This document shows positions 1 through 64,000 of a stretch of 64,000 nucleotides of DNA, piece after piece. The position numbers were made by a program, and so were the translations under genes. The notes under the pieces are model-generated. The model did not search any database, had not been told where the DNA came from, and was given only the letters and a program-made list of their open reading frames with translations. Location of the stretch: assembly GCA_944390005.1 (NCBI GenBank), contig CALXOJ010000003.1:1-64000 (forward strand). Reading direction: 5' to 3'. Source of the stretch: an uncultured Spirochaetota bacterium (GTDB lineage Bacteria; Spirochaetota; Spirochaetia; JAFGXN01). The stretch's first letter is position 1; the number at the start of each line of letters is the position of its first letter.

Positions 1-143
1 CCGTCGAGCGGCAGCTGACGATGATGCCTGTTAAAATGGAGCCGGCCGAAGGGACCTGCGTCATTCAAGGGGTTTTGACGGAGGCGGATGCCGAAACGGG
101 GCGGGCGCTTTCCATTGAACGCTTCAGTGAATCGGTCTTTTAA
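1..143 (+). CDS. C-terminal end of an unidentified protein (5' truncated)
   Basis: An open frame enters from the left edge and runs to a TAA at 141-143. The last 46 codons end in SIERFSESVF. I do not recognise the family from this fragment. The stop overlaps the tlyA start by one base (TAATG), so the two genes are probably co-transcribed and translationally coupled. No Shine-Dalgarno is visible for tlyA inside this tail, which fits coupling. The frame is short, so it is supported mainly by the stop-start overlap. Confidence 0.6.
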   Translation, partial: VERQLTMMPVKMEPAEGTCVIQGVLTEADAETGRALSIERFSESVF

Positions 144-910
144 TGAAATTCCTTGATTTTCTTGTCGAGAAATATCCCGAAGAACCGCGGGAACGGCTTT
201 TTTCGGCTGTTTTGTGCGGCGATTTTAAAGTCAACGGGGGCGTTTTGCGCGATCCGAAAGCGGAAATTGCCAAAACGGCAGCGGTCGAACGCAGCGGCGA
301 ACGTTATGTTTCTCGAGGGGCGTTGAAACTGGAACGGGCGTTGGATCTTTGGCCTCTGCCGGTTGCCGATCGCGTTTTTATTGATGCCGGTGCTTCGACG
401 GGAGGATTCACCGACGTCTTACTGCGCCGCAAAGCGGCGTTGGTTTATGCGGTCGACGTCGGATTCAATCAGTTGGCATTTTCGCTGAGAACCGATCCGC
501 GAACGGTTGTCATGGAAAAAACCAACATTCTCTCGCTGACCGCCGAATCGTTTCCGCGCAGACCGCATGCGGCGGTCGCCGATATTTCGTTCCGCTCGAT
601 CATTGAACCGGCGCAGCACCTTTTTCGTCTGATTTCCGGAGATGAAGCGGTTGTGCTGTTAAAGCCGCAGTTTGAATGGAAAAACCCTCCGCCGCGGTTT
701 GATGGCGTTGTCCGCGAAACGGCAGATTTAAAGGCGATTGTCAAGGATTTTTTTGCCGAAGCCGCAGCCGCGGAGTTGTTTATCAAAGCGCTGGCTCTCT
801 CTCCCGTCAAAGGGAGCAAGGGAAATACCGAGTTTCTTCTGCTGCTTCACAGAACGGAGGGACTTGCAGACCCTTACTCCGCCGCGGAACTGCTGATTGG
901 TGCCGATTAA
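143..910 (+). CDS. tlyA: TlyA-type rRNA 2'-O-methyltransferase (hemolysin A family)
   Basis: The product is 255 residues, close to the usual TlyA length. The N-terminal ~60 residues are an S4-like RNA-binding domain, followed by the linker YVSRGALKLERAL. The Rossmann methyltransferase fold has the SAM-binding loop DAGASTGGFTDVLL, then ADISF, LLKPQFE and the C-terminal SPVKGSKGNTEFLLLL. Together these are diagnostic of TlyA. The family methylates cytidine 2'-hydroxyls in rRNA (16S and/or 23S). The start overlaps the upstream stop by one base, and the end overlaps the convergent GerMN gene by four bases. The haemolysin name is historical. Nothing here suggests secretion. Confidence 0.93.
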   Translation: MKFLDFLVEKYPEEPRERLFSAVLCGDFKVNGGVLRDPKAEIAKTAAVERSGERYVSRGALKLERALDLWPLPVADRVFIDAGASTGGFTDVLLRRKAALVYAVDVGFNQLAFSLRTDPRTVVMEKTNILSLTAESFPRRPHAAVADISFRSIIEPAQHLFRLISGDEAVVLLKPQFEWKNPPPRFDGVVRETADLKAIVKDFFAEAAAAELFIKALALSPVKGSKGNTEFLLLLHRTEGLADPYSAAELLIGAD

Positions 911-1740
911 AATGAGTTCCGTCCAAGCGGCAGCTTGATATAAACACCGTCGCTTAAAAAATCACGAACTTCTCCTTCAATCAGAAACTGGACTGCCGAA
1001 ACGGTTGGAAACTGCGTTGCTGTATAAACGATTTGCGCCAGTTGGGCTTCCAATCCTTCCCGTCCGTTCGGGTTAAACATGAACTCTTCATTAAAGTTGA
1101 TAGCGGCGATGCCCTTGCTGATTTCAATTGAAAGAATTTTTGATTTTTCCGGAATCATTGTAATCAAATCTTTGGAAAGTTCCGCGACGTTCGGTCCGTA
1201 AAGTAATGTGCTGAGAGTCTGGGTCAGTGGGGAATTTTCATAAGAGATGCGGCGAATGACCGGTACAATTTCAATCGATTCGGTGGATTCACTGTATCGA
1301 ACAAAAAAAAGCTGCTTATCCTCAGTTTTGATAGGCGGTTCAACCGGCTCTTTCGGCGTTTCTTTCGGCGCTTCTCTCGGCGGCTGCGGAATCGTTTCGA
1401 CCGGTTCTTTCGGCTTCATTGGATTCGTCGGCTCTTCTTCTGTTTTGACGACTGTAACGGAAATATCATCCGTGGAGGGAGGCGTTTCCGGTTTGGTCGG
1501 CGCCGTTGGCTGAACATCGTCGGTCGATTGTGCTTGCTGCCGGTTGTCGGGCAGGGCGTTTTCAACCGGCGGATTCGGATTTTCGGCCGGCTGCTCTTTT
1601 TTCGGTTTTTCTGCACCGATTTGGTCTTTGTTCATATAAGTCACAGCGCCGACGGCAATCAATCCGATCAGTACAACCGCTAAAAACCCGGTCGTATTGG
1701 CAGACTGCTTCTTTTTTCGTTTTCTTGAAGAATTTTTCAT
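907..1740 (-). CDS. Membrane-anchored GerMN-domain protein
   Basis: The 277-residue product has a short basic cytoplasmic N-terminus rich in Lys/Arg and one transmembrane segment at about residues 18-36. A Pro/Glu/Lys-rich linker follows to about residue 140. The C-terminal domain (about 145-277) contains LTQTLSTLLYGPN and AAINFNEEF, matching the GerMN (sporulation and spore germination) fold. In non-sporulating bacteria such proteins are envelope-associated and of uncertain role, often near peptidoglycan genes. The topology suggests a periplasmic GerMN domain on a Pro-rich stalk. No Shine-Dalgarno is seen before the ATG. It is divergent from ptsI and convergent with tlyA, overlapping its end by 4 bases. 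Confidence 0.8.
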   Translation of the reverse strand: MKNSSRKRKKKQSANTTGFLAVVLIGLIAVGAVTYMNKDQIGAEKPKKEQPAENPNPPVENALPDNRQQAQSTDDVQPTAPTKPETPPSTDDISVTVVKTEEEPTNPMKPKEPVETIPQPPREAPKETPKEPVEPPIKTEDKQLFFVRYSESTESIEIVPVIRRISYENSPLTQTLSTLLYGPNVAELSKDLITMIPEKSKILSIEISKGIAAINFNEEFMFNPNGREGLEAQLAQIVYTATQFPTVSAVQFLIEGEVRDFLSDGVYIKLPLGRNSF

Positions 1741-1760
1741 GGCGGAATCAGTTTATCAAA

Positions 1761-1811
1761 TTTTTTTTTTTTTGACTATCGTTTGACACTTGATTCAAAG
1801 TATTTTATTAT
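1761..1811 (+). promoter_or_regulatory. Strong ptsI promoter with T-tract upstream element; predicted leaderless start
   Basis: The -35 box TTGACA (1783-1788) and -10 box TATTAT (1806-1811) are separated by exactly 17 bases. A run of 13 T (1761-1773) lies at about -57 to -45, where an UP element would sit. The ptsI ATG begins at 1818, six bases after the -10 box, so the expected +1 is the A of the start codon. Confidence 0.8.
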
Positions 1812-1817
1812 AGGAAC

Positions 1818-3569
1818 ATGAAAGAATTTAACGGAATTCCCGTTTCTCCCGGAATAGCCGTCGCGACGGCTTTTATTTACGATCCGAAAGCGCCTCAGCT
1901 GCCTCGGTATGAAATTTCTGCCGAAAAAACCGACGCCGAAATTCATCGGTTTGAGAAAGCTGCGGCAAAGGCTAAAGTCGATTTGGAGAAAATCAAGAAT
2001 TCCGTTCCGAACGGCGGCGGTTCCACCGAGTCGTTGATGGTTGATTCTCAAATTGCGATGTTGGATGATCCCGAATGGCGCAGTCGAGTGGCGGAAGAGA
2101 TACGCGGCGGTAAGAATGCTGAGTGGGCTTTGAACGACGCTTCCGATTTTTTTATCCGTTTATTGGAGAGTTCCGGCGATGTCTATCTAAAAGAACGGGC
2201 TGCTGATATCAGCGATGTGACAAAACGGGTTTTGCGGCAGATGAATACGAAAGGATCCGACGAATCAATCTCCCCTCTTGCCGATTTACCGGAAGATGTC
2301 ATTTTGGTCAGCCGCAATCTGCTGCCGTCGGACACTCTGGCAATGGATAAACGCAAAGTCAAAGGCTTTGTCACCGAAACAGGGGGCCGCACCTCGCATA
2401 CCGCTATTTTGGCGAGAGCGTTTGAGCTGCCCGCCGTCGTCGGTATTCGCTCCCTGATGAAAGAGGTGAAAACCGGCGATCGAATTATTGTTGACGGTAT
2501 TCGCGGCGTGATGATTGTCGATCCGACGCCCGAACGGGAAGGATTGTATGAACGCTACCGAACCGAATGGCAGCTGCGCGAAAGCCGGCTGCTGACGCTG
2601 AATCATCTTCCTGCCGAAACCAAAGACGGCAAACGAATTTTACTGATGGCCAACATCGAGCTTCCCGAAGAGGCGGATTCGGCCGTTGCGCACGGCGCTG
2701 ACGGCATCGGTCTTTACCGTTCCGAATTTCTTTTGATGAATTCCCGCGTTGAGGACAACGAAGAGGAGCAGTTTCGGGCGTATCGTTCCGTATTGGAACA
2801 AATGGGCGGTAAGCCGGTAACGATTCGGACTTTCGATATGGGCGGTGATAAAGTTGTTCGATCGGTCTCTGATGCGCCTGAAACGGAGAGCAATCCGATT
2901 TTAGGGTGGCGCTCCATCCGTTTCTGTCTGGACAATCCGAAACTGTTTAAAACGCAGCTGCGGGCGTTGTTCCGTGCCGGTTTTCAAAAAAATTTGAGGG
3001 TTATGTTCCCGATGATCAGCGGTACCCAGGAGCTTTTGCGGGTTTATAAAACGGTGGAAGAAGTCAAAGACGAATTGCGGAGTGCTAAAATTCCGTTCAA
3101 CGCCGATATGCCGATCGGAATTATGATTGAAGTTCCGTCAGCGGCGATGACTTCGGATATTTTGGCAAAGTACAGCGATTTTTTCTCGATCGGAACTAAC
3201 GACTTGATTCAATATACGATTGCCGTCGACCGCGGAAATGAGAGGATTGCGTATTTATACGAGGCATTTCATCCCGGAGTATTGCGGATGCTGCGCATCA
3301 TTGTTCAAAATGCTCACAAAGCGGGAATTTCCGTGAGTATGTGCGGTGAGATGGCAGGCGATCCGCTTTGCTGTGCGCTGCTGATCGGATTGGGGCTCGA
3401 CGGATTCAGTATGAGTTCTGCCGTCATTCCCGAAATCAAGCGGATTATCCGTTCGGTGACTGTTGCCGAAGCGGAGATTTTGGCGGGACAGGCATTGGAA
3501 TTGGAAACTGTCGCGCAGGTGCGTCAATATGTAGAGGAATGGATGAGTGAACGCTTCGGAGAAAAATAA
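1818..3569 (+). CDS. ptsI: Phosphoenolpyruvate-protein phosphotransferase (PTS enzyme I)
   Basis: The 583-residue product matches enzyme I throughout. The N-terminus is GIPVSPGIAVA. The phosphorylated histidine is in GGRTSHTAILAR (H194). The PEP-binding barrel shows LYRSEFLLM, MFPMISG, GIMIEVPSAA, SIGTNDLIQYTIAVDR and the catalytic CGEMAGD. It transfers phosphate from PEP to HPr in the cytoplasm. No PTS permease or HPr gene is in the window, so it may serve regulation as much as sugar uptake. The gene heads a run with der (23-base overlap) and tyrS. Its promoter places the start codon at the predicted transcript 5' end. Confidence 0.96.
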   Translation: MKEFNGIPVSPGIAVATAFIYDPKAPQLPRYEISAEKTDAEIHRFEKAAAKAKVDLEKIKNSVPNGGGSTESLMVDSQIAMLDDPEWRSRVAEEIRGGKNAEWALNDASDFFIRLLESSGDVYLKERAADISDVTKRVLRQMNTKGSDESISPLADLPEDVILVSRNLLPSDTLAMDKRKVKGFVTETGGRTSHTAILARAFELPAVVGIRSLMKEVKTGDRIIVDGIRGVMIVDPTPEREGLYERYRTEWQLRESRLLTLNHLPAETKDGKRILLMANIELPEEADSAVAHGADGIGLYRSEFLLMNSRVEDNEEEQFRAYRSVLEQMGGKPVTIRTFDMGGDKVVRSVSDAPETESNPILGWRSIRFCLDNPKLFKTQLRALFRAGFQKNLRVMFPMISGTQELLRVYKTVEEVKDELRSAKIPFNADMPIGIMIEVPSAAMTSDILAKYSDFFSIGTNDLIQYTIAVDRGNERIAYLYEAFHPGVLRMLRIIVQNAHKAGISVSMCGEMAGDPLCCALLIGLGLDGFSMSSAVIPEIKRIIRSVTVAEAEILAGQALELETVAQVRQYVEEWMSERFGEK

Positions 3570-4917
3570 AATTCCTGTCGCCGCGATTGTCGGGCGGCCG
3601 AATGTCGGAAAATCGACCTTTTTCAATCGGTTGATTCGCCGCCGTAAAGCGATTACCGACCCGACTCCCGGTGTGACACGCGATCCCGTTTCGCATATTT
3701 ACGAAAGAAACGGATTAAAAGTAAAACTCATTGACACCGGCGGTGTGCGTCTGAGTAAAGAGGGATTGGATCCGTTGGTCTCTTCCCGCAGCCGGGAAAC
3801 AGCAAAGGAGGCGGACATCCTCATTCTCGTTTTGGATGCGATGGAGACGACGGCTGAAGACGAAGATTTGATTCGCTTTTGCCGCGCTTATGCCGATAAA
3901 CTGATGGTGACGGTCAATAAAGTCGATTCGCCTCAACGGGAAGCAGCCGCATACGCTTTTTACGCCTACGGATTTCCGGAAATTTTCATGATTTCCGCCG
4001 AGCACAACATCGGTATCGATGAGTGGGAAGAGGCGTTTGCGCGGCGTTTGGAGGCGGCGGGTTTTCAGGCGTCCGATGAGTTTGAAGACGAAACGACGGA
4101 GGAAAAAGAGCCGCCGCTTCGGATTGCGGTTTTGGGGCAGCCGAATACGGGGAAATCGACGCTGAACAATCTGTTAACCCACAGTGAGCGTTCGCTGGTC
4201 TCCGACATTCCGGGAACGACCCGAGATATTGTTGAAGGCCGTTTCCGCTTCGGCAATCGAGATTTTACCGTGATCGATACAGCCGGAATTCGACGCAAAC
4301 GAAGCGTCGGGGAAAACGTCGAATATTATTCCGTTAATCGAGCCATTGCATCGATTGAAGATTGCGATATTGTCTTTCTGATGATTGATGCCGAAAAAGG
4401 TTTGGCAGAGCAGGATAAAAAAATCGCCGCCCAAGCCGTCAATCGAGGCAAGGGCATTATCCTCGTTCTGAATAAATGGGATTTAGTGCCGCCGCATCGG
4501 GACGCCCAACGGGCGGCTGCCGACCGCATTCGGTTTCTGTTCCCCGTGCTGTCATTTGCACCGATTGTCTTTATTTCAGCGAAAGACAATCAAGGCATTC
4601 CGACTCTTTTGAAAACCGCGTTAAAAATGGAGGCGCAGTTTCACAATAAAATTTCGACCAACAAATTGAATACGGCGCTGGCGGAATGGATTTACGAAAA
4701 TCCGATTCCGTCAAAGGGAAAAATCAAATATAAAGTGAAGTATTTGACGCAGCTGTCGGCAGCACCGGTTAAATTTGCGGTTTTTGTCAACCGTAAAAAA
4801 GGCTTTCCCGATTCGTGGATGCAGTATATGGTTAACCGCATTCGTTCCGTATTCGGATTTAAAGACGTTCCCATCCGCTTGGAAATCAAAGAAAATAGAA
4901 GAGGAGAGAAACAATGA
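3547..4917 (+). CDS. der: Ribosome assembly GTPase Der (EngA)
   Basis: The 456-residue product has the diagnostic double GTPase. The first G domain begins VGRPNVGKSTFFNRL, with DTPGVTRD-type switch I (PTPGVTRD here), DTGG and NKVD. The second has LGQPNTGKSTLNNLL, DIPGTTRD, DTAGIRRK and NKWD. A KH-like C-terminal domain follows. Der acts in 50S ribosomal subunit maturation. The best start is a GTG at 3547, preceded by AGAGGAA inside the 3' end of ptsI, which gives a 23-base overlap. The first domain starts about ten residues in. It overlaps tyrS by ATGA at the other end. Confidence 0.96.
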   Translation: MNASEKNKIPVAAIVGRPNVGKSTFFNRLIRRRKAITDPTPGVTRDPVSHIYERNGLKVKLIDTGGVRLSKEGLDPLVSSRSRETAKEADILILVLDAMETTAEDEDLIRFCRAYADKLMVTVNKVDSPQREAAAYAFYAYGFPEIFMISAEHNIGIDEWEEAFARRLEAAGFQASDEFEDETTEEKEPPLRIAVLGQPNTGKSTLNNLLTHSERSLVSDIPGTTRDIVEGRFRFGNRDFTVIDTAGIRRKRSVGENVEYYSVNRAIASIEDCDIVFLMIDAEKGLAEQDKKIAAQAVNRGKGIILVLNKWDLVPPHRDAQRAAADRIRFLFPVLSFAPIVFISAKDNQGIPTLLKTALKMEAQFHNKISTNKLNTALAEWIYENPIPSKGKIKYKVKYLTQLSAAPVKFAVFVNRKKGFPDSWMQYMVNRIRSVFGFKDVPIRLEIKENRRGEKQ

Positions 4918-6143
4918 ACGCCGCGTTAAAGGTGTTGAAAGAGAGAGGTTTTTTTAAACAGTGCACAAACGAAGAGTTGTTGGATGAATTGCTCGATAAA
5001 GGCGCCGTTCGGTTTTACGCCGGCTTTGATCCGACGGGACCGTCTCTTCACTGCGGACACCTGGTACCGCTGTTTGCAATGGCCCATCTGCAGCAGTTCG
5101 GTCACAAACCGATTGCGTTGGTCGGAGGAGGAACCGCCCGCATCGGAGATCCGTCAGGGAAAACCGAAATGCGGAAAATGCTGACAGTCGATCAGGTGAG
5201 AGCAAACGCCGAATCGCTGAAAGGGCAAATTTCTCGATTTATCCGTTTTGACCGTGACGAAGCGCTGTTGTTGGACAACGCCGAGTGGCTGGAGCCGCTG
5301 AAGTATCTCGATTTTTTGCGCGACATCGGCCGTCATTTTTCTGTCAACAAAATGCTGACATTTGAATCGTACCGAAAGCGGATGGAAACCGGGCTTTCGT
5401 TCATCGAATTCAGTTATCAGCTGCTGCAGTCTTACGATTACCTCATCCTTCGCAGGGAGTATGATTGTATGCTGCAAATCGGCGGCGACGATCAATGGGG
5501 GAATATTGTTGCCGGATTGGATTTGATTCGTCGTTTGGATTCAGTGGAAGCGTGCGGCCTGACATTTCCGTTGGTAACTCGCAGCGATGGGAAAAAAATG
5601 GGCAAAACCGAGAAAGGCGCTGTTTTTCTTGATTCGTCAATGACGCCGGTTTATGATTTTTTTCAATACTGGCGTAACGTTGCCGATGCCGACGTCGGCC
5701 GTTTCTTAAAGCTGTACACGTTTTTGCCGACGCAGGAGTGTGAAGCGTTGGGTGCGCGCAAAGATGCCGGCATTAACGAAGCGAAGGAAATCCTGGCGTA
5801 CGAATTGACAAAAATCATTCATGGAGAAGAGGAAGCCGATAAAGCGCGTGCGGCTGCACGGGCGGTGTTCGGCGGTGCGGGCGGCAGCAAAGAAGGGATG
5901 CCGTCGTTGGAAATTGCGGCAGCCGAATTGGAAAACGGAATCGGTGTGCTTGATTTGTTTGCACGCACTTCGTTGTGCGGCAGCAAAGGCGAAGCGCGCC
6001 GCCTGATTGCCGGCGGCGGCGCGATGATCGGCGACTTGAAAGTGACCGATGAGCGGATGACGGTCACCGCCGAGTTTGTTTCCGGCGGTGAAATCATCCT
6101 GAAAGCAGGAAAGAAACGGTTTTTCCTGATTAAAGTGGTTTAA
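4914..6143 (+). CDS. tyrS: Tyrosyl-tRNA synthetase
   Basis: The 409-residue class I synthetase has the HIGH-type signature in DPTGPSLHCGHLVPL, the tyrosine pocket segments and KMGKTEKGAVFLD (KMSKS equivalent). A C-terminal S4 RNA-binding domain includes GSKGEARRLIAGGGAMI. This is the standard bacterial TyrS form. The ATG overlaps the der stop in ATGA and has AGAGGAGAG just upstream. The stop overlaps that of glgP on the opposite strand around TTAA at 6140-6143, so the two transcripts converge with no intergenic terminator. Confidence 0.96.
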   Translation: MNAALKVLKERGFFKQCTNEELLDELLDKGAVRFYAGFDPTGPSLHCGHLVPLFAMAHLQQFGHKPIALVGGGTARIGDPSGKTEMRKMLTVDQVRANAESLKGQISRFIRFDRDEALLLDNAEWLEPLKYLDFLRDIGRHFSVNKMLTFESYRKRMETGLSFIEFSYQLLQSYDYLILRREYDCMLQIGGDDQWGNIVAGLDLIRRLDSVEACGLTFPLVTRSDGKKMGKTEKGAVFLDSSMTPVYDFFQYWRNVADADVGRFLKLYTFLPTQECEALGARKDAGINEAKEILAYELTKIIHGEEEADKARAAARAVFGGAGGSKEGMPSLEIAAAELENGIGVLDLFARTSLCGSKGEARRLIAGGGAMIGDLKVTDERMTVTAEFVSGGEIILKAGKKRFFLIKVV

Positions 6144-8662
6144 TACTCGCGATCGGCTGCGTTATTGGCGGCGTCTTCAATCAAGTCGCCGCTTCCTGAT
6201 TTGACCGCGACCGGGCACGGTTGAATGTTCCAAATTTCTTCGGCATATTCTCGAATTGTGCGGTCTGACGAAAATTTCCCGCTGCGGGCGACATTCAGCA
6301 ATGCGATTTTATTCCATTCTTTTTGATTTTTGTAGAGATCATTGAGCTTTTGCTGAGTATCGGCGTAAGAGCGCAAATCCGCCAAATGGAGGTAGGGGTC
6401 GTTCGGCGACAGAATCGAAGCGATGAGGTCGTTAAAGATGCCCGGTTCTCCGAAATTGAAGTGACCGCTTTTCAGCAGTTCGACCGCTTCCTTGATTTCC
6501 GGATCCTTTTCCAAATACGCTTGCGGATTGTACTGTTTCTGTTCGGCCGCAGCCTCTTCCGCTGTCAGACCGAAAATGAAGATATTCTCCTGTCCGACCT
6601 CTTCGGCAATTTCGATATTGGCTCCGTCCATCGTTCCGATGGTCAGCGCACCGTTGCACATAAACTTCATATTGCTGGTTCCCGAAGCCTCCGTTCCCGC
6701 GGTGGAAATCTGTTCGGAAATTTCGGCCGCCGGAAAAATTCGCTCTGCCAGCGAAACACGGTAATTCGGCAGAAAATAAATATTCAGCTTGCGGTTGACG
6801 TCGGGATCGCTGTTGATAACGGCGGAGAGGTTGTTGATCAGCTTGATGATGTATTTGGCCATGCGGTAGCCGGGAGCCGCTTTTCCCCCAATGAAAACTG
6901 TTCTCGGCAGCAGATCTCCGTCGTTGCCTTTTTTGATTCGGTTATAAAGCATGATAACATGAAGCGCGTTCAAGAGCTGTCGTTTGTACTCATGGATCCT
7001 CTTGACTTGGAAATCGAAAATCGAGTTTTCATTGATTTGCCAACCGAGATTTTTGTAGAGGTATTCGGCAAACGAGTGTTTTGCCGCCTTCTTTGTTTCG
7101 GCAAAAGCATTCAAAAACGAGGAATCTTTGGCGAACGCTTCCAATTTTTTCAGCTGCGCAAGATCGGTGATCCACCCGTCGCCGATTTTTTTGGTAATCA
7201 ATTCAGAAAGGTTAGGATTGGCTTTCAGCAACCACCGTCTTTGTGTAATGCCGTTGGTCTTGTTGTTGAATTTATTCGGATAAAATTCCGAAAAATCGGG
7301 AACCAGTCGGCTTTTCAGCAGCTCGGTATGAAGCGCGGCGACGCCGTTGACTGAGTGTGAAGCGACAATACTCAAATAAGCCATTCGAATTTGCTTTTCC
7401 GGACCTTCTTCGATTAAGCTCATGCGCGCCAGCTTTTCGTTGTCGTTCGGAAAATGAATATTGACCTTTTGCAGAAAATAATAATTGATTTGATAGATAA
7501 TTTGCAGGTGACGGGGCAGCAGCTGCTCAAACATCTTCACAGGCCACTTTTCCAACGCTTCCGGCATTAATGTGTGGTTGGTGTAGGCAAACGTCTGCGT
7601 ACAAATTTCCCACGCATCGTTCCATTCCAACTCTTCCTCATCGATGAAAAGACGCATCAATTCGGCAACGGCGATCGCGGGGTGCGTGTCGTTAAGTTGA
7701 ATGGCACAAAAATCAGGGAAACGGCTCCAATCGGAGTGAACCTTTTTATAACGGCGCAGAATGTCTTTCAGTGAACAAGCAACGAAAAAGTATTGCTGCT
7801 TCAGCCGCAGTTCTTTTCCCAGATACAGTTTGTCGTTCGGATAAAGAACTTGAGTAATATTTTCGGCGATAACCTTCTCTTTAACCGACTGAAAGTAGTC
7901 TCCGCGGTCGAACTCGCCAAAAATGAATTCATTGGCAGCTTTTGACGACCACAAACGCAGAGTGTTAACGGTTTTTCCGCCGTAGCCGACAATCGGAGTA
8001 TCGTAAGGAACGCCGACGATTTTATCGGTATTGATCCAGTGAAACGTTGTTTTGCCGTTTTGAACCAGCTCTTTTACCTCTCCGCCGAAATTGACAACCA
8101 CTTCGTAATTCGGGCGTTCAAATTCCCACGGATTGCCGTTGCGCAGCCAGTCATCCGGAAATTCGATTTGCCAGCCGTTTTCGATTTTCTGATTGAAAAT
8201 TCCGTAGTTGTAACGGATCCCGTAACCAAAAGCCGGAATATCGAGTGTTGCCAGAGAATCGAGGAAACAGGCCGCCAGCCGCCCCAAACCGCCGTTGCCT
8301 AAACCGGCATCGACCTCCTCTTCCCGCAGCTCTTCCAAAGAGTAACCGAGGGATTCAAGCATGGCCTTCACATTCTCTTCCATCTTCATATTGATGATGT
8401 TGTTGCCCATCGCGCGTCCCATCAGAAATTCCAGGGAGAGATAGTAAACGCGTTTCGCGTCGCTTTCGTAGTGTGTTTGCTGAGTTTCCACCCATTGATT
8501 GATGATTTTATCGCGGATGGTGTAGGCGAGCGCCATGTATTTATCGTGCATGGTAGCCGAATGCTGGTCATCGCCTAGCGTCATGCGCAAATGTTCGGCA
8601 AACCCGAGCGTCAGTGAATCGACATCGAATTCCTGTCTTGTTGAATGAATCGAATTTTTCAT
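6140..8662 (-). CDS. glgP: Glycogen/starch phosphorylase
   Basis: The 840-residue product is full length for the GT35 phosphorylases. Landmarks are GLGNGGLGRLAACFLDSLATL near the N-terminus, FQVKRIHEYKRQLLN, and the pyridoxal phosphate site EASGTSNMKF (lysine at about residue 666) followed by NGALTIGTMDGANIE. It releases glucose 1-phosphate from alpha-1,4-glucans in the cytoplasm. The ATG has AGGAGA seven bases upstream and lies 12 bases after the hom stop, so the pair is likely one transcript. The pairing with hom has no obvious metabolic logic. Confidence 0.96.
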   Translation of the reverse strand: MKNSIHSTRQEFDVDSLTLGFAEHLRMTLGDDQHSATMHDKYMALAYTIRDKIINQWVETQQTHYESDAKRVYYLSLEFLMGRAMGNNIINMKMEENVKAMLESLGYSLEELREEEVDAGLGNGGLGRLAACFLDSLATLDIPAFGYGIRYNYGIFNQKIENGWQIEFPDDWLRNGNPWEFERPNYEVVVNFGGEVKELVQNGKTTFHWINTDKIVGVPYDTPIVGYGGKTVNTLRLWSSKAANEFIFGEFDRGDYFQSVKEKVIAENITQVLYPNDKLYLGKELRLKQQYFFVACSLKDILRRYKKVHSDWSRFPDFCAIQLNDTHPAIAVAELMRLFIDEEELEWNDAWEICTQTFAYTNHTLMPEALEKWPVKMFEQLLPRHLQIIYQINYYFLQKVNIHFPNDNEKLARMSLIEEGPEKQIRMAYLSIVASHSVNGVAALHTELLKSRLVPDFSEFYPNKFNNKTNGITQRRWLLKANPNLSELITKKIGDGWITDLAQLKKLEAFAKDSSFLNAFAETKKAAKHSFAEYLYKNLGWQINENSIFDFQVKRIHEYKRQLLNALHVIMLYNRIKKGNDGDLLPRTVFIGGKAAPGYRMAKYIIKLINNLSAVINSDPDVNRKLNIYFLPNYRVSLAERIFPAAEISEQISTAGTEASGTSNMKFMCNGALTIGTMDGANIEIAEEVGQENIFIFGLTAEEAAAEQKQYNPQAYLEKDPEIKEAVELLKSGHFNFGEPGIFNDLIASILSPNDPYLHLADLRSYADTQQKLNDLYKNQKEWNKIALLNVARSGKFSSDRTIREYAEEIWNIQPCPVAVKSGSGDLIEDAANNAADREY

Positions 8663-8674
8663 AATCGTCTCCTG

Positions 8675-9979
8675 TTATTTTGCTTCATCGACAATAGCTA
8701 TTGTGATGACTTTAATAATTTCCGGAATTTGTTTCAACTCAGCAACTGCTCTTTTGATAGCACCTTCCGTTGTGCGGTGCGTTGTCAGTACCAAAGAAAC
8801 GGCTCTTTGCGGCTGAGGATCTTTTTGAACCGCCTCGCTGATGCCGATTTGATTGCGGCCGAGAACTTCGGTGACTTGCGCTAAAACACCGGTTTTATCT
8901 TCAACGTCAAGCCGTAAATAGTAGCGGCCGGCGTAGCGGTCCAAAGGCAGCTGCGGCAGCCGTTTGTTTTTGTCGGGCCAGAGGGGAAGGGCATCGAAAC
9001 GGGTTTCTCGGTAACCGAGCGCCAGTGAAATCAAATCAGAAACCACAGCGGAAGCGGTCGGCAGACTGCCGGCGCCTTGTCCATAGTACATCGAATGACC
9101 GAGGTTGTTTGCGTAAACGCTGACGGCGTTGAAACTGCCTGAGACCCACGCCAGCGGGTGGTCTTTTTTGATGAATGAAGGCCGGACGCAGAGGGAGAGC
9201 CCGTCGGCGCACTGCTGTGCAATTGCCAACAGTTTGATTGTGTATCCCATTTCATCTGCAGTGTTGATATCAAACAACTCCAGCCGATCGATCCCTTCAA
9301 CGGGAATCGCTTCAAAATCGGTGTCGGTTGAAAAAGCCAGAGAGGAAAGAATGGCCAGTTTGTGGGCTGAATCGACTCCGGTTACATCAAGCGTCGGATC
9401 GGCTTCAGCTAAACCTGCCTTCTGCGCTTCTTTCAAAACCGTATCGTAATCCTTCTTTTCGGAAATCATGGCGGAAAGAATGTAATTGCAGGTTCCGTTG
9501 ATGATACCGATAAACGCCGTAATTTCGTTAGCAAGCAGTCCGTCATAAAGTGCGCGGATAATCGGAACGCCGCCGACGCAGCTTGCTTCAAACGCAACGG
9601 CGCTTTTATTGGCGCGTGCCAACGCAAACAGTTCGCTGCCGCAGGAAGCCAGCAGCGCTTTATTGGCAGTCACGACCTGTTTTCCGTTTTGCAGTGCCGT
9701 TTCAATGACGGTCTTTGCCAGCGTTTTGCCGCCGATCAATTCGACAACGGCATCCACTTCGGGATCGGTGCAAACAGCGTTAAAGTCTGTTACAAAAAGT
9801 GCTTCGGAAAGCCCCAGCTCGCGGGCGCGATCAAAACGAAGATCGCATACATATTTCAATCTGAAATCGATGCCTGTTCGTTTTTTTAATACCCCAGCCT
9901 GTTCCGTCAAAATTTTTGCCGTACCGCCTCCGACAATACCGCAGCCGACAACGGCGACCGTAAACTCTTTCTTTACCAT
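8675..9979 (-). CDS. hom: Homoserine dehydrogenase
   Basis: The product begins MVKKEFTVAVVGCGIVGGG, with a Rossmann NAD(P) site. The catalytic domain shows GIINGTCNYILSAM and ADPTLDVTGVDSAHKLAIL. A C-terminal ACT domain (YYLRLDVEDKTGVLAQVTEV) is typical of threonine-feedback-regulated forms. It reduces aspartate semialdehyde to homoserine for threonine and methionine. A longer frame opens at 10009, but GGAGG (complement of 9985-9989) sits just before two consecutive ATGs at 9982 and 9979. I prefer 9979 for spacing, giving 434 residues. It is followed by glgP after 12 bases. Confidence 0.94.
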   Translation of the reverse strand: MVKKEFTVAVVGCGIVGGGTAKILTEQAGVLKKRTGIDFRLKYVCDLRFDRARELGLSEALFVTDFNAVCTDPEVDAVVELIGGKTLAKTVIETALQNGKQVVTANKALLASCGSELFALARANKSAVAFEASCVGGVPIIRALYDGLLANEITAFIGIINGTCNYILSAMISEKKDYDTVLKEAQKAGLAEADPTLDVTGVDSAHKLAILSSLAFSTDTDFEAIPVEGIDRLELFDINTADEMGYTIKLLAIAQQCADGLSLCVRPSFIKKDHPLAWVSGSFNAVSVYANNLGHSMYYGQGAGSLPTASAVVSDLISLALGYRETRFDALPLWPDKNKRLPQLPLDRYAGRYYLRLDVEDKTGVLAQVTEVLGRNQIGISEAVQKDPQPQRAVSLVLTTHRTTEGAIKRAVAELKQIPEIIKVITIAIVDEAK

Positions 9980-10038
9980 CATTTCCTCCGACGCATATCT
10001 TTCATTCACATCGCTTTAACCGAAAAAGGAGCAGTGAG

Positions 10039-11274
10039 TTAATTTCGGTACTCCGCAAACCACAACCGAACAGCGTCGGCAGGATACGGAATCGGTTCCT
10101 CCGAATGGAGGTTCTCCTTAATCCACGGATCGAGCACCTGTTCTGTCAATCGTTCCCATCCGAGCGGCTTCGGAGTTGAACCGTAAATCATCTCCGGCGG
10201 CGGCAGCCGGAATGTCAAATACGGATACAGTCGGCAAATCCCCGCTTCATTGGTATCAACTACCGAAGAGAGACGGCCGGCAATTCCGAATGAATTCAGC
10301 CACGATTTTTCGCTTTCTGCGATCAGCAATTCTTGCGTTTCTTTTTCAAAAAACCATTTAATAAATTTTTTTGCCTTGCGCGGTTCCTGCGCCGTTTTTG
10401 GAACAGCAAAAAACAAGACATCAGGTTCTACCGTAATCTTTCCTGATTCGCAAAAATAAAGAAAATCAAACGGAGAATTTTCGTTCGGGTCGGTTTTCAT
10501 CCATTCCCCGATTTCCATATCGTAAAAAAGAATCCGTTCCGAACCGAGAAGATTTTCATAATTGTCATAAAGGTATTTTTCGCGAAATGCCTTTTCGGCA
10601 TTGCTGTTTTCAATCGGAAATGCCTCCCGATAGGCGTTTTTGAATTGATTTAAGAGTGCAGAGAGTTTTTCCGCATCGACGTTTAAATCTTCCCGCCCCC
10701 ACGCCGATGCAGCGCAGTCGTATTCTTCGATATAATGATAGAAAAGGTTCCGGCTCCATGTCGGAGAATATGCGATTTTTGAATAGGCGCCGTTGCGAAA
10801 AATTGAAAATTCTTTGCAGGCATCCATTAAATCCTTAAAAGAAATCATCCGACTCTCCGGAATCGGATTCGATTTCGGTGTTAAAAAGACATGTAAATCA
10901 AAAGCCGCCGGAATGACGGGCATGCGTCCCTGAAGGCGGTACGCTTCCAGTAAATTAGGATACAGCTGCGAACCGGAAATTTTCCCCCTTCTGACGAGGG
11001 ATTTCAAATTACGAAATGATTCGACTAATTCTTTATCAAGGATGGATGAAGCTAAAATCAAGTCAAAGCTTTCGGGACGGTACCTTAATTCCGTTTCCGG
11101 ATGATCGGTATAAAAAACGTAGGCTTTGCAATCGGTGTTTTGGGCATTGAAAATTTCCGCATAAGCGATCGTTTCCGGGGTATCGGTTAAAATCATCACA
11201 ACCGAAGGTCGGCTGCAAGAGGCGGCAAAGAAAAGCAGAAATACCGTTAAAGCGGAAAAAGAAGCTGCTTTCAT
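10039..11274 (-). CDS. Lipoprotein resembling an extracellular solute-binding protein
   Basis: The signal peptide MKAASFSALTVFLLFFAASC ends in a lipobox, so the mature protein starts with a lipidated Cys. The remaining ~390 residues have the look of ABC-type substrate-binding proteins: a central FDFLYFCESGK segment, a C-terminal IKWFFEKETQELL helix and PLGWERLTEQVLDPW. No permease or ATPase gene is adjacent, so a transport role is only inferred. I chose 11274 over longer starts because it has AGGGAG upstream, opens on a good signal peptide and overlaps the preceding small gene by ATGA. Confidence 0.78.
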   Translation of the reverse strand: MKAASFSALTVFLLFFAASCSRPSVVMILTDTPETIAYAEIFNAQNTDCKAYVFYTDHPETELRYRPESFDLILASSILDKELVESFRNLKSLVRRGKISGSQLYPNLLEAYRLQGRMPVIPAAFDLHVFLTPKSNPIPESRMISFKDLMDACKEFSIFRNGAYSKIAYSPTWSRNLFYHYIEEYDCAASAWGREDLNVDAEKLSALLNQFKNAYREAFPIENSNAEKAFREKYLYDNYENLLGSERILFYDMEIGEWMKTDPNENSPFDFLYFCESGKITVEPDVLFFAVPKTAQEPRKAKKFIKWFFEKETQELLIAESEKSWLNSFGIAGRLSSVVDTNEAGICRLYPYLTFRLPPPEMIYGSTPKPLGWERLTEQVLDPWIKENLHSEEPIPYPADAVRLWFAEYRN

Positions 11275-11456
11275 CGCAACTCCCTCATCTCTGCGGAACA
11301 AAAATACTGTCGGGGCTGACGGGCGGCAGCGGTACAGATCATGCAGCCGTCGTTTCTGAAGTGCCGACAACTGTTTGCGATGTTGAACACGATAGAAGCG
11401 TTATTGAATAAAACGTTTTTATAACAGGGTTCTTGAGTTTCCTGCTTAATTTTCAT
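11271..11456 (-). CDS. Small Cys-containing protein coupled to the lipoprotein
   Basis: A 61-residue ORF starting MKIKQETQEPCYKN and ending AEMRELR. It has AGAGAGAAG before its ATG, a promoter-like sequence further upstream, and an ATGA overlap with the lipoprotein gene. That is the strongest reason to call it real. Five cysteines (positions 12, 30, 38, 41 and 57, including a CMIC pair) suggest metal binding or disulphides, but there is no signal peptide. I do not recognise the family. A role as a leader that couples translation into the lipoprotein gene is possible. Confidence 0.55.
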   Translation of the reverse strand: MKIKQETQEPCYKNVLFNNASIVFNIANSCRHFRNDGCMICTAAARQPRQYFCSAEMRELR

Positions 11457-11472
11457 GATCTTCTCTCTCGAG

Positions 11473-11501
11473 ATTATTATATAAAATAAAAGGTTAGTCA
11501 A
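11473..11501 (-). promoter_or_regulatory. Candidate promoter of the small-protein/lipoprotein pair
   Basis: On the minus strand TTGACT (complement of 11496-11501) is followed after 17 bases by AATAAT (complement of 11473-11478). A better TATAAT (11476-11481) overlaps it at a 14-base spacing. Transcription would start about 10 bases before the small gene. Confidence 0.5.
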
Positions 11502-11508
11502 GGGGAAT

Positions 11509-12201
11509 TCAAAGGCGGATTTCCGAAACCGGCGGCAGCCGCCAATCGATCGGCTGTTCGCCCCAGCGGGTTAGAATTTCGTTGGTTTTGGAAAACGGTC
11601 GGCTGCCGAAAAATCCGGAAGAAGCTGAAAGCGGGCTCGGATGCGGCGCTGTCAGAACGGCGTGAATCGGGTTGGTGATCAATTCCCGTTTCGCTGCGGC
11701 GTTGCGTCCCCATAAAATAAATACAATTGGTTTTTCCCGATTATTTAATATGGAAATAATTCGGTCAGTAAACGGAATCCAGCCTGCGTTTTTGTGTGAG
11801 TTGGGGACGCCGGCGCGAACTGTCAGTACGGTATTCAAAAGCAGCACCCCCGCCGCCGCCCACGGCTGCAAGCAGCCGTGGTTTGGGATTTCCAATCCCA
11901 AATCGCTGCTCAACTCTTTGAAAATGTTGAGCAGCGACGGCGGCGCCTGCACGCCGGGCTTCACCGAAAAACACAAACCGTGCGCCTGTCCGGGACCGTG
12001 GTACGGATCCTGTCCCAAAATCACCGCTTTGACATCTTTGTACGCGGTTGCATGCAGCGCATTGAAAATATCGTACTTGTCGGGATAAACGGTTTGCGTT
12101 CGATATTCGCGGATTAAAAATTCCCGCAGTTTAAGATAATAATCCTTTTGAAATTCGGGAGCCAATAACTCTCCCCAGTCGTTTTTGAAATGCGCCGCCA
12201 T
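11509..12201 (-). CDS. ung: Uracil-DNA glycosylase, family 1
   Basis: The 230-residue product has the family-1 active-site loop [18 protein letters not shown] and the C-terminal [19 protein letters not shown]. These are the water-activating and DNA-intercalation loops, so it should remove uracil from DNA. The N-terminus matches the expected Ung length, so the start is secure. No Shine-Dalgarno precedes the ATG, which lies only three bases after the T tract of the initiator-tRNA terminator. Expression presumably depends on read-through from the tRNA or on an unrecognised promoter. Confidence 0.96.
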
Positions 12202-12204
12202 AGC

Positions 12205-12231
12205 AAAAAAAAAGGAAGGTTAAACCTCCCG
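12205..12231 (-). terminator. Intrinsic terminator of the initiator tRNA gene
   Basis: Minus-strand GGGAGGTTTAACCTTCC forms an imperfect hairpin with one bulge, followed by nine T. It lies directly after the tRNA and just before ung. Confidence 0.7.
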
Positions 12232-12233
12232 TA

Positions 12234-12306
12234 TAGCAGGGGCAAGACTCGAACTTGCGGCCTTCGGGTTATGAGCCCGACGAGCTTCCAACTGCTCCAC
12301 CCTGCG
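12234..12306 (-). tRNA. Initiator tRNA-fMet (anticodon CAT)
   Basis: The minus strand folds as a cloverleaf. The acceptor side is GCAGGG pairing with CCCTGC, the D stem is GAGC/GCTC, and the anticodon arm is TCGGG-CTCATAA-CCCGA. The T arm is GCAAG-TTCGAGT-CTTGC. The three consecutive G:C pairs next to the CAT loop mark an initiator rather than an elongator tRNA. Position 1 is C and position 72 is T (discriminator A), so the first pair is unpaired as expected of initiators, though C1-A72 is the usual form. CCA is not encoded (TAC follows). Confidence 0.93.
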
Positions 12307-12317
12307 TCGTTGAATAC

Positions 12318-12346
12318 AGAGTATTCTTTTTCGAAAAAAAAGTCAA
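12318..12346 (-). promoter_or_regulatory. tRNA-fMet promoter
   Basis: On the minus strand TTGACT (complement of 12341-12346) and TACTCT (complement of 12318-12323) are separated by 17 bases. The spacing to the tRNA 5' end is short, as usual for tRNA genes. Confidence 0.7.
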
Positions 12347-12390
12347 CACTTTCCGATAAAAAACGTTATTAAAAATAGTTCATATTCGAC

Positions 12391-12419
12391 TTGCTTTTTT
12401 CTTTTTTTTTGGATATCAT
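12391..12419 (+). promoter_or_regulatory. Promoter of the secreted FN3 gene; predicted leaderless start
   Basis: TTGCTT (12391-12396) and TATCAT (12414-12419) are separated by a T-rich 17-base spacer. The GTG start at 12427 lies seven bases after the -10 box, about where transcription should begin. Confidence 0.65.
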
Positions 12420-12426
12420 CTGCTTC

Positions 12427-13812
12427 GTGCGCCGTGGAATTTTGATAATTTTATTTTTCCCTTGCGTTTTCTCTCTTTATGCACAGAACTTAAATCTGCA
12501 GGTTTCGGCTCTTGAGTCGGAAGAAGCTGTCAATTTGAGCTGGAATTCGATTTCACAGCCGCAGGATGTTTCTTATCTTGTTTTTCGTGCTCCCGTAAAC
12601 GGAAAACCGGTGCGCTTGGCATCCGATCTTACTGAGACGGTTTATTCCGATACGACAGCCGAACCGGGGGTGCCGTATTTATACTCAGTCAGAGCCGTTT
12701 CTGCAAATGGACGGGTTCTTCAAAGCGGAGAAGAATACGGCGTCCGAGGAGTCATTCCTCAGCCTCAAATTACCGTTTCGCTCGGAATGAACAACAGCGT
12801 TCTCATTCGCTGTCAAAACCGATTGCCTTATCTGAAAGTCAATGTCTCTGTTTCGAGACCGTATTATAATCCTCGTTATCGGATAAAAGAAGCGTATTCC
12901 AAACAGTACGGGAATCATGCTGTCAATGAAAATTCGTCAATTCCGTTCAATTACGAAGATGCGCTTTGCTATGCGATTGATCCGCGCCGCGGATACACAA
13001 CTCCGTCGTATTTATGCAAGAATTCACCGTGGGATGAAATCAGCGATACAAAGGCGACGCCCGGCAACAATCTTTATACAGTTCAATATGTTTATACATT
13101 GCCGAATGGAAAGGAAAAACTGTCGCCATTTGCCGAAGCGGCCGGCTGTCGGAATATTTCGGATCGGGAGTTTCTTGATGAAGTTTTGATGACGATAGAA
13201 CGTTCTCAATTTAAATTGAATCTGATTCACCGCGGGGGAACTGCTCCGAACGGGTTTGATGCTGTTGAGGATGATACAAAAAGCGATAACGCTCCCTTTG
13301 CTAAATCTCCGAAAAATCCTCCGAAAGGGTGGCTTTATTACGACTGCGATTTTAGCTTAATGAAAATGCTGGCAGACGTTACGCTGATTTATCAAACTTA
13401 TCGCGATTACGACATTTTTTTAACGACGGACACTTCTCGAGCTCACCGTTCGGTGGTTGGACCCGAAAAAATCACCAATATTAATGATACGAAAGTCGGC
13501 GACTTAATCGGAGTGATTTTAGTTTCGGGAATTTACAACGGTGAAATCGAATTTCACATCAGAGTCGGCAACCGCAATGCCAAGCCCCCGTACGCCGCCG
13601 ATTCGCCGTTTTATTCGGCAGAGCAGCAGGAGCGTTTTTTTTACAGCGGAAAAAAAGGACCGGGAGATCAGCCGGGAGAGCCGGGAAACGGTTCGTACTA
13701 CATTGTCCGCCAAAAAAAGAACGGCGCCGTCGTTTCACAATCGATTTTCGCATGGGATTATGATCGAAAAACCGTCGATGCTCGTCTTTTAAAGCTTCGA
13801 TCTCAAAAGTAG
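12427..13812 (+). CDS. Secreted FN3-type protein with a C-terminal module shared with the gene at 16642
   Basis: From the GTG at 12427 the product starts VRRGILIILFFPCVFSLYAQ (Met in vivo), a classical signal peptide with a YAQ cleavage site. Residues ~20-115 form one fibronectin type III-like domain (LSWNSISQPQDVSYLVFRAP, YLYSVRAVSANG). The C-terminal ~330 residues have no family I recognise but match the C-terminus of the 16642 gene: a shared EFL motif, LNLIHxxGT, GFDxV, a (L/V)SGxYxG segment and a WDxDR end. A longer frame opens at 12391, but that lies inside the promoter. It starts a run of five export genes. A surface or periplasmic role is inferred. Confidence 0.8.
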   Translation: MRRGILIILFFPCVFSLYAQNLNLQVSALESEEAVNLSWNSISQPQDVSYLVFRAPVNGKPVRLASDLTETVYSDTTAEPGVPYLYSVRAVSANGRVLQSGEEYGVRGVIPQPQITVSLGMNNSVLIRCQNRLPYLKVNVSVSRPYYNPRYRIKEAYSKQYGNHAVNENSSIPFNYEDALCYAIDPRRGYTTPSYLCKNSPWDEISDTKATPGNNLYTVQYVYTLPNGKEKLSPFAEAAGCRNISDREFLDEVLMTIERSQFKLNLIHRGGTAPNGFDAVEDDTKSDNAPFAKSPKNPPKGWLYYDCDFSLMKMLADVTLIYQTYRDYDIFLTTDTSRAHRSVVGPEKITNINDTKVGDLIGVILVSGIYNGEIEFHIRVGNRNAKPPYAADSPFYSAEQQERFFYSGKKGPGDQPGEPGNGSYYIVRQKKNGAVVSQSIFAWDYDRKTVDARLLKLRSQK

Positions 13813-13876
13813 TTGTCAATAAATACAAACTTTTATTAATTTTTTTAAAAAAATGTCATTTTTTTAGTTGTTTTTA

Positions 13877-13905
13877 TTGACGATTTTTTCAGTTTCAATT
13901 ACGAT
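13877..13905 (+). promoter_or_regulatory. Promoter of the small lipoprotein gene
   Basis: TTGACG (13877-13882) and TACGAT (13900-13905) are separated by 17 bases. The predicted leader of about 20 bases contains AAAGGAG before the ATG at 13932, so this gene is leadered, unlike its neighbour. The AT-rich stretch from 13813 holds no clear terminator. Confidence 0.65.
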
Positions 13906-13931
13906 AATAAGAGAAAGGAGTTGATCTTTAA

Positions 13932-14369
13932 ATGTCAGTGAAACGCTTTTTAATAATATTGTTCACATTTTTTTCGGTAGCCTTTATCGGCTGTCAAATC
14001 AAAGCTGTCGAAAAAACACTGAACGGAATGTGGACGGAATCTCGCAAGACTTCTTCCGGAGAGCAGGCGATAACGACTATCACTTTTATCGGCGAAACGG
14101 CAACGTTTACGTGGATTGAAAGAACGGGAGATGTGGAGACAAATAACAGGACAGGATCTTATATCATCTATTTAAACGGTGACCAGGATAATGTCCGTCT
14201 GCGGGCAACTGTCGTTTTAACGTTTGCGGAGACTCCCGAAGAACCGGCGAAAAGCGCCGCATTTTGGTTCTCTTTTTCCAAGTCGGAAGACGGAACCGAG
14301 TATTTAAATCTTGAACCGATTGATGAAGCCGATGATGTGTACGTATTGACGCGTGCCGCTGAGGCTTGA
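13932..14369 (+). CDS. Small lipoprotein with lipocalin-like pattern
   Basis: The 145-residue product starts with a signal peptide ending in the lipobox FIGC (Cys at about residue 23). The mature part has alternating short beta-strand-like segments. LNGMWTE near its start and GSYIIYLNGD resemble the first strands of lipocalin-like small periplasmic proteins. This is a pattern match only. AAAGGAG precedes the ATG. It lies 12 bases before the next gene, in the same direction as the whole surface-protein run. Confidence 0.65.
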   Translation: MSVKRFLIILFTFFSVAFIGCQIKAVEKTLNGMWTESRKTSSGEQAITTITFIGETATFTWIERTGDVETNNRTGSYIIYLNGDQDNVRLRATVVLTFAETPEEPAKSAAFWFSFSKSEDGTEYLNLEPIDEADDVYVLTRAAEA

Positions 14370-14381
14370 TAAGGAGTTTTT

Positions 14382-16640
14382 ATGAAAAATGCAAAACGGA
14401 AAGTCATTTTAACCGCCTTTGCATCGACGGCAGCACTTTTTTCCTGTGCAAATCCGTTTTTTGGAGAAGAGGTGAGATCGGCCCATTTTGAGCAAGAGGA
14501 GTATACACCGCCTCAATACGAACGCCTGTCGCCGCCTTCAACCGTCATAGCGACGGAAAATGAAATTGATAAAATTGTTTTGACTTGGTCAAAAGTCAGT
14601 GCCGCTGTCGAATACCGTGTTTATCGTTCGGAAAGCGCTGACAGTGGGTTTAAACTGTTGGTTGAAGTGCAGGATCCGACATTTACGGATACGGGAGCGA
14701 TTCTTTCCCTGAAATCGGGGCTTTCTTACTATTATAAAATTGCCTGCGTCAGCGTTGAAGGCATCGAGTCGGCGTTAAGTACTGCCGTTGTCGGCCGCTG
14801 TTACTTAAGCAACGGCGAGGTAATTCCTCCGCCTGAAGTAATAGCTTCTCAAGGCGCTTTTCAGGATAAAATCGAAGTGAAATGGACAGAGGTCCCGACG
14901 GCGCTGTATTACCGGGTTTTTCGTTCCGAAACTGACGAGGCCGGCAGTTTCGAAGCCGCTGAGGCTTTCATCGCCGATAACGTGAGTGAAACGGTCTTTG
15001 TCGATACGGATGTCGAGCTCGGAAAAGTTTACTATTATAAAATTCAATCGGTTGGAGCCTCTCCCGAACCGGGTGCAGAGCCGGTTTCCAGTACGCTTTC
15101 GGTTTCGGGAAGCGGTTCTTTGGCGTCTCTTTCTGTCGGAGCGGTGGAAGGTTTCAGCGCGTCTGTCGATATTTCAAACGGCGTTTATTTGGAGTGGAAT
15201 CCTGTTGATTTCCCGGTTGAGATCTTTCGCGCCGAGGCGCAGAGTGTTGGCGAGAGTGGAAGTGAATTCGAAGCAGTCGAAGATTTTGCTCTGTTGGCTG
15301 AGGTAGAAGCCGGAATCAGTTCCTATTCGGACGTAAAAACCAATATGAAGGAGAAGCCGTATCTCTATAAAATTCAGGCAGTGAAAAGCGATGCGGAACG
15401 GGGTATTCTCTCTGAAGCAGTTGTCGGTCACGTTCCTATAACGCCTCCTGTTATCACGCTTATTGGAGGAGAAGAGACGCTGATTATCGATTTAAACAAG
15501 ACGCCGTCATTGGAGGATTTTACCGATCCCGGGTGTACGGCAATGGATGATTTTGATGGAGATGTGACAGCGAGAGTTGTTGCCGATCTCTCTGCGCTTG
15601 ATTTTAACAAATTGAGCGCAGAGCAGGTCATTACGTACAAAGTCAGCGACGCAGCGGGCAATGAGACGATTAAAGAACGGAAGGTGCAAACTGTTTTTCT
15701 GCCGGATTTGTCAAACGCGGTTATTGAGCGCATTTCATCTTTTCCGTCCTTGCCGACTCAGTCGACGACATTCAGGATCAGCGGACTGGAACCGGCTCAA
15801 GTTCCCCAAAAATTCGGAGCGAATTACGTTTATACGTGGACGGTAGAAGATGGAACAGCTTCCGGCAGCGGAGCCGATGGAGCACTGGTCATTGATTTCG
15901 CCGGCAGCACTTCAATTGAGAAAAAAATTACCGTTTCCGTCGGAACAGATAAAGATGATCAGAGAGTTGATTTTTCAGAAACCGAGGAGTTTAAGATTTC
16001 CGCTCTTGCGGACTTCGGTTCCGACTTTAATACCGCCGGACAGTTTGCGCCGTTTACGGCCGATTATAAGTTAGTGTGGAAAAATTGGTCATTTGGCTAT
16101 AAATGGGATCTTGAAACCGGTTCGGAATATCATAATGAGAGCAATCCTCTCACAAGTGATACATGGTACACATATTTGGGCACTCAAAAAGAGCTGATTG
16201 TTTCTGCGGCGGACGGTTCGTTCGTCATGTGCGATACATCAACTGATACGAATGTAGCCGGAATGGGCGACGCCGCCGAAACAGCGGTCAGTCTCAATGG
16301 TCCGGAATTCAATGTAGTTGGCGGAGTGACATATAAGGTCAGTGCCCGCATTTACCGTGCAGCCGACTCCAAGGCGGATGTTTTTGTGACTGTCGGTTCC
16401 AAAGAGGCTTTGGTTCCTACGGCGGAAGGATGGCACGACATTGAGTTCGATTATACGCCGGCGTCCGATACTCAAACTTCGTTAAAAGTTTGGAAAATGC
16501 CTGTCGGCGTCCGCGATTGGAGTGCGATTACAGGAGGCGAGGACGGCAACTTAAAAACCGGAAGCGACACGAAAGGGGTGAAAGTCGACAGTATCTCAAT
16601 CCGTTATGCGGATAAGGCGGACGAACCGTCGGAGGCATAA
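14382..16640 (+). CDS. Multi-domain FN3 lipoprotein with DUF5011-like and CBM-like regions
   Basis: The 752-residue product begins with a lipoprotein signal (FASTAALFSC, Cys near residue 23). Three FN3-like repeats follow; each carries a VxLxW strand and a YYKI or YLYKI strand (about residues 45-150, 155-255 and 260-350). Residues ~355-450 match the DUF5011/HYR Ig-like pattern (FTDPGCTAMDDFDGDVT, ITYKVSDAAGN). The last ~200 residues resemble a family 4/9-type carbohydrate-binding jelly roll (VVGGVTYKVSARIYR, GWHDIEFDYTP). AAGGAG precedes the ATG. Together these suggest an outer-membrane-anchored adhesin or glycan-binding protein. That role is inference. Confidence 0.75.
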   Translation: MKNAKRKVILTAFASTAALFSCANPFFGEEVRSAHFEQEEYTPPQYERLSPPSTVIATENEIDKIVLTWSKVSAAVEYRVYRSESADSGFKLLVEVQDPTFTDTGAILSLKSGLSYYYKIACVSVEGIESALSTAVVGRCYLSNGEVIPPPEVIASQGAFQDKIEVKWTEVPTALYYRVFRSETDEAGSFEAAEAFIADNVSETVFVDTDVELGKVYYYKIQSVGASPEPGAEPVSSTLSVSGSGSLASLSVGAVEGFSASVDISNGVYLEWNPVDFPVEIFRAEAQSVGESGSEFEAVEDFALLAEVEAGISSYSDVKTNMKEKPYLYKIQAVKSDAERGILSEAVVGHVPITPPVITLIGGEETLIIDLNKTPSLEDFTDPGCTAMDDFDGDVTARVVADLSALDFNKLSAEQVITYKVSDAAGNETIKERKVQTVFLPDLSNAVIERISSFPSLPTQSTTFRISGLEPAQVPQKFGANYVYTWTVEDGTASGSGADGALVIDFAGSTSIEKKITVSVGTDKDDQRVDFSETEEFKISALADFGSDFNTAGQFAPFTADYKLVWKNWSFGYKWDLETGSEYHNESNPLTSDTWYTYLGTQKELIVSAADGSFVMCDTSTDTNVAGMGDAAETAVSLNGPEFNVVGGVTYKVSARIYRAADSKADVFVTVGSKEALVPTAEGWHDIEFDYTPASDTQTSLKVWKMPVGVRDWSAITGGEDGNLKTGSDTKGVKVDSISIRYADKADEPSEA

Positions 16641-16641
16641 A

Positions 16642-18987
16642 ATGAAGAGAATTGCCGTATTTTTAAGCGTTGTGCTGTTGTTCTTTTCATGCACGGATCA
16701 ATTTTATACGGAATTTCAGGATGGAAGTGATTCAAAATTAAACGACATCATTTTTCCTGAACCGCAGCCGTTTCAACCGGAGCCGATTGTGGTCTCCGGT
16801 TTTCAGGCTTCCAACGGAGATTTTCTTGATGAAATTGAAATCAAGTGGAATCCCGTTTCTGCGGGAGTTTGGTATTGGCGATTGTTCTGGTTCACCGATA
16901 AAGAGGAAGCGCGAGCGGCGCTGACCGAAGCGTCGACAAATGGATTTTACAAAACGGAAGAGACGGTCGGAGTTCAAAATTCGGGTAAGTTATCTTTTAC
17001 TGCTTCGTCTTATACACACTCTTTTACCTTTGACGGCGATGGAAGCGAAATTCAACTGTCTTCCGATATGACATTTTATTATTTATTAAAAGGATATGAC
17101 GGAGCCGAGCGCATTATCGCCTATTCAACCGTTGCGGAGGGAAAGACGGCGACTGTTCCTTATGATGTGACGGCGAGCCGCAATTATCAGCCGCAGACCC
17201 CCGAAGCTTCCGCATTCATCACTTTAACGTGGAAGTGGGACGCTCCGGGGGCTTCTTTCCGTTTGGAGCGGGCAAAAGCGCCGTATTCTCAAGAGCAGAG
17301 TTGGGACGATTTGGGCATTATTGACGTACAGAATGAGAATGGCGTTTATACTTATACCGAAGAAGTTTCGCACACAGCCGACTGCAAAGTCAATTCAGAC
17401 GGTGATACGAATATTCAATGTTCCTCAGAGTGTCCCATCGGATCCGAGTTTGCCTATCGAATTTATGCGGTAACGAATGGGGTTGAGTCTTCGGCAAGCC
17501 GCATGGTGCACGGTGCGACAGTCAAATGGGGAACGCCTCCTGCCGTAACGGGTGTGACGGCGAGCCAGGGGCTTTACGGGAAAAAAATTGTATTGACATG
17601 GGATGCGATGGATGTTGAGAATTTCGAGGGATATTCGGTCTATATTCAGGGGAGATCTGATCCTGTCGTGAAAAATCTTTATGAGACTCGTTACGAATAT
17701 TCCACGACTTCATACGACATAATGAATTTTTATGTCAGGGCATCCAATCAATTCGGCGAGGGCGTGCCGAGCGATTCGGTTTCCGGTAATATTGTGCCGC
17801 AGGTGAGAAACACATCGGGAACTGTGCTGACGGATGAGTCGAAAATTACTGTGACGTGGTCGCCGGTAGCGGTTATTGACGGGGCGATTGAGTATAATCT
17901 CTACCGCAGTGAAACGACAGCGGGGGAGGGAACTCTGATTGCGGAAAATTTAACCGACACGACGTATTCCGACAGCGACGAAACGTTGCAGCAGGGAAAG
18001 GTCTATTATTATTCAATCGAACCGCGAAATACGGCAGCCGATCCGCTTGAAGAGGGAATCGGACAACGTTCCGCATTCAAAGATACTTACGGCGCAATGG
18101 GAATTATGAATGAACCTGAATTTTCGGTCAGCACCGACACAAACGGTAAGGTAACCGTCACTTTGACAAATAAACCGTCATTCTGTCAGACAGCGGTCTC
18201 TGTTAATCAATGGGTTTATACTCCCAATTATACAAAAAAAGCGAGTGCCGATTCATCTATCCCGTCTCAACCTCAAAATTGGGAGCAGACACTGCAATTC
18301 AAGAATCAATGGACGCGCAAAAAGGTAGAATCTCAGTTGACGGTCGGTTCCGATGCTGCGGTTTATACCGGTTCTGCGTTGGCTTTCGGAATGAATGATT
18401 TTACGGTTACATACAGTTTTGATATAAAAGAGATCGGTTATTCAAAGCAAATGGAAACAACGCAATCGATTAAAAAAGAAATCTCTGACGAAGAATTTTT
18501 AATTAATGCGCTGCGCGTCATTGACTTTTCGCAATCATGGCTGAATTTAATTCACCAGCCGGGAACGGGGGCTGCCGGCTTTGATTCCGTCTCCATAAAC
18601 GGATACAACGGCTGGTCTTCCGGCAACTGCGGCGGTAAAGGCGGATCGTGCAGCAGTAAACAAAGTTCTCCGAATAAAGGATGCTTTCATTATAATGCGT
18701 CTGTCGGAGTGGGAAATGTTACGGTTCCTTTAATGTACAACGACTTTGAAGCGTTTGACATGACTTTCAATTCAATCGGAACCCGACATCAAACGGAAGT
18801 GGATTGGTCCGCAAACGGCAAATTAGTCGGATATATTAATATTTCCGGACTTTATCCCGGTAAACTGACTTTCAATCTGACAATTACCGATTCCGTCAAA
18901 GCCGGAGGAACGTACACAGTTCAACAGGAAGGGAAATCCGCTAAATCGTTGGCATGGGATGTTGACAGATCGTATTTCGGAAAGTAA
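16642..18987 (+). CDS. FN3-repeat lipoprotein with the shared C-terminal module
   Basis: The product is 781 residues from the ATG at 16642, which has GGAGG six bases upstream and lies one base after the previous stop. The signal MKRIAVFLSVVLLFFSC gives a lipid-anchored Cys at 17. Several FN3-like repeats follow, with strands such as ITLTWKWDAPG, IVLTWDAMDVENFEGYSVY and ITVTWSPVA. The C-terminal ~290 residues parallel the gene at 12427. The sequence SDEEFLINALRVIDFSQ, then LNLIHQPGTGAAGFDSV, VGYINISGLYPGKL and the end LAWDVDRSYFGK align with it. A Gly/Cys/Ser-rich insert (GGKGGSCSS) is unique to this copy. Confidence 0.78.
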   Translation: MKRIAVFLSVVLLFFSCTDQFYTEFQDGSDSKLNDIIFPEPQPFQPEPIVVSGFQASNGDFLDEIEIKWNPVSAGVWYWRLFWFTDKEEARAALTEASTNGFYKTEETVGVQNSGKLSFTASSYTHSFTFDGDGSEIQLSSDMTFYYLLKGYDGAERIIAYSTVAEGKTATVPYDVTASRNYQPQTPEASAFITLTWKWDAPGASFRLERAKAPYSQEQSWDDLGIIDVQNENGVYTYTEEVSHTADCKVNSDGDTNIQCSSECPIGSEFAYRIYAVTNGVESSASRMVHGATVKWGTPPAVTGVTASQGLYGKKIVLTWDAMDVENFEGYSVYIQGRSDPVVKNLYETRYEYSTTSYDIMNFYVRASNQFGEGVPSDSVSGNIVPQVRNTSGTVLTDESKITVTWSPVAVIDGAIEYNLYRSETTAGEGTLIAENLTDTTYSDSDETLQQGKVYYYSIEPRNTAADPLEEGIGQRSAFKDTYGAMGIMNEPEFSVSTDTNGKVTVTLTNKPSFCQTAVSVNQWVYTPNYTKKASADSSIPSQPQNWEQTLQFKNQWTRKKVESQLTVGSDAAVYTGSALAFGMNDFTVTYSFDIKEIGYSKQMETTQSIKKEISDEEFLINALRVIDFSQSWLNLIHQPGTGAAGFDSVSINGYNGWSSGNCGGKGGSCSSKQSSPNKGCFHYNASVGVGNVTVPLMYNDFEAFDMTFNSIGTRHQTEVDWSANGKLVGYINISGLYPGKLTFNLTITDSVKAGGTYTVQQEGKSAKSLAWDVDRSYFGK

Positions 18988-19011
18988 GCGCTGCTGCGGC
19001 TGAAAGAAGTC

Positions 19012-21687
19012 ATGAAGAAGCGATGGACGGGCGTTTTCTTTGTTTTGTTTTGCCTCTCCTGCGGTCCGGATAAAGCGCCTGGGCAGATTGACGCACAGGT
19101 TCTCTCTGTCGTTTTGGAGAGCAAAAAGACAATCTACGAATACGGAGAGACGATTCAGGTTCGCGCCAAAGTTTCTTCGCAGCTATCGACGGTTCGTCTG
19201 TATGAGTGGTACACGGACGGTCGTTACGAAGCCGCTTTGCTGACGGAGCGTTACGAATACACTCCGACGGAGATACGCGACACTTCGTATCGGATAAAAA
19301 TTGATGTTAAAGTGCGCGTCGGCATCTATACAGCAACCGATTCGATTTCCATCCAAGTCAATCCGCCGGTTCCTCCCGATTTCGAATGGACGGTGAACGG
19401 TACTTCTCCTCAAACACAGCTGCTGCTTTTTAACGAAACTCTGACAACCTCTGTAGAGGCGGCCGCCGGAAGCGACATCCGCAGCTGTCATTTTTTCTGG
19501 GATTCCATTCTTCTCAACCCGCAGTCGGCAGAAAATTTAACGCTGACAATGGATGAGAGCCGCTTCGGAACGCATACGTTTTCGGTTGAGGTCTCCGACG
19601 GAGTGTCGACGGTTCGCCGCTCCTGCACGGTGAAGGTTGGCCCTGTCCTCGGCGCGGTGATTACCGCTGAAGCCGGAAACATTAACGCTCTTTTCGGCGA
19701 CGATTTGCAGGTTTCAGCGGGAGTAAGGATGATAGAGGACTCCTACCGTTTTCTCTCTGCCGAATGGTTTATCGGGGAGCCTCAATCGGACTTTCTGACC
19801 TCCCTGTCTTCTTTTCAAAGTGAAGACGGAAAAAAGCTTGATCTTCCTGGAAATTCGGAATGGATGAGACCGGCAAACTCAGAAAATGGCGTTCGTTGGC
19901 GGTTAAAGATCAAATTTCGCTTTGAGCAGCTTTCGACCGGTCAAAAAATTACATTTTCCGACTCTGTTTTTTTAAATATTGCTCCGTATACGCCTCTGAA
20001 AATTGAGCATTTTTCGGTGCCTGAAACGGTATCTTTTTACGAGTGGCGAAATGGTTTGGCGGTTGCTGAAGCCGTCGTTTCCGGCGGCCGATCGCCGGTT
20101 GAGTGGCATTGGCGCGTTGACGGCAGTCAAGAGGAAATCACAAATCAGCCAAGCTGGATTGTGCCGTGTCCGCTGACGGAATGGGACGGCGGTTCACAGC
20201 GTTTAATCGAGTTGAAAGTAAAAGTAACTGACGGAATTTCGGAACTGGAAAAATCTTTTCGGATGAATGTGACTTTCTCCGATGCACCGTTGATTCGCCG
20301 TTTTTATGAAGGTGAATCAATCGAGTGGCAGGCGGCTGACGGATTTGACGGTGAAGTTTTTTTCATCATATCGAAAGCGATAGATGAATCACCGGACTTT
20401 CGCGTTCGCTCCGCTTCCCGCGGCCGAGAATCGGAACCCGCCTTGCGGCAGAAAGCCGCCGCGGCGGCGGTCGGCGCCGAAAAAAAGACTTTTACCGTTT
20501 CCGACTTGCTGACGCCTGCAACACTGCGTTTTTCGTCTTATGTTGCGCGCGCCGACCGAATCCTTGAAATTTGGGTCGCCGACAACCTTTGGGGATCAAC
20601 GGGAATCAATGATGCCGACGTAAAGGAAATTGCCGAGCGGTTTTTACCGCAGAGCGGAAAGGGCATTTACGATGAAACAACGGCGATTCTCGGCAAAGAG
20701 TGGGGAAATTTAGCGAATATTCTTTATTTGAAATACATTAACCCCGAAGAGACAATAGCCGTGCTGCTTTGCGATATTGACGGAGATCAAAAAACCGATT
20801 TTTCCGAAGGCGCTGTAGCCGGCATTTTTGAGCCTGAAGACTGTTTTTTGCGGACATTTCCTCCTTTCACCGACTCCGACGAAAAACTGATGGTTGCTTT
20901 AGACGCTCCGTTGCTTCGTTCTGAAAAAGAGACGGTTTATTCTACTTTGGCACACGAATTTGCACATTTGATTACTTTTTATCAAAAGGAAGTCTCTGCA
21001 TTTTCGGGGCAAAAAATGACAGAAACGTGGCTTAGTGAAATGATTTCGATGTGCGTTGAGGACTTGCTTGCCGAATCTATGGGGTGGAAAGGTCCGCGCG
21101 GCGTTTTGGGGCTTGAAGCGCCGGATTATCCTCCTTACGTGACAGTCGGCCGGCTGCCGCTTTTTATCGCCGATCCGACATTGAGTCCGGCTCCCGATAA
21201 CTTTGAAAAACCTTCGATCTATGAAAATTATGCAGCCGCTTACGCATTTGGAGCGTGGCTGATTCGAAACTATCCGCATCCCGAATTATTGAATAAAATT
21301 GTGAAAAACAGTGACGATGACGTTAAAGCGGTTTTGACTGGTCTGCGCAATTGCGGATTTGACGTTTCGCTCGAAGATTTATTTGCCGATTTTGCGACGG
21401 CAGTTGTTTTATCCGATCTCAAGAATCTTCCCTCCGTTTCCCGTAAGCGTTACAACGCTGTCGGAGGATTTTCGTATTCGGAAACCGTTAGTGCAGGTGC
21501 GATCGACTTAAACGCTTACATTTATGAAAGCCAATCCGGACCGCGGTTTTCAGTCGGTGCGCCGCATTTAGAAGCGCCGTCGGAAAATTATTCGCAGCGA
21601 TTTTACAGGATGACAGCGGAAAGCGGTTATTCGCCCGTTTCGGGAACGGTTCCGGACGGCTGTACGCTCACTGTCGTCGAAAAATAA
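19012..21687 (+). CDS. Large lipoprotein with Ig/PKD-like repeats and an M30-like zinc metallopeptidase domain
   Basis: The 891-residue product starts with a signal peptide ending in LSC, then about 430 residues of beta-rich Ig/PKD-like repeats (FEWTVNG, EWHWRVDGS). The C-terminal half carries HEFAH (H648, E649, H652), with E676 24 residues further on in TETWLSEM. This HExxH...E arrangement resembles gluzincins and best matches my memory of hyicolysin-type M30 peptidases. It is probably an exported protease anchored to a membrane. The start has only a weak AAAGAAG upstream. It ends the five-gene export run, and its substrate may include the neighbouring surface proteins (inference). Confidence 0.75.
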   Translation: MKKRWTGVFFVLFCLSCGPDKAPGQIDAQVLSVVLESKKTIYEYGETIQVRAKVSSQLSTVRLYEWYTDGRYEAALLTERYEYTPTEIRDTSYRIKIDVKVRVGIYTATDSISIQVNPPVPPDFEWTVNGTSPQTQLLLFNETLTTSVEAAAGSDIRSCHFFWDSILLNPQSAENLTLTMDESRFGTHTFSVEVSDGVSTVRRSCTVKVGPVLGAVITAEAGNINALFGDDLQVSAGVRMIEDSYRFLSAEWFIGEPQSDFLTSLSSFQSEDGKKLDLPGNSEWMRPANSENGVRWRLKIKFRFEQLSTGQKITFSDSVFLNIAPYTPLKIEHFSVPETVSFYEWRNGLAVAEAVVSGGRSPVEWHWRVDGSQEEITNQPSWIVPCPLTEWDGGSQRLIELKVKVTDGISELEKSFRMNVTFSDAPLIRRFYEGESIEWQAADGFDGEVFFIISKAIDESPDFRVRSASRGRESEPALRQKAAAAAVGAEKKTFTVSDLLTPATLRFSSYVARADRILEIWVADNLWGSTGINDADVKEIAERFLPQSGKGIYDETTAILGKEWGNLANILYLKYINPEETIAVLLCDIDGDQKTDFSEGAVAGIFEPEDCFLRTFPPFTDSDEKLMVALDAPLLRSEKETVYSTLAHEFAHLITFYQKEVSAFSGQKMTETWLSEMISMCVEDLLAESMGWKGPRGVLGLEAPDYPPYVTVGRLPLFIADPTLSPAPDNFEKPSIYENYAAAYAFGAWLIRNYPHPELLNKIVKNSDDDVKAVLTGLRNCGFDVSLEDLFADFATAVVLSDLKNLPSVSRKRYNAVGGFSYSETVSAGAIDLNAYIYESQSGPRFSVGAPHLEAPSENYSQRFYRMTAESGYSPVSGTVPDGCTLTVVEK

Positions 21688-21778
21688 AATTTCCGCATTT
21701 TGTTAAAATTCCCCGCCTCTTTCTGTCCGATCGGTTTAAAATTGATTATATTAATAATATAAGGAAACAGGAGGTCTT

Positions 21779-24376
21779 ATGGACTGGGATAAATATACCG
21801 AAAATGCGAAAAATGCCATTCAAGAGGCGGCGGCGCAAGCTATCAAAAACGACAACAGTGAGGTTACTTGCGAACACTTTTTACTTGCCTTGTTGGAACA
21901 AGAAGGAACGATGTTGTCAACGCTTCTCGAACGGCTGGAAGTGAAAACAGATGAGCTGATAGAGCGCGTTCGGCGAGCCGTTCGTTCTTTGCCGAAGGTA
22001 ACCGGAGGCAATGCGGAACCGCGGCTGAGCGGTGAACTGAACCGTGTAATTGTTAAGGCCGAAAACGAAGCGGACGCTTTCAAAGATTCTTATGTTAACG
22101 TCAACCACCTCTTTTTGTCGCTTTTAAAAAGCGGCGGTTCGGTTGCGTCGATTTTGCGGGAGTTCGGTTTGACCGCTGACCGAGTATCGGCCGTTTTAAG
22201 ACAGGTTGCCGATGCTTCCGGCGGTGAAAACGGTGATAAGGAAGGCGGTGATAAAATTCTTGAGAAATACTGCAAGGATTTGACGAAATTGGCTCGGCAG
22301 GAGAAATTGGATCCCGTCATCGGTCGTGACGAAGAAATCCGCCGCGTGATGCAGGTGCTTTCCCGTCGGACGAAGAACAATCCGGTGCTGATCGGCGAAC
22401 CGGGTGTCGGAAAAACGGCGATTGTTGAAGGATTGGCACGGAGGATTGTCTCCGGCGACGTTCCTGATTCGCTGAAAAATCGACGGCTTTTAGCGCTTGA
22501 CTTGGGCGCACTGTTGGCGGGTGCTAAATTCCGCGGTGAATTTGAGGAGCGGCTGAAAGGCGTTATTGAAAAAGTGACAGCATCCGACGGAAAAATCATT
22601 CTCTTTATCGATGAACTGCACACGTTGGTCGGTGCGGGCGCAGCTGAAGGTTCGACAGACGCCTCTAACTTGCTGAAACCGGCATTGGCGCGCGGTCAGC
22701 TGAGAGCCATCGGGGCGACAACGCTCGATGAATATCGAAAATACATTGAAAAGGATGCTGCGTTGGAGCGGCGCTTTCAACCCGTGTATACCGGCGAACC
22801 GAGCGTTGAATCGACCATTGCGATTTTGCGCGGAATTAAGGACAAATACGAGGTGCATCACGGCGTTCGCATCAAAGACGATGCGTTGGTGGCGGCCGCC
22901 GTTTTGTCCGACCGCTACATTACCGGTCGTTTTTTACCGGATAAAGCGATCGATTTGGTCGATGAAGCGGCCAGCCGTTTGAAAATGGAAATTGAAAGTC
23001 AGCCGTTGGAGCTGGATCAATACAATCGGAAACTGCTTCAATTGGAAATCGAGAAGAAATCTCTGGAAAAAGAGAGCGACAAAGCGAGCGTCGATCGGCT
23101 GAAAAAACTTGAAAAGGAGTACTCCGAACTAAAAGAGGTTCAAACAAAGCTGACAATGAAGTGGCAGTCGGAGAAGGAAATTATCGGCGAAATCCAGTCA
23201 AGAAAAGAAAAACTCGAGCAGCTGAAAGCGCAGGAGACGCAGTTCGAACGCGAAGGCAATCTGGCAAAGGCAGGCGAGGTGAAGTACGGACTTATTCCGC
23301 AGACCCGCAAAGAGATTGAAGATTTAAGCGTTAAGCTCAAAACGATGGGCGACGATCGCCTGTTGAGGGAAGAGGTCTCCGAAGAGGACATCGCGAAGGT
23401 TGTTTCGACGTGGACAGGAATCCCGGTAAGAAAGATGCTCTCATCTGAAATGGAAAAACTGATGAAGCTTGAAGAGATTTTGGGACAGAGGGTCGTCGGT
23501 CAAAGTGACGGAATCCGCGCGGTCAGCGACGCGATTCGCCGCAATAAAACCGGTCTGTCGGATGAAAACCGTCCGCTCGGTTCGTTCCTTTTTTTAGGGC
23601 CGACCGGTGTTGGAAAAACGGAGTTGGCAAAAGCGTTGGCGGCCTTCCTTTTCGACGACGAAAAGGCGCTGACACGTATCGACATGAGCGAGTACATGGA
23701 AAAACACGCCGTTTCCCGCTTAATCGGAGCGCCTCCGGGGTATGTCGGTTACGATCAGGGCGGACAGCTGACGGAAGCCGTCAGACGGCGGCCGTATTCG
23801 GTGGTTCTGTTCGACGAAATCGAAAAAGCACATCCCGATGTGTTCAACGTACTCTTGCAGCTGCTTGATGACGGACGGTTGACCGACGGACAGGGACGGG
23901 TTGTCAACTTTCGCAACTCGATTATCATTCTGACAAGCAATATCGGCAGTGAGCTGATTTTGGAAACCGCCGATCCTAAGCAAATTGAAGAGAAAATTTT
24001 GCAGCAGCTGAAACACTATTTCAAACCGGAGTTTTTAAACCGAATCGACGAAACCGTCATTTTTCACCGTTTGGACAAAGAACACATTCGTGAAATCGTA
24101 AAGATTCAGCTGCGTCGGATCGAAAAACGCCTTTCAGGGCGCAACATCGTCGTTTCATTCGGCGACGGATTGGTCGATCATATTGCGGAGGAAGGATTTG
24201 ATCCCGTTTACGGCGCCCGTCCCGTTAAGAGGGCGATTCAAAATGATGTGGAAAACGAATTGGCAAAGGCAATGCTGACAGGCCGTTTCGGAGATGGCGA
24301 CGCCGTGCAGATGGATTGGCAAGGCAATCAAGCGGTTATTGAAGTAACAAAAGCAGCGTCTGCGGAAGAGAGCTGA
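21779..24376 (+). CDS. clpB: ClpB disaggregase (AAA+ chaperone)
   Basis: The 865-residue product has the double Clp-N repeat at the N-terminus. The first AAA domain has Walker [10 protein letters not shown] and Walker [16 protein letters not shown]. The coiled-coil M domain spans about residues 400-520 ([18 protein letters not shown]), and the second AAA domain has [15 protein letters not shown] and [15 protein letters not shown]. The M domain separates ClpB from ClpA/C. It rescues aggregated proteins with DnaK. AGGAGG precedes the ATG. The 91-base gap upstream is AT-rich, but I see neither a good -35/-10 pair nor a CIRCE operator, so heat control cannot be read from it. Confidence 0.96.
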
Positions 24377-24395
24377 AAACGCATTCGGTTGCCTC

Positions 24396-24430
24396 AACCC
24401 CGATCGGCAGATTGAACGATCGGGGTTTTA
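24396..24430 (+). terminator. clpB intrinsic terminator
   Basis: AACCCCGATCG (24396-24406) pairs perfectly with CGATCGGGGTT (24417-24427) around a 10-base loop and runs into TTTT. It overlaps the last bases of the convergent M15 gene. Confidence 0.85.
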
Positions 24431-25318
24431 TCTTACCGCTTCCGTGAACAGAAACAGCTCCGGACGGTATTCAAAGTGCATATTGTCCCAAATGGCCCAT
24501 TTCCCGCCCCAAATGAAACCTTCGGCTTCAAACGAGTCAATGACAGCTTGCGGAGGGCACCAACGCTTTGAAATCGGTACCAACATCCAGTCGGGGTTGC
24601 GGTTTCGCTCCCAATTCCAGTAAACGATTTTGTTGCCCCAGCCTTCGGGAAGAACGTCGACGGCGACAGCGTAACTGTGGAACGAACGGCTGTTGGAGTC
24701 GCGGATTTCCCTCCAGTGGTAACAGTCGCAGGAGGCCAAGTCATGCAGAAAAACGCGGACGTCGGCATTCCAAATGCGTTTGCGGTAAATGGATTTTTCG
24801 ACACGCGCCAGCGGTTCGGCAATTTTTTCGTGAACCGTCATGCGCCGTCCCAAAAACGAAACGCGGGTCAGCCGTTTTTCAATCGATTCCTGCGAGCGGG
24901 CGTCGTAAAGGGTGTCAAAAAAAACGGGAGACGAAACGGCTCCGTTTTTCCGCGCTTCTTTCGAGGTGTGGGTTTTCAGCTCGGCGATGTAACGGTCGTC
25001 CATGTCGGCGGGATCCTTCATTTTTTTCGGATACCCGTAAAATTGCGAACGGTATTTATGCGATTCGGGGATTTGTTCTTCGGTGAGAAGTTTTCCTTCT
25101 TTCCAAAAAAGACGCACACTGTCGCCCGAATACGTTTCGGCAATCATTGCCCAATCTTTCCATTTATAATCGTAAACAATTTCCTTAATTTCATTCGGAT
25201 ACGCTTTTTGAAGAATTTCCAACGCTGTTTTTGATGGCAAATCTTTGATTCTTGTCGGGTAAGGAACTGTTGCAGAGAGACAGAAGAGACAAAACAAAGG
25301 TAAAATAATCTTTCTCAT
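24428..25318 (-). CDS. Exported M15-family peptidase (peptidoglycan peptidase type)
   Basis: The 296-residue product has an N-terminal signal peptide (RKIILPLFCLFCLSATVP). Its C-terminal third carries the M15 zinc motifs: SFHSYAVAVDV (H214, D221) and NMHFEYRPE (H281). This resembles the L-Ala-D-Glu endopeptidase/D-Ala-D-Ala carboxypeptidase type (M15C). It is therefore probably a periplasmic cell-wall enzyme. A -10-like TATGAT ends 11 bases before the ATG and no Shine-Dalgarno is visible, so its leader may be very short. It is convergent with clpB. Confidence 0.82.
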   Translation of the reverse strand: MRKIILPLFCLFCLSATVPYPTRIKDLPSKTALEILQKAYPNEIKEIVYDYKWKDWAMIAETYSGDSVRLFWKEGKLLTEEQIPESHKYRSQFYGYPKKMKDPADMDDRYIAELKTHTSKEARKNGAVSSPVFFDTLYDARSQESIEKRLTRVSFLGRRMTVHEKIAEPLARVEKSIYRKRIWNADVRVFLHDLASCDCYHWREIRDSNSRSFHSYAVAVDVLPEGWGNKIVYWNWERNRNPDWMLVPISKRWCPPQAVIDSFEAEGFIWGGKWAIWDNMHFEYRPELFLFTEAVR

Positions 25319-25430
25319 ACGCTCATGCTATCATAAAAAAACGATTTTGTAAAATATTTTATCTGTTATTAAATATAAAGTTCAAATTTCGAGATCTTTG
25401 TTTTGCGGTTCGAATAAATCAAAAAAGAAT

Positions 25431-25459
25431 TTGTTTTCATATTCGATTTGTGTTATAAT
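25431..25459 (+). promoter_or_regulatory. Promoter of the CrtI-like oxidoreductase gene
   Basis: TTGTTT (25431-25436) and TATAAT (25454-25459) are separated by 17 bases. CCGGAGGA and the ATG at 25473 follow. This excludes the longer frame that opens at 25398. Confidence 0.75.
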
Positions 25460-25472
25460 AACCGGAGGATCT

Positions 25473-26945
25473 ATGGAAAGTGTAATTATTGTCGGCGGAG
25501 GAATTGCCGGAATCAGTGCAGGGATTTTCCTTCAAAAAAAGGGAATTCCATCGGTTATATACGAAAAAAACGACCGTCCGGGAGGCGTTTGTTATAGTTT
25601 TGATGAAAAAAATTTCCATTTCGATTTATGCTGCCGGCTGCTGAACGGAATCGAAAGCGGGTGGCGCCATAAATTGATGTTGGAAACCGGAGCGGTTTTT
25701 CCCGGAATGAAGACAGAATCATCTCCGTTTGAAATTTATCAAAATGAAGGGGAGAGTTTTCGTGTTGAATGGAATTGTGCGTCATTTCGAAAGCTGCTGA
25801 ACGGTTTGTGTTCAAATGAAGACAGCCGCCGAATTGATCACTTCTTTGACACGGTGGAAAAATTTTACAACCTTTCTCAGGAAGAACGAATTCGTCCGTT
25901 CGGATTACTTTCGCTTAGAGAAAAGTCGGAATTTTTACGAAAGAGAAAGCCCTATTTCGATCTTTACAAAAAAATTCTTCCGGTTCCTTTCGAAAAATGG
26001 ATTGCCGAATGGCAGAGTGAATCGGTTCGCAAGTTGTGGCAGGCGATTTATCCCGATAATTACAGTTTGTTTGCGTTTTTTACCTATGCGGCTGCACGGC
26101 TTTACGGGAACAGCGGCCGGCCGGTCGGCGGATCAAAGGCGCTCATCCGCCGTTTAACCGAAACATACCGCAATCTCGGCGGACGATTGGAAACAGGAGC
26201 GGCGGTTGATGAAATCGTGATGGATAAAAAACGAGTGGCGGGAGTGCGTCTCGGAAAGCGGTTTGAAGCGGCGCCGGCGGTTGTGGCCGCTTGTGATTTG
26301 TCCGCAGTGTTGACGAAATTATTGCACGGTCAGGTAAAATTCAAACAGGCAAAAACTTTCTTGACCCACGGCGATTTGGTCTATCCGATAATAACAATTT
26401 GTTACGGCTTAAGTAAGCGTTTTGGAATTCCTGATATGCTTTTTCTTGAGGACGATCACGGTGTCGACGGATCGCCCGATTTGACGAATCGACTGATTGA
26501 AATTCAGTCTTATGAGTCGATTCCCGGAGCAGCTCCTCCCGGAAAAAGTGCGGTGGTTGTTAACCTTCGCTGCGATTGGTACTTTTGGAAAAATCTTCGG
26601 GAAAGAAGCGAAGATGCATATCGTCAATATAAGCTGACAGTTGTGAACGAATTAAACGATTGTATGGAAAGACATTTTCCCGGTTTTACCGATGCTGTTG
26701 AAGTGACAAAAGTGCTGACGCCGCTTTCTTATGGAAAGCTATCTGTGTTGTATAAGGGGGCATGGCGAGGATTTGCTCCGACGGCGCTGTCAATAAAACA
26801 TCAAATTCCGCATTTTGTTTCATCCTGTAAAGGACTTTATTTTTGCGGACAGAGCGTTGCTGTCGGCGGCGGCATTGACGCCGTCACCGAAGACGCTTAC
26901 GAAACGGTAGAATACCTGCTTGCCAAGGAAAAATTTATTTTTTAA
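25473..26945 (+). CDS. FAD-dependent oxidoreductase of the phytoene desaturase-like family
   Basis: The 490-residue product opens with a dinucleotide fold, VIIVGGGIAGISAGIFLQKK, and YEKNDRPGGVCYS. It closes with GLYFCGQSVAVGGGIDAVTEDA, the usual FAD-contacting C-terminus of the COG1233 (CrtI/retinol saturase-like) group. The substrate cannot be read from sequence, and no carotenoid synthesis genes lie nearby. The start at 25473 follows GGAGG and a promoter. Its 3' end overlaps the convergent SDR gene by 11 bases. Together with the SDR and the flavodoxin-like gene it makes a small redox neighbourhood, perhaps for lipid modification (inference). Confidence 0.82.
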   Translation: MESVIIVGGGIAGISAGIFLQKKGIPSVIYEKNDRPGGVCYSFDEKNFHFDLCCRLLNGIESGWRHKLMLETGAVFPGMKTESSPFEIYQNEGESFRVEWNCASFRKLLNGLCSNEDSRRIDHFFDTVEKFYNLSQEERIRPFGLLSLREKSEFLRKRKPYFDLYKKILPVPFEKWIAEWQSESVRKLWQAIYPDNYSLFAFFTYAAARLYGNSGRPVGGSKALIRRLTETYRNLGGRLETGAAVDEIVMDKKRVAGVRLGKRFEAAPAVVAACDLSAVLTKLLHGQVKFKQAKTFLTHGDLVYPIITICYGLSKRFGIPDMLFLEDDHGVDGSPDLTNRLIEIQSYESIPGAAPPGKSAVVVNLRCDWYFWKNLRERSEDAYRQYKLTVVNELNDCMERHFPGFTDAVEVTKVLTPLSYGKLSVLYKGAWRGFAPTALSIKHQIPHFVSSCKGLYFCGQSVAVGGGIDAVTEDAYETVEYLLAKEKFIF

Positions 26946-27720
26946 CCGTATTAACCTTGACCATAACCGCTAACAGCAATGAACGCGGTACAAAGCGCTG
27001 AATGAAACGCAGAAACGCGAATTTCTTTTCCGGAATGATAATTTTTTTTCCGCGTTTGAATTCTTTATAGACGCGATCAATAATGATTTTCGGCGGCCGC
27101 ATGCCCGAATTGCGGGCAGGGTCGAACAGTGTATCGGTACCGGCTTTCTTAAGAAACGGTGTGGCGCACGGCCCGGGACAGTAGCAACAGATTCGAACCC
27201 CGGTTTTTTTATTTTCGGCGATCAACGCTTCCGTCAAAGAGAGTATATATGCTTTGCATGCGTAGTAGGCTGCCATATACGGGCCCGGTTGGAATGAAGC
27301 AGCCGAAGCGGCATTCATGATGACGCCTTGTTTCTCTTCAATCATTTTCGGTAAAAAGAGGTGGATCAAATCATTGACTGCTTCGACATTCAGCCGAATC
27401 ATGGACGTCTCTTTTTCGGATGGAATTTCATGAAAAGCTCCGCCCGTGCCCATTCCTGCATTGTTTACAAGAATATCAATGTGGAATCGGTTTTCATCGC
27501 AATACTCTTTCAATGCCGCGCGCCCTTCCGGAGTGGTTAAATCCGTTGAAAAAATGAAAATTTTGACGTCGTATTTGCCTTCCAATTCGCGTTTGGCATT
27601 TTCCAATAAATCGAAACGCCGTGCAACAAGCAGCAGATTGTGTTTATCTTGTGCGAAATGCTCTGCCAGTTCTCGTCCGAATCCTTCTGATCCGCCGGTG
27701 ATGATGGTGATATTGGTCAT
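26935..27720 (-). CDS. Short-chain dehydrogenase/reductase
   Basis: The 261-residue classical SDR has the cofactor loop TGGSEGFGRELA, the NNAGMG motif and the catalytic triad region with YxxxK (AAYYACKAYILSL). The basic residues after strand 2 (ARR) suggest NADPH. The C-terminal FKRGKKIIIPEKKFAFLRF with hydrophobic ends resembles the COG0300 group, which often acts on lipid substrates at the membrane. The substrate is unknown. It has a promoter with TATAAT and AGGAG before the ATG. Confidence 0.86.
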   Translation of the reverse strand: MTNITIITGGSEGFGRELAEHFAQDKHNLLLVARRFDLLENAKRELEGKYDVKIFIFSTDLTTPEGRAALKEYCDENRFHIDILVNNAGMGTGGAFHEIPSEKETSMIRLNVEAVNDLIHLFLPKMIEEKQGVIMNAASAASFQPGPYMAAYYACKAYILSLTEALIAENKKTGVRICCYCPGPCATPFLKKAGTDTLFDPARNSGMRPPKIIIDRVYKEFKRGKKIIIPEKKFAFLRFIQRFVPRSLLLAVMVKVNTVKK

Positions 27721-27738
27721 AAGTGCTCCTGACTTTTT

Positions 27739-27767
27739 ATTATATCTTTTTTCGATTACTCTGTGAA
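27739..27767 (-). promoter_or_regulatory. Promoter of the SDR gene
   Basis: On the minus strand TTCACA (complement of 27762-27767) and TATAAT (complement of 27739-27744) are separated by 17 bases. A short leader with AGGAG follows. Confidence 0.7.
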
Positions 27768-27792
27768 TAGGCTGCTGGTTTTTAAACTTATG

Positions 27793-29031
27793 TTATTTTT
27801 TAAAAAACTGAATCAGACGGTGACGGCCCGATGTTTTCGAAGAGAGAGGCAGCAGTTTTTCTTGAAATTCGCACAGAACCGCTTTTTCCGCTTCTCCGTC
27901 GGTCGGCCGCGGTTTGGGGGATTCAAGTAACCGAAGTGTTTCCGTTGCCGCCGCGATGAGATTATCCGTAATTTGCTTTGAGGATTCGTCTTCGTCGCTG
28001 ACAATGCCGGCAACATGTTCTCCGTGAAGAATCGATTTTGTACGAATGTATTTATCGAATCGCGTGGGGCTTTTTAAATTGCCTGAAAGAATCCAAACGG
28101 AGAGCTTTCGCTTTTTTCGATCAAAAAAAGCCGGCATGAAAATTCGATCAAGAAACAGTTTTAACGGAGGAGAAAAAATTCCGGAACGAATATCGTCGGC
28201 GAAAATGACAACATCGGCCTCTTTGTACTTTTGGTAAATTGTTTTTCCGATGGAATCCGAGTCAAGATTGCAGTACTGATTGGTAAAGCATTCCCTTCCC
28301 CCGGCGCAAGAAAAACAGAGACGCAGTTGGGACAGATTGATTGTCTCGGCAGGAAAAGGGAAAATTTTCCCCCATATATCGATTAATTGAGATAAATTCG
28401 ATTTCTCGTCGGCGTCTGCTGTAATCAACAAAATTTTGGCGCAAGCGTCAGATTTCATTGAAATTGGTCTTTGCCTTACCGAAGTATAAGGAATAAATCG
28501 TTCGATATTCGGGACAAAAAAACGGGAAGGGCGGATATTGTTTTTTACCTTATGAAGAAAGTCGGAAAAAAAATAACGGGCGCGTTCGACTTCAGCCGGT
28601 GAATCGGCAGCGTCAGGGAGACAATGAAATCCGTTAAACCAAAACATTCCCCACGATTGGCAGGTGAAAGCCAAAGCGGTTTCCGCATCGTCTGAAGAAA
28701 AGAAAAAAGAGGTAAAGACAGCCGATGTATATTTATTTTTTAATAACATACCGGCATTTTTGCGATTGATGATGTCGATGAAACGGCAAATTTCATAAGA
28801 AGGCAGCAAATTGCGGATCGGAACAAGCCAAATGATCGCGTCGCAATCGTGCATTGCTCGAATGTATGAGTCAAAAAAGTTCTGATTTTCGTCTAATACT
28901 TTGATGTATTTCCCGATTTCAAGGATTTCAAAACGCAATGATTGATCGGCCGGGGACATCAATAAGGAAGCAAGTTTTTCGGAAGCGCTTTCTTTTCCGC
29001 GATTGCTGCCGGCAATAAAAACGATTTTCAT
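27793..29031 (-). CDS. Tandem flavodoxin-like (NADPH-dependent FMN reductase-type) protein
   Basis: The 412-residue product appears to hold two flavodoxin-like domains. The first starts KIVFIAGSNRGKESASEKLA with ADAIIW-like CDAIIWLVP at about residue 88. The second starts AKILLITADADEKSNLSQ at about 200, has the Cys cluster LCFSCAGGRECF, then ADVVIFADDIRSGIFSPPLK and LFLDR. This spacing is typical of iron-sulfur flavoprotein/NADPH-dependent FMN reductase relatives. A single polypeptide with two such domains is less common. GGAGAAG precedes the ATG. It is an electron-transfer candidate for the nearby SDR and CrtI-like enzymes (inference). Confidence 0.72.
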   Translation of the reverse strand: MKIVFIAGSNRGKESASEKLASLLMSPADQSLRFEILEIGKYIKVLDENQNFFDSYIRAMHDCDAIIWLVPIRNLLPSYEICRFIDIINRKNAGMLLKNKYTSAVFTSFFFSSDDAETALAFTCQSWGMFWFNGFHCLPDAADSPAEVERARYFFSDFLHKVKNNIRPSRFFVPNIERFIPYTSVRQRPISMKSDACAKILLITADADEKSNLSQLIDIWGKIFPFPAETINLSQLRLCFSCAGGRECFTNQYCNLDSDSIGKTIYQKYKEADVVIFADDIRSGIFSPPLKLFLDRIFMPAFFDRKKRKLSVWILSGNLKSPTRFDKYIRTKSILHGEHVAGIVSDEDESSKQITDNLIAAATETLRLLESPKPRPTDGEAEKAVLCEFQEKLLPLSSKTSGRHRLIQFFKK

Positions 29032-29078
29032 CTCTTCTCCGTTTTATCCCTTTTTTATCGGAACGGTCGGTTTTAAAA

Positions 29079-29107
29079 TTGACGGTCGACGGCTTTCCGT
29101 TTATAAT
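29079..29107 (+). promoter_or_regulatory. Promoter of the OmpA-like gene; predicted leaderless start
   Basis: TTGACG (29079-29084) and a perfect TATAAT (29102-29107) are separated by 17 bases. Only six A residues separate the -10 box from the ATG at 29114, so there is no room for a ribosome-binding site. Confidence 0.8.
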
Positions 29108-29113
29108 AAAAAA

Positions 29114-30340
29114 ATGAAACGAATTTTGATTTTGTTGCTGCTTTTTTCTCCGACGCTGCTTTTTGCGAAGGAATTTCGCTACCGTTTTGAGAAGGGTGCG
29201 CAGTACAAGGCGCGCTCCGTTGTGCGCGAACAGGTTTTTCTCAATGACCGACACATTTCCGATTCGGACATTTTAAACCGTTTTTCGGTTCGCGTGACGG
29301 AGGTGTTTCCCGACGGCAGCGGCGAATCGGAAGCCCGCTACGAGGTGGCGGAAACAGTGCGCCTGCCAGGTTCATCGGTGACTTTATACGCGGCAGATGA
29401 GGCGGGCGGAAGCAAAAGTTACGTTTCGAGGTTCAAACAAAACCGCTTCGGTGCATTTTCCGAAGATGAAGATGATTTGATGCCGGTTGTCCGCAACGTG
29501 CCGCTTTTCCCGGAACGGGATTTGCAGCCCGGCGATCAATGGTCAGCGCCCGGTTACGAAATTCATGATTTTCGGGAGGCGTTCGGTCTCTCTGAGGGAT
29601 TTCGGTTTGATACTCAGGTCACTTATCTGTATAAGGGAGAAATAGAGCGCGGCGGTCTCGTTCTGGATGAGATTGAAGCGGTTTCATTCGCCTCGTATGC
29701 ACCTCCTGTCCGCCGTTTAGGTATGCCGAATCGGGTTGTCAGTCAAGTCCGTCAAACGCTGTTGTGGGACAATAACGCGGGGCGTTTGGTCGTTTGCACT
29801 GAATCTTTCGATATTTTATTTCTGTTTCCCGATGGGCAGACGTGGAATTTCAAAGGAGAGTCGGCGTCGGAAATTATTGAAGTTTTGCCGATGGAGCGGC
29901 AGGCGATAGTGAGCGATTTAAGGTCAAAACTTGATTCTGCCGAGGTCGATATCAAGGAAAAAAACGAAGGAATTGCGTTGACGCTGAAAGATTTGCGGTT
30001 TTATCCCGATTCAGATCGACTTTTGCCGGGAGAAGAGGCGAAAATTGATGAAATTGCGGAGGCATTGAAACAAATTCCCGGGTTTGATATCAAAGTCGTC
30101 GGGCATACCGCCGAAGCGGGAACGGAAGAGATGCGTCGTGAGCTTTCGCTGGCACGCGCGGGAAGGGTTGCCGAAGAGTTAATCGGTCGGCAGGCAAGAA
30201 CCGCCGAAGAAATTCTGATTGAAGGAAAAGGATCGAGTGAACCGGTTGCGTCCAACGCTGACGAAGAGGGGCGCCGACTTAACCGGCGGGTTGAAATCAT
30301 TATCGTTGATGAGTATAATCAGAAAAATGGAAACAATTGA
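29114..30340 (+). CDS. Exported OmpA-family protein
   Basis: From 29114 the product is 408 residues and begins KRILILLLLFSPTLLFAKEF, a clear signal peptide. The first ~270 mature residues are a beta-rich region of unrecognised family. The C-terminal ~115 residues are an OmpA peptidoglycan-binding domain: FYPDSDRLLPGEEAKIDEIA, VVGHTAEAG, LSLARAGRVAEEL and GEGR-like NADEEGRRLNRRVEIII. It likely links the outer membrane or periplasm to peptidoglycan. The longer frame from 29003 would include the promoter. Its 3' end contains the proC promoter and overlaps proC by 14 bases. Confidence 0.85.
   Translation: MKRILILLLLFSPTLLFAKEFRYRFEKGAQYKARSVVREQVFLNDRHISDSDILNRFSVRVTEVFPDGSGESEARYEVAETVRLPGSSVTLYAADEAGGSKSYVSRFKQNRFGAFSEDEDDLMPVVRNVPLFPERDLQPGDQWSAPGYEIHDFREAFGLSEGFRFDTQVTYLYKGEIERGGLVLDEIEAVSFASYAPPVRRLGMPNRVVSQVRQTLLWDNNAGRLVVCTESFDILFLFPDGQTWNFKGESASEIIEVLPMERQAIVSDLRSKLDSAEVDIKEKNEGIALTLKDLRFYPDSDRLLPGEEAKIDEIAEALKQIPGFDIKVVGHTAEAGTEEMRRELSLARAGRVAEELIGRQARTAEEILIEGKGSSEPVASNADEEGRRLNRRVEIIIVDEYNQKNGNN
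30291..30319 (+). promoter_or_regulatory. proC promoter inside the OmpA-like gene; predicted leaderless start
   Basis: TTGAAA (30291-30296) and TATAAT (30314-30319), separated by 17 bases, lie in the last 50 bases of the upstream gene. Seven bases later comes the proC ATG at 30327. Confidence 0.7.
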
Positions 30341-31127
30341 GAGCGTCGGCTTTATCGGAGCCGGAAACATGGCCTTTGCGTTGGCCAAGGGAATGAAGAA
30401 CCGCTTTAATGGTATTCGGATTTTTTTCACGGATCCTGTCGAAGAGCGGATGAATTTATTTAAGAATGAAACAGACGAAAACGGTGCGTGTGCCGGTGCC
30501 GAAGAGGTGTGCCGGGCGGCGCAGATCGTTTTTATCTGTGTCAAACCGCAGGCAAAGGAGGCAGTTCTGCCTTTGTTGGCGGCCGCGGAAAAACCCGTTG
30601 TGTCGATTATGGCCGGCGTGCCGATTGCCGTTTTGGCGAAAGCGATGCCGAAGGCCGAAATTATCCGCGTTATGCCGAATCTTAACTGTTTGGTCGGCGC
30701 GTCGGCGTCGGCGTTCAGCTGCGCCTCCTCCGTAACGGAAGTGCACCGCGAATCCGTGCGCCTGCTTTTATCCGCGTCGGGAACGGCAACAGAAGTTGAA
30801 GAGCCGCTTCTTGATGCGGTCACCGGGTTGAGCGGTTCGGGGCCGGCGTTTGCGGCTCGTCTGATGAGTTATTTTATTCATGCGGGAGAAGAGGCCGGTC
30901 TTTCCCGCAAAACGGCGGTCGAATTGACCCGTCAGACGTTTCTCGGTACTGTTCGGTTTTTGAACGAAACGGGAATCGACGAAGAGACTCTCATTGAACG
31001 TGTCTCTTCTCCCGGGGGCACGACCGTTGCCGGCCGGCAGGTTTTGGAATCGTCAGAAGCGGAGCGCATTGTCCGCGATACGGTGGCGGCCGCTGTTGAA
31101 CGCAGTCGGGAATTGGGGAAAATGTGA
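30327..31127 (+). CDS. proC: Pyrroline-5-carboxylate reductase
   Basis: The 266-residue product begins METIESVGFIGAGNMAFALA, with the NADPH-binding Rossmann loop. It continues with VKPQ, the PN region (RVMPNLNCLVGASASAF) and the C-terminal signature LDAVTGLSGSGPAF plus VSSPGGTTVAG. It reduces pyrroline-5-carboxylate to proline, the last step of the pathway. A longer frame opens at 30219, but its extra residues do not belong to the family. The gene begins inside the OmpA-like gene with no Shine-Dalgarno and its own promoter, and leads proC-proA-proB. Confidence 0.94.
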   Translation: METIESVGFIGAGNMAFALAKGMKNRFNGIRIFFTDPVEERMNLFKNETDENGACAGAEEVCRAAQIVFICVKPQAKEAVLPLLAAAEKPVVSIMAGVPIAVLAKAMPKAEIIRVMPNLNCLVGASASAFSCASSVTEVHRESVRLLLSASGTATEVEEPLLDAVTGLSGSGPAFAARLMSYFIHAGEEAGLSRKTAVELTRQTFLGTVRFLNETGIDEETLIERVSSPGGTTVAGRQVLESSEAERIVRDTVAAAVERSRELGKM

Positions 31128-32401
31128 TGGAACGGATAGTTAAAGCGGCTAAAGAAGCGTCTCTGCGTTCAGCCGTAATTGAAACTGAAATCAAAAATCG
31201 TGCGCTTTTGAACATTGCCGACGCGCTGAAAGTTCGCCGTGCGGAAATCGAAACCGCCAACCGCAGCGATTTGAAACGTGCGGCGGAGGAAAATTTGCCT
31301 GCGGCTTTGGTCGACCGTCTGCGTTTGGATTCTCATAAAATCGATTCGTTGATTGACGGATTAAAAGCGCTTTCCGAATTGCCTGATCCGGTCGGAAAGG
31401 TTCGTCTGCGCCGCGAATTGGATGAAAACTTGATTTTAGAGCAGGTAACCGTACCGATTGGCGTTATCGGTGTTGTTTTTGAAGCGCGGCCGGAAGCGTT
31501 TATTCAGATTGCGGCGCTTTGCATCAAATCGGGAAACGCTGTTATTCTCAAAGGCGGAAAAGAAGCGATGTCGACAGTCGCTGTTTTGAATGAAGTCGTT
31601 TCCGCGGCGTTGACGGCGGCCGACAGCCGTTTTCATAACGCCGTGCAAATGATTTCTTCTCGATCAGAGGTTGACGAATTACTGCGTTATGATCAATACA
31701 TCGATTTAATGATTCCGCGCGGCTCAAATCGATTGGTTCGTTATATTAAGGAAAATACGCGTATCCCCGTTCTCGGGCATGCCGACGGATTGTGCCACAC
31801 CTACGTCGACGCCGGAGCTGATTTGAAAAAAGCTCTGCGGGTGACGGTCGATGCCAAATGTCAGTATGCGGCGGCCTGCAACGCAACGGAAACGCTGTTG
31901 GTGCACCGCTCAGTTGCGCACGCTTTTTTACCGGAATTGAAGAATTGTCTGGATGGACGCGTCGAATTGCGCGGTTGTCATGAAACGCTTCAAATCATCG
32001 ATATTGCCTCGGCTTCCGAGACCGATTGGGACGAAGAGTACAACGATTTAATTTTATCGGTGAAAATCGTCGGATCGGTTGAAGAAGCGGTTGCTTTCAT
32101 AAATGAACACGGCAGCCGTCATACGGACGCGATTTTGACGGAAAACGCGGCGGCGGCGGAGTTTTTCCTGCGGAATGTCGACTCGGCTTCGGTTTACGTC
32201 AACTGTTCCACACGGTTTGCTGACGGTTACCGCTACGGATTCGGCGCCGAAGTCGGTATTTCGACAAGCAAAATCCACGCCCGCGGACCGGTCGGTCTGG
32301 AAGGGCTGACCATTTACAAATATCTGCTTCGCGGAACCGGGCAAATTGTCGAAGATTACGTTTCCGGCAAATCACGGTTTCATTACAAGGATTTGACATG
32401 A
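31127..32401 (+). CDS. proA: Gamma-glutamyl phosphate reductase
   Basis: The roughly 424-residue product has the ALDH-like ProA fold. Landmarks are PIGVIGVVFEARPEAFIQIA, KGGKEA, VPRGS-like IPRGSNRLV, PVLGHADGLCHTYVD and the catalytic cysteine in QYAAACNATETLLVH. The end is GAEVGISTSKIHARGPVGLEGL. It makes glutamate semialdehyde from gamma-glutamyl phosphate. The ATG at 31127 overlaps the proC stop (TGATG) with GGGGA eight bases before. A GTG at 31124 is an alternative. It overlaps proB by ATGA. Confidence 0.95.
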   Translation: MERIVKAAKEASLRSAVIETEIKNRALLNIADALKVRRAEIETANRSDLKRAAEENLPAALVDRLRLDSHKIDSLIDGLKALSELPDPVGKVRLRRELDENLILEQVTVPIGVIGVVFEARPEAFIQIAALCIKSGNAVILKGGKEAMSTVAVLNEVVSAALTAADSRFHNAVQMISSRSEVDELLRYDQYIDLMIPRGSNRLVRYIKENTRIPVLGHADGLCHTYVDAGADLKKALRVTVDAKCQYAAACNATETLLVHRSVAHAFLPELKNCLDGRVELRGCHETLQIIDIASASETDWDEEYNDLILSVKIVGSVEEAVAFINEHGSRHTDAILTENAAAAEFFLRNVDSASVYVNCSTRFADGYRYGFGAEVGISTSKIHARGPVGLEGLTIYKYLLRGTGQIVEDYVSGKSRFHYKDLT

Positions 32402-33165
32402 GAATTTTAATCAAAATCGGCAGTGCTCTCATTAGCAAAAATCATAAAATCGATTATTCGTGGCTGGCTGTCAAAATTCAGCAGATGGCGGCTCTTCAAA
32501 AGGCGGGAAACTCAATCGTCTTAGTAACCTCCGGAGCCGTTGCGGCAGGAATGGAGATCAACGGTTTGCAGGAACGTCCGCAAGAGGTACTGCGTCTTCA
32601 AATGCTTTCGGGGCAGGGGCAGGTGAAGCTGATTCGCTTTTATCAGGCTCAATTTGATATTCATAATGTACCGATCGGACAGGTTTTGCTGACGCATCAC
32701 AATTTTGATAAAGAAAAAGAGCTGAAGTGCATCGTTTCAATTATCGATGCCTACTGCCGCGCCGGCGTGATTCCCGTTATTAACGAGAACGACATGGTCA
32801 GTAAAGACGAATTGTCGGATAAAGAGAGAATTTTTACAGACAACGATATTCTGACGGCGTTGGTCGGAAAAAACATCGGCGCTGATCTGACGGTCATTTT
32901 AACCGACGTTGACGGTTTGTATACGGCCGATCCGAAAAGCGGCGGCGGTGAGATTGTCAGAGACGTCAAAACGGTGACCGACGATATTTTTAAAATGGCG
33001 ACGAAAAAAACCAATGCGCTCGGTTTGGGCGGAATGTATTCGAAAGTCCGGGCTGCTGCCGTTTTAAACGAAGCCGGTATCGACACGATCGTCGCCAACG
33101 GAAAATATGCGCTGACGGATATTCTGGAAGGAAAATCGCCGCGCACATTTTTTCACAAAGCTTGA
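32398..33165 (+). CDS. proB: Glutamate 5-kinase, kinase domain only
   Basis: The 255-residue product has the amino-acid-kinase fold: ILIKIGSALIS, VTSGAVAAGME, LSGQGQVKL, PVINENDMV, DNDILTALV, LTDVDGLYTADP and GLGGMYSKVRAA. It phosphorylates glutamate to start proline synthesis. It stops where the kinase domain stops and lacks the C-terminal PUA domain of the E. coli enzyme (367 residues), a form known in other bacteria. The start overlaps proA by ATGA with AAGGAT upstream. No terminator is seen in the 136 bases that follow. Confidence 0.95.
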   Translation: MRILIKIGSALISKNHKIDYSWLAVKIQQMAALQKAGNSIVLVTSGAVAAGMEINGLQERPQEVLRLQMLSGQGQVKLIRFYQAQFDIHNVPIGQVLLTHHNFDKEKELKCIVSIIDAYCRAGVIPVINENDMVSKDELSDKERIFTDNDILTALVGKNIGADLTVILTDVDGLYTADPKSGGGEIVRDVKTVTDDIFKMATKKTNALGLGGMYSKVRAAAVLNEAGIDTIVANGKYALTDILEGKSPRTFFHKA

Positions 33166-33249
33166 CTTAGCGGTTTTTGATTGATCTTTCTCATTGTTTC
33201 CTGCTGATAAATTTTTGTATGAAAAATTCAAAGTAATTTGCGTTAATGA

Positions 33250-33278
33250 TTGTTTTTTTTTGTTGTTTTTGATATGAT
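33250..33278 (+). promoter_or_regulatory. gdhA promoter
   Basis: TTGTTT (33250-33255) and TATGAT (33273-33278) are separated by 17 bases. A leader of about 17 bases with CGGAGG precedes the ATG at 33302. Confidence 0.65.
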
Positions 33279-33301
33279 AAGGCTCGGAGGTAACGAGATA
33301 A

Positions 33302-34657
<1,356 letters not shown>

Positions 34658-34676
34658 GGTATTTTAAAGATGTTTC

Positions 34677-34706
34677 AGGAAGAGGTTTTGCCTCTTCCTT
34701 TTTTTT
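34677..34706 (+). terminator. gdhA intrinsic terminator
   Basis: AGGAAGAGG (34677-34685) pairs with CCTCTTCCT (34691-34699) around TTTTG and is followed by a run of T. Confidence 0.9.
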
Positions 34707-34758
34707 GGCTCGAATTTATTTAAATTCGTTTTTTTTGAAATAATCAATAAAAAAAGTT

Positions 34759-34787
34759 TTGAAAAAAAACGATATTCGTGATAGAAT
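34759..34787 (+). promoter_or_regulatory. Promoter of the lipoprotein/LysM gene pair
   Basis: TTGAAA (34759-34764) and TAGAAT (34782-34787) are separated by 17 bases. GGAGGA lies before the ATG at 34818. Confidence 0.65.
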
Positions 34788-34817
34788 CTAATATAAAATT
34801 TTCAGTGGAGGATCTTT

Positions 34818-35258
34818 ATGTTAAAACGATTACCGTTTTTCTTGCTGATTTTGTTTGCGTTATTTGCGTGTAAAACGAAGCCGGCGCCCGAAGAGATTGC
34901 GGCGGCTGAAGACATGAGAACGCAGGCTGTTGAAGCACAGGAGAAGGCGCTGTCTGCCGAAGCGGATCAAAAAGCGGCTGAATTGTGGCAGCAAGGTGTT
35001 GATGCGTTGGCAGCGGGCGACGAGGCTGCAGCGACAGAGGATTACGCTTTGGCACTGCAGAAATTTACGGAAGCCAGAGATGCCTTTTTGCAGGCTTACG
35101 AACAGTGCGGCGGTTCGCGGTACGCGGAAGCTTTGGAAGCCTTGAAGCGTGCGGAAGCGGCTATTGCCGAAAATGATGAGGCTATCCGTGCGGGTGATGA
35201 AGAAAAAGCTCAATTGGATGCCGAATCGCAGCAAATGCAGGCAGGAGGAAATGAATGA
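34818..35258 (+). CDS. Small Ala/Glu-rich helical lipoprotein
   Basis: The 146-residue product has the signal peptide KRLPFFLLILFALFAC (Cys at about 18). The mature part is almost entirely Ala/Glu/Gln-rich helix, with repeats such as AAELWQQGVDALAAGD and YAEALEALKRAEAAI that look like degenerate TPR units. Similar lipoproteins occur in treponemes. Its exact role is unknown. GGAGGA precedes the start. The last codons contain GGAGGAA, which serves the next gene, whose ATG overlaps this stop. The pair is therefore translationally coupled. Confidence 0.78.
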   Translation: MLKRLPFFLLILFALFACKTKPAPEEIAAAEDMRTQAVEAQEKALSAEADQKAAELWQQGVDALAAGDEAAATEDYALALQKFTEARDAFLQAYEQCGGSRYAEALEALKRAEAAIAENDEAIRAGDEEKAQLDAESQQMQAGGNE

Positions 35259-35953
35259 TGAAAAAAGCGATTTTTTTATTGACATTCGGAATTCTTTCCG
35301 TCGGAGCGTTTGCTCAAAATTTACAAGATAATGAATTTTATCGGAAATCGGTAGAATTGAAAGAAAAGGCGCGGATTGAGTTGGAAAACGGAAACTATGA
35401 ACAGTCGATTCAATATTCCGCCGAATCGGCAGAGCAGTCGAGACTTTCCCTCGAATACATCGAAAAAATGAAACTGATTTATCGCGCCAACAGCAAGGTT
35501 AAAATGGCAGGTTATCGTATTGATTATGCCAAACGAATTAAATTAGCCGATTTTGATAAAGCGCTGTTTGATTCGGCATCGGTTGGATATGCGGCGGCGA
35601 CAGCGGCGTTTGAAGCGGAAGATTACCAAACGGCTATTGATGAAGCCGATAAGGTCATCAAGGCGTTAGCCGATATTCGCCGTTTGTATAAACCGAGTGA
35701 ACAGACCGAACCTCAACCCGCGGCGGCCGGCTCATTTGCTCAATATTACATTGTCAAACTGGTTCCCGAATGCCGCGACTGCCTTTGGAGAATCGCCGCG
35801 AAGAAAGAAGTTTACGGCGATCCGTACAAATGGACGGTTCTGTGGGAAGCCAATAAAGAGACGCTGAAATCGAATTCGCCTCATTTAATTTATCCCGGAG
35901 AAAAATTGTATATCCCATCGATTGACGGCGAGAAGAGAGAAGGAACGCTTTGA
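35255..35953 (+). CDS. Exported helical protein with C-terminal LysM domain
   Basis: The 232-residue product has the signal peptide KKAIFLLTFGILSVGAFAQ. The helical region (about 20-155) has TPR-like repeats and resembles the upstream lipoprotein. The C-terminal LysM-like domain shows YYIVKLVPECRDCLWRIA, WTVLWEANKETL and the closing YPGEKLYIP. LysM binds peptidoglycan, so this pair probably acts at the wall. ATGATG at 35255-35260 offers two starts. GGAGGAA fits both. A terminator follows. Confidence 0.82.
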   Translation: MMKKAIFLLTFGILSVGAFAQNLQDNEFYRKSVELKEKARIELENGNYEQSIQYSAESAEQSRLSLEYIEKMKLIYRANSKVKMAGYRIDYAKRIKLADFDKALFDSASVGYAAATAAFEAEDYQTAIDEADKVIKALADIRRLYKPSEQTEPQPAAAGSFAQYYIVKLVPECRDCLWRIAAKKEVYGDPYKWTVLWEANKETLKSNSPHLIYPGEKLYIPSIDGEKREGTL

Positions 35954-35970
35954 TAGGCGTTTAACAACTG

Positions 35971-36002
35971 ACCGCTCTGTTGAAACGGAGCGGTTTTTTT
36001 TT
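35971..36002 (+). terminator. Terminator of the lipoprotein/LysM pair
   Basis: ACCGCTCTGTT (35971-35981) pairs with AACGGAGCGGT (35984-35994), with one G-U pair and the loop opened at the apex. A run of nine T follows. Confidence 0.88.
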
Positions 36003-36023
36003 ATCTGTATTTTCGAAAATTAA

Positions 36024-39218
<3,195 letters not shown>

Positions 39219-39225
39219 TTCGAGG

Positions 39226-39257
39226 CCGCTCGGGGCTGTCCCGAGCGGTCTTTTTTT
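39226..39257 (+). terminator. Terminator after the beta-galactosidase gene
   Basis: CCGCTCGGG (39226-39234) pairs with CCCGAGCGG (39240-39248) around GCTGT and is followed by TCTTTTTTT. The next gene starts only 15 bases later, so some read-through may feed it. Confidence 0.88.
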
Positions 39258-39271
39258 AAGGAGGTAAATTC

Positions 39272-40162
39272 GTGCAGGAGAAAATTTTACTTTTTTTGCA
39301 GGAGCAGGCAAATCCGTTTTGGGACGCCTTGTTTCATTTTTTTAGTTTTTTGGGAGAACCGCTGATTTACATGCTGATTTTAAGTTGGCTGATTTGGAAC
39401 GGTTCGAAAAAGAAGGGCTTTGCGTTTTCGTTTGTGCTTATGTTTTCCGTTTTGGTGAATCTTGCTTTGAAAATGATTTTCAGGCATCCGAGACCGTTTC
39501 AGGTGGTTGAGGGTGTCGACGGCAAACGGCTTTCCACTGCAGGCGGTTATTCCTTTCCCAGCGGACATACTCAAAACGCGGCAACTTTCTATTTTTCGTT
39601 GTACGCTCGTTCCGGAAAAATTTGGATTCTGCCGATTGTATCAGTGATTGTTTTGCTGATCGGCCTTTCGCGATTGTATTTGGGGGTCCATTGGCCGCAG
39701 GACGTTGCTGTCGGCTTGATTTTAGGAATTTTATTTCCGTTGCTGCTTTTTAAACCGTTCTGTCGAATTTACGAAGTCAAAAGGCATCGATTGATTTTTT
39801 TAGCAGTGACTGCTGTCGGTTCTTTTGTGCTTGGAATCGGTTGCTACGCCGCTTCTTTTTTTCTTCCGTCTGATTTTGATTGGGGCGATATTCATAAGTT
39901 TACGTTGATGACAACCGGATTGGCTGTCGGTTATCTTGCTGAGATGCTTTTCGGAGAATTTTCGACTGATGGAACGTTCAAAATTAAGATTTTGCGTTAT
40001 CTTCTTGGCTTGATTCCTGTTGCCGCGGTTTATTTGGGAATCAAATTTCTTCTCCCGGATTTTGTTTGGCTCGATATGGTTCGTTATTTTCTGGTTGGAT
40101 TGACAGCAACGGGATTAGTGCCGCAGATCGGAAAAAAGATGAAGCTCTTCGGAGCCGGCTGA
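39272..40162 (+). CDS. Membrane PAP2-family phosphatase
   Basis: The 296-residue membrane protein has the three acid-phosphatase motifs: KMIFRHPRP, PSGHTQNA and SRLYLGVHWPQDV. There are about six to eight hydrophobic segments, including a C-terminal pair beyond the usual core. The family removes phosphate from lipid phosphates such as phosphatidic acid or undecaprenyl pyrophosphate. The start is GTG at 39272 with AAGGAGG upstream, just after the beta-galactosidase terminator. Confidence 0.85.
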   Translation: MQEKILLFLQEQANPFWDALFHFFSFLGEPLIYMLILSWLIWNGSKKKGFAFSFVLMFSVLVNLALKMIFRHPRPFQVVEGVDGKRLSTAGGYSFPSGHTQNAATFYFSLYARSGKIWILPIVSVIVLLIGLSRLYLGVHWPQDVAVGLILGILFPLLLFKPFCRIYEVKRHRLIFLAVTAVGSFVLGIGCYAASFFLPSDFDWGDIHKFTLMTTGLAVGYLAEMLFGEFSTDGTFKIKILRYLLGLIPVAAVYLGIKFLLPDFVWLDMVRYFLVGLTATGLVPQIGKKMKLFGAG

Positions 40163-40176
40163 GTTCTGTGAGGTAT

Positions 40177-40213
40177 AAAAAAGGGTTCATGTCTGAACAT
40201 GAACCCTTTTTTT
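40177..40213. terminator. Bidirectional terminator between PAP2 and GH2 genes
   Basis: GGGTTCATGT (40183-40192) pairs perfectly with ACATGAACCC (40197-40206). It is flanked by six A on the left and seven T on the right, so it can terminate both converging transcripts. Confidence 0.92.
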
Positions 40214-40228
40214 GATAATTGCTTATGA

Positions 40229-42832
40229 TTATTTTTTTGTGGTGACTTTAAATTCGGCTGAACGGTTCCCGATGGTCACGCGTGCTTTTACCGTTTTTCC
40301 CGGAGTTTCGGAAGCTTTTACCCGAACAAATACCGCGTCTCCCGGCTGCACCTCTCCGTTTTGATCAGTGTATTCCGAAACATAAATTCGGTATTCACCG
40401 CCTTTGATTTTAATCGGCACGGGATTGATGAATCCGGAAAGGAGTACGGCGGAAGATTCAACGTAGGCACCCGGTTCTGCATCCGTTACTGCTTCAAACG
40501 AAAAAGCGTCAACCTTTTCTCGGCCTAAACGTTTGCTCTTTTCTGCTGCAACTTCATAGGAAATTTTCGTCGGTTCTTCGGCATTGAATCCGACAGGGAA
40601 GAGCATATCGTCGTCGGCTTTGACAACTTTAATCACACACGGCTGCGAGGTCAGTCCGCAAGCGGATGCCTGTATCGTTAATTCGCCCGGTACATAACCG
40701 CTTTGGACGAGGATGATGTGCTGTCCTGCAACAAGATTGACGGGGTTTTCTCCTATCAGCTGACCGTGTCCCTCAATCGAAAATGAGAGCGGTGAGTTTT
40801 CTTTCTCGACAATCATTCCGTTTTCATCGAGAACCGACACCTGAAGACGGATTAAATCGCTGCCGTCAGCCTTTAAAGCGCGTGCCTCGTGCTCGATTTT
40901 GATTTGCGCCGGTCGTCCCGGTTCGCTCCAAACCGCTTCGGACATAACTTTTCCGTTGCTAATTCCCTCCGCTTTCAGGAACGTGGAGTTTTCAGGGATT
41001 CGGAAGGTGACAAACGGGTGCTTGACTGAAATCCCTTTATCGGGTTCTTGAATCGCAATTTCTTTCATTTCATCCTTTGCCGCACCGGCATAAAGGCGTA
41101 CCTGTTCGGCATTGCTGAAGACAACAGCAGAGGAAGCATTCTCCCGTACGATGTAGGTCATCGGATCTTTTCCGAATTCACTCTGATGCCAGAAGTATGA
41201 AAATTTCGGAATACGGAAAAGGTCGCAGATTCCGTGGCGGGCTACGGCTTTTTGTGAATTATGATAGGTGTTGTAATCGTATGCGCACCAACTGGCCAGT
41301 CCGTATTCGTTTTCAATTTGATTGGCGCGGGCGATCATTTCCATATGGCGTCTGGCCTGATCCAATTCACGGTTGCTTCCGTTTCGGCCGCTGCGGTTGC
41401 GTTCTCCGCGGGTTGTCGGGAACATATGACCGGTGTGTTCAAGCGTCAGCGCCTTTTCGGAAACCGTGCCGTGCATAAAATCCATCGGGCAGTAAATATC
41501 TTCTTGTCCCAAAACGCGTGTCGGATCTTCTTTTCGGGCGGCTGCCACCAATTCGGGCAGTGCCGAGGTTTCATGGTTAATGCAGGCGTTCCAAATGATG
41601 ATTGAAGGATGATTTCTGTCTCGGCGAATCATCGACGTAAACGATTTTGTCAGATTTTCCATCCACATTCCGCGTCCGCGTCTCATCCATGTGGGACCTT
41701 CTTCCAACGCCATCAATCCCAATTCATCCAAATCGTCCAAAAAGTCGGGATCATGGGGATAATGAGAAAGACGTACCCAATTGATTCCCATTGACTTCAA
41801 CTGCTCGGCGTCGGCTCGGTGAAGCGTGTCGGGGAGCGCGCCTCCGATATACGGCCAATTCTGGTGGCGGTTGGTACCGACGAGTTTCAAGTGTTTGCCG
41901 TTTAAGAAAAAGCCTTTGTCTTCAGTCCATTCCGTCCAGCGCAGTCCGATGCGCGTCTCTTTGCTGTCGACAGGCGTGCCGTTTTTAAGCAGTGTTGTCT
42001 TTACGGTGTAGAGGTAGGGAGAATCGGGGCTCCACAAATTCGGCTGCGTTATGGGGTTCAGTGTTTGTTCGATACAAACGTCGGCTCCGGCAGCCAACAG
42101 CGATTCGCCGGATGTGTTTGAGGCGACTGTTTTTCCACTGCGGTCGATAACTTCGGTTTTGACGGCGATGCGGGCCTCTTGCTCCGAGGTGTTGCGGATA
42201 CCCGTTTCGGCGGCAACTACCGCTTTTTCGGCAGAAATTTCGGGATAATAAATGCGGATGCCCTGTTTTTCTCCTTCCCACGGATAAGTGATGTGGACTT
42301 TATCAGTGATTTCAAGGAAAACATCGCGGTAAAGTCCTCCGAAAAGGATGAAATCGTGCTTGATTCCGTCCGGCGGAATTTCCTTGTTTTCGCTGTTGTC
42401 AACGCGAACGGCAATCAGATTGGCGCCTTCGGTAACAAATGGGGTAATATCAAAGCTGAACGAATCGTAACCGCTGACGGCGTAGGAGCCGGCTTTTTGG
42501 CCGTTGACGAAGACTTCTGCCGTCTGCATCGCTCCCTGAAATTGAAGCAGGACAGATTTGTCGGCGATGTCGGAGAGTTCGACGGTTTTGCGGTACCAAC
42601 CGACGCTTCTTCCGTACTTATCAAATCCATTTAAATCGTAAGGAAAGACTCTCATCGTATGAGGAAGAGAAATCAAATCCCATCCCTCGGTATTTAAATC
42701 CGCTGCGCCGCCGTTATTGACGTCGCCGAGGTGAAAAAACCATCCTGGATTCATGTTCCATGTGACTCTGTCAGCAAAAGCTGAGAGAGAAAGACAGCAG
42801 AGAAGTGCTGCCAAAATTCTTTTTATTCGCAT
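40229..42832 (-). CDS. Exported GH2-family glycoside hydrolase with unusual active-site motifs
   Basis: The 867-residue product has the signal peptide RIKRILAALLCCLSLSAFA. The sugar-binding domain has GWYRKTVEL and LYRDVFLEI. An Ig-like domain and a TIM barrel follow (KLVGTNRHQNWPYIG, NHPSIIIW). The usual acid/base NE pair is replaced by WNACINHETS. The nucleophile region looks like LEHTGHMFPT followed by ASWCAYDYNTYH. This variant form I associate with a GH2 branch annotated as beta-galactosidase, but the substrate is open. C-terminal Ig-like domains follow. It lies 66 bases downstream of the symporter gene and is probably co-transcribed. Confidence 0.85.
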   Translation of the reverse strand: MRIKRILAALLCCLSLSAFADRVTWNMNPGWFFHLGDVNNGGAADLNTEGWDLISLPHTMRVFPYDLNGFDKYGRSVGWYRKTVELSDIADKSVLLQFQGAMQTAEVFVNGQKAGSYAVSGYDSFSFDITPFVTEGANLIAVRVDNSENKEIPPDGIKHDFILFGGLYRDVFLEITDKVHITYPWEGEKQGIRIYYPEISAEKAVVAAETGIRNTSEQEARIAVKTEVIDRSGKTVASNTSGESLLAAGADVCIEQTLNPITQPNLWSPDSPYLYTVKTTLLKNGTPVDSKETRIGLRWTEWTEDKGFFLNGKHLKLVGTNRHQNWPYIGGALPDTLHRADAEQLKSMGINWVRLSHYPHDPDFLDDLDELGLMALEEGPTWMRRGRGMWMENLTKSFTSMIRRDRNHPSIIIWNACINHETSALPELVAAARKEDPTRVLGQEDIYCPMDFMHGTVSEKALTLEHTGHMFPTTRGERNRSGRNGSNRELDQARRHMEMIARANQIENEYGLASWCAYDYNTYHNSQKAVARHGICDLFRIPKFSYFWHQSEFGKDPMTYIVRENASSAVVFSNAEQVRLYAGAAKDEMKEIAIQEPDKGISVKHPFVTFRIPENSTFLKAEGISNGKVMSEAVWSEPGRPAQIKIEHEARALKADGSDLIRLQVSVLDENGMIVEKENSPLSFSIEGHGQLIGENPVNLVAGQHIILVQSGYVPGELTIQASACGLTSQPCVIKVVKADDDMLFPVGFNAEEPTKISYEVAAEKSKRLGREKVDAFSFEAVTDAEPGAYVESSAVLLSGFINPVPIKIKGGEYRIYVSEYTDQNGEVQPGDAVFVRVKASETPGKTVKARVTIGNRSAEFKVTTKK

Positions 42833-42868
42833 AATTAATTCTCCTTTATATACCGGTAAACAAAATTT

Positions 42869-42890
42869 CCGTCCGTCGGTTAACGGACGG
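42869..42890 (-). other. Hairpin between symporter and GH2 genes
   Basis: CCGTCCGT (42869-42876) pairs perfectly with ACGGACGG (42883-42890) around a six-base loop. There is no T tract on the minus strand, so it is more likely an RNA-stability or processing element in the symporter-GH2 mRNA than a terminator. Confidence 0.55.
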
Positions 42891-42898
42891 ACCCGATT

Positions 42899-44794
42899 TT
42901 ATTTTGATTTTTTGACGATAGTCAATGTCAATGTTGTTGCGGAGGCAACAAAAACAACAGTCAGTATGACGGCCGAAACCCACGACCCGTAAAGGTAGTA
43001 ACCGGTCGCAAACAGGGCCGAATAAACGGAAAAACATCCAAGAACCATTTGCAGAATTCCCTTCGGAATGTTGGTGGCTTCGGCTGTCGTTTGAATCGGC
43101 TGACCGTCGGCTTCGGCTTCTTTGAAGACCTTTTTCCATCCGGGACCGCCGGGGTTAGTTTTGGCGACAAACTCGCGCAAGACTTTTTTATCGGTCGGAT
43201 TGGTCGTAAAGGCGACAATCAGCCACGCGATTGTTGTAATGGCCACATTCAACGGAAGGTGGTACATTGGATTGATGATTGGTGCGCCGGGAACGCGGCA
43301 GATGAATTCGGTTCCGATAACGGCGTCGGCAGGCGTTTGTCCGCCGCGAACCAATACAAAGGTGAGAGCAACCGCGATGACAAACGACACAATCATGGCT
43401 GTGAATTCGCAAATTGCATTAATTCGCCACCAGAACCACCGCAGAATCAGCAGTAGACCGGTGCCGGCGCCCATCATGACGATGAGGTCGAACGCCTGCT
43501 TGGCGTTTGTTAAGCGGAATGCGATGAACGCGGAGACGACAAGCAAAACCAACGTTGAAATTCGGCCGATCCAAACCACTTCTTTTGCCGAAGCTGACGG
43601 TTTGATAAACCGTTTGTAGACGTCGTTGGCCATGTAAGATGCACCCCAGTTTAAGTGAGTTCCGATTGTTGACATGTAGGCAGCCAGCAGAGACGCCATC
43701 ATCACGCCCAAAACGCCGGCAGGAAGGAACTTCAGCATGGCAGGATAGGCTGCATCGTGACTAATAATTGAAGTGTCCTTTAAATGCGGAAAAGCGGCTA
43801 TGATGTCGGGAATAGTCGGGAAAACAAAGAGTGATGCCAATGCGACGATGATCCACGGCCACGGACGCAGTGCGTAATGAGCGACGTTGAAAAAGAGAGT
43901 GGCTCCGGTTGCATTCTTTTCATCTTTTGCCGCCAACATTTTTTGAACCAAATAACCGCCGCCGCCGGGTTCGGCTCCTGGGTAATAAGAGGCCCACCAT
44001 TGGACAGCCAGAGGAATCAGCATCAGTGTGAAGAAATCTTTTCCCTGCGGAACGATAGAAAGCATATTTTCATACTTCGGATCGGTTTTCAGCGTCTCCA
44101 TCATCCCCGAAAAACCGCCGACCGATTCGGGTAAGGCTCCGATGGAAAAAACAGCTGCCGCAATCGCTCCGACCATTGCCAGAATAAACAGAAGGAAGTC
44201 CGTCAAAAGAACGCCTTCAAATCCCGAAATGGCGCAAATAAGCAGAACAACAATCGAGGCAATAAAAATCGTTTGAAACGGAGTCAGCCCCAAAAGGATA
44301 CCGCCGATTTTAATCGCAGCTAAACTGACTGTGGCCATAACCAGAACATTGAACAAAAAGCCGAGATAAACGGCCCTGAATCCGCGCAGGAATGTTGCCC
44401 ATTTTCCGCTGTAGCGCATTTCGTAAAATTCAACGTCGGTTAAAACTCCGGAGCGTCTCCACAGCCGAGCATAAATAAAAACCGTCAGCATTCCTGTTAA
44501 AAGAAATGCCCACCACGACCAGTTGCCGGCAACGCCTTGCCGTCGGACGATGTCGGTTACTAAGTTCGGAGTGTCGGTTGAAAAGGTTGTCGCGACCATC
44601 GAAAAACCCAGCAGCCACCACGGTTGAGAGCGTCCGCCCAAAAAGAAGCTTTCCGCATTCTTTCCGGCTCGGCGGCTGACACTCAGTCCGACGCCGAGAA
44701 TGATAATGAAATAGGCGGCGACAATAATCCAGTCAAGCGGACTCATCATTGATCCGCTGCCGGCAGTCGTCAGCCAGTCAAGAAAATTACCCAT
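42899..44794 (-). CDS. Sodium:solute symporter (SSS/SGLT family)
   Basis: The 631-residue membrane protein has about 13-14 hydrophobic segments. Its N-terminal hallmark is SFFLGGRSQPWWLLGFSMVATTFSTDTPN, where the Ser/Thr-rich unwound helix binds sodium; here I give only its key residues. A long loop follows (YYPGAEPGGGGYLVQK). It imports a solute with Na+ across the inner membrane. The context, upstream of an exported GH2 and near glk and pfp, points to sugar uptake, but sequence does not fix the substrate. AGGAG precedes the ATG, and the gene has a strong promoter. Confidence 0.88.
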   Translation of the reverse strand: MGNFLDWLTTAGSGSMMSPLDWIIVAAYFIIILGVGLSVSRRAGKNAESFFLGGRSQPWWLLGFSMVATTFSTDTPNLVTDIVRRQGVAGNWSWWAFLLTGMLTVFIYARLWRRSGVLTDVEFYEMRYSGKWATFLRGFRAVYLGFLFNVLVMATVSLAAIKIGGILLGLTPFQTIFIASIVVLLICAISGFEGVLLTDFLLFILAMVGAIAAAVFSIGALPESVGGFSGMMETLKTDPKYENMLSIVPQGKDFFTLMLIPLAVQWWASYYPGAEPGGGGYLVQKMLAAKDEKNATGATLFFNVAHYALRPWPWIIVALASLFVFPTIPDIIAAFPHLKDTSIISHDAAYPAMLKFLPAGVLGVMMASLLAAYMSTIGTHLNWGASYMANDVYKRFIKPSASAKEVVWIGRISTLVLLVVSAFIAFRLTNAKQAFDLIVMMGAGTGLLLILRWFWWRINAICEFTAMIVSFVIAVALTFVLVRGGQTPADAVIGTEFICRVPGAPIINPMYHLPLNVAITTIAWLIVAFTTNPTDKKVLREFVAKTNPGGPGWKKVFKEAEADGQPIQTTAEATNIPKGILQMVLGCFSVYSALFATGYYLYGSWVSAVILTVVFVASATTLTLTIVKKSK

Positions 44795-44824
44795 TATAAT
44801 CTCCTGTCATTCTAAAGATAAATA

Positions 44825-44853
44825 ATTATAATGCGTAAAATCACAGAAAGCAA
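44825..44853 (-). promoter_or_regulatory. Promoter of the symporter-GH2 operon
   Basis: On the minus strand TTGCTT (complement of 44848-44853) and TATAAT (complement of 44825-44830) are separated by 17 bases. AGGAG follows in the leader. The rest of the 188-base gap up to glk shows no clear terminator. Confidence 0.8.
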
Positions 44854-44982
44854 GACTTATTTTTTTTAAGCGTCATTTTTAATGCGTTAACAAGAGGTTG
44901 TCGGCGCTTTGTCGCTTAAGAAATTTTTGTTGATTCTTCGGTGCAAAGTAAAGGCGATGATACAAGACAATATTTTAATCCT

Positions 44983-46047
44983 TTAAAGGTTATAAGCTGC
45001 GTTGGCGGCTCCGATCAATGATGTCGAATAATTCCTGACAATGTAAATCGGAATCGTTTTCAGTAATGCTGAGATATTGCTTTTGTAATTGATCGAAAAA
45101 GCGTCGCTGAAAACGGTATCGGAGAGGAATAGTTTCCAATCTTTCGAAATCACGCCGCCGGCGATGTAAAGACCGCCTTTCGGCAGCAGAACGGCGGCAA
45201 TATTTCCGGCTGTTTTTCCGTAAATTTTACGGAAGAGTCGGTGCGCGGCGAAGCAGAGGTCGTCGGTTTCCGCATTTTGCGCTATCATCGCCGGTCGATT
45301 TTGCGGAGGCAGCGAAAGGATTTCCTTGAGCAGTGGTGTTTTTTCATAATTCCCGGTCTCGTAAAGGAAGTCGAAAATATATGAAAGTCCGATTCCCGAA
45401 ACGAAGCATTCAAGATCCGGGTGAGCGCCCAACCGTTTGCGAGTGAAAGTGGTTAAAGCGGTAGTTTCTTCGTCAAATGCCGGGAAATCAAGATGTCCGC
45501 CTTCTGACGGAAAAGCGATCGTTTTTCCGTCGACTTCGGTTATAAATCCGACTCCCAGTCCGGTACCGGCGCCGATGACGGCTTTGACGGGACCTTGCGG
45601 CGGCGGAAAACTGCCGTCGCCGTTTTTCATTTTCACGATCTCCGCTTCGTTTTCGGTATCCAGAATGGGAATACCGAAACTGAGAGCGGTAAAATCGTTG
45701 ATCAGAAAGGTTTTGAGCCCGAATTCGGCGGCAATTTTATTTCCGTCGATTCCCCATCGGGCGTTGGTCAACTGTTTGCAGACGTTCGCTTCGATGGGGC
45801 CGGCGGCACAAAGGCAGCACGATTCGGGAATTTTATACTGGTTAAGTTCCGAAATGCGGGCGACGGCTTGTCGGAAAGGCAGCATAAAATCAGAAATTTG
45901 CTGCGTCTCAAAAATGCATTTGACGACAATATGAAAACGAGCGTCTTTGCGGCCGACTAAAGCAATGGTTGTGTTGGTTCCGCCGATATCGCCGACCAGG
46001 CAGTATCGCTCGCATAAAATTCCGGTTTCGCCGATTTCGATTTTCAT
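44983..46047 (-). CDS. glk: Glucokinase (Glk family)
   Basis: The 354-residue product has the Glk-type signature: phosphate loop LVGDIGGTNTTIALV, INDFTALSFGI with the catalytic Asp, VIGAGTGLGVGFI and PSEGGHLDFPAFD. It matches the non-ROK Glk family (PF02685 type). It phosphorylates glucose with ATP in the cytoplasm. Its ATG overlaps the PIG-L stop by four bases, so it is the last gene of pfp, PIG-L, glk. The set supplies two consecutive steps for imported hexose (kinase and phosphofructokinase), with isomerase elsewhere. Confidence 0.92.
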   Translation of the reverse strand: MKIEIGETGILCERYCLVGDIGGTNTTIALVGRKDARFHIVVKCIFETQQISDFMLPFRQAVARISELNQYKIPESCCLCAAGPIEANVCKQLTNARWGIDGNKIAAEFGLKTFLINDFTALSFGIPILDTENEAEIVKMKNGDGSFPPPQGPVKAVIGAGTGLGVGFITEVDGKTIAFPSEGGHLDFPAFDEETTALTTFTRKRLGAHPDLECFVSGIGLSYIFDFLYETGNYEKTPLLKEILSLPPQNRPAMIAQNAETDDLCFAAHRLFRKIYGKTAGNIAAVLLPKGGLYIAGGVISKDWKLFLSDTVFSDAFSINYKSNISALLKTIPIYIVRNYSTSLIGAANAAYNL

Positions 46048-46835
46048 TTTTCAGTTTCGGATTTCGGGTAAATAATGAAATCTTTCAGTTCGCGTTGAAT
46101 TAAATCGTCTTTTTGAAAACCGCCGCCGAGGTGCTGCCAGAACGCTTCGGCGTACTGCGCCTTTCCGCCTGCCATGTGAGCCAACTCGACGTTGTTTTTC
46201 TTCATCTCTTCGAAAAAATTGTCCATTTTGTGCATAACGCGCATCAAATCGATCTGCGTTTCGTGTTTAGACAACATTTCCATTTTTTTGTCGATGACCG
46301 ACGTGATGTCGACGTAAAAGGTCGGCGTTGGGTAAGGCAGTCCGCCGACCGGGTTTGTCAGCGACAGAGGAGTTGTGTGATAGAGCAGCGGAGTGATTTC
46401 CAACGGAGCCGATTTCGTGATTAAATTCGGTAATGTCGAAAGCATAGCGCCGATTTCGGCGACAGCCGCCGTCGTCCGGTGGTCGCTGTGGTAATCCGAA
46501 GGGAGGTGAGTCATAATAATGCCGGGCTTAATGTCTCGGATCAGTTCGACCGCATTGTGGCGCAGATCCTCACTGTCAAAGACGAATCCGTCGCGTTGAT
46601 CGAAGCAGCAGTATTCGGCTCCCAAAACTTTAGCGGCAGCGGCCGCTTCCTTTTTGCGGGTAACGATGGTTTGACATTCGGTGGAGTTGATTCCGCCCAT
46701 TCCGCCGGCTGTCATAGTCGCGACAATGATTTCGTATCCTTTTTCTTTTAGCAATGCCAATGTTCCGCTGCAAAACGATTCGGTATCGTCAGGATGAGCG
46801 TGAAAAGCCAAAACTCTTTTAGGAAATTCAAACAT
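46044..46835 (-). CDS. PIG-L/LmbE-family N-acetylsugar deacetylase
   Basis: The 263-residue product has the zinc motif AFHAHPDDTESFCSGTLALL and the second histidine motif SDYHSDHRTTAAVAEIGAML, both diagnostic of PIG-L. The family removes acetyl from N-acetylglucosamine conjugates such as GlcNAc-inositol or GlcNAc-malate. No signal peptide is seen. AGGAG precedes the ATG. It lies 15 bases after pfp and overlaps glk, so it belongs to a sugar-catabolic operon rather than a glycolipid locus. A role in using N-acetylated sugars is plausible but unproven. Confidence 0.87.
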   Translation of the reverse strand: MFEFPKRVLAFHAHPDDTESFCSGTLALLKEKGYEIIVATMTAGGMGGINSTECQTIVTRKKEAAAAAKVLGAEYCCFDQRDGFVFDSEDLRHNAVELIRDIKPGIIMTHLPSDYHSDHRTTAAVAEIGAMLSTLPNLITKSAPLEITPLLYHTTPLSLTNPVGGLPYPTPTFYVDITSVIDKKMEMLSKHETQIDLMRVMHKMDNFFEEMKKNNVELAHMAGGKAQYAEAFWQHLGGGFQKDDLIQRELKDFIIYPKSETEK

Positions 46836-46850
46836 GGTTTTCTCCTGTTA

Positions 46851-48044
46851 TTAAAGATTTTTGTCGAGCTCGACGTAATGCGGCAGATCCGCAATTAAAG
46901 GCTTCATATAATTGTAAAATTTTTCGGTAACAAAATTGCCTCTTTCATTGATAAAATCGCGCGGCATTTCTTTGGCATTAACGGCAACTTCGCTCAACGG
47001 GGCTGTGCCGAAAACCGAACGGTTCGGATCGGTGCTGTCGGGTTCGATTGTGACCATCACGCCGCTTTTTCCCTCGGACGCTAAGCGAACCGCCTCTTCT
47101 CCGCAAGCAAACGCTTCGTCTATGTCTCTCTGCACGGCTCGATCGGCGGCGCACATAATCAGCGATTCGGTGATTTGAAATTCTCCGCGGAAACCGGTTT
47201 CTTCGCGAAGCATTCGATGCAGCTGAATAGCGACGGATGTCCCGCCCATGGCGCCGAATTCGATGTTGTTGAATTTGTCTTTTGTCTGACTGGCGCTGAC
47301 CGGCGTTCCGTCGGCGTATTTGATTCCTTCTCCGCAAACAATCGAGCAAAATCCGTATTTTTCGATGCACGCTTTGGCATCAGCGATAAATTCCGCTTTA
47401 TTGAATTTCGTTTCCGGCATGTAAATGAGGTGGGGCGCGTCGGACTCTTTTTCTTTTGCCAGCGCCGTCGCGGCGGCCAGCCATCCGGCATCTCGGCCGA
47501 CAGTTTGATAAATGACAAACTTGTCGACTTTCTGCATATCGCGGGCCAAAACTCCCGATTGTTTGACTGACAGGATATTGTATCGTGCTGCCGACATAAA
47601 ACCGGGTGTGTGGTGTGTTCCAAAAAGATCGTTGTCGACGGTTTTCGGAATGCCGACGCCGTAAAGTTCATAATTTTGGGATCGGCAGTACTTTTCGACG
47701 CGGTGAATCGTGTCCATTGTGTCGTTGCCGCCGATTAAAAAGAAATAACGGATATCAAATTTTTTCAAGACTTCCAAAATACGCGGAAAATCACTTTCTC
47801 TGACCTTATGACGCGATGACCCGAGCGCTGACGACGGCGTGGTTTTTAAGCCCTCGAGAATCTCTTTTTTTTGCGCGGATAAGTTAATCAGCCGCTCTTG
47901 CATAAAGCCTTCGATTCCGTAATTCATTCCGAAAACGGTTTCGATATTCGGGTTTTTTAAGGCGGCGGAGACGGCTCCGGCTAAACTGGCGTTGATAACG
48001 GAAGTCGGTCCGCCCGACTGTCCGATGACGGCATTTCCTTTCAT
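46851..48044 (-). CDS. pfp: Phosphofructokinase, pyrophosphate-dependent type
   Basis: The 397-residue product begins GNAVIGQSGGPTSVINASL. The phosphoryl-donor site reads GGNDT (D108) where ATP enzymes have GGDGS. The substrate loop reads PKTVDND (K134) where ATP enzymes have PGTIDND. Asp and Lys at these two positions are the accepted mark of PPi-dependent phosphofructokinase. It phosphorylates fructose 6-phosphate reversibly with pyrophosphate. AGGAG precedes the ATG. It heads the operon with the PIG-L deacetylase and glk. Confidence 0.93.
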   Translation of the reverse strand: MKGNAVIGQSGGPTSVINASLAGAVSAALKNPNIETVFGMNYGIEGFMQERLINLSAQKKEILEGLKTTPSSALGSSRHKVRESDFPRILEVLKKFDIRYFFLIGGNDTMDTIHRVEKYCRSQNYELYGVGIPKTVDNDLFGTHHTPGFMSAARYNILSVKQSGVLARDMQKVDKFVIYQTVGRDAGWLAAATALAKEKESDAPHLIYMPETKFNKAEFIADAKACIEKYGFCSIVCGEGIKYADGTPVSASQTKDKFNNIEFGAMGGTSVAIQLHRMLREETGFRGEFQITESLIMCAADRAVQRDIDEAFACGEEAVRLASEGKSGVMVTIEPDSTDPNRSVFGTAPLSEVAVNAKEMPRDFINERGNFVTEKFYNYMKPLIADLPHYVELDKNL

Positions 48045-48101
48045 AAAACTGCTCCTATTGAGAATATCATAGTCGATAAAACGGAAAAAATAAAGTCTTT
48101 T

Positions 48102-48545
48102 TTACGGATTTGGATCAGAAAGCAATAAATTAATTTCGATGTTGGAGAGGCAGTTGCTGTCGTCGATCAATTCTTTGCATTGCCGCAGCTTGATTAAAAT
48201 TCCTTCCGCCGATGCGTCTTGAGAGTCGGCAAGCTGTGCCAGAATTTCCCGTTCTTCTTTATTAAAAGCGTCGGGAATGGATTTTAACATTTCATGGGCT
48301 AATTCTTTGATTTCAAGGTGGAGTTTCAAAGAATTGCGTAAATGTTTCAGCGTGGTTTGGTTTTTATTTTCAATGGAAACGATGGAATCCGATTCGGAAA
48401 TTTGCTGACTGCAAAAAATCAACTCGTCAAACATCTTTCTGACATAGGGGGCTTCCGTCAGTTCAAAGCGCAAAGAGTCGCGGATAAGCGCCAGAAGAGA
48501 GTTTAAAAAGTAAATTTTCTCGTCGATTTTTATTCCGGTATTCAT
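48102..48545 (-). CDS. Hypothetical helical protein
   Basis: The 147-residue product is soluble, acidic and almost wholly helical by composition, with heptad-like leucines (KHLRNSLKLHLEIKELAHEML). It has no signal peptide and no motif I recognise. It is divergent from rpsF and lies 57 bases upstream of pfp in the same direction, so co-transcription is possible. Only a weak AAGAG precedes the ATG. Confidence 0.6.
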   Translation of the reverse strand: MNTGIKIDEKIYFLNSLLALIRDSLRFELTEAPYVRKMFDELIFCSQQISESDSIVSIENKNQTTLKHLRNSLKLHLEIKELAHEMLKSIPDAFNKEEREILAQLADSQDASAEGILIKLRQCKELIDDSNCLSNIEINLLLSDPNP

Positions 48546-48575
48546 ACTCTTTTTTCGGAAGAATCGCTGCAGCGC

Positions 48576-48604
48576 TTGACAAGAAAAGGGAATATTTCTA
48601 TAAT
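48576..48604 (+). promoter_or_regulatory. Consensus promoter of the rpsF operon
   Basis: Perfect TTGACA (48576-48581) and perfect TATAAT (48599-48604) are separated by 17 bases. This fits a highly expressed ribosomal-protein operon. Confidence 0.9.
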
Positions 48605-48619
48605 CATAATGACCTCTTT

Positions 48620-48635
48620 ATCTGCCGATGCAGAT
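48620..48635 (+). promoter_or_regulatory. Leader hairpin before rpsF, possible S6:S18 autoregulatory site
   Basis: ATCTGC (48620-48625) pairs with GCAGAT (48630-48635) around CGAT in the ~50-base leader. Two CCG triplets (one at the loop, one at 48648-48650 before AAGGAGGG) recall the CCG element bound by S6:S18 in known rpsF leaders. The fold is clear. The regulatory reading is a guess. Confidence 0.4.
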
Positions 48636-48662
48636 CAAAAATCAAGTCCGTAAGGAGGGAAC

Positions 48663-48944
48663 ATGAACGCATACGAGGTTACTTTTCTTTTTCCGCAAAA
48701 TGAAGAATCGTTTAAAACCGGGCTTCAGAAAGTAAAAGATGAGTTTGCCAAAGCGGGCACAACAGTGACCAAAGAAGATGATTTGGGCATTAAAAATCTC
48801 GCTTATCTTGTCAAAAAACAGACAAAGGCTCACTATTACTACTTTGAAATCGAAACCGCACCGAATACGATTCTGCCGATGGAAAAAGTGTTCAACATTT
48901 CGACTGACATTTTGAAGTATCTCTTTGTTCGAAAAGAAGAATAG
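48663..48944 (+). CDS. rpsF: Ribosomal protein bS6
   Basis: The 93-residue product begins MNAYEVTFLFPQNEESFKTG and has the S6 core KNLAYLVKKQTKAHYYYFEIE. It is a small-subunit protein that pairs with S18. AAGGAGGG precedes the ATG. The order rpsF-ssb-rpsR-rplI-dnaB that follows is a classic bacterial arrangement. No C-terminal glutamate tail is present. Confidence 0.95.
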   Translation: MNAYEVTFLFPQNEESFKTGLQKVKDEFAKAGTTVTKEDDLGIKNLAYLVKKQTKAHYYYFEIETAPNTILPMEKVFNISTDILKYLFVRKEE

Positions 48945-48953
48945 GAGAGATCA

Positions 48954-49457
48954 ATGGCAAGCGACATCAATCATGTGATTTTGCTCGGCCGTTTAACCAG
49001 AGACATCGAATTACGTTACACAAACGGGGGATCTTGTGTCGGTCGTTTTTCTCTTGCTGTCAACCGCAATAAGAGGTCGGCGGATGGGCAATGGGAAGAA
49101 GAGACCGGTTTTTTCGATGTGGTGTTATGGGGAAAACAGGCTGAATCTTTGAGTACCTATCTTCGGAAAGGGAAGCAGATTGCCGTTGAAGGCAGCTTGC
49201 GTCAGGATCGATGGGAACAGGACGGTCAGAAACGAAGCCGGGTGGAAATTGCCGCCAATACGGTGCAGCTGCTCGGAGGCGGAGGTTCAGGCGGCGGAAA
49301 CAGCTACGGTGATTCCGATTCGTATTCCGCACAGCCGCAGCCGTTTCGTCAGCAGAGCGGAGCCGGGCAGCAGCCGGCGTCTGACAGCCGATTCTCTTAT
49401 CCGTCGTCAGGAAACGACAGCTCGATCAACGATTTCGAAGATGATATTCCGTTTTAA
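48954..49457 (+). CDS. ssb: Single-stranded DNA-binding protein
   Basis: The 167-residue product has an OB fold over about residues 1-110 (NHVILLGRLTRDIELRYTNG, GFFDVVLWGKQAE). A Gly/Ser/Gln-rich flexible linker follows, and the conserved acidic tip NDFEDDIPF, which recruits replication and repair partners. It coats single-stranded DNA as a tetramer. It starts nine bases after rpsF with AGGAGA upstream. Confidence 0.96.
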   Translation: MASDINHVILLGRLTRDIELRYTNGGSCVGRFSLAVNRNKRSADGQWEEETGFFDVVLWGKQAESLSTYLRKGKQIAVEGSLRQDRWEQDGQKRSRVEIAANTVQLLGGGGSGGGNSYGDSDSYSAQPQPFRQQSGAGQQPASDSRFSYPSSGNDSSINDFEDDIPF

Positions 49458-49472
49458 GGAGAGAAACAAATT

Positions 49473-49751
49473 ATGGATGATAAAATGAATCTTTCGGAGA
49501 AGGATGATCCGAAAAAAGGGGCAAAAGGAGGAGCCGGAAAGGTCTTCTTTAGAAAAAAAGTGTGTCGGTTTTGCGTGAACGGCGCCAAGGCTGATTATAA
49601 GGATCCCGAAACGCTGAAACGTTCGGTGACGGAACGGGGAAAGATTCTGCCGCGCCGTATTACGGGGACCTGCGATAAACATCAGCGAATGTTGGCTCGG
49701 GAAATCAAAAAAGCCCGCGTTTTGGCCTATCTGCCTTTCGCAAAAAAATAA
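49473..49751 (+). CDS. rpsR: Ribosomal protein bS18
   Basis: The 92-residue product has an N-terminal Lys/Gly-rich extension, then the S18 core: [36 protein letters not shown] and the helix [19 protein letters not shown]. The CxxC pair plus a later Cys and His marks the zinc-binding version of S18. AAGGAGAG precedes the ATG. It sits between ssb and rplI. Confidence 0.95.
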
Positions 49752-49771
49752 TTGAGTGAGGAGATAGTGAG

Positions 49772-50362
49772 ATGAAAGTCATTTTATTTGAAGACGTCCC
49801 GGGATGGGGAGAAGAGGGCGACATCATTGAAGTTAAAAGAGGTTACGCCCGTAATTATTTGCTGCCGCGCGGTTTGGCGGTCATTTGCACTAAAGCGTCG
49901 CTTGCGGTTCTGAAAGAGCGGCAAAAAGCGATTGAGAAGCGGAAAGCCGAAAAACGCGAACTGTCGCGGTCAAACAAAGAAAAAATCGAAGCGATGGATC
50001 TGCAGATCAAAGTTTCTGTCGGTGAAAACGGTAAACTTTACGGTTCTGTCGGAAACGCGGTTTTGGCTGACGAGCTGTTAAAGGCGGGAATTAATATTGA
50101 ACGGAAACGGATTGAGCTCGCCGATCATGCGCTGAAGGCTCTCGGTCAGTACACAGCCAAAGTGCGGCTTTATGAAGATGAAGTTGCCGTGCTGAAGTTC
50201 TCCATCGTCGACGCGAAAGGTTCCGAAGAGAAGCCGGCGGCGGCCGCCGAAACGACGGATGTTGCCGAAGCTGATGAAGCCGGCGCTGAAACGGCGGAGG
50301 AGCAGCCGACTGCCGCGACGGAAGATATTGCGGAAGAGCCGATTGTAAAAGACGGCGAATAA
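49772..50362 (+). CDS. rplI: Ribosomal protein bL9 with acidic C-terminal extension
   Basis: The first ~145 residues are typical L9: N-terminal KVILFEDVPGWGEEGDIIEV and RGYARNYLLPRGLA, the long connecting helix, and the C-terminal domain with GENGKLYGSVGNAVLA. The protein then continues about 50 residues as an Ala/Glu/Thr-rich acidic tail ending EEPIVKDGE, beyond the usual ~149. Such tails are likely disordered. GTGAGGAGATAG precedes the ATG. A terminator-like hairpin separates it from dnaB. Confidence 0.95.
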   Translation: MKVILFEDVPGWGEEGDIIEVKRGYARNYLLPRGLAVICTKASLAVLKERQKAIEKRKAEKRELSRSNKEKIEAMDLQIKVSVGENGKLYGSVGNAVLADELLKAGINIERKRIELADHALKALGQYTAKVRLYEDEVAVLKFSIVDAKGSEEKPAAAAETTDVAEADEAGAETAEEQPTAATEDIAEEPIVKDGE

Positions 50363-50381
50363 GCGGTGTTGAATGCATTTT

Positions 50382-50410
50382 AACCGGGTCGGAAGATCCG
50401 GTTTTCTTTT
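50382..50410 (+). terminator. Terminator-like hairpin between rplI and dnaB
   Basis: AACCGGGTC (50382-50390) pairs with GATCCGGTT (50395-50403), with one G-U, closed by a GGAA (GNRA-type) tetraloop. It is followed by the T-rich TTCTTTTCTTT. It may attenuate transcription into dnaB. Confidence 0.75.
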
Positions 50411-50428
50411 CTTTGCGGGAGGTTGTTT

Positions 50429-51781
50429 GTGGAAGAGAGATTATCCGATACGATGCCGATTTTTCGGGATGAAGCCGAACGTGCTGTTTTGGGTGCAATT
50501 TTGCTTGACGGTCAGGCGGTTTTCGAAAGACTGGAGAACAAGCTGAAACCGGAGTCGTTTTTTAAAGTTTCCCATCAAGTGCTTTTTTCGGCGCTTCGGG
50601 AGATGAACGAAAACAAAATCACCATTGATCAGCTGACGGTGACGGAGACGCTGCGCCAAAAAGGAATTCTGGAGCAGTGCGGCGGTGTCGGGTATGTAAC
50701 GGAGCTGCCGCAGGCGGTTCCGACTATCGCCAACGTTGAGTATTACCGCGATTTGATTCTCGACTGTGCTGTCCGCCGCGATTTGATTCGCTTTGGACAT
50801 GAAACAATCAAAGAATCGCACGACATCAGCCGCCCCGTGAAGAGCGTCGTGGAAGGTCTTGATCAGCAGTTTTCCCGGTTTACGGTCGGAAATGACACAA
50901 ATGGAATCTTGACCGTGAGCAACATTCTTACCGATTTGGTGGACGATATCGAAAAGAAGATGAACTCCCTCCAGCTTTACGACGGGATCGAATCGGGTTT
51001 TCCCGTTTTGGATGAGTTGACGACGGGTTTCAAAGAAGAGGAGATGATTATTGTCGGTGCTCGTCCGTCAATCGGAAAGACAGCGTTTGCGCTTTCAATG
51101 GCGATCAACATGGCGATTCACAAGGATGTACCGGTCGGTTTTTTCTCGCTGGAGATGAGTGCGGCTGATATCATGCGCCGTCTGCTTTCCTGTGAATCGC
51201 GCGTCCCTATGGATCGAATCAAACGTCCGCAGAAGCTGCAGGAAGACGATCTTCAGAGAATTTATCAGACCGCCGTAGCGATTCACAAAAAACCGCTTTA
51301 CATTTGCGCCGAGGCGAATATGAATTTGCTTGATATCAAGGCGACAGCCCGTATGATGCAGCGCAAATTCGGAGTGCAAGTTATTTTCATTGATTACATC
51401 GGGTTGATTGCGCTCGAAAATGCGGGGGTGCGGCCGCGGCACGAGGTGGTCTCGGAAATTTCGCGCAGTTTGAAGGCATTGTCCCGCGAGCTGAAAATTC
51501 CTTTGGTTATTTTGGCTCAGTTGAACCGGGAATCGGAGAAGGGGGACGACAAAGAACCGCTGCTCTCCAATGTGCGGGATTCGGGTTCAATCGAGCAGGA
51601 TGCCGACGTCGTGATGCTGCTTCACCGTCCGCGCATCACCAAACAGAACGAGGAGGAGAAGTCGCAGTCGTTTCCGACAAAAGTGATCATTGCCAAAAAC
51701 CGTAACGGCGCGACGGATACCGTGACGCTTAATTTTGTTCCGCGTTTTGTTCGTTTTGAATCGGTTGCGGGGGAACATTAA
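50429..51781 (+). CDS. dnaB: Replicative DNA helicase DnaB
   Basis: The product is about 450 residues. The N-terminal primase-binding domain has EAERAVLGAILLDGQAVFERL. The RecA-like helicase domain has Walker A GARPSIGKTAFALSMA, FFSLEMSA, VIFIDYIGLI and DSGSIEQDADVVMLLHRP. The chosen start is GTG at 50429, six bases after GGGAGG. A TTG at 50423 is in frame but too close to that site. The 3' end overlaps a convergent gene by 53 bases. No intein or extra domain is present. Confidence 0.95.
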   Translation: MEERLSDTMPIFRDEAERAVLGAILLDGQAVFERLENKLKPESFFKVSHQVLFSALREMNENKITIDQLTVTETLRQKGILEQCGGVGYVTELPQAVPTIANVEYYRDLILDCAVRRDLIRFGHETIKESHDISRPVKSVVEGLDQQFSRFTVGNDTNGILTVSNILTDLVDDIEKKMNSLQLYDGIESGFPVLDELTTGFKEEEMIIVGARPSIGKTAFALSMAINMAIHKDVPVGFFSLEMSAADIMRRLLSCESRVPMDRIKRPQKLQEDDLQRIYQTAVAIHKKPLYICAEANMNLLDIKATARMMQRKFGVQVIFIDYIGLIALENAGVRPRHEVVSEISRSLKALSRELKIPLVILAQLNRESEKGDDKEPLLSNVRDSGSIEQDADVVMLLHRPRITKQNEEEKSQSFPTKVIIAKNRNGATDTVTLNFVPRFVRFESVAGEH

Positions 51782-53684
51782 TCAACTGATCTTCGATAGG
51801 GAAATACTGCAGCGCGCCCTGCGATACAAACATCAGTCCTTTCGGTTTTAAAGATTCTTTATCGCAGACAGTCACCGTATCGTCGGTATTCAGAATATAA
51901 AGCTCCGTTTCGCCTTCAACTGCTTTGGCTGCCGGTCGCGATAAGGTAAAAATAACGGACGGCGTGTCGTCGGGGTCGGTCGGAATGCCGATTTGCTTCT
52001 TTTCAACCAGCGTTAAAAAAGCATCGGTCAGTCGGATTCCGTTTAATCGTGCAGCCGGCAAGGCCGTTTTCCACAGCAGCCGCTTGGAATACGGTTTTTC
52101 GGATAAATCGACATCGAAAAATGAGAAAAATTCTCCGCTGCCGCTTTTTTCCCGTGTCATCAGCGTAAAGCGCGCCGCGTTGCCGGGATTGAAGAGCCGG
52201 TAGGCCGGCGGAACCGTTAACGAAGTGCGTTCGACTCTCTCCGTATCGGGGAGGATTTTTACAACGCGCTGTGTTTTTTCTCCCGGTTCTGCCGTCAGGG
52301 CAAAAATTTCTTCCTGTGAAACAAAGAGAAGCCGGTCGACTGTCGGCGCAATTTCCCGCACAGCTGTCAACGTATCGCGGTTCAGCTGCCGAAGGTGTCG
52401 GTCGCTCGTCATCACTGTCAGTACCGTTCCGTTATCCAGCAATGAAAAAACCGGCACGTCAAACTCTGCCGAAGCGAGCGTAAAACCGCTGCCGCCTTCG
52501 ATTTTCACCAACCGAGATCCATCGCTTTCCGCTCCAAGCAAAAGCAGGTCGTTGTCGACAGCGTACAGATAAACGGGGCGGCCGAGCGGGTTGAGAGGCG
52601 GTACTTTTGCAGCCGTCTTTGAGTCGACCGACAACGAGTGAATTTGTCGATCTGTCGCTGCATACAGAGTGCCGCCGGCAAGTGCAATATCGCTGATCGG
52701 TTCGGGAACGAAGACAGACGAAATCGGAACGTTTTTGCTGTCTTTTCCTAAAACAGAGACCGATCCTGTTTGATAACCGAGGCAGAATCCGTTGCTGCCC
52801 TCAATCACGGAGGAAACTGTCTCCGGGTTGCGAATCATCTGTGTTGGGATGAAAATCTCTCCCGTCTTTCGGTAATTCCATGTGTAAATAATCAATTCCC
52901 GCGAAGTCGTCGACCAACAGGAAACCGTTCCTATTGACCGAGGGACGATTTGCCGCGCGTCTTTGTCGGGAAGTTCGGTTGAATTGATAGTTTTTCCCGT
53001 TGTCAGACTGACAAGGCTGAGCTTCGCGTCACTGCGCGTCAGTAGGTAGTTTCCTCCGGGAAGAATGAACGGCGATTGAGGTTTTTTCGGTCCACGCAGG
53101 GTTTTAATCACTTTGTTGTCAACCAGATTATAATAGAAGATAGTGCCGCTTTCGGTGACGGCCAGAAATGCCGTCTCGCGGTCGTTGATGTAAAAATCGA
53201 GAACCGGCTCAGTCACTTGAAACGGTAAAACAATTCGCTGCAAAGTGTCGGCGTCAAAAAAAAGCAGTGAATCTTTTCGGTTCTGAGCAACAATAACCAT
53301 TCCTCCCGATGGAGAAAACGCAATACGGTTAATCGGACTTTCGATGAAAATCCGGGCTAAAGGTTTCTGATCCTCCAAAGAACGCAGCAGAACGCCGAAA
53401 CGGGAGGGCCCGCGCCGTTCAACTAAAACCATGCGGTCGGCGTTTTTGTTAATGGCGATTGCGGTTAAGGCGACGTCGCTGACGGAATACGAACCAACCA
53501 TATCGAGTGAACGGGTATCCCAGATTTTCAGAAAACCGTCTTCCCCTGCCGAATAAATCCGTCCTGATTCATCGTCAAACGCCAGCGCGGCAACGGCGCC
53601 GGTGTGATTTAAAAGCGGTTCTTCGGCAAAAGCGGTTGAGACCGCCGCCGCACTCAGCAACGCAAACAGAAACCGTTTTATCAT
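51729..53684 (-). CDS. Exported WD40-like beta-propeller protein
   Basis: The 651-residue product has the signal peptide KRFLFALLSAAAVSTAFA. It is then built of beta-propeller repeats. The first is a recognisable WD40 unit (HTGAVAALAFDDESGRIYSAG, GFLKIWDTRS). Later ones are degenerate, with FSPSGGMVIVAQ and similar. The last ~20 residues are Gln/Asn/Pro-rich and lie antisense to the end of dnaB. GAGGTG precedes the ATG, 12 bases after rseP. Treponemes have similar exported propeller proteins. Its role is unknown, perhaps an envelope scaffold next to the RseP protease. Confidence 0.75.
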   Translation of the reverse strand: MIKRFLFALLSAAAVSTAFAEEPLLNHTGAVAALAFDDESGRIYSAGEDGFLKIWDTRSLDMVGSYSVSDVALTAIAINKNADRMVLVERRGPSRFGVLLRSLEDQKPLARIFIESPINRIAFSPSGGMVIVAQNRKDSLLFFDADTLQRIVLPFQVTEPVLDFYINDRETAFLAVTESGTIFYYNLVDNKVIKTLRGPKKPQSPFILPGGNYLLTRSDAKLSLVSLTTGKTINSTELPDKDARQIVPRSIGTVSCWSTTSRELIIYTWNYRKTGEIFIPTQMIRNPETVSSVIEGSNGFCLGYQTGSVSVLGKDSKNVPISSVFVPEPISDIALAGGTLYAATDRQIHSLSVDSKTAAKVPPLNPLGRPVYLYAVDNDLLLLGAESDGSRLVKIEGGSGFTLASAEFDVPVFSLLDNGTVLTVMTSDRHLRQLNRDTLTAVREIAPTVDRLLFVSQEEIFALTAEPGEKTQRVVKILPDTERVERTSLTVPPAYRLFNPGNAARFTLMTREKSGSGEFFSFFDVDLSEKPYSKRLLWKTALPAARLNGIRLTDAFLTLVEKKQIGIPTDPDDTPSVIFTLSRPAAKAVEGETELYILNTDDTVTVCDKESLKPKGLMFVSQGALQYFPIEDQLINVPPQPIQNEQNAEQN

Positions 53685-53696
53685 TTCGACACCTCG

Positions 53697-55040
53697 TTAT
53701 TGACGAAAATAAAAGACAAATTCGTTTGTCAGTACCAGAACCGACAACAGAATAATGACAAAAATACCGATCGTCTGATAGACGGAAAGCGCTCGCGGAG
53801 GCAGCGGCCGCCTGATGAGCGTTTCAATTAACGAAATCAAAATCAGTCCGCCGTCCAGCGCCGGAATCGGCAGTAAATTCATAAAAAAGAGAACCACACT
53901 GATGACAGCAATGATGCGGAAGGTGTACATAAAACCATCCTTCACGCTAAGGCCGAACGAATAGAGAACACTGTCGCCGATCATCGATGTAATGCGAATC
54001 GGTCCTTGCAAAGCGGTGTTGATATCGACCCGATTCAGGATCGCAAACGATTGAATTTGCTGAGCAACAATCGAAAACGGTTCGGTCAAAGCCGCCTTTA
54101 ACGCTTTTCCGAACGGCAGCGGCGGCGAGGGGATGCGCAAAGTCTTCAGCGCAAAGCCGGGAGGAACCGGTTCCTGCGCGTCAAAAAACATCATTAGTTT
54201 CGATGCCTCGCCGTTGCGGACGACCGTCAGCTGCGTGCGGCCGCCGACGGTGTCCAAAAGCGCCTGCTGCAGCTCTATTGAATGAGCAACGGGATGATCG
54301 TCAACAGCCGTAATCACATCGCCCGGACGCAATCCCGCCTCGAATGCCGGAGAACCCGTTCTCACCTCTGCCACTTCCGGCGGCTGAAACGAATAAACAC
54401 CGATGACTCCGCCTCCGGTTTGCGGATTCAACTGCGGCGTTACCCGAACTGTCAGCAAATCGCCTCGACGGTCAACTGTCAGCGTCAGTTCTTTATCCGC
54501 ATTCAAAGCTGCCGCTTCGAGAATCTGATAAAAGTATTCGGTTTTCTCTCCGTTGACAGCAACAATTCGGTCGCCCGTGCGCAGACCGGCTTTGTCAGCC
54601 GGCATATCCGTCTCCCCTGTAAACTCCGATGCCAATATGATACGATTATCAGTCGTTTCGATCGTATAGCCGCCGATGTTAATAACAAAAAACAACAACA
54701 TTGCCGACACCAAGTTGAAAAACGGTCCCGCAAACGCAATCACCATCCGTTTCCACGGCGCCACCCCGTAAAGCGACCCGGGAGAACCGTCAATACGCTT
54801 TGCCTTCAGCTCTATCGCCTCAGCAAAATCCTCTTCTCCCTTCATTTGACAATAACCGCCCAACGGCAGCGCCGACAACAGATACTCCGTCCCGCCGATC
54901 TTTTTTCCGACAATCTTTGGCCCCATCCCGATAGAAAACTTCAATACCTCGACACCGAACATCCGCGCCGCCAGAAAGTGCCCAAACTCGTGAATCAGCA
55001 CCATGAGACTCAAACCGACAAGACCGATGACAAAACTCAT
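53697..55040 (-). CDS. rseP: RseP-type site-2 intramembrane zinc metalloprotease
   Basis: The product is 447 residues from the ATG at 55040, which has AGGAG upstream. A longer frame begins at 55121 but adds hydrophilic residues before the first membrane segment. The active site HEFGH is at residues 17-21 in the first helix. Two PDZ domains follow (about 115-190 and 200-280), the second with GSPAFEAGLRPGDVITAVDD. The third zinc ligand region is NLLPIPALDGGLILI near the C-terminus, and a final membrane helix closes the protein. It clips single-span membrane proteins, often anti-sigma factors. None is adjacent here. Confidence 0.92.
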   Translation of the reverse strand: MSFVIGLVGLSLMVLIHEFGHFLAARMFGVEVLKFSIGMGPKIVGKKIGGTEYLLSALPLGGYCQMKGEEDFAEAIELKAKRIDGSPGSLYGVAPWKRMVIAFAGPFFNLVSAMLLFFVINIGGYTIETTDNRIILASEFTGETDMPADKAGLRTGDRIVAVNGEKTEYFYQILEAAALNADKELTLTVDRRGDLLTVRVTPQLNPQTGGGVIGVYSFQPPEVAEVRTGSPAFEAGLRPGDVITAVDDHPVAHSIELQQALLDTVGGRTQLTVVRNGEASKLMMFFDAQEPVPPGFALKTLRIPSPPLPFGKALKAALTEPFSIVAQQIQSFAILNRVDINTALQGPIRITSMIGDSVLYSFGLSVKDGFMYTFRIIAVISVVLFFMNLLPIPALDGGLILISLIETLIRRPLPPRALSVYQTIGIFVIILLSVLVLTNEFVFYFRQ

Positions 55041-55058
55041 TCGTAAACTCCTGTCTTC

Positions 55059-55087
55059 ACCATAACAAATTCCGCCGTAATTGACAA
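55059..55087 (-). promoter_or_regulatory. Promoter of rseP and the WD40-like gene
   Basis: On the minus strand TTGTCA (complement of 55082-55087) and TATGGT (complement of 55059-55064) are separated by 17 bases. A leader with AGGAG follows. Confidence 0.65.
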
Positions 55088-55090
55088 GTC

Positions 55091-55260
55091 GATCTTTCGG
55101 GCGCGTGCCCCTGCGGGGCACCGGGCTTTCCGCTGCAATTCGCAGCCTCCCGCGCCTTTACCGAGGCAAAGCTGCCGCTTTGCCCTGCGCCATCTCTCCG
55201 TCGGCAGCTCATTTCCGCTCCAATCCCTCGCGCCTTCGAAAGCGTGCGCCCCTTTTTCGA
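55091..55260. repeat. GC-rich multi-hairpin intergenic element (left of the Rpn gene)
   Basis: This stretch is far more GC-rich than its flanks and holds three consecutive hairpins. GTGCCCC-TGC-GGGGCAC lies at 55105-55121, GCTGC-AATTC-GCAGC at 55132-55146, and GGCAAAGC-TGCC-GCTTTGCC at 55165-55184. It resembles REP-type dispersed elements. The rest of the 410-base gap from rseP to the Rpn gene is AT-rich with no gene I can support. Confidence 0.5.
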
Positions 55261-55450
55261 ATCCGCCGCCTCCAACGCAGTATCCTGTGCCTTTTGAGTC
55301 TCATACAGCCTCATTTGTTCTATTCTTTTGCTGCCCAAAAACGCATAAAAAAAAGAAAAAGTTTTTCAAAAAAACCTCTTTTTTGGCATTAATCATGATA
55401 GAGCGTGTGTAAAAACTTCGCAGCAAAAGCCCCAAATCCGCGGAGGTGTT

Positions 55451-56305
55451 ATGAAAAACTACAGCGAACTGACCCTAACCGACGACTACCTGTTCAGCCA
55501 AGTAATGAAAGACGAAAGCGTGTGCAAGCCGTTTCTGGAAATGCTTCTGGAAATCAAAATAGCCAAAATTGAGTATTTGCAGGAACAGAAAGAGTTGAAC
55601 CTCTTCCCCGACTCCAAAGGCGTAAGGCTGGACGTCTACCTTGAAGGAGACGGAAAGGTGTACAACATCGAAATGCAGGCAGGACGCGATCAATACCTCA
55701 TCTGCCGAATGCGCTACTACCGGGCGGCGATCGACATCGACATGATGATGAGAGGCAGCGGGTACCGGGAACTGAAACCCGTGTATATCATATTTCTCTG
55801 CCGATTTGACCCGATAGGGAAGGGATTGGCGAGGTACACGCTGAGGAAATACTGTGAGGAGACGGGAGAAAAAATCGATGACGGACAGACGGAAATCGTG
55901 TATAATGTGAATGCGTATGAGAGAGCGGGGCGCGGGAAGGTACGGGAGCTTCTGAGGTATTTAGCGACCGGAGAGGCGCAGGAACCGGAGGTGAAGGAGT
56001 TTGCTAAGAAGATAGCCCGCTTTAAAGAGACGCAGCAGTGGAGAAAAGGAAACATGAAATACGAATTAGATTTACAAGACGCCCGTATCGAAGGAAAGGA
56101 AGAGGGAATAGCGGAAGGTATTGAAATCGGACGAAGCGAAGGGCTGGAAGAAGGACTGGAGAAAGGACATTCCGAAGGACGCTATGAGACACTGCTGTTG
56201 ATTATTGAGAATGGAGTGAAGCAAGGATTAACGCCCGAACAGACGGCGGCGCTGACGGGGTTAACGGTTGACGAGGTGGAAGCACTGCGGAAGCGGATTC
56301 GGTAA
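55451..56305 (+). CDS. Rpn/PD-(D/E)XK-family nuclease (recombination-promoting nuclease type)
   Basis: The 284-residue product has the family N-terminus LTLTDDYLFSQVMKDESVC and the nuclease core with D61 in VRLDVYL and E74/Q76 in YNIEMQ, followed by RMRYYRAAIDI. The C-terminal tail has the typical G-every-four-residues coil (EGKEEGIAEGIEIGRSEG). A short helical end follows, GLTPEQTAALTGLTVDEVEA. Such proteins are often labelled PD-(D/E)XK transposases, but E. coli relatives are DNases linked to recombination and phage defence. GGAGGTG precedes the ATG. The active-site residues are intact, so it should be functional. Its 3' third is duplicated downstream. Confidence 0.88.
   Translation: MKNYSELTLTDDYLFSQVMKDESVCKPFLEMLLEIKIAKIEYLQEQKELNLFPDSKGVRLDVYLEGDGKVYNIEMQAGRDQYLICRMRYYRAAIDIDMMMRGSGYRELKPVYIIFLCRFDPIGKGLARYTLRKYCEETGEKIDDGQTEIVYNVNAYERAGRGKVRELLRYLATGEAQEPEVKEFAKKIARFKETQQWRKGNMKYELDLQDARIEGKEEGIAEGIEIGRSEGLEEGLEKGHSEGRYETLLLIIENGVKQGLTPEQTAALTGLTVDEVEALRKRIR
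56054..56305 (+). CDS. Candidate intragenic small protein (RpnS-like) inside the Rpn gene
   Basis: An in-frame ATG at codon 202 is preceded by AGAAAAGGAAAC, a plausible Shine-Dalgarno. It would give an 83-residue protein, MKYELDLQDARIEGKEEG..., identical to the Rpn C-terminus. From memory, work on E. coli Rpn proteins reports such internally started small forms that block the full-length nuclease. Support here is the ribosome site plus the existence of a separate copy that begins at exactly the same ATG. Expression is unproven. Confidence 0.5.
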   Translation: MKYELDLQDARIEGKEEGIAEGIEIGRSEGLEEGLEKGHSEGRYETLLLIIENGVKQGLTPEQTAALTGLTVDEVEALRKRIR

Positions 56306-56370
56306 AAACGATTGATTTTCAAATAAATCCGCTCTCGAAGCTTAAACCCGCCTTTACCCGCACCCGATTT

Positions 56371-56420
56371 TCCGAAGGCGTTTTGCTGCCCTAAACGGGA
56401 ACGAAAGTTGCCTTAAGAGA
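56371..56420 (+). repeat. 50-base direct repeat, copy 1
   Basis: TCCGAAGGCGTTT, then CCCTAAACGGGAACGAAAG and TTGCCTTAA, recur at 56755-56804 with about five differences near one end. This copy directly precedes the second RpnS-like segment. The 138 bases from the Rpn stop to 56443 hold nothing else. Confidence 0.75.
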
Positions 56421-56443
56421 CGCAGCAGTGGAGAAAAGGAAAC

Positions 56444-56683
56444 ATGAAATACGAGTTAGATTTACAGGACGCCCGCATTGAAGGAAAGGAAGAGGGAATA
56501 GCGGAAGGCATTGAAATCGGACGAAGCGAAGGACTGGAGAAAGGACATTCCGAAGGGCGCTATGAGACACTGCTGCTGATTATTGAGAATGGAGTGAAGC
56601 AAGGATTAACGCCCGAGCAGACGGCGGCGCTGACGGGGTTAACGGTTGACGAGGTGGAAGCGCTGCGGAAGCGGATTCGGTAA
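56444..56683 (+). CDS. Free-standing duplicate of the Rpn C-terminal segment (RpnS-like, 79 aa)
   Basis: This ORF repeats codons 202-284 of the Rpn gene from the same ATG, with the same AGAAAAGGAAAC upstream. Relative to the parent it lacks 12 bases (one LEEG-type unit). It also has nine substitutions, all synonymous: eight at third positions and one TTG-to-CTG. An in-frame TAA lies ten codons before the ATG, so it is not read as part of a longer protein. Protein-level conservation argues that this frame has been translated. A stand-alone inhibitor of the neighbouring nuclease is the attractive reading. A decaying recombination remnant is the alternative. Confidence 0.6.
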   Translation: MKYELDLQDARIEGKEEGIAEGIEIGRSEGLEKGHSEGRYETLLLIIENGVKQGLTPEQTAALTGLTVDEVEALRKRIR

Positions 56684-56754
56684 AATACGAAGCGGCAAAG
56701 GCGCCGCCGCTTCGACAACAGGGGCTTGCGTTTAAGGGGTGAAGGCTGCCGGAC

Positions 56755-56804
56755 TCCGAAGGCGTTTCGTTACCCTAAACGGGAACGAAAGTTGCCTTAA
56801 AAGA
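56755..56804 (+). repeat. 50-base direct repeat, copy 2
   Basis: This is the second copy of the element at 56371. Spacing between copies is 384 bases, close to the 390-base offset between the two RpnS-like segments. A tandem duplication of one composite unit is therefore likely. Confidence 0.75.
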
Positions 56805-57260
56805 CACAAAACACTGCGTTAAAGGCGACAGCTTTGCAAATAAACCCATAGTTATCGAAGCCTAAAATCCCGCGTTAAAAGCACCCGATTCACCAAAAAC
56901 ATCAAACATTGCAAAGTCAAAAAATTTCCTTTAAAAACGACAGATTCTCAAACGCAATCCACCGCTCTCGAAGCTCAAAATATTGCGTTAAAAACCCCCG
57001 ATTCGCCAAAAACATTAAACATTGCGAAGTCAAAAAATTCCCTTTAAAGGCGGCAGATTCTCAAACGCAACCCGCCGCAGTCGAAGCTCAAAATACTGCG
57101 TTAAAATCCACTGATTCGCCAAAGAAACTCACAGCTATCGAAGTTTAAACCCCGCGTTAAAAACGGCAGATTCTCAAACGCAATCCGCCGCAGTCGAAGC
57201 TCAAAATATTGCGTTAAAATCCACTGATTCGCCAAAGAAATCCACCGCAGTCGAAGGCGC
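56799..57260 (+). repeat. Tandem array of ~56.5-base units with a 113-base higher-order period
   Basis: The word TCGAAG or a one-base variant starts units near 56799, 56855, 56911, 56968, 57024, 57081, 57138, 57194 and 57251, alternating 56 and 57 bases. CAGATTCTCAAACGCAA recurs at 56941, 57054 and 57167, exactly 113 apart. GATTCxCCAAA recurs at 56887, 57000, 57113 and 57226, also 113 apart. Each half-unit contains GCGTTAAA. The period is not a multiple of three, so the array is not coding. This is the main content of the 712 bases between the duplicate ORF and ispG. Confidence 0.9.
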
Positions 57261-57350
57261 GAGCGGCACGGCGGGAGCCGCAAGGCTGCCTGCCGTCAGG
57301 CAGGCCGTGCCCGCCGTCGACGCGGTGCGCGCTCGGCGCGCACGCGCCCA
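57256..57350. repeat. GC-rich multi-hairpin element (right of the repeat array)
   Basis: The element has a 7-base-pair hairpin GCCTGCC-GTCA-GGCAGGC (57288-57305) and an 8-base-pair hairpin GTGCGCGC-TCG-GCGCGCAC (57325-57343). GGCACGG and CCGTGCC flank the first. It is sharply more GC-rich than the AT-rich array it adjoins, and like the element at 55091 it bounds the Rpn island. Confidence 0.55.
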
Positions 57351-57361
57351 AAAGAAGAGTC

Positions 57362-57390
57362 TTGTTTATTCGGAAAATGTGTGATAAAGT
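57362..57390 (+). promoter_or_regulatory. Candidate ispG promoter, possibly leaderless
   Basis: TTGTTT (57362-57367) and TAAAGT (57385-57390) are separated by 17 bases. The ATG at 57396 is five bases after the -10 box and lacks a Shine-Dalgarno. The -10 box is weak (4 of 6). Confidence 0.4.
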
Positions 57391-57395
57391 GAAGT

Positions 57396-58430
57396 ATGGT
57401 ACGTTGTGTTTCGGTCGGCGATGTAAAAATCGGCGGCGGCGCGCCGGTTTCGGTGCAGACAATGGGAAAACTGCCTCTGCGGCGGGAGAATACGGAGGCG
57501 CTGCTCTCGGAAATGCGTGAGCTCAAAACGCTGGGCTGCCGCCTGATTCGCTTTGCGGTGCCGGATGAGGAGTCTTTGGAGCCGCTGAGGATCATCTGCG
57601 CGGCGGCTGTGATGCCGGTTGTCGCCGATATCCATTTCGATTATCGGTTGGCGTTGGGCGCGGTGAAGGCGGGAGCAGCAAAGATCCGTATTAATCCGGG
57701 AAATATCGGCGGAGAGGAGCGAGTAGCGGCGGTGCTGCACGCGTGCACCGACGCAGGCGTGCCGATTCGCGTCGGCATCAACGGCGGTTCGCTGCCGGTG
57801 CATTTACGCGAGCTGGATAAGGTGTCGGCGGCGTTGGAAGCAGCGGGAGAGGAGGCCGATATTTTGGAAAAGTACGGTTTCCGCAATGCGGTGTTTTCCT
57901 TAAAATTGTCAGATCCTCAAAAAACGGTGGAGGCTAACCGCCGATTCAGGAAGCAGTGGGATTATCCGCTGCACATCGGCGTAACGGAAGCAGGACCGTT
58001 GATTCCATCGGTGATTCGAAGCACCTTGGCGTTTTCGACTCTTTTGAATGAAGGCATCGGGGAGACAGTGCGGGTTTCCGTTTCGGGAAGCTGCCGTGAC
58101 GAGGTGATGTGCGGCATTGAAATTCTGCGCGCCTGCGGAAAGGGCGGCGGTCCGCGTTTAGTGTCGTGTCCGAAGTGCGGCCGTGCGCGGTTTGACTCAG
58201 ACAACCGCTTCGCTGCTCAGGTACAGGAGCTTCTTTACCGCTGCGATAAGCCGATTACGGTAGCGGTGATGGGCTGCGAGGTGAACGGTCCTTTGGAGGC
58301 GGCGGACGCCGATATTGGGTTAACCGGCGCCGGAAACGCTATACTCTTTTATAAAAAAGGCCGATTATATAAAAAAACGGACAAAGCAAACGCTTTGTCG
58401 TTGCTGACAGAGGAGATTGAAAAGTTTTGA
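57396..58430 (+). CDS. ispG: 4-hydroxy-3-methylbut-2-enyl diphosphate synthase (IspG/GcpE)
   Basis: The 344-residue product has the TIM-barrel start VSVGDVKIGGGAPVSVQTM, then PVVADIHFDYRLAL and AKIRINPGNIGGEERV. The C-terminal iron-sulfur domain has the cysteine ligands in SCPKCGRARFD and VAVMGCEVNGPLEAADADIG. It converts methylerythritol cyclodiphosphate to HMBPP in the non-mevalonate isoprenoid pathway. It is slightly shorter than E. coli IspG (372) but has all motifs. Its stop overlaps the next gene by four bases. Confidence 0.95.
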   Translation: MVRCVSVGDVKIGGGAPVSVQTMGKLPLRRENTEALLSEMRELKTLGCRLIRFAVPDEESLEPLRIICAAAVMPVVADIHFDYRLALGAVKAGAAKIRINPGNIGGEERVAAVLHACTDAGVPIRVGINGGSLPVHLRELDKVSAALEAAGEEADILEKYGFRNAVFSLKLSDPQKTVEANRRFRKQWDYPLHIGVTEAGPLIPSVIRSTLAFSTLLNEGIGETVRVSVSGSCRDEVMCGIEILRACGKGGGPRLVSCPKCGRARFDSDNRFAAQVQELLYRCDKPITVAVMGCEVNGPLEAADADIGLTGAGNAILFYKKGRLYKKTDKANALSLLTEEIEKF

Positions 58431-59503
58431 AACAGATTCTTTTGACTTTCATGCTCGCTCTTTCCTGCAGTGCTTTTGCACAAAACGATCCGATTTGGAT
58501 GCAGTTGGAACGGGGAAAGAGTTTTTTTGCCAAGGGAGATTACGGCAACGCGATGATCTGTTTTCGTAAATGTCCTGCGGTAGAGAACATTACGGCGACT
58601 TCGTTGCCGGAACGGTTGCCGAAAGCGGATGTGCAAACGCTTCGCGAACAAATTGACAACGATACCGACGCGGCATTTTTTGAAACAACCTTGGTTGAAG
58701 AGGAATTTTTCTTCCGTGTTAAAAGCGATTTATCTGAGTTTGATCGTATCCGTCTGGCAAACCTTTTTCAGGAGTACGAATATCAGCCGAAGATTCCCGA
58801 AGCGTATGTTATGATGGCTCGCATTTCCGAAATTGAAGGGGAGACGGAGTTGGCTGAAAGGTATTACCGAATTGCATTGGAGCAGACCGAGGCGTTTGGT
58901 GCCGATTCGTCAATTTACGAAATTTATTATCTCCTGATCGAGTTGTATATCAACGCCGGTGATCCCGAAAAAGCGGCGGCTGCTTTTGAAGAGCTCAACG
59001 CGTACAACGATTTTCTGAATTCGGAAGAGGGTAAACAGTTTGTCGAAGATATTTACTCCTCTTTTAAGAAAAACGGTTTGGATAAAACAATGGAGCTTTA
59101 TCGACGAACAGGCGACTCTTTTTTAAAGGCGTATAGGTTGGCGGGCAACCGCAGTGTTGAGGTCGGTGATTACGAAGCTGCCGTGCGTTCGTATTTGCTG
59201 AATATTGTTGTCGCCTTGAGCGTTTTAATGGAAGAACTGCCGAATGTCTCGTTTGGAACGAAAATCGGTTCCGTCGAGGGGGTTTTAGCCGAGTCTTTGA
59301 AAAACGATTACATGGTCCGTTTTATCGAATCGGTTGATTTGTTTGGAACTTTCTGCGAATTGGGAGAAGCGTTGGCGCAAATCGGCGACTGGCAGAACGC
59401 GCAAAACTTTTTCTGGCTGACGGCGCAATACGCCCTTCAATCGGAAGAGAGGGAGAGAGCGTCTGCCCGTTGGAATGAAATTGCAGGCGAAAAAATCGGT
59501 TGA
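58427..59503 (+). CDS. Exported TPR-type protein
   Basis: The best start is TTG at 58427, overlapping the ispG stop (TTGA), with AGGAG about 11 bases before. The product then begins with a signal peptide, [18 protein letters not shown]. The 358-residue product is helical with TPR-like pairs ([58 protein letters not shown]). TPR proteins of this kind mediate protein contacts in the periplasm. I do not recognise a specific family. Confidence 0.78.
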
Positions 59504-59518
59504 ATTTCTCTTTTTATA

Positions 59519-59547
59519 TGGAAACATCTCTTTGTTATCTGTATAAT
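59519..59547 (+). promoter_or_regulatory. uvrA promoter; near-leaderless start
   Basis: A perfect TATAAT (59542-59547) lies 17 bases after TGGAAA (59519-59524, weak). The ATG at 59557 is nine bases after the -10 box, leaving a leader of at most about three bases and no ribosome site. I see no LexA-type box. Confidence 0.55.
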
Positions 59548-59556
59548 AAGAGTATA

Positions 59557-62391
59557 ATGGATAAAATAGTCATTAAGGGCGCTTCTCAGCATAATTTGAA
59601 ACATGTTGATTTAGAGTTGCCCCGTAATCAATTAATTGTCATTTCCGGTGTTAGCGGAAGCGGAAAGTCTTCGCTGGCATTTGATACTATCTTCGCTGAG
59701 GGGCAGCGCCGTTATGTCGAATCGTTGTCGGCGTATGCCCGCCAATTTTTGGGACGTTTAGATAAACCGGAAGTCGATTACATAGAAGGTCTCTCTCCGG
59801 CTGTCAGTATCGAACAAAAAACGACGCACAAAAATCCCCGTTCAACAGTTGGGACGGTTACTGAAATTTACGACTATTATCGGCTCCTGTTTGCCCGAAT
59901 CGGAATTCCGCATTGTCCGCAGTGCGGACGGGAAATTCGCGAGCAGTCGGTTGATCAAATTGTCGATATTGTGCTCTCTTATCCCGAAGGCACCCGCTTG
60001 ATTGTGGCGGCTCCTGTTGTGATGGGGCGGAAGGGAGAGTTTAAGAAGATTTTTACCGACGCCGCCGATTCGGGATTTGTTCGTGTGCGTGTCGACGGGG
60101 AAGTCCGTCTTCTTTCCGAAGAAATCGAGCTGGATAAAAAGCAGAAACACGATATCGACATCATCGTTGATCGGATTGTTTTGTCTCTTGAAGCGCGCCA
60201 TCGGACGGCGGAATCGATCGAAACGGCGTTGTCGCTGACGGATGGGATTGTGAAAATCGACTTCGGAAACGGGGAAGAGAGTCGCTTTTTTTCGCAAAAG
60301 TCAGCGTGCGTTCACTGCGGAATCAGTTTGCCGGAGCTGCAGCCGCGGTTGTTTTCGTTCAACAATCCTTACGGGGCGTGTCCGGAGTGTGCGGGACTCG
60401 GTATGACGATGGATTTCGCTCCGGAGCTGGTGGTTCCCGATGAGACGCTGTCGTTGGAGAATGGCGCTGTTGTTCCGGGGAAAGATTCGCAATGGTTGAA
60501 AGCGTGGCTGACGGTTCTTTCAGACGAGTACGGTTTTTCAATGAAGACCCCGTTCGGCGAACTGCCGCCGGAAATCCGAAAAAAATTGCTTTACGGCGAC
60601 AGTCGGCCGTTGAAGGTATCTTTTATTTCCCGTCACCGTCACTCCCGCGTCGAATACAACGAACCGTTTCCCGGCATCATTCCCGATTTGCGCCGCCGCT
60701 ACTACGAACCGGGGCAGTATGCCAATGTGAAGTCTTGGTACGAACAGTTTATGCGCAGCGAAGTCTGTTCCAGCTGCGGCGGTCGTCGTCTGCGGCCGGA
60801 AGCGTTGGCGGTTACCGTCGGCGGTATGAATATTCACGAACTTTGCCGGCTGTCGGTGGAAAAATCGGCGGCATTTTTTGATCGGCTTCAGCTGAGCGAA
60901 ACCGAAGAGAAAATCAGCGTCCAGATTTTAAAAGAAATCCGCGAACGGCTGCTTTTTTTGAATAATGTCGGACTCGGTTATTTGACGTTGGAGCGAAGTG
61001 CCGGCACCCTTTCCGGCGGAGAGGCGCAGCGTATTCGTTTGGCGACGCAAATCGGTTCGCATTTAACGGGGGTTTTGTACGTTCTCGATGAACCGTCCAT
61101 TGGATTGCATCAGCGGGACAATCAAAAGTTGATCGATTCGTTGAAGGCCTTGCGCGATATCGGCAATACACTGATTGTTGTCGAACATGATGAGCAGACT
61201 CTGCTGGAGGCCGATTACCTGGTTGATTTGGGACCGGGAGCCGGCGTCAACGGCGGGCGCGTCGTTGCGCAGGGAACACCGTTGGAGGTGATGCAGGTTC
61301 CCGAAAGTTTGACGGGGTGTTACCTGAATGGAACGCTCCGCATTGAATCGCACCGTCCGCGCCGCAAAGGAAACGGCCGCTTTTTAACGATTGTCGGCGC
61401 TGCCGAAAACAATCTGAAGAACATAGACGTTTCCGTTCCGCTGGGAACGTTTACGGTGATTACCGGCGTTTCCGGATCGGGGAAATCGAGTTTATTGGAA
61501 TCGATTCTCTATCCCGCTTTGAGCAACCGACTCAATAAAACCCGTTTGCGCACCGGCGCCTTCACCCGTATTGACGGAACGGAATTTGTCGATAAGGTCA
61601 TCAACATCGACCAAAGTCCGATCGGTCGAACTCCACGCTCAAATCCGGCTACCTACGTCGGTTTTTTTACCGAAATCCGCGATTTGTTTGCCTCTTTGCC
61701 CGAGTCGAAAGCGCGCGGCTACAAGCCGGGGCGTTTTTCATTCAACGTCAGCGGCGGGCGCTGCGAAAACTGCAGCGGTGATGGTGTCAACACAATCGAA
61801 ATGCACTTTCTCCCGGACGTTCATATCACTTGCGACGTCTGCAAAGGGAAGCGGTACAATCGGGAAACACTCGAAATTCGATACAAAGGAAAAAACATCA
61901 GTGATATTCTGGAGATGACGGTGGCTGAAGCGCTTGCGTTTTTCGAAAAACATCCGGCGCTTCACCGGAAAATCGGCACACTTTCGGATGTCGGATTGGA
62001 TTACATTCGACTGGGGCAGTCGGCGCTTACTTTTTCGGGCGGAGAGGCGCAGCGAATCAAACTGGCGTCTGAACTGATTAAAAAGTCGACGGGCAACACG
62101 GTTTACATCATCGACGAACCGACGACGGGACTGCACTTTGCCGATGTCAAAAAACTGCTGGAGATTCTGCAGCTTTTGGCAGATCGCGGCAATACGGTCA
62201 TTCTCATTGAGCATAATTTGGACGTTATTAAGCAGGCCGATTGGATTATCGATTTGGGGCCGGAAGGCGGCGACGGAGGCGGCCGTTTAGTGGCTTGCGG
62301 AACGCCGGAAGAGCTGACTGCGGTGAACGAGTCTTATACAGGGTTTTATCTTAAACAAATTTTCGACAAGGAGAGAACAGCTGAAATTTGA
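59557..62391 (+). CDS. uvrA: Excinuclease ABC subunit A
   Basis: From 59557 the product is 944 residues, the normal UvrA length. It begins [20 protein letters not shown]. The first ATPase has [20 protein letters not shown]. Zinc-finger cysteines follow (CPQC near residue 120, CVHC, CPEC). The signature [16 protein letters not shown] precedes [14 protein letters not shown]. The second ATPase has [16 protein letters not shown], the zinc finger CENC...[10 protein letters not shown] and [15 protein letters not shown]. It is the damage-recognition ATPase of nucleotide-excision repair. Nineteen extra in-frame codons upstream lie in the promoter. It overlaps the lptD start. Confidence 0.96.
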
Positions 62392-64000
62392 CCTCCGATT
62401 TGGATTGATTTTCTGCTTTCTGATTCTCTCTTTGTCCGTTTTAGCGCAAACAGCCGCCGAATCTCAGCCAGGCACAACGGCTGCGGATGAAACGTCGACT
62501 GCCGCGGCTTCCGAAACGGCTGATTCGGCAGCGCAGAATGACGCCGAAGCGCCGACTCAGACGGAAGATGCGGAAACCGATGAATTTGCCGAAGAGGAGT
62601 CGCTGCTTTCGGAGACGCTGAAAAAAGACATTGAGTCGGCGAGTTATTATGAGCTGCAAAATTGGTGCATGCGGCTGAGGCTGCAGGATACGGGGTCGGC
62701 CTCCGAATTGCGTTCGCGGCTGACCGAGTACTATCAGGCTTCTGGAGAGGGAATTTCCGGCGGCGGCAGCGGTGAAAAGATCACCATTGACAATGCTGAA
62801 GCGACGCAGTATTTCGAAATCGAACAAATCGACGAATCTTATGTCCGTCTTATCGGCAACGTTTCCATTCTGTTGGAGGATTCGAAAACCGGTTCAACGC
62901 ATCAAATCCGAGCCGATAACATTTTATTCAATCAAAAACAGAAGTACATTACAGCAATCGGAAACGTCCGCTATGAACGCAAATCAGGTGATTCAACAGA
63001 TATTTTCAGCGGAGAGAGTCTGACATTCGATATCGAAGATTGGGAAGGCGTGATTTTTCGCGGCGTGACGCAGAAAGATCAGGAGGTTGAAGAGGGCGAT
63101 ACGTCGACATTCTATTACACCGGCGATCGGATTATCAAAAACAAAGACAATAACATCACCATGGAAAACGGCGTCATTACTTCGGTTTCCAACCTGGAAG
63201 ATCCTTATTTTTCCGTTTCTGCCGACAAAATTTGGATTTTAGGACCGGGGGAGTGGGCTGTCAAAAACATGACTTTGCGCGTCGGTTACGTGCCGCTGCT
63301 TTATTTCCCGTATTTTCTGTATTGGGGTGATCATATCTTTTTCAATCCGAATTTCGGAACCGATACGGAAAAAGGGTCGTTTATGCAGACGACAACCTAT
63401 CTTCTTGGCTCCAAAACCGAAGAGGACGACAATACATTCAGTTTTATGGATTACAACAGCGACTCTTCCGATTACGAGAAGAAAATCAACGGTCTGTTTC
63501 TTGCTAACGTCAAAAAAGACCCCGATGCGGAGGAGACCGAAGCTCAAAAATTGAAAAAAAAACTGGAATCAAACGAGAGTTTTACAAAAATTTACTTTGA
63601 CGTCTATCCGACTTACGGTCTGTTTGCCGGAATTACCGGCGAGTTGAAACAGATTGAACAGCTAAAGGAACTGAATTACTTCTTCGCGCTCGGTTTGCGG
63701 CCGATTGCGACCAATGAGAATTTTTTCTATTTAAAAGATACAACTCCTGATGTCGAGAATGAAGCGGATAAAGTTTATTTGTACAAGCCGTTTTATCAGC
63801 AGTCATATCTGTTCGATAAGGCGCTGCCGTTTCGGTTTAAGTCGGAATTCGATATGACCGTATCGGATACGGGGTACAACATCCGACTGAAGATGCCGTA
63901 TTATTCGGATAAGGACTTTGAAGTCGATTACCTCTCCAAGCGAAAAGAGACGTTTGACTGGAAAGGTTTGATCGGTTTGAGTGAAGAGGATGATACGACC
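62381..64000 (+). CDS. lptD: LPS-assembly protein LptD/OstA-like (3' truncated by the window edge)
   Basis: An open frame of 540 codons runs to the window end. AAGGAG (62368-62373) is seven bases before a CTG at 62381. Read as the start, this gives [22 protein letters not shown], a complete signal peptide. No ATG, GTG or TTG in frame fits as well (a TTG at 62402 is the next option). After an Ala/Glu/Thr-rich linker comes a SAP-like helical segment ([20 protein letters not shown]). The OstA-like domain has [13 protein letters not shown] and [13 protein letters not shown]. The LptD core has [20 protein letters not shown]. It should insert lipid or glycolipid at the outer membrane. The frame overlaps uvrA by 11 bases. 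Confidence 0.85.

Follow-up and report, generated by a model that had tools for sequence, protein, structure and literature searches.

The genes for a CrtI-like FAD enzyme, an SDR and a 412-residue flavodoxin-like protein, which lie side by side in the window (the whole stretch of 64,000 nucleotides analysed here), are not a conserved redox module. The slightly favoured explanation is that the three genes are independent neighbours, and that the 412-residue protein belongs, in diverged form, to a family of fused iron-sulfur flavoproteins with a phosphate loop in the N-terminal half and cysteines in the C-terminal half. In this family the internal duplication and the splitting of the two motifs are established at the level of sequence; the cofactor binding, electron transfer and substrate proposed below for the fused protein are what we infer. 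Otherwise the locus is unremarkable, and it shows that three neighbouring redox genes need not constitute a pathway.

As a sequence-only reading of the window had described, the three redox genes are adjacent and distributed over both strands, and all three open reading frames are intact. A purine-rich ribosome-binding sequence, read directly, is located just 5' of the ATG in each gene, and the ends of the SDR gene and the CrtI-like gene overlap by 11 bp. The features of the locus are as follows:

25473..26945, + strand, CrtI-like FAD-dependent oxidoreductase of 490 aa (Pfam; GGAGGA before the ATG)
25482..25523, + strand, dinucleotide-binding motif VIIVGGGIAGISAG of the CrtI-like protein, residues 4-17 (sequence; Pfam NAD_binding_8)
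26935..27720, - strand, classical SDR of 261 aa with TGGSEGFG and YxxxK motifs (by eye)
27739..27767, - strand, promoter-like site between the double-flavodoxin gene and the SDR gene, 11/12 consensus (consensus match only; the region contains 9 such sites, 6.5 being expected)
27793..29031, - strand, fused iron-sulfur-flavoprotein-like protein of 412 aa
28477..29031, - strand, N-terminal flavodoxin-like domain, residues 1-185, the phosphate-loop half
28981..29010, - strand, phosphate-loop-like motif GSNRGKESAS, residues 8-17 of the fused protein
27916..28446, - strand, C-terminal flavodoxin-like domain, residues 196-372, the cysteine-cluster half
28270..28317, - strand, four-cysteine motif C239-x2-C242-x5-C248-x5-C254, a shifted variant of the relatives' CX2CX2CX5C

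The 412-residue protein had been described as a flavodoxin-like protein of two domains with a Cys cluster, and these claims were borne out. FMN_red (Pfam PF03358) matches the protein in two stretches with 58.6 bits (cut-off 24), and the profiles of the N- and C-terminal halves, built from 11 family members, align in one hhalign comparison with a probability of 96% (E = 4.6e-9), a match on which the single-domain reading was rejected. For the C-terminal half of the window protein taken by itself, the FMN_red score is 23.8 bits, just below the cut-off of 24, and FMN_red matches 13 of the 30 C-terminal halves of the family at E <= 0.01. The predicted secondary structure comprises two successive beta/alpha runs, in a model which is poor (mean pLDDT 42); two AlphaFold2 predictions from two-row alignments gave mean pLDDT values of 42 and 35. 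All of C239, C242, C248 and C254 are conserved in the 56%-identical protein of the sister species, the sole other genome of the genus compared. The opinion that such a double architecture is uncommon needs qualifying, because 45 of the 394 class genomes sampled match the family at E <= 1e-8, and in 39 of these (row count) the match crosses from the N-terminal half into the C-terminal one. The family is unnamed in Pfam and NCBIfam as searched. No match was obtained when plasmids were searched with one of the fused protein's relatives.

The distribution of the motifs was surveyed in 30 family members, that is, the window protein, its sister and 28 others. The N-terminal half carries the phosphate loop in 28 of the 30 (in the other two, L133 and L137, the ORF as called begins after the loop) and CX2CX2C in none of the 30. 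The C-terminal half carries a Cys quartet in all 30 and exactly CX2CX2CX5C in 28, this form being found in all 28 relatives outside the window genus; the window protein has CX2CX5CX5C. Upstream of the C-terminal cysteines, a loop-like string was found in one member (L076), which falls in the linker before the strand, so that at the loop position itself the count is 0 of 30. The single-domain contrast set was obtained by reading 30 of the 49 PF03358 places. It contains 20 proteins with the Cys motif (L169, whose 416-residue frame combines loop and Cys motif in a single domain, was left out for its length). A loop pattern is present in the same domain in 17 of the 20, and in 11 of these it precedes the first Cys by exactly 39 residues. 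The window protein, consisting of homologous domains with the loop in the N-terminal half only and the Cys quartet in the C-terminal half only, belongs to the fused family.

The assignment of the SDR was also correct: adh_short (Pfam) gives 145.4 bits (cut-off 26.6), and the TGxxxGxG and YxxxK motifs are visible by eye. With a score above the cut-off and both motifs present, it is a classical SDR (PF00106), and its best NCBIfam match is the mycolate reductase-like NF040690, with 153 bits against a curated cut-off of 380 bits. The SDR is a gene which the window species has and its sister lacks. No counterpart was found in the sister, and a 106-residue SDR-like frame there (G001:C8) was rejected as a relic, having no significant match to P0002. 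SDRs of the window type are present in 72 of 78 genomes, and are so common that one close by means little. Furthermore, the promoter-like site before the SDR gene would provide it with its own transcript.

Co-occurrence in other genomes was the test proposed for the view that the three genes form a set, and the trio fails it, since the sister lacks the SDR and the other two families were not seen adjacent in any of the 15 genomes outside the genus that match both. On the same grounds an operon or conserved module of the three was rejected. In the two species of the genus, the CrtI-like gene and the fused gene are neighbours and converge. Fifteen of the 394 class genomes, all outside the genus, match both families, and adjacency was found in 0 of the 15; the two lie on the same contig in eight (nearest 16.6 kb) and on different contigs in seven, where a contig break is therefore possible. 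The two families co-occur in 17 genomes against 7.8 expected (Fisher p = 0.0004), in a test which ignores kinship and in which 7 of the 17 genomes belong to one genus and three (G174, G225, G282) have only partial double-protein matches. Some genes near by might be taken for links: the fused gene has a weak CrtI-type match at a distance of three genes in G376 (L126, E 1e-14) and another about 11 kb off in G045 (L058), an FMN_red-type gene of 274 residues lies three genes from a CrtI-like gene in L147 (E 2e-4), and SDRs lie two genes away in L072 and L135. A PadR, TetR or AraC regulator directly adjoins the fused-family relatives in 10 of 28 loci, as is expected of inducible single-gene reductases; this number comprises probe-labelled regulators (a TetR-like neighbour recognized by eye in L126 would make it 11 of 28), and L121 was dropped from the locus counts because no centre gene was found. 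No regulator adjoins the window copy of the fused gene.

The CrtI-like protein, likewise, is the FAD enzyme it was taken for, with Amino_oxidase at 54.9 bits (cut-off 19.8) and NAD_binding_8 at 49.9 bits (cut-off 21.9) in Pfam. The 490-aa enzyme is similar along the protein to the CrtI/phytoene desaturase family (TIGR02734) and shares its FAD motif, but it scores 78.2 bits against the curated cut-off of 238.1 and, unlike that family, constitutes with its sister copy a long branch outside 29 class relatives in a tree, for which the second, Pfam-typed CrtI-like gene of the window genome (L117:3747-5387) served as outgroup. CrtI-like genes have their own regulator beside them in 5 of 29 loci; L071, L072 and L073, with incomplete or odd CrtI-like frames, are omitted from the tree and from this count. 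The probes used for the fused-family loci also labelled an adjoining regulator at L071 (TetR-type, outside the count), L141 (TetR) and L148 (PadR). Between window and sister the gene shows a dN/dS of about 0.15, but at a dS of 1.4. A plasmid search with the protein gave 20 records, all of less than 60% identity, and a profile search of genome contigs with a two-row CrtI alignment gave one locus, CALXKN010000002.1 (an uncultured spirochaete MAG). The earlier remark that no pigment genes are near agrees with the lack of a PF00494 (phytoene/squalene synthase) match in the window genome (97% complete), its sister and a third family member, in a search whose control gave matches in 7 of 14 known genomes. 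Because phytoene synthase was not found, carotenoid synthesis is unlikely; a carotenoid or squalene pathway was rejected on the absence of PF00494 in the three genomes, and in the window organism the CrtI-like protein probably has no part in carotenoid metabolism. A housekeeping isoprenoid gene, gcpE/ispG, lies inside the window at 57396-58430.

The favoured explanation, independent neighbours with a fused iron-sulfur flavoprotein, suggests the following mechanism as the most likely one. In this account an Isf-type flavodoxin domain was duplicated internally, the N-terminal half retaining the FMN phosphate loop without the cysteine motif and the C-terminal half retaining the cysteines of a [4Fe-4S] cluster without the phosphate loop. 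The FMN of the N-terminal half would take an electron pair and pass single electrons to the cluster of the C-terminal half, or the reverse, inside one chain. Working on its own and linked to NAD(P)H or ferredoxin, the protein would reduce a small molecule, for example a quinone or a toxic electrophile. From its motifs, we read the fused protein as a single-chain Isf dimer, which would hold one FMN and one [4Fe-4S] cluster. It is quite possible, and is tentatively proposed, that the tandem Isf family as a whole is a fixed asymmetric pseudo-dimer with FMN in the N-terminal half, [4Fe-4S] in the C-terminal half and intra-chain flavin-to-cluster transfer, which in the window genus may be paired with the CrtI-like enzyme.

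The copy of the window genus, however, departs from its family. Neither the window protein (412 aa) nor its sister (425 aa) has the conserved C-terminal block which follows the second domain in nine aligned relatives of 440-485 aa. In addition, the Cys motif is shifted, GSNRG replaces GSPKG in the loop, and the near-invariant PVY tyrosine is Arg, so the window protein may have lost a cofactor. Moreover, the fused proteins of the two species are only 56% and the CrtI-like proteins 69% identical, the median of 38 counterparts being 91%; no dN/dS is computable for the fused gene because its synonymous sites are saturated. The missing tail block, the displaced second Cys, the altered PVY and the low identity would fit a protein which is losing the ancestral chemistry and may bind one cofactor only or serve another role. 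This is unlikely; against it, the frame is open in both species (412-425 codons), and the loop and the four cysteines all occur at corresponding places.

The rapid divergence of both proteins could also indicate a partnership, in which the fused protein would deliver low-potential electrons to the CrtI-like FAD enzyme, and the latter would reduce or hydrate an isoprenoid or other unsaturated lipid. Their convergent adjacency in both species and the class-wide co-occurrence above chance are consistent with this, and window genome and sister each contain one polyprenyl synthase and one undecaprenyl-type synthase, the sole long internal isoprenoid suggested by the genome being an undecaprenyl-type carrier. 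According to one source (PMC10821996), a phytoene-desaturase homologue of Methanosarcina acts on the archaeal membrane lipid and is responsible for hydroxyarchaeol. This is a distant precedent for the lipid idea, and nothing in the locus points to a lipid role. Being on opposite strands, the two genes are not one operon, no adjacency was seen in the 15 other genomes having both families, and each family has its own regulator in some loci, so that the partnership is decidedly improbable. The three-gene pathway desaturating or reducing an unusual membrane lipid, as the sequence-only reading suggested, is very improbable indeed: physical adjacency in the window genome alone speaks for it, and against it stand the want of an SDR in the sister, the promoter-like site of the SDR and the commonness of SDRs.

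Isf proteins are widespread in anaerobes. The fused protein shares the flavodoxin-like fold family PF03358 with them (type, Methanosarcina thermophila Isf), and the CX2CX2CX5C of the relatives' C-terminal halves lies as far into the domain as it does in the single-domain Isf-like proteins of these genomes. However, Isf-like proteins have the FMN loop and the cysteines in one domain, whereas in the fused family each half keeps one, and because of this split the protein is classed as a fused variant, not as Isf. PDB profile searches gave weak matches only, none named as Isf, and the resemblance to Isf is therefore one of motif and position. SsuE-type FMN reductases and azoreductases are not known to contain an Fe-S cluster. 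These enzymes, NADPH-dependent in the case of the SsuE type, are found by the N-half profile (6dqp, E 5.7e-6; 4pty, E 2.5e-5) and, unlike the fused protein, are single-domain. For amoebal Isf, one source (PMC3164229) gives the motif CX2CX2CX5-7C, from which the CX2CX5CX5C of the window protein differs; in the same source, silencing of two amoebal Isf genes left H2O2 tolerance unchanged, which weakens a simple detoxification reading. Two flavodoxin-like domains are ascribed to pyruvate oxidases and flavorubredoxin reductase in another source (PMC6037941). Titles and abstract openings among the matches listed contain no description of a tandem Isf, which is not proof that it is undescribed. The fused architecture matters for the following reason. 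In Isf, flavin-to-cluster electron transfer is reported from the structure to occur between subunits, and as long as the oligomer is symmetric it is difficult to work out how flavin and cluster cooperate. If the proposal is true, a natural single-chain form would allow each cofactor site to be mutated separately in one molecule.

Three genes adjoin in the window, each with an intact frame and Pfam support, exactly where the sequence-only reading had placed them:

25473-26945, plus strand, CrtI-like FAD enzyme (490 residues)
26935-27720, minus strand, SDR, called P0002 (261 residues)
27793-29031, minus strand, double-flavodoxin protein (412 residues)

The CrtI-like and SDR genes are convergent and overlap by 11 bp, and the double-flavodoxin gene is separated from the SDR gene on the same strand by a 72 bp gap. 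A promoter-like site in this gap matches 11 of 12 consensus bases, which is weak evidence since nine such sites were found in the region against 6.5 expected. The genome is 1.95 Mb in size and 97% complete, and the window lies on contig C3. The close comparison set consists of one other genome of the genus, that is, the sister, and one more of the family. Counterparts of 38 of the 39 window genes from 143 to 55121 are present in the fetched sister stretches, the SDR gene being the exception, and a search of the sister genome with P0002 found nothing at E <= 1e-3. The SDR family (PF00106) occurs there in three places: one has the score and length of the window genome's other short SDR, one lies inside a 504-residue frame similar to a frame of the window genome, and the third, a 106-residue frame without match to P0002, was ruled out as its counterpart. 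The sister has its CrtI-like and double-flavodoxin genes tail to tail, with a 4 bp overlap. Therefore, with the SDR lacking and the other two still adjoining, the stable unit is a pair and not a trio. In addition, P0002 and a 219-residue protein are the only two SDR places above the PF00106 cut-off in the window genome, so that there is no sign of an ordinary FabG; the genome may be without fatty acid synthesis.

The median protein identity between window and sister is 91% (38 counterparts), and among the lowest values are those of the CrtI-like protein (69%), the double protein (56%) and four genes at 12391-18987 (52-70%). By the Nei-Gojobori count, dN/dS of the CrtI-like gene is 0.15 at a dS of 1.4, while no ratio is given for the double protein because its synonymous sites are saturated. 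Since the adjoining ClpB gene has 99.6% DNA identity to the sister beside these diverged genes, the region resembles a mosaic produced by recombination. Protein identity to the sister is 99-100% for PtsI, Der, TyrS, glycogen phosphorylase and ClpB (assigned by eye; 1818-8662 and 21779-24376) and 52 to 98% for most other window genes, a patchwork which suggests recent recombination between species. Three of the four neighbouring genes at 12391-18987 are large; by Pfam, a bacterial surface Ig-like domain above the cut-off is present in one, a second has nothing beyond a weak fn3 match, and a further one lacks any match. At 19012-21687 there is an 891-codon gene with an M30 metallopeptidase domain; at the same position the sister offers no better counterpart than a 113-residue frame. 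The stretch 36039-44794 holds, close together, two large genes resembling glycosidases and one resembling sodium-solute symporters (by eye), and a PD-(D/E)XK transposase-type gene (PF12784; 55451-56305) stands at the point where the fetched stretches of the sister cease to be syntenic.

Among 394 Spirochaetia genomes, the double protein has matches in 45 (E <= 1e-8), spanning both halves in 39, and the CrtI-like protein in 68 (E <= 1e-20). Both families occur in 17 genomes against 7.8 expected (Fisher p = 0.0004), a test which takes genomes as independent, while seven of the 17 come from one genus and three (G174, G225, G282) have only partial double-protein matches. The two genes are adjacent in both genomes of the window genus; of the other 15, one (G045) has them 16.6 kb apart, seven have them at distances of 126 kb to 2.1 Mb, and seven have them on separate contigs, where a contig break could mask adjacency. 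A PadR, TetR or AraC-type gene (probes typed by Pfam) directly adjoins the double-protein gene in 10 of 28 centred loci outside the genus (29 fetched of 45 places), and a TetR gene lies within 400 bp of the CrtI-like gene in 5 of 29 relatives, with three more regulator-adjoining loci by a separate probe set. From these distances, contigs and local regulators, the two families look like mostly independent, often locally regulated genes. Weak CrtI-type matches occur three genes from the double-protein gene (L126, E 1e-14) and about 11 kb from it (L058), and at L147 a gene of flavodoxin type lies close to a CrtI-like one (E 2e-4). An SDR lies two genes away at L072 and L135, which carries little meaning as 72 of 78 relatives have SDR matches. 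Consequently, the idea that the trio forms a pathway is unsupported, the SDR having no sister counterpart and no adjacency being seen in the 15 genomes outside the genus, seven of them with the genes on separate contigs.

The CrtI-like protein scores 78.2 with the phytoene desaturase profile against a cut-off of 238.1. Phytoene synthase was not found in the window genome, which has one polyprenyl synthase and one undecaprenyl-type synthase. A tree of 32 sequences was computed with FastTree, with the genome's second CrtI-like protein as root, and its branching order was read without support values; the window protein and its sister counterpart share a long branch that lies outside the remaining 29. 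The second protein (546 residues, L117:3747-5387, contig C2) is matched in the sister at equal length and score. In Methanosarcina, hydroxyarchaeol is due to a phytoene-desaturase homologue (PMC10821996), and the CrtI-like protein may have a lipid substrate.

For the double protein, an N-half profile (residues 1-180) and a C-half profile (195-380), built from 11 family members, align with 96% probability (E = 4.6e-9), which shows an internal duplication and bears out the double flavodoxin-like architecture proposed earlier. Across 30 aligned members, the N-half has the phosphate loop [GA]S[PN][KRH][GP] in 28, the ORFs of the other two (L133, L137) as called beginning past the loop, and the matching C-half position has it in none. 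Four cysteines are present in the C-half of all 30, exactly as CX2CX2CX5C in 28, and CX2CX2C is found in no N-half. The Cys cluster noticed in the 412-residue protein is real and lies in its C-half; in window and sister it reads CX2CX5CX5C and occupies three of the canonical four positions, with an additional cysteine three residues upstream. For comparison, 30 of 49 FMN_red (PF03358) places in ten class genomes were read; 20 single-domain proteins among them have a Cys motif, and 17 of these have a loop pattern in the same domain, exactly 39 residues upstream in 11; the remaining three have near-variants by eye. Therefore, the split between halves marks the fused family. Of the 30 C-halves, only 13 have an FMN_red match (E <= 0.01), and PDB profile searches gave no solved iron-sulfur flavoprotein (Isf) among their matches. 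A conserved C-terminal block, present in nine aligned relatives, and the near-invariant PVY tyrosine are absent from the window genus. Furthermore, two genomes belonging to one genus encode a second small flavoprotein, WrbA-like by eye, directly next to a fused flavoprotein of the canonical type (L060:9718-10329 and L074:8171-8782), with an FMN_red match in G026.

In flavodoxin-fold reductases and Isf, the loop serves to bind the phosphate of FMN, and the Cys quartet supplies the ligands of a [4Fe-4S] cluster; a flavin and the cluster that faces it reportedly belong to different Isf subunits. The double-flavodoxin protein is read from its motifs, with moderate confidence, as a tandem Isf-like protein whose cofactor motifs are split, the confidence being only moderate because both structure predictions were too poor for use. 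It is predicted to be a single-chain pseudo-dimer with one FMN and one [4Fe-4S] cluster, in which fusion would lock the cross-subunit arrangement of Isf into one chain and electrons would pass between a two-electron donor and one-electron acceptors. The regulators adjoining its relatives suggest an inducible small-molecule reductase. In Entamoeba, oxidative stress and cysteine deprivation induce the Isf genes, and silencing of two of them left H2O2 tolerance unaltered (PMC3164229). The amoebal Isf motif in that paper, CX2CX2CX5-7C, covers the CX2CX2CX5C of 28 of the 30 fused members.

Follow-up and report, generated by a model that had tools for sequence, protein, structure and literature searches.

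The rpn genes of E. coli and C. difficile produce a short protein, RpnS, from internal starts of the kind considered below, as determined experimentally (PMC10327210), and RpnS can be expressed both from inside an rpn gene and from a gene of its own (PMC10327210). In E. coli, binding and inhibition of the full-length nuclease RpnL by RpnS have been demonstrated. The specificity of this pairing is set by 4-aa repeats in the dimer helix; one added repeat left RpnCS unable to counter RpnCLS, i.e. neutralisation was abolished. Downstream of rpnE in E. coli, ypaA codes for a second RpnES, the protein of which has been detected (Zhong et al. 2023, PMC10327210). Some strains likewise harbor a second rpnCS downstream of rpnC, and the two second-copy cases arose independently (PMC10327210). 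By inspecting the K-12 sequence, we found that ypaA opens with the AAAGGAGAGATTAATG block, identical to that at the internal start of rpnE, and that it has one additional 4-aa unit relative to the rpnE segment.

We analyzed a window of 64,000 nucleotides from an uncultured Spirochaetota bacterium (contig CALXOJ010000003.1). In this, an rpn gene is followed on the same strand, after a gap of 138 nt between the rpn stop and the next start, by a free ORF that consists of only the internally started segment, as ypaA does downstream of rpnE (Table 1). Judged by its sequence, the locus is an arrangement of the ypaA type, real but largely ordinary and already known as a kind. The original prediction, which had the coordinates of the Rpn ORF, the internal ATG and the free ORF all correct, had taken the arrangement to be undescribed; the reported rpnE-ypaA pair and the second rpnCS after rpnC (PMC10327210), together with the K-12 layout, contradict this.

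When the parent segment was compared with its own genome, the duplication was found to be far beyond chance (blast E = 2.4e-119). The repeat had been described as running from the internal ATG to the stop. It is real, but the homology is longer at both ends, beginning 29 nt 5' of the ATG and ending 2 nt past the stop in both copies. The ribosome site GGAGAAAAGGAAAC was consequently duplicated as well. On its 5' side, the frame of the free ORF is bounded by an in-frame stop (TAA, 56414-56416), so that the ORF is no fragment of a larger one. Codon alignment reproduced the predicted nine synonymous differences between parent and free copy, with zero nonsynonymous ones, plus one 12-nt in-frame deletion.

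Table 1. Features of the rpn locus in window coordinates.
Feature	Position	Strand	Basis
Full-length Rpn nuclease (RpnL), 284 aa	55451-56305	+	TIGR01784 and PDDEXK_2 matches, active-site residues
Duplication, parent segment	56025-56307	+	93% identity to 56415-56685
Ribosome-binding stretch of the internal start (GGAGAAAAGGAAAC)	56040-56053	+	Sequence; SD kept in relatives
C-terminal segment from the internal start, putative RpnS, 83 aa	56054-56305	+	Conserved Met with SD; precedent in PMC10327210
Parent stretch containing the 12 nt (one 4-aa unit) missing from the free copy	56137-56153	+	Alignment; exact position ambiguous
54-nt downstream element, copy 1	56371-56424	.	91% identity to 56755-56808; ends at the left junction of the duplicated segment
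Duplicated segment: ribosome site, ORF and stop	56415-56685	+	Own-genome comparison
Free-standing RpnS-like ORF, 79 aa, 4 residues (one unit) shorter than the parent segment	56444-56683	+	
Stretch 3' of the free ORF, unique in the genome	56686-56754	.	Genome search
54-nt downstream element, copy 2	56755-56808	.	Repeat comparison

Residues 10-278 of the 284-aa ORF fit the model TIGR01784 (Rpn family recombination-promoting nuclease) with an E-value of 2.1e-33 and 116 bits against a cut-off of 52, which makes the ORF a full-length member of the Rpn family (TIGR01784 / COG5464); its PDDEXK_2 match has an E-value of 8e-12. Residues D61 and E74-x-Q76 are invariant across eight aligned homologues, and we take them to be the expected PD-(D/E)XK active site, a catalytic assignment that comes from family knowledge. 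Together, the matches and residues support the identification of the ORF as an Rpn-family nuclease, with predicted PD-(D/E)XK DNase activity. Gene content, together with the named homologues, of which L033 and L036 are Treponema MAGs, suggests a treponeme-like organism. The searches at genus, family and order level drew on two relatives only. A PDB sequence search gave no relevant match, the predicted structures, of modest confidence, had no significant PDB match, and scans with PADLOC and Rfam returned nothing significant. Among plasmids, only distant Rpn relatives were found (24-34% identity).

Regarding the internal start, the column of Met202 contains Met in 23 of 39 aligned sequences, taken from homologues in the class and elsewhere. 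A Shine-Dalgarno (SD) match of at least 4 nt at suitable spacing precedes the aligned Met in 29 out of 33 sequences, as compared to 37 out of 248 other internal ATGs (Fisher p 4e-17, uncorrected for kinship), where the 33 are those with a Met at the column or at most 4 residues away and the best Met within that distance was taken, a choice that favours the test site over other ATGs. The matches are mostly GGAGG or AGGAG, and the signal stems partly from a WR..M protein motif (TGG AGG), for which reason it is not independent of coding. This pattern of a conserved Met with an SD fits an internal translation start. The ATG at 56054 has the ribosome site of its own that had been claimed for it, and the proposed parallel to the E. 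coli nuclease with a small internal form agrees with the RpnL/RpnS gene-within-gene. The SD of the free ORF (GGAG at 10 nt, with AAGGA nearby) is weaker than in most relatives. A promoter-like sequence, ATGACG-17-TATAAT, is also found inside rpn at 55878-55906, about 150 nt 5' of the internal start; as one such match was found where 0.8 were expected by chance, this candidate internal promoter is merely a lead. Internal transcription starts do occur in E. coli rpn genes.

The genome contains at least five near-identical rpn copies, i.e. the parent and at least four more. Three complete copies are situated on contig C3 (C3:55451, C3:208997 and C3:213972), two further ones are cut by the ends of contigs C11 and C12, and a divergent rpn is found on C2. 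The three complete copies are identical up to nt 569 of the gene and differ in the C-terminal part, a pattern that points to recent spread or gene conversion. The free copy departs from its parent at nine sites, and for each of them one or more of the other paralogues have the base of the free copy; at three of these it is the parent's base that is private, while the free copy has no private bases. The chance of nine synonymous changes out of nine in unconstrained DNA is 2e-6 when any change is allowed and 1e-4 for transitions only, and these low values, seen against the paralogues, are a sign of selection on the rpn family and not on the free ORF. The original prediction had read the synonymous pattern as likely selection on the encoded peptide. 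This was rejected, since every variant base occurs in some paralogue and a copy lacking private substitutions does not demonstrate selection on itself. Instead, the nine changes probably originated in full-length genes and were then delivered by recombination. Within a recombining gene family, purely synonymous differences thus do not prove that the copy is under selection.

As to the origin of the free copy, its left junction fuses the end of a 54-nt element (...GTTGCCTTAA), which is present after other rpn copies also, to GAGACGCAGCAG inside rpn, and the junction partners are alike at approximately 8 out of 10 bases (AAaAGACaCA vs AAgAGACgCA). The free ORF is followed by 69 nt unique in the genome and then by the second copy of the element. 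Because these 69 nt are unlike the sequence downstream of the parent, a simple head-to-tail duplication of about 385 bp is insufficient, and the junctions fit better with a short-homology exchange involving paralogue material than with one clean tandem duplication.

Two further structures were observed in this region. A perfect hairpin (CGAAGCGGC...GCCGCTTCG) directly 3' of the free ORF, at 56688-56714 of the window, has a single occurrence in the genome and is terminator-like by score on the minus strand. Between rpn and the next gene, a non-coding array at 56807-57256 displays 56/57-nt units with a 113-nt period and the motifs TTAAAN..GATTC..CAAACGC, and similar sequence is located 3' of other rpn copies.

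The 12 nt deleted from the free copy amount to one 4-residue repeat unit. Six C-terminal segments in the genome, of 92, 88, 84, 68, 100 and 88 aa, differ by multiples of 4, i.e. they show the 4-aa-repeat length variation expected of the RpnL/RpnS C-terminal region. The free copy is one unit shorter than its parent and, given the effect of a one-unit mismatch in E. coli, neutralisation of its neighbour cannot be assumed. The free copy is probably translatable, but by analogy with E. coli it may fail to neutralise the neighbouring Rpn, from whose specificity its own may differ. Altered specificity is by the same analogy at least as likely as an extra antitoxin dose, and the changed toxin:antitoxin ratio of the original prediction is not supported.

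It had further been proposed to look among relatives for rpn genes followed by a copy of their own 3' end. Such cases occur in related complete genomes: in genomes of one or two contigs from another family of the class, an intact C-terminal-only ORF lies 2-168 nt past the end of at least eight rpn genes, a tally that is a lower bound, as selected places were read among the matches listed. Between the rpn stop and the ATG lie 2 nt in L087, L092 and L083, 18 nt in L090, L091 and L084 (the L083 and L084 spacings being derived from coordinates), 34 nt in L088 and 168 nt in L089. Two C-terminal-only ORFs come consecutively after rpn at L087:744-2107 (+), and three C-terminal-only Rpn ORFs stand in a row at L082:7103-8019 (-); a run is likewise found at L084:7036-9327 (+). 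The members of these runs differ by 4-aa units and in their swapped last helices. In L093 the C-terminal-only frame is truncated to 52 codons. Apart from two residues, the first free cassette of L087 equals the domain of its neighbour plus one repeat unit. L088, L090 and L091 retain the head but have their last helices exchanged, and L091 has an altered repeat number as well. Like the window ORF, the C-terminal-only ORFs of these genomes (G025, G046, G155 and G197) come after a full rpn and contain the internally started segment only. Unlike it, they mostly follow after a gap of 2-34 nt, stand up to two or three consecutively, have swapped last helices and various repeat numbers, and belong to a different Rpn subfamily. 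Recurrence in relatives argues against the window locus being a unique accident. The runs, possibly spare antitoxin cassettes, are a more novel lead than the window locus itself.

Two further cases were encountered. The sister species G001 has a free RpnS-like ORF of 119 codons with the aligned internal start and GGAGG (L031:1456-1815, -), far from any rpn and adjoining biotin-synthesis-like genes. In a Synergistaceae MAG (L037:2887-3970, +), an Rpn gene is directly followed by a diverged 56-aa C-terminal-only ORF that begins at the aligned internal Met.

The explanation that we consider probable is an RpnL/RpnS gene-within-gene to which a further RpnS-like copy, encoded separately, has been added, as in E. 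coli rpnE-ypaA. The full protein would be a PD-(D/E)XK DNase, and its C-terminal end, also started at 56054, would dimerise via the repeat-bearing helix and restrain the nuclease. The free ORF would have been born by short-homology recombination between the rpn 3' end and the downstream element, with a paralogue as its source or as a later gene-conversion donor, and would with its own ribosome site give rise to a 79-aa RpnS-like protein. As this protein lacks one 4-residue unit, it would most likely serve to bind Rpn variants with a matching helix, and not simply as an extra dose for its neighbour. The anatomy, the family membership, the conserved internal start, the paralogue origin of the variants and the recurrence elsewhere are shown by the sequences, whereas translation, binding, antitoxin activity, specificity and phage defence at the window locus are inferred. 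In favour of the explanation are the family match, the conserved internal start, the copied ribosome site and the intact frame, to which the E. coli layout with its detected protein, the at least eight related pairs and the 4-aa length multiples can be added. Counting against it are the lack of private substitutions, the one-unit mismatch, the weaker SD and the gap of 138 nt as compared to 2-34 nt in most related pairs.

The same lack of private substitutions would be expected of young recombination debris, i.e. a functionless partial copy of the rpn 3' end, derived from unequal exchange between near-identical paralogues and open merely through recency. The recombining family with its identical first 569 nt, the illegitimate-looking junction with its unique flank and the truncated frame in L093 agree with such an origin, but related complete genomes have at least eight such pairs with intact frames and tight spacing, and expression of the E. 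coli counterpart is on record (PMC10327210); we regard debris as unlikely. The identical N-terminal halves and mosaic C-terminal ends of the paralogues, and the related arrays in which heads are kept and last helices swapped, could also point to a silent donor cassette, where the free copy feeds gene conversion that varies the C-terminal ends of rpn, whether translated or not. With a single free copy in a genome where full-length paralogues are equally able donors, and with a ribosome site retained that a silent cassette does not need, this is improbable. More improbable still is an assembly chimera, in which rpn repeats had been collapsed and wrongly joined so that the free copy is an artefact: the assembly is a draft in 19 contigs, and both C11 and C12 begin inside rpn copies, but the free copy matches no other copy in the assembly exactly, its 3' flank is unique and the layout is also found in single-contig genomes.

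A wider reading, which we put forward tentatively and with more doubt than belief, is that the treponeme rpn 3' end is a cassette, such that new C-terminal domains are recombined with a constant nuclease half and old ones, displaced or duplicated, remain downstream as free antitoxins. If so, the free antitoxins would guard against Rpn toxin variants that persist in the genome or population, much resembling the orphan immunity genes of polymorphic toxins, and the window locus would be a fresh one-cassette case with a one-repeat specificity shift. The runs in complete genomes pose a testable question, namely whether their ORFs are spare antitoxins that match other Rpn toxins in repeat number and last helix.

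Lastly, with this locus the arrangement of a separately encoded RpnS, known from E. coli, is now seen in treponeme-like bacteria too. The locus shares with RpnL/RpnS systems generally (E. coli RpnA-E and RpnP2; C. difficile) a predicted PD-(D/E)XK nuclease, a putative internal start with an SD and C-terminal segments that vary by 4-aa units, and has an extra free RpnS-like copy beyond that general layout. While toxicity, DNA cleavage, inhibition and phage defence have been shown for RpnL/RpnS elsewhere, the window locus is known from sequence alone. The rpnE-ypaA and rpnC cases come closest, with a full rpn that has a separate copy of its own internally started C-terminal end behind it, a ribosome site retained in the second copy and, for ypaA and the rpnE segment, a difference of one 4-aa unit. 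In contrast to the window, ypaA begins just a few nt past the stop of rpnE and its sequence has diverged, whereas the residues of the free copy are identical to those of its parent; furthermore, in RefSeq RpnE is marked inactive and ypaA is annotated as a pseudogene, whereas the window Rpn keeps its active-site residues.
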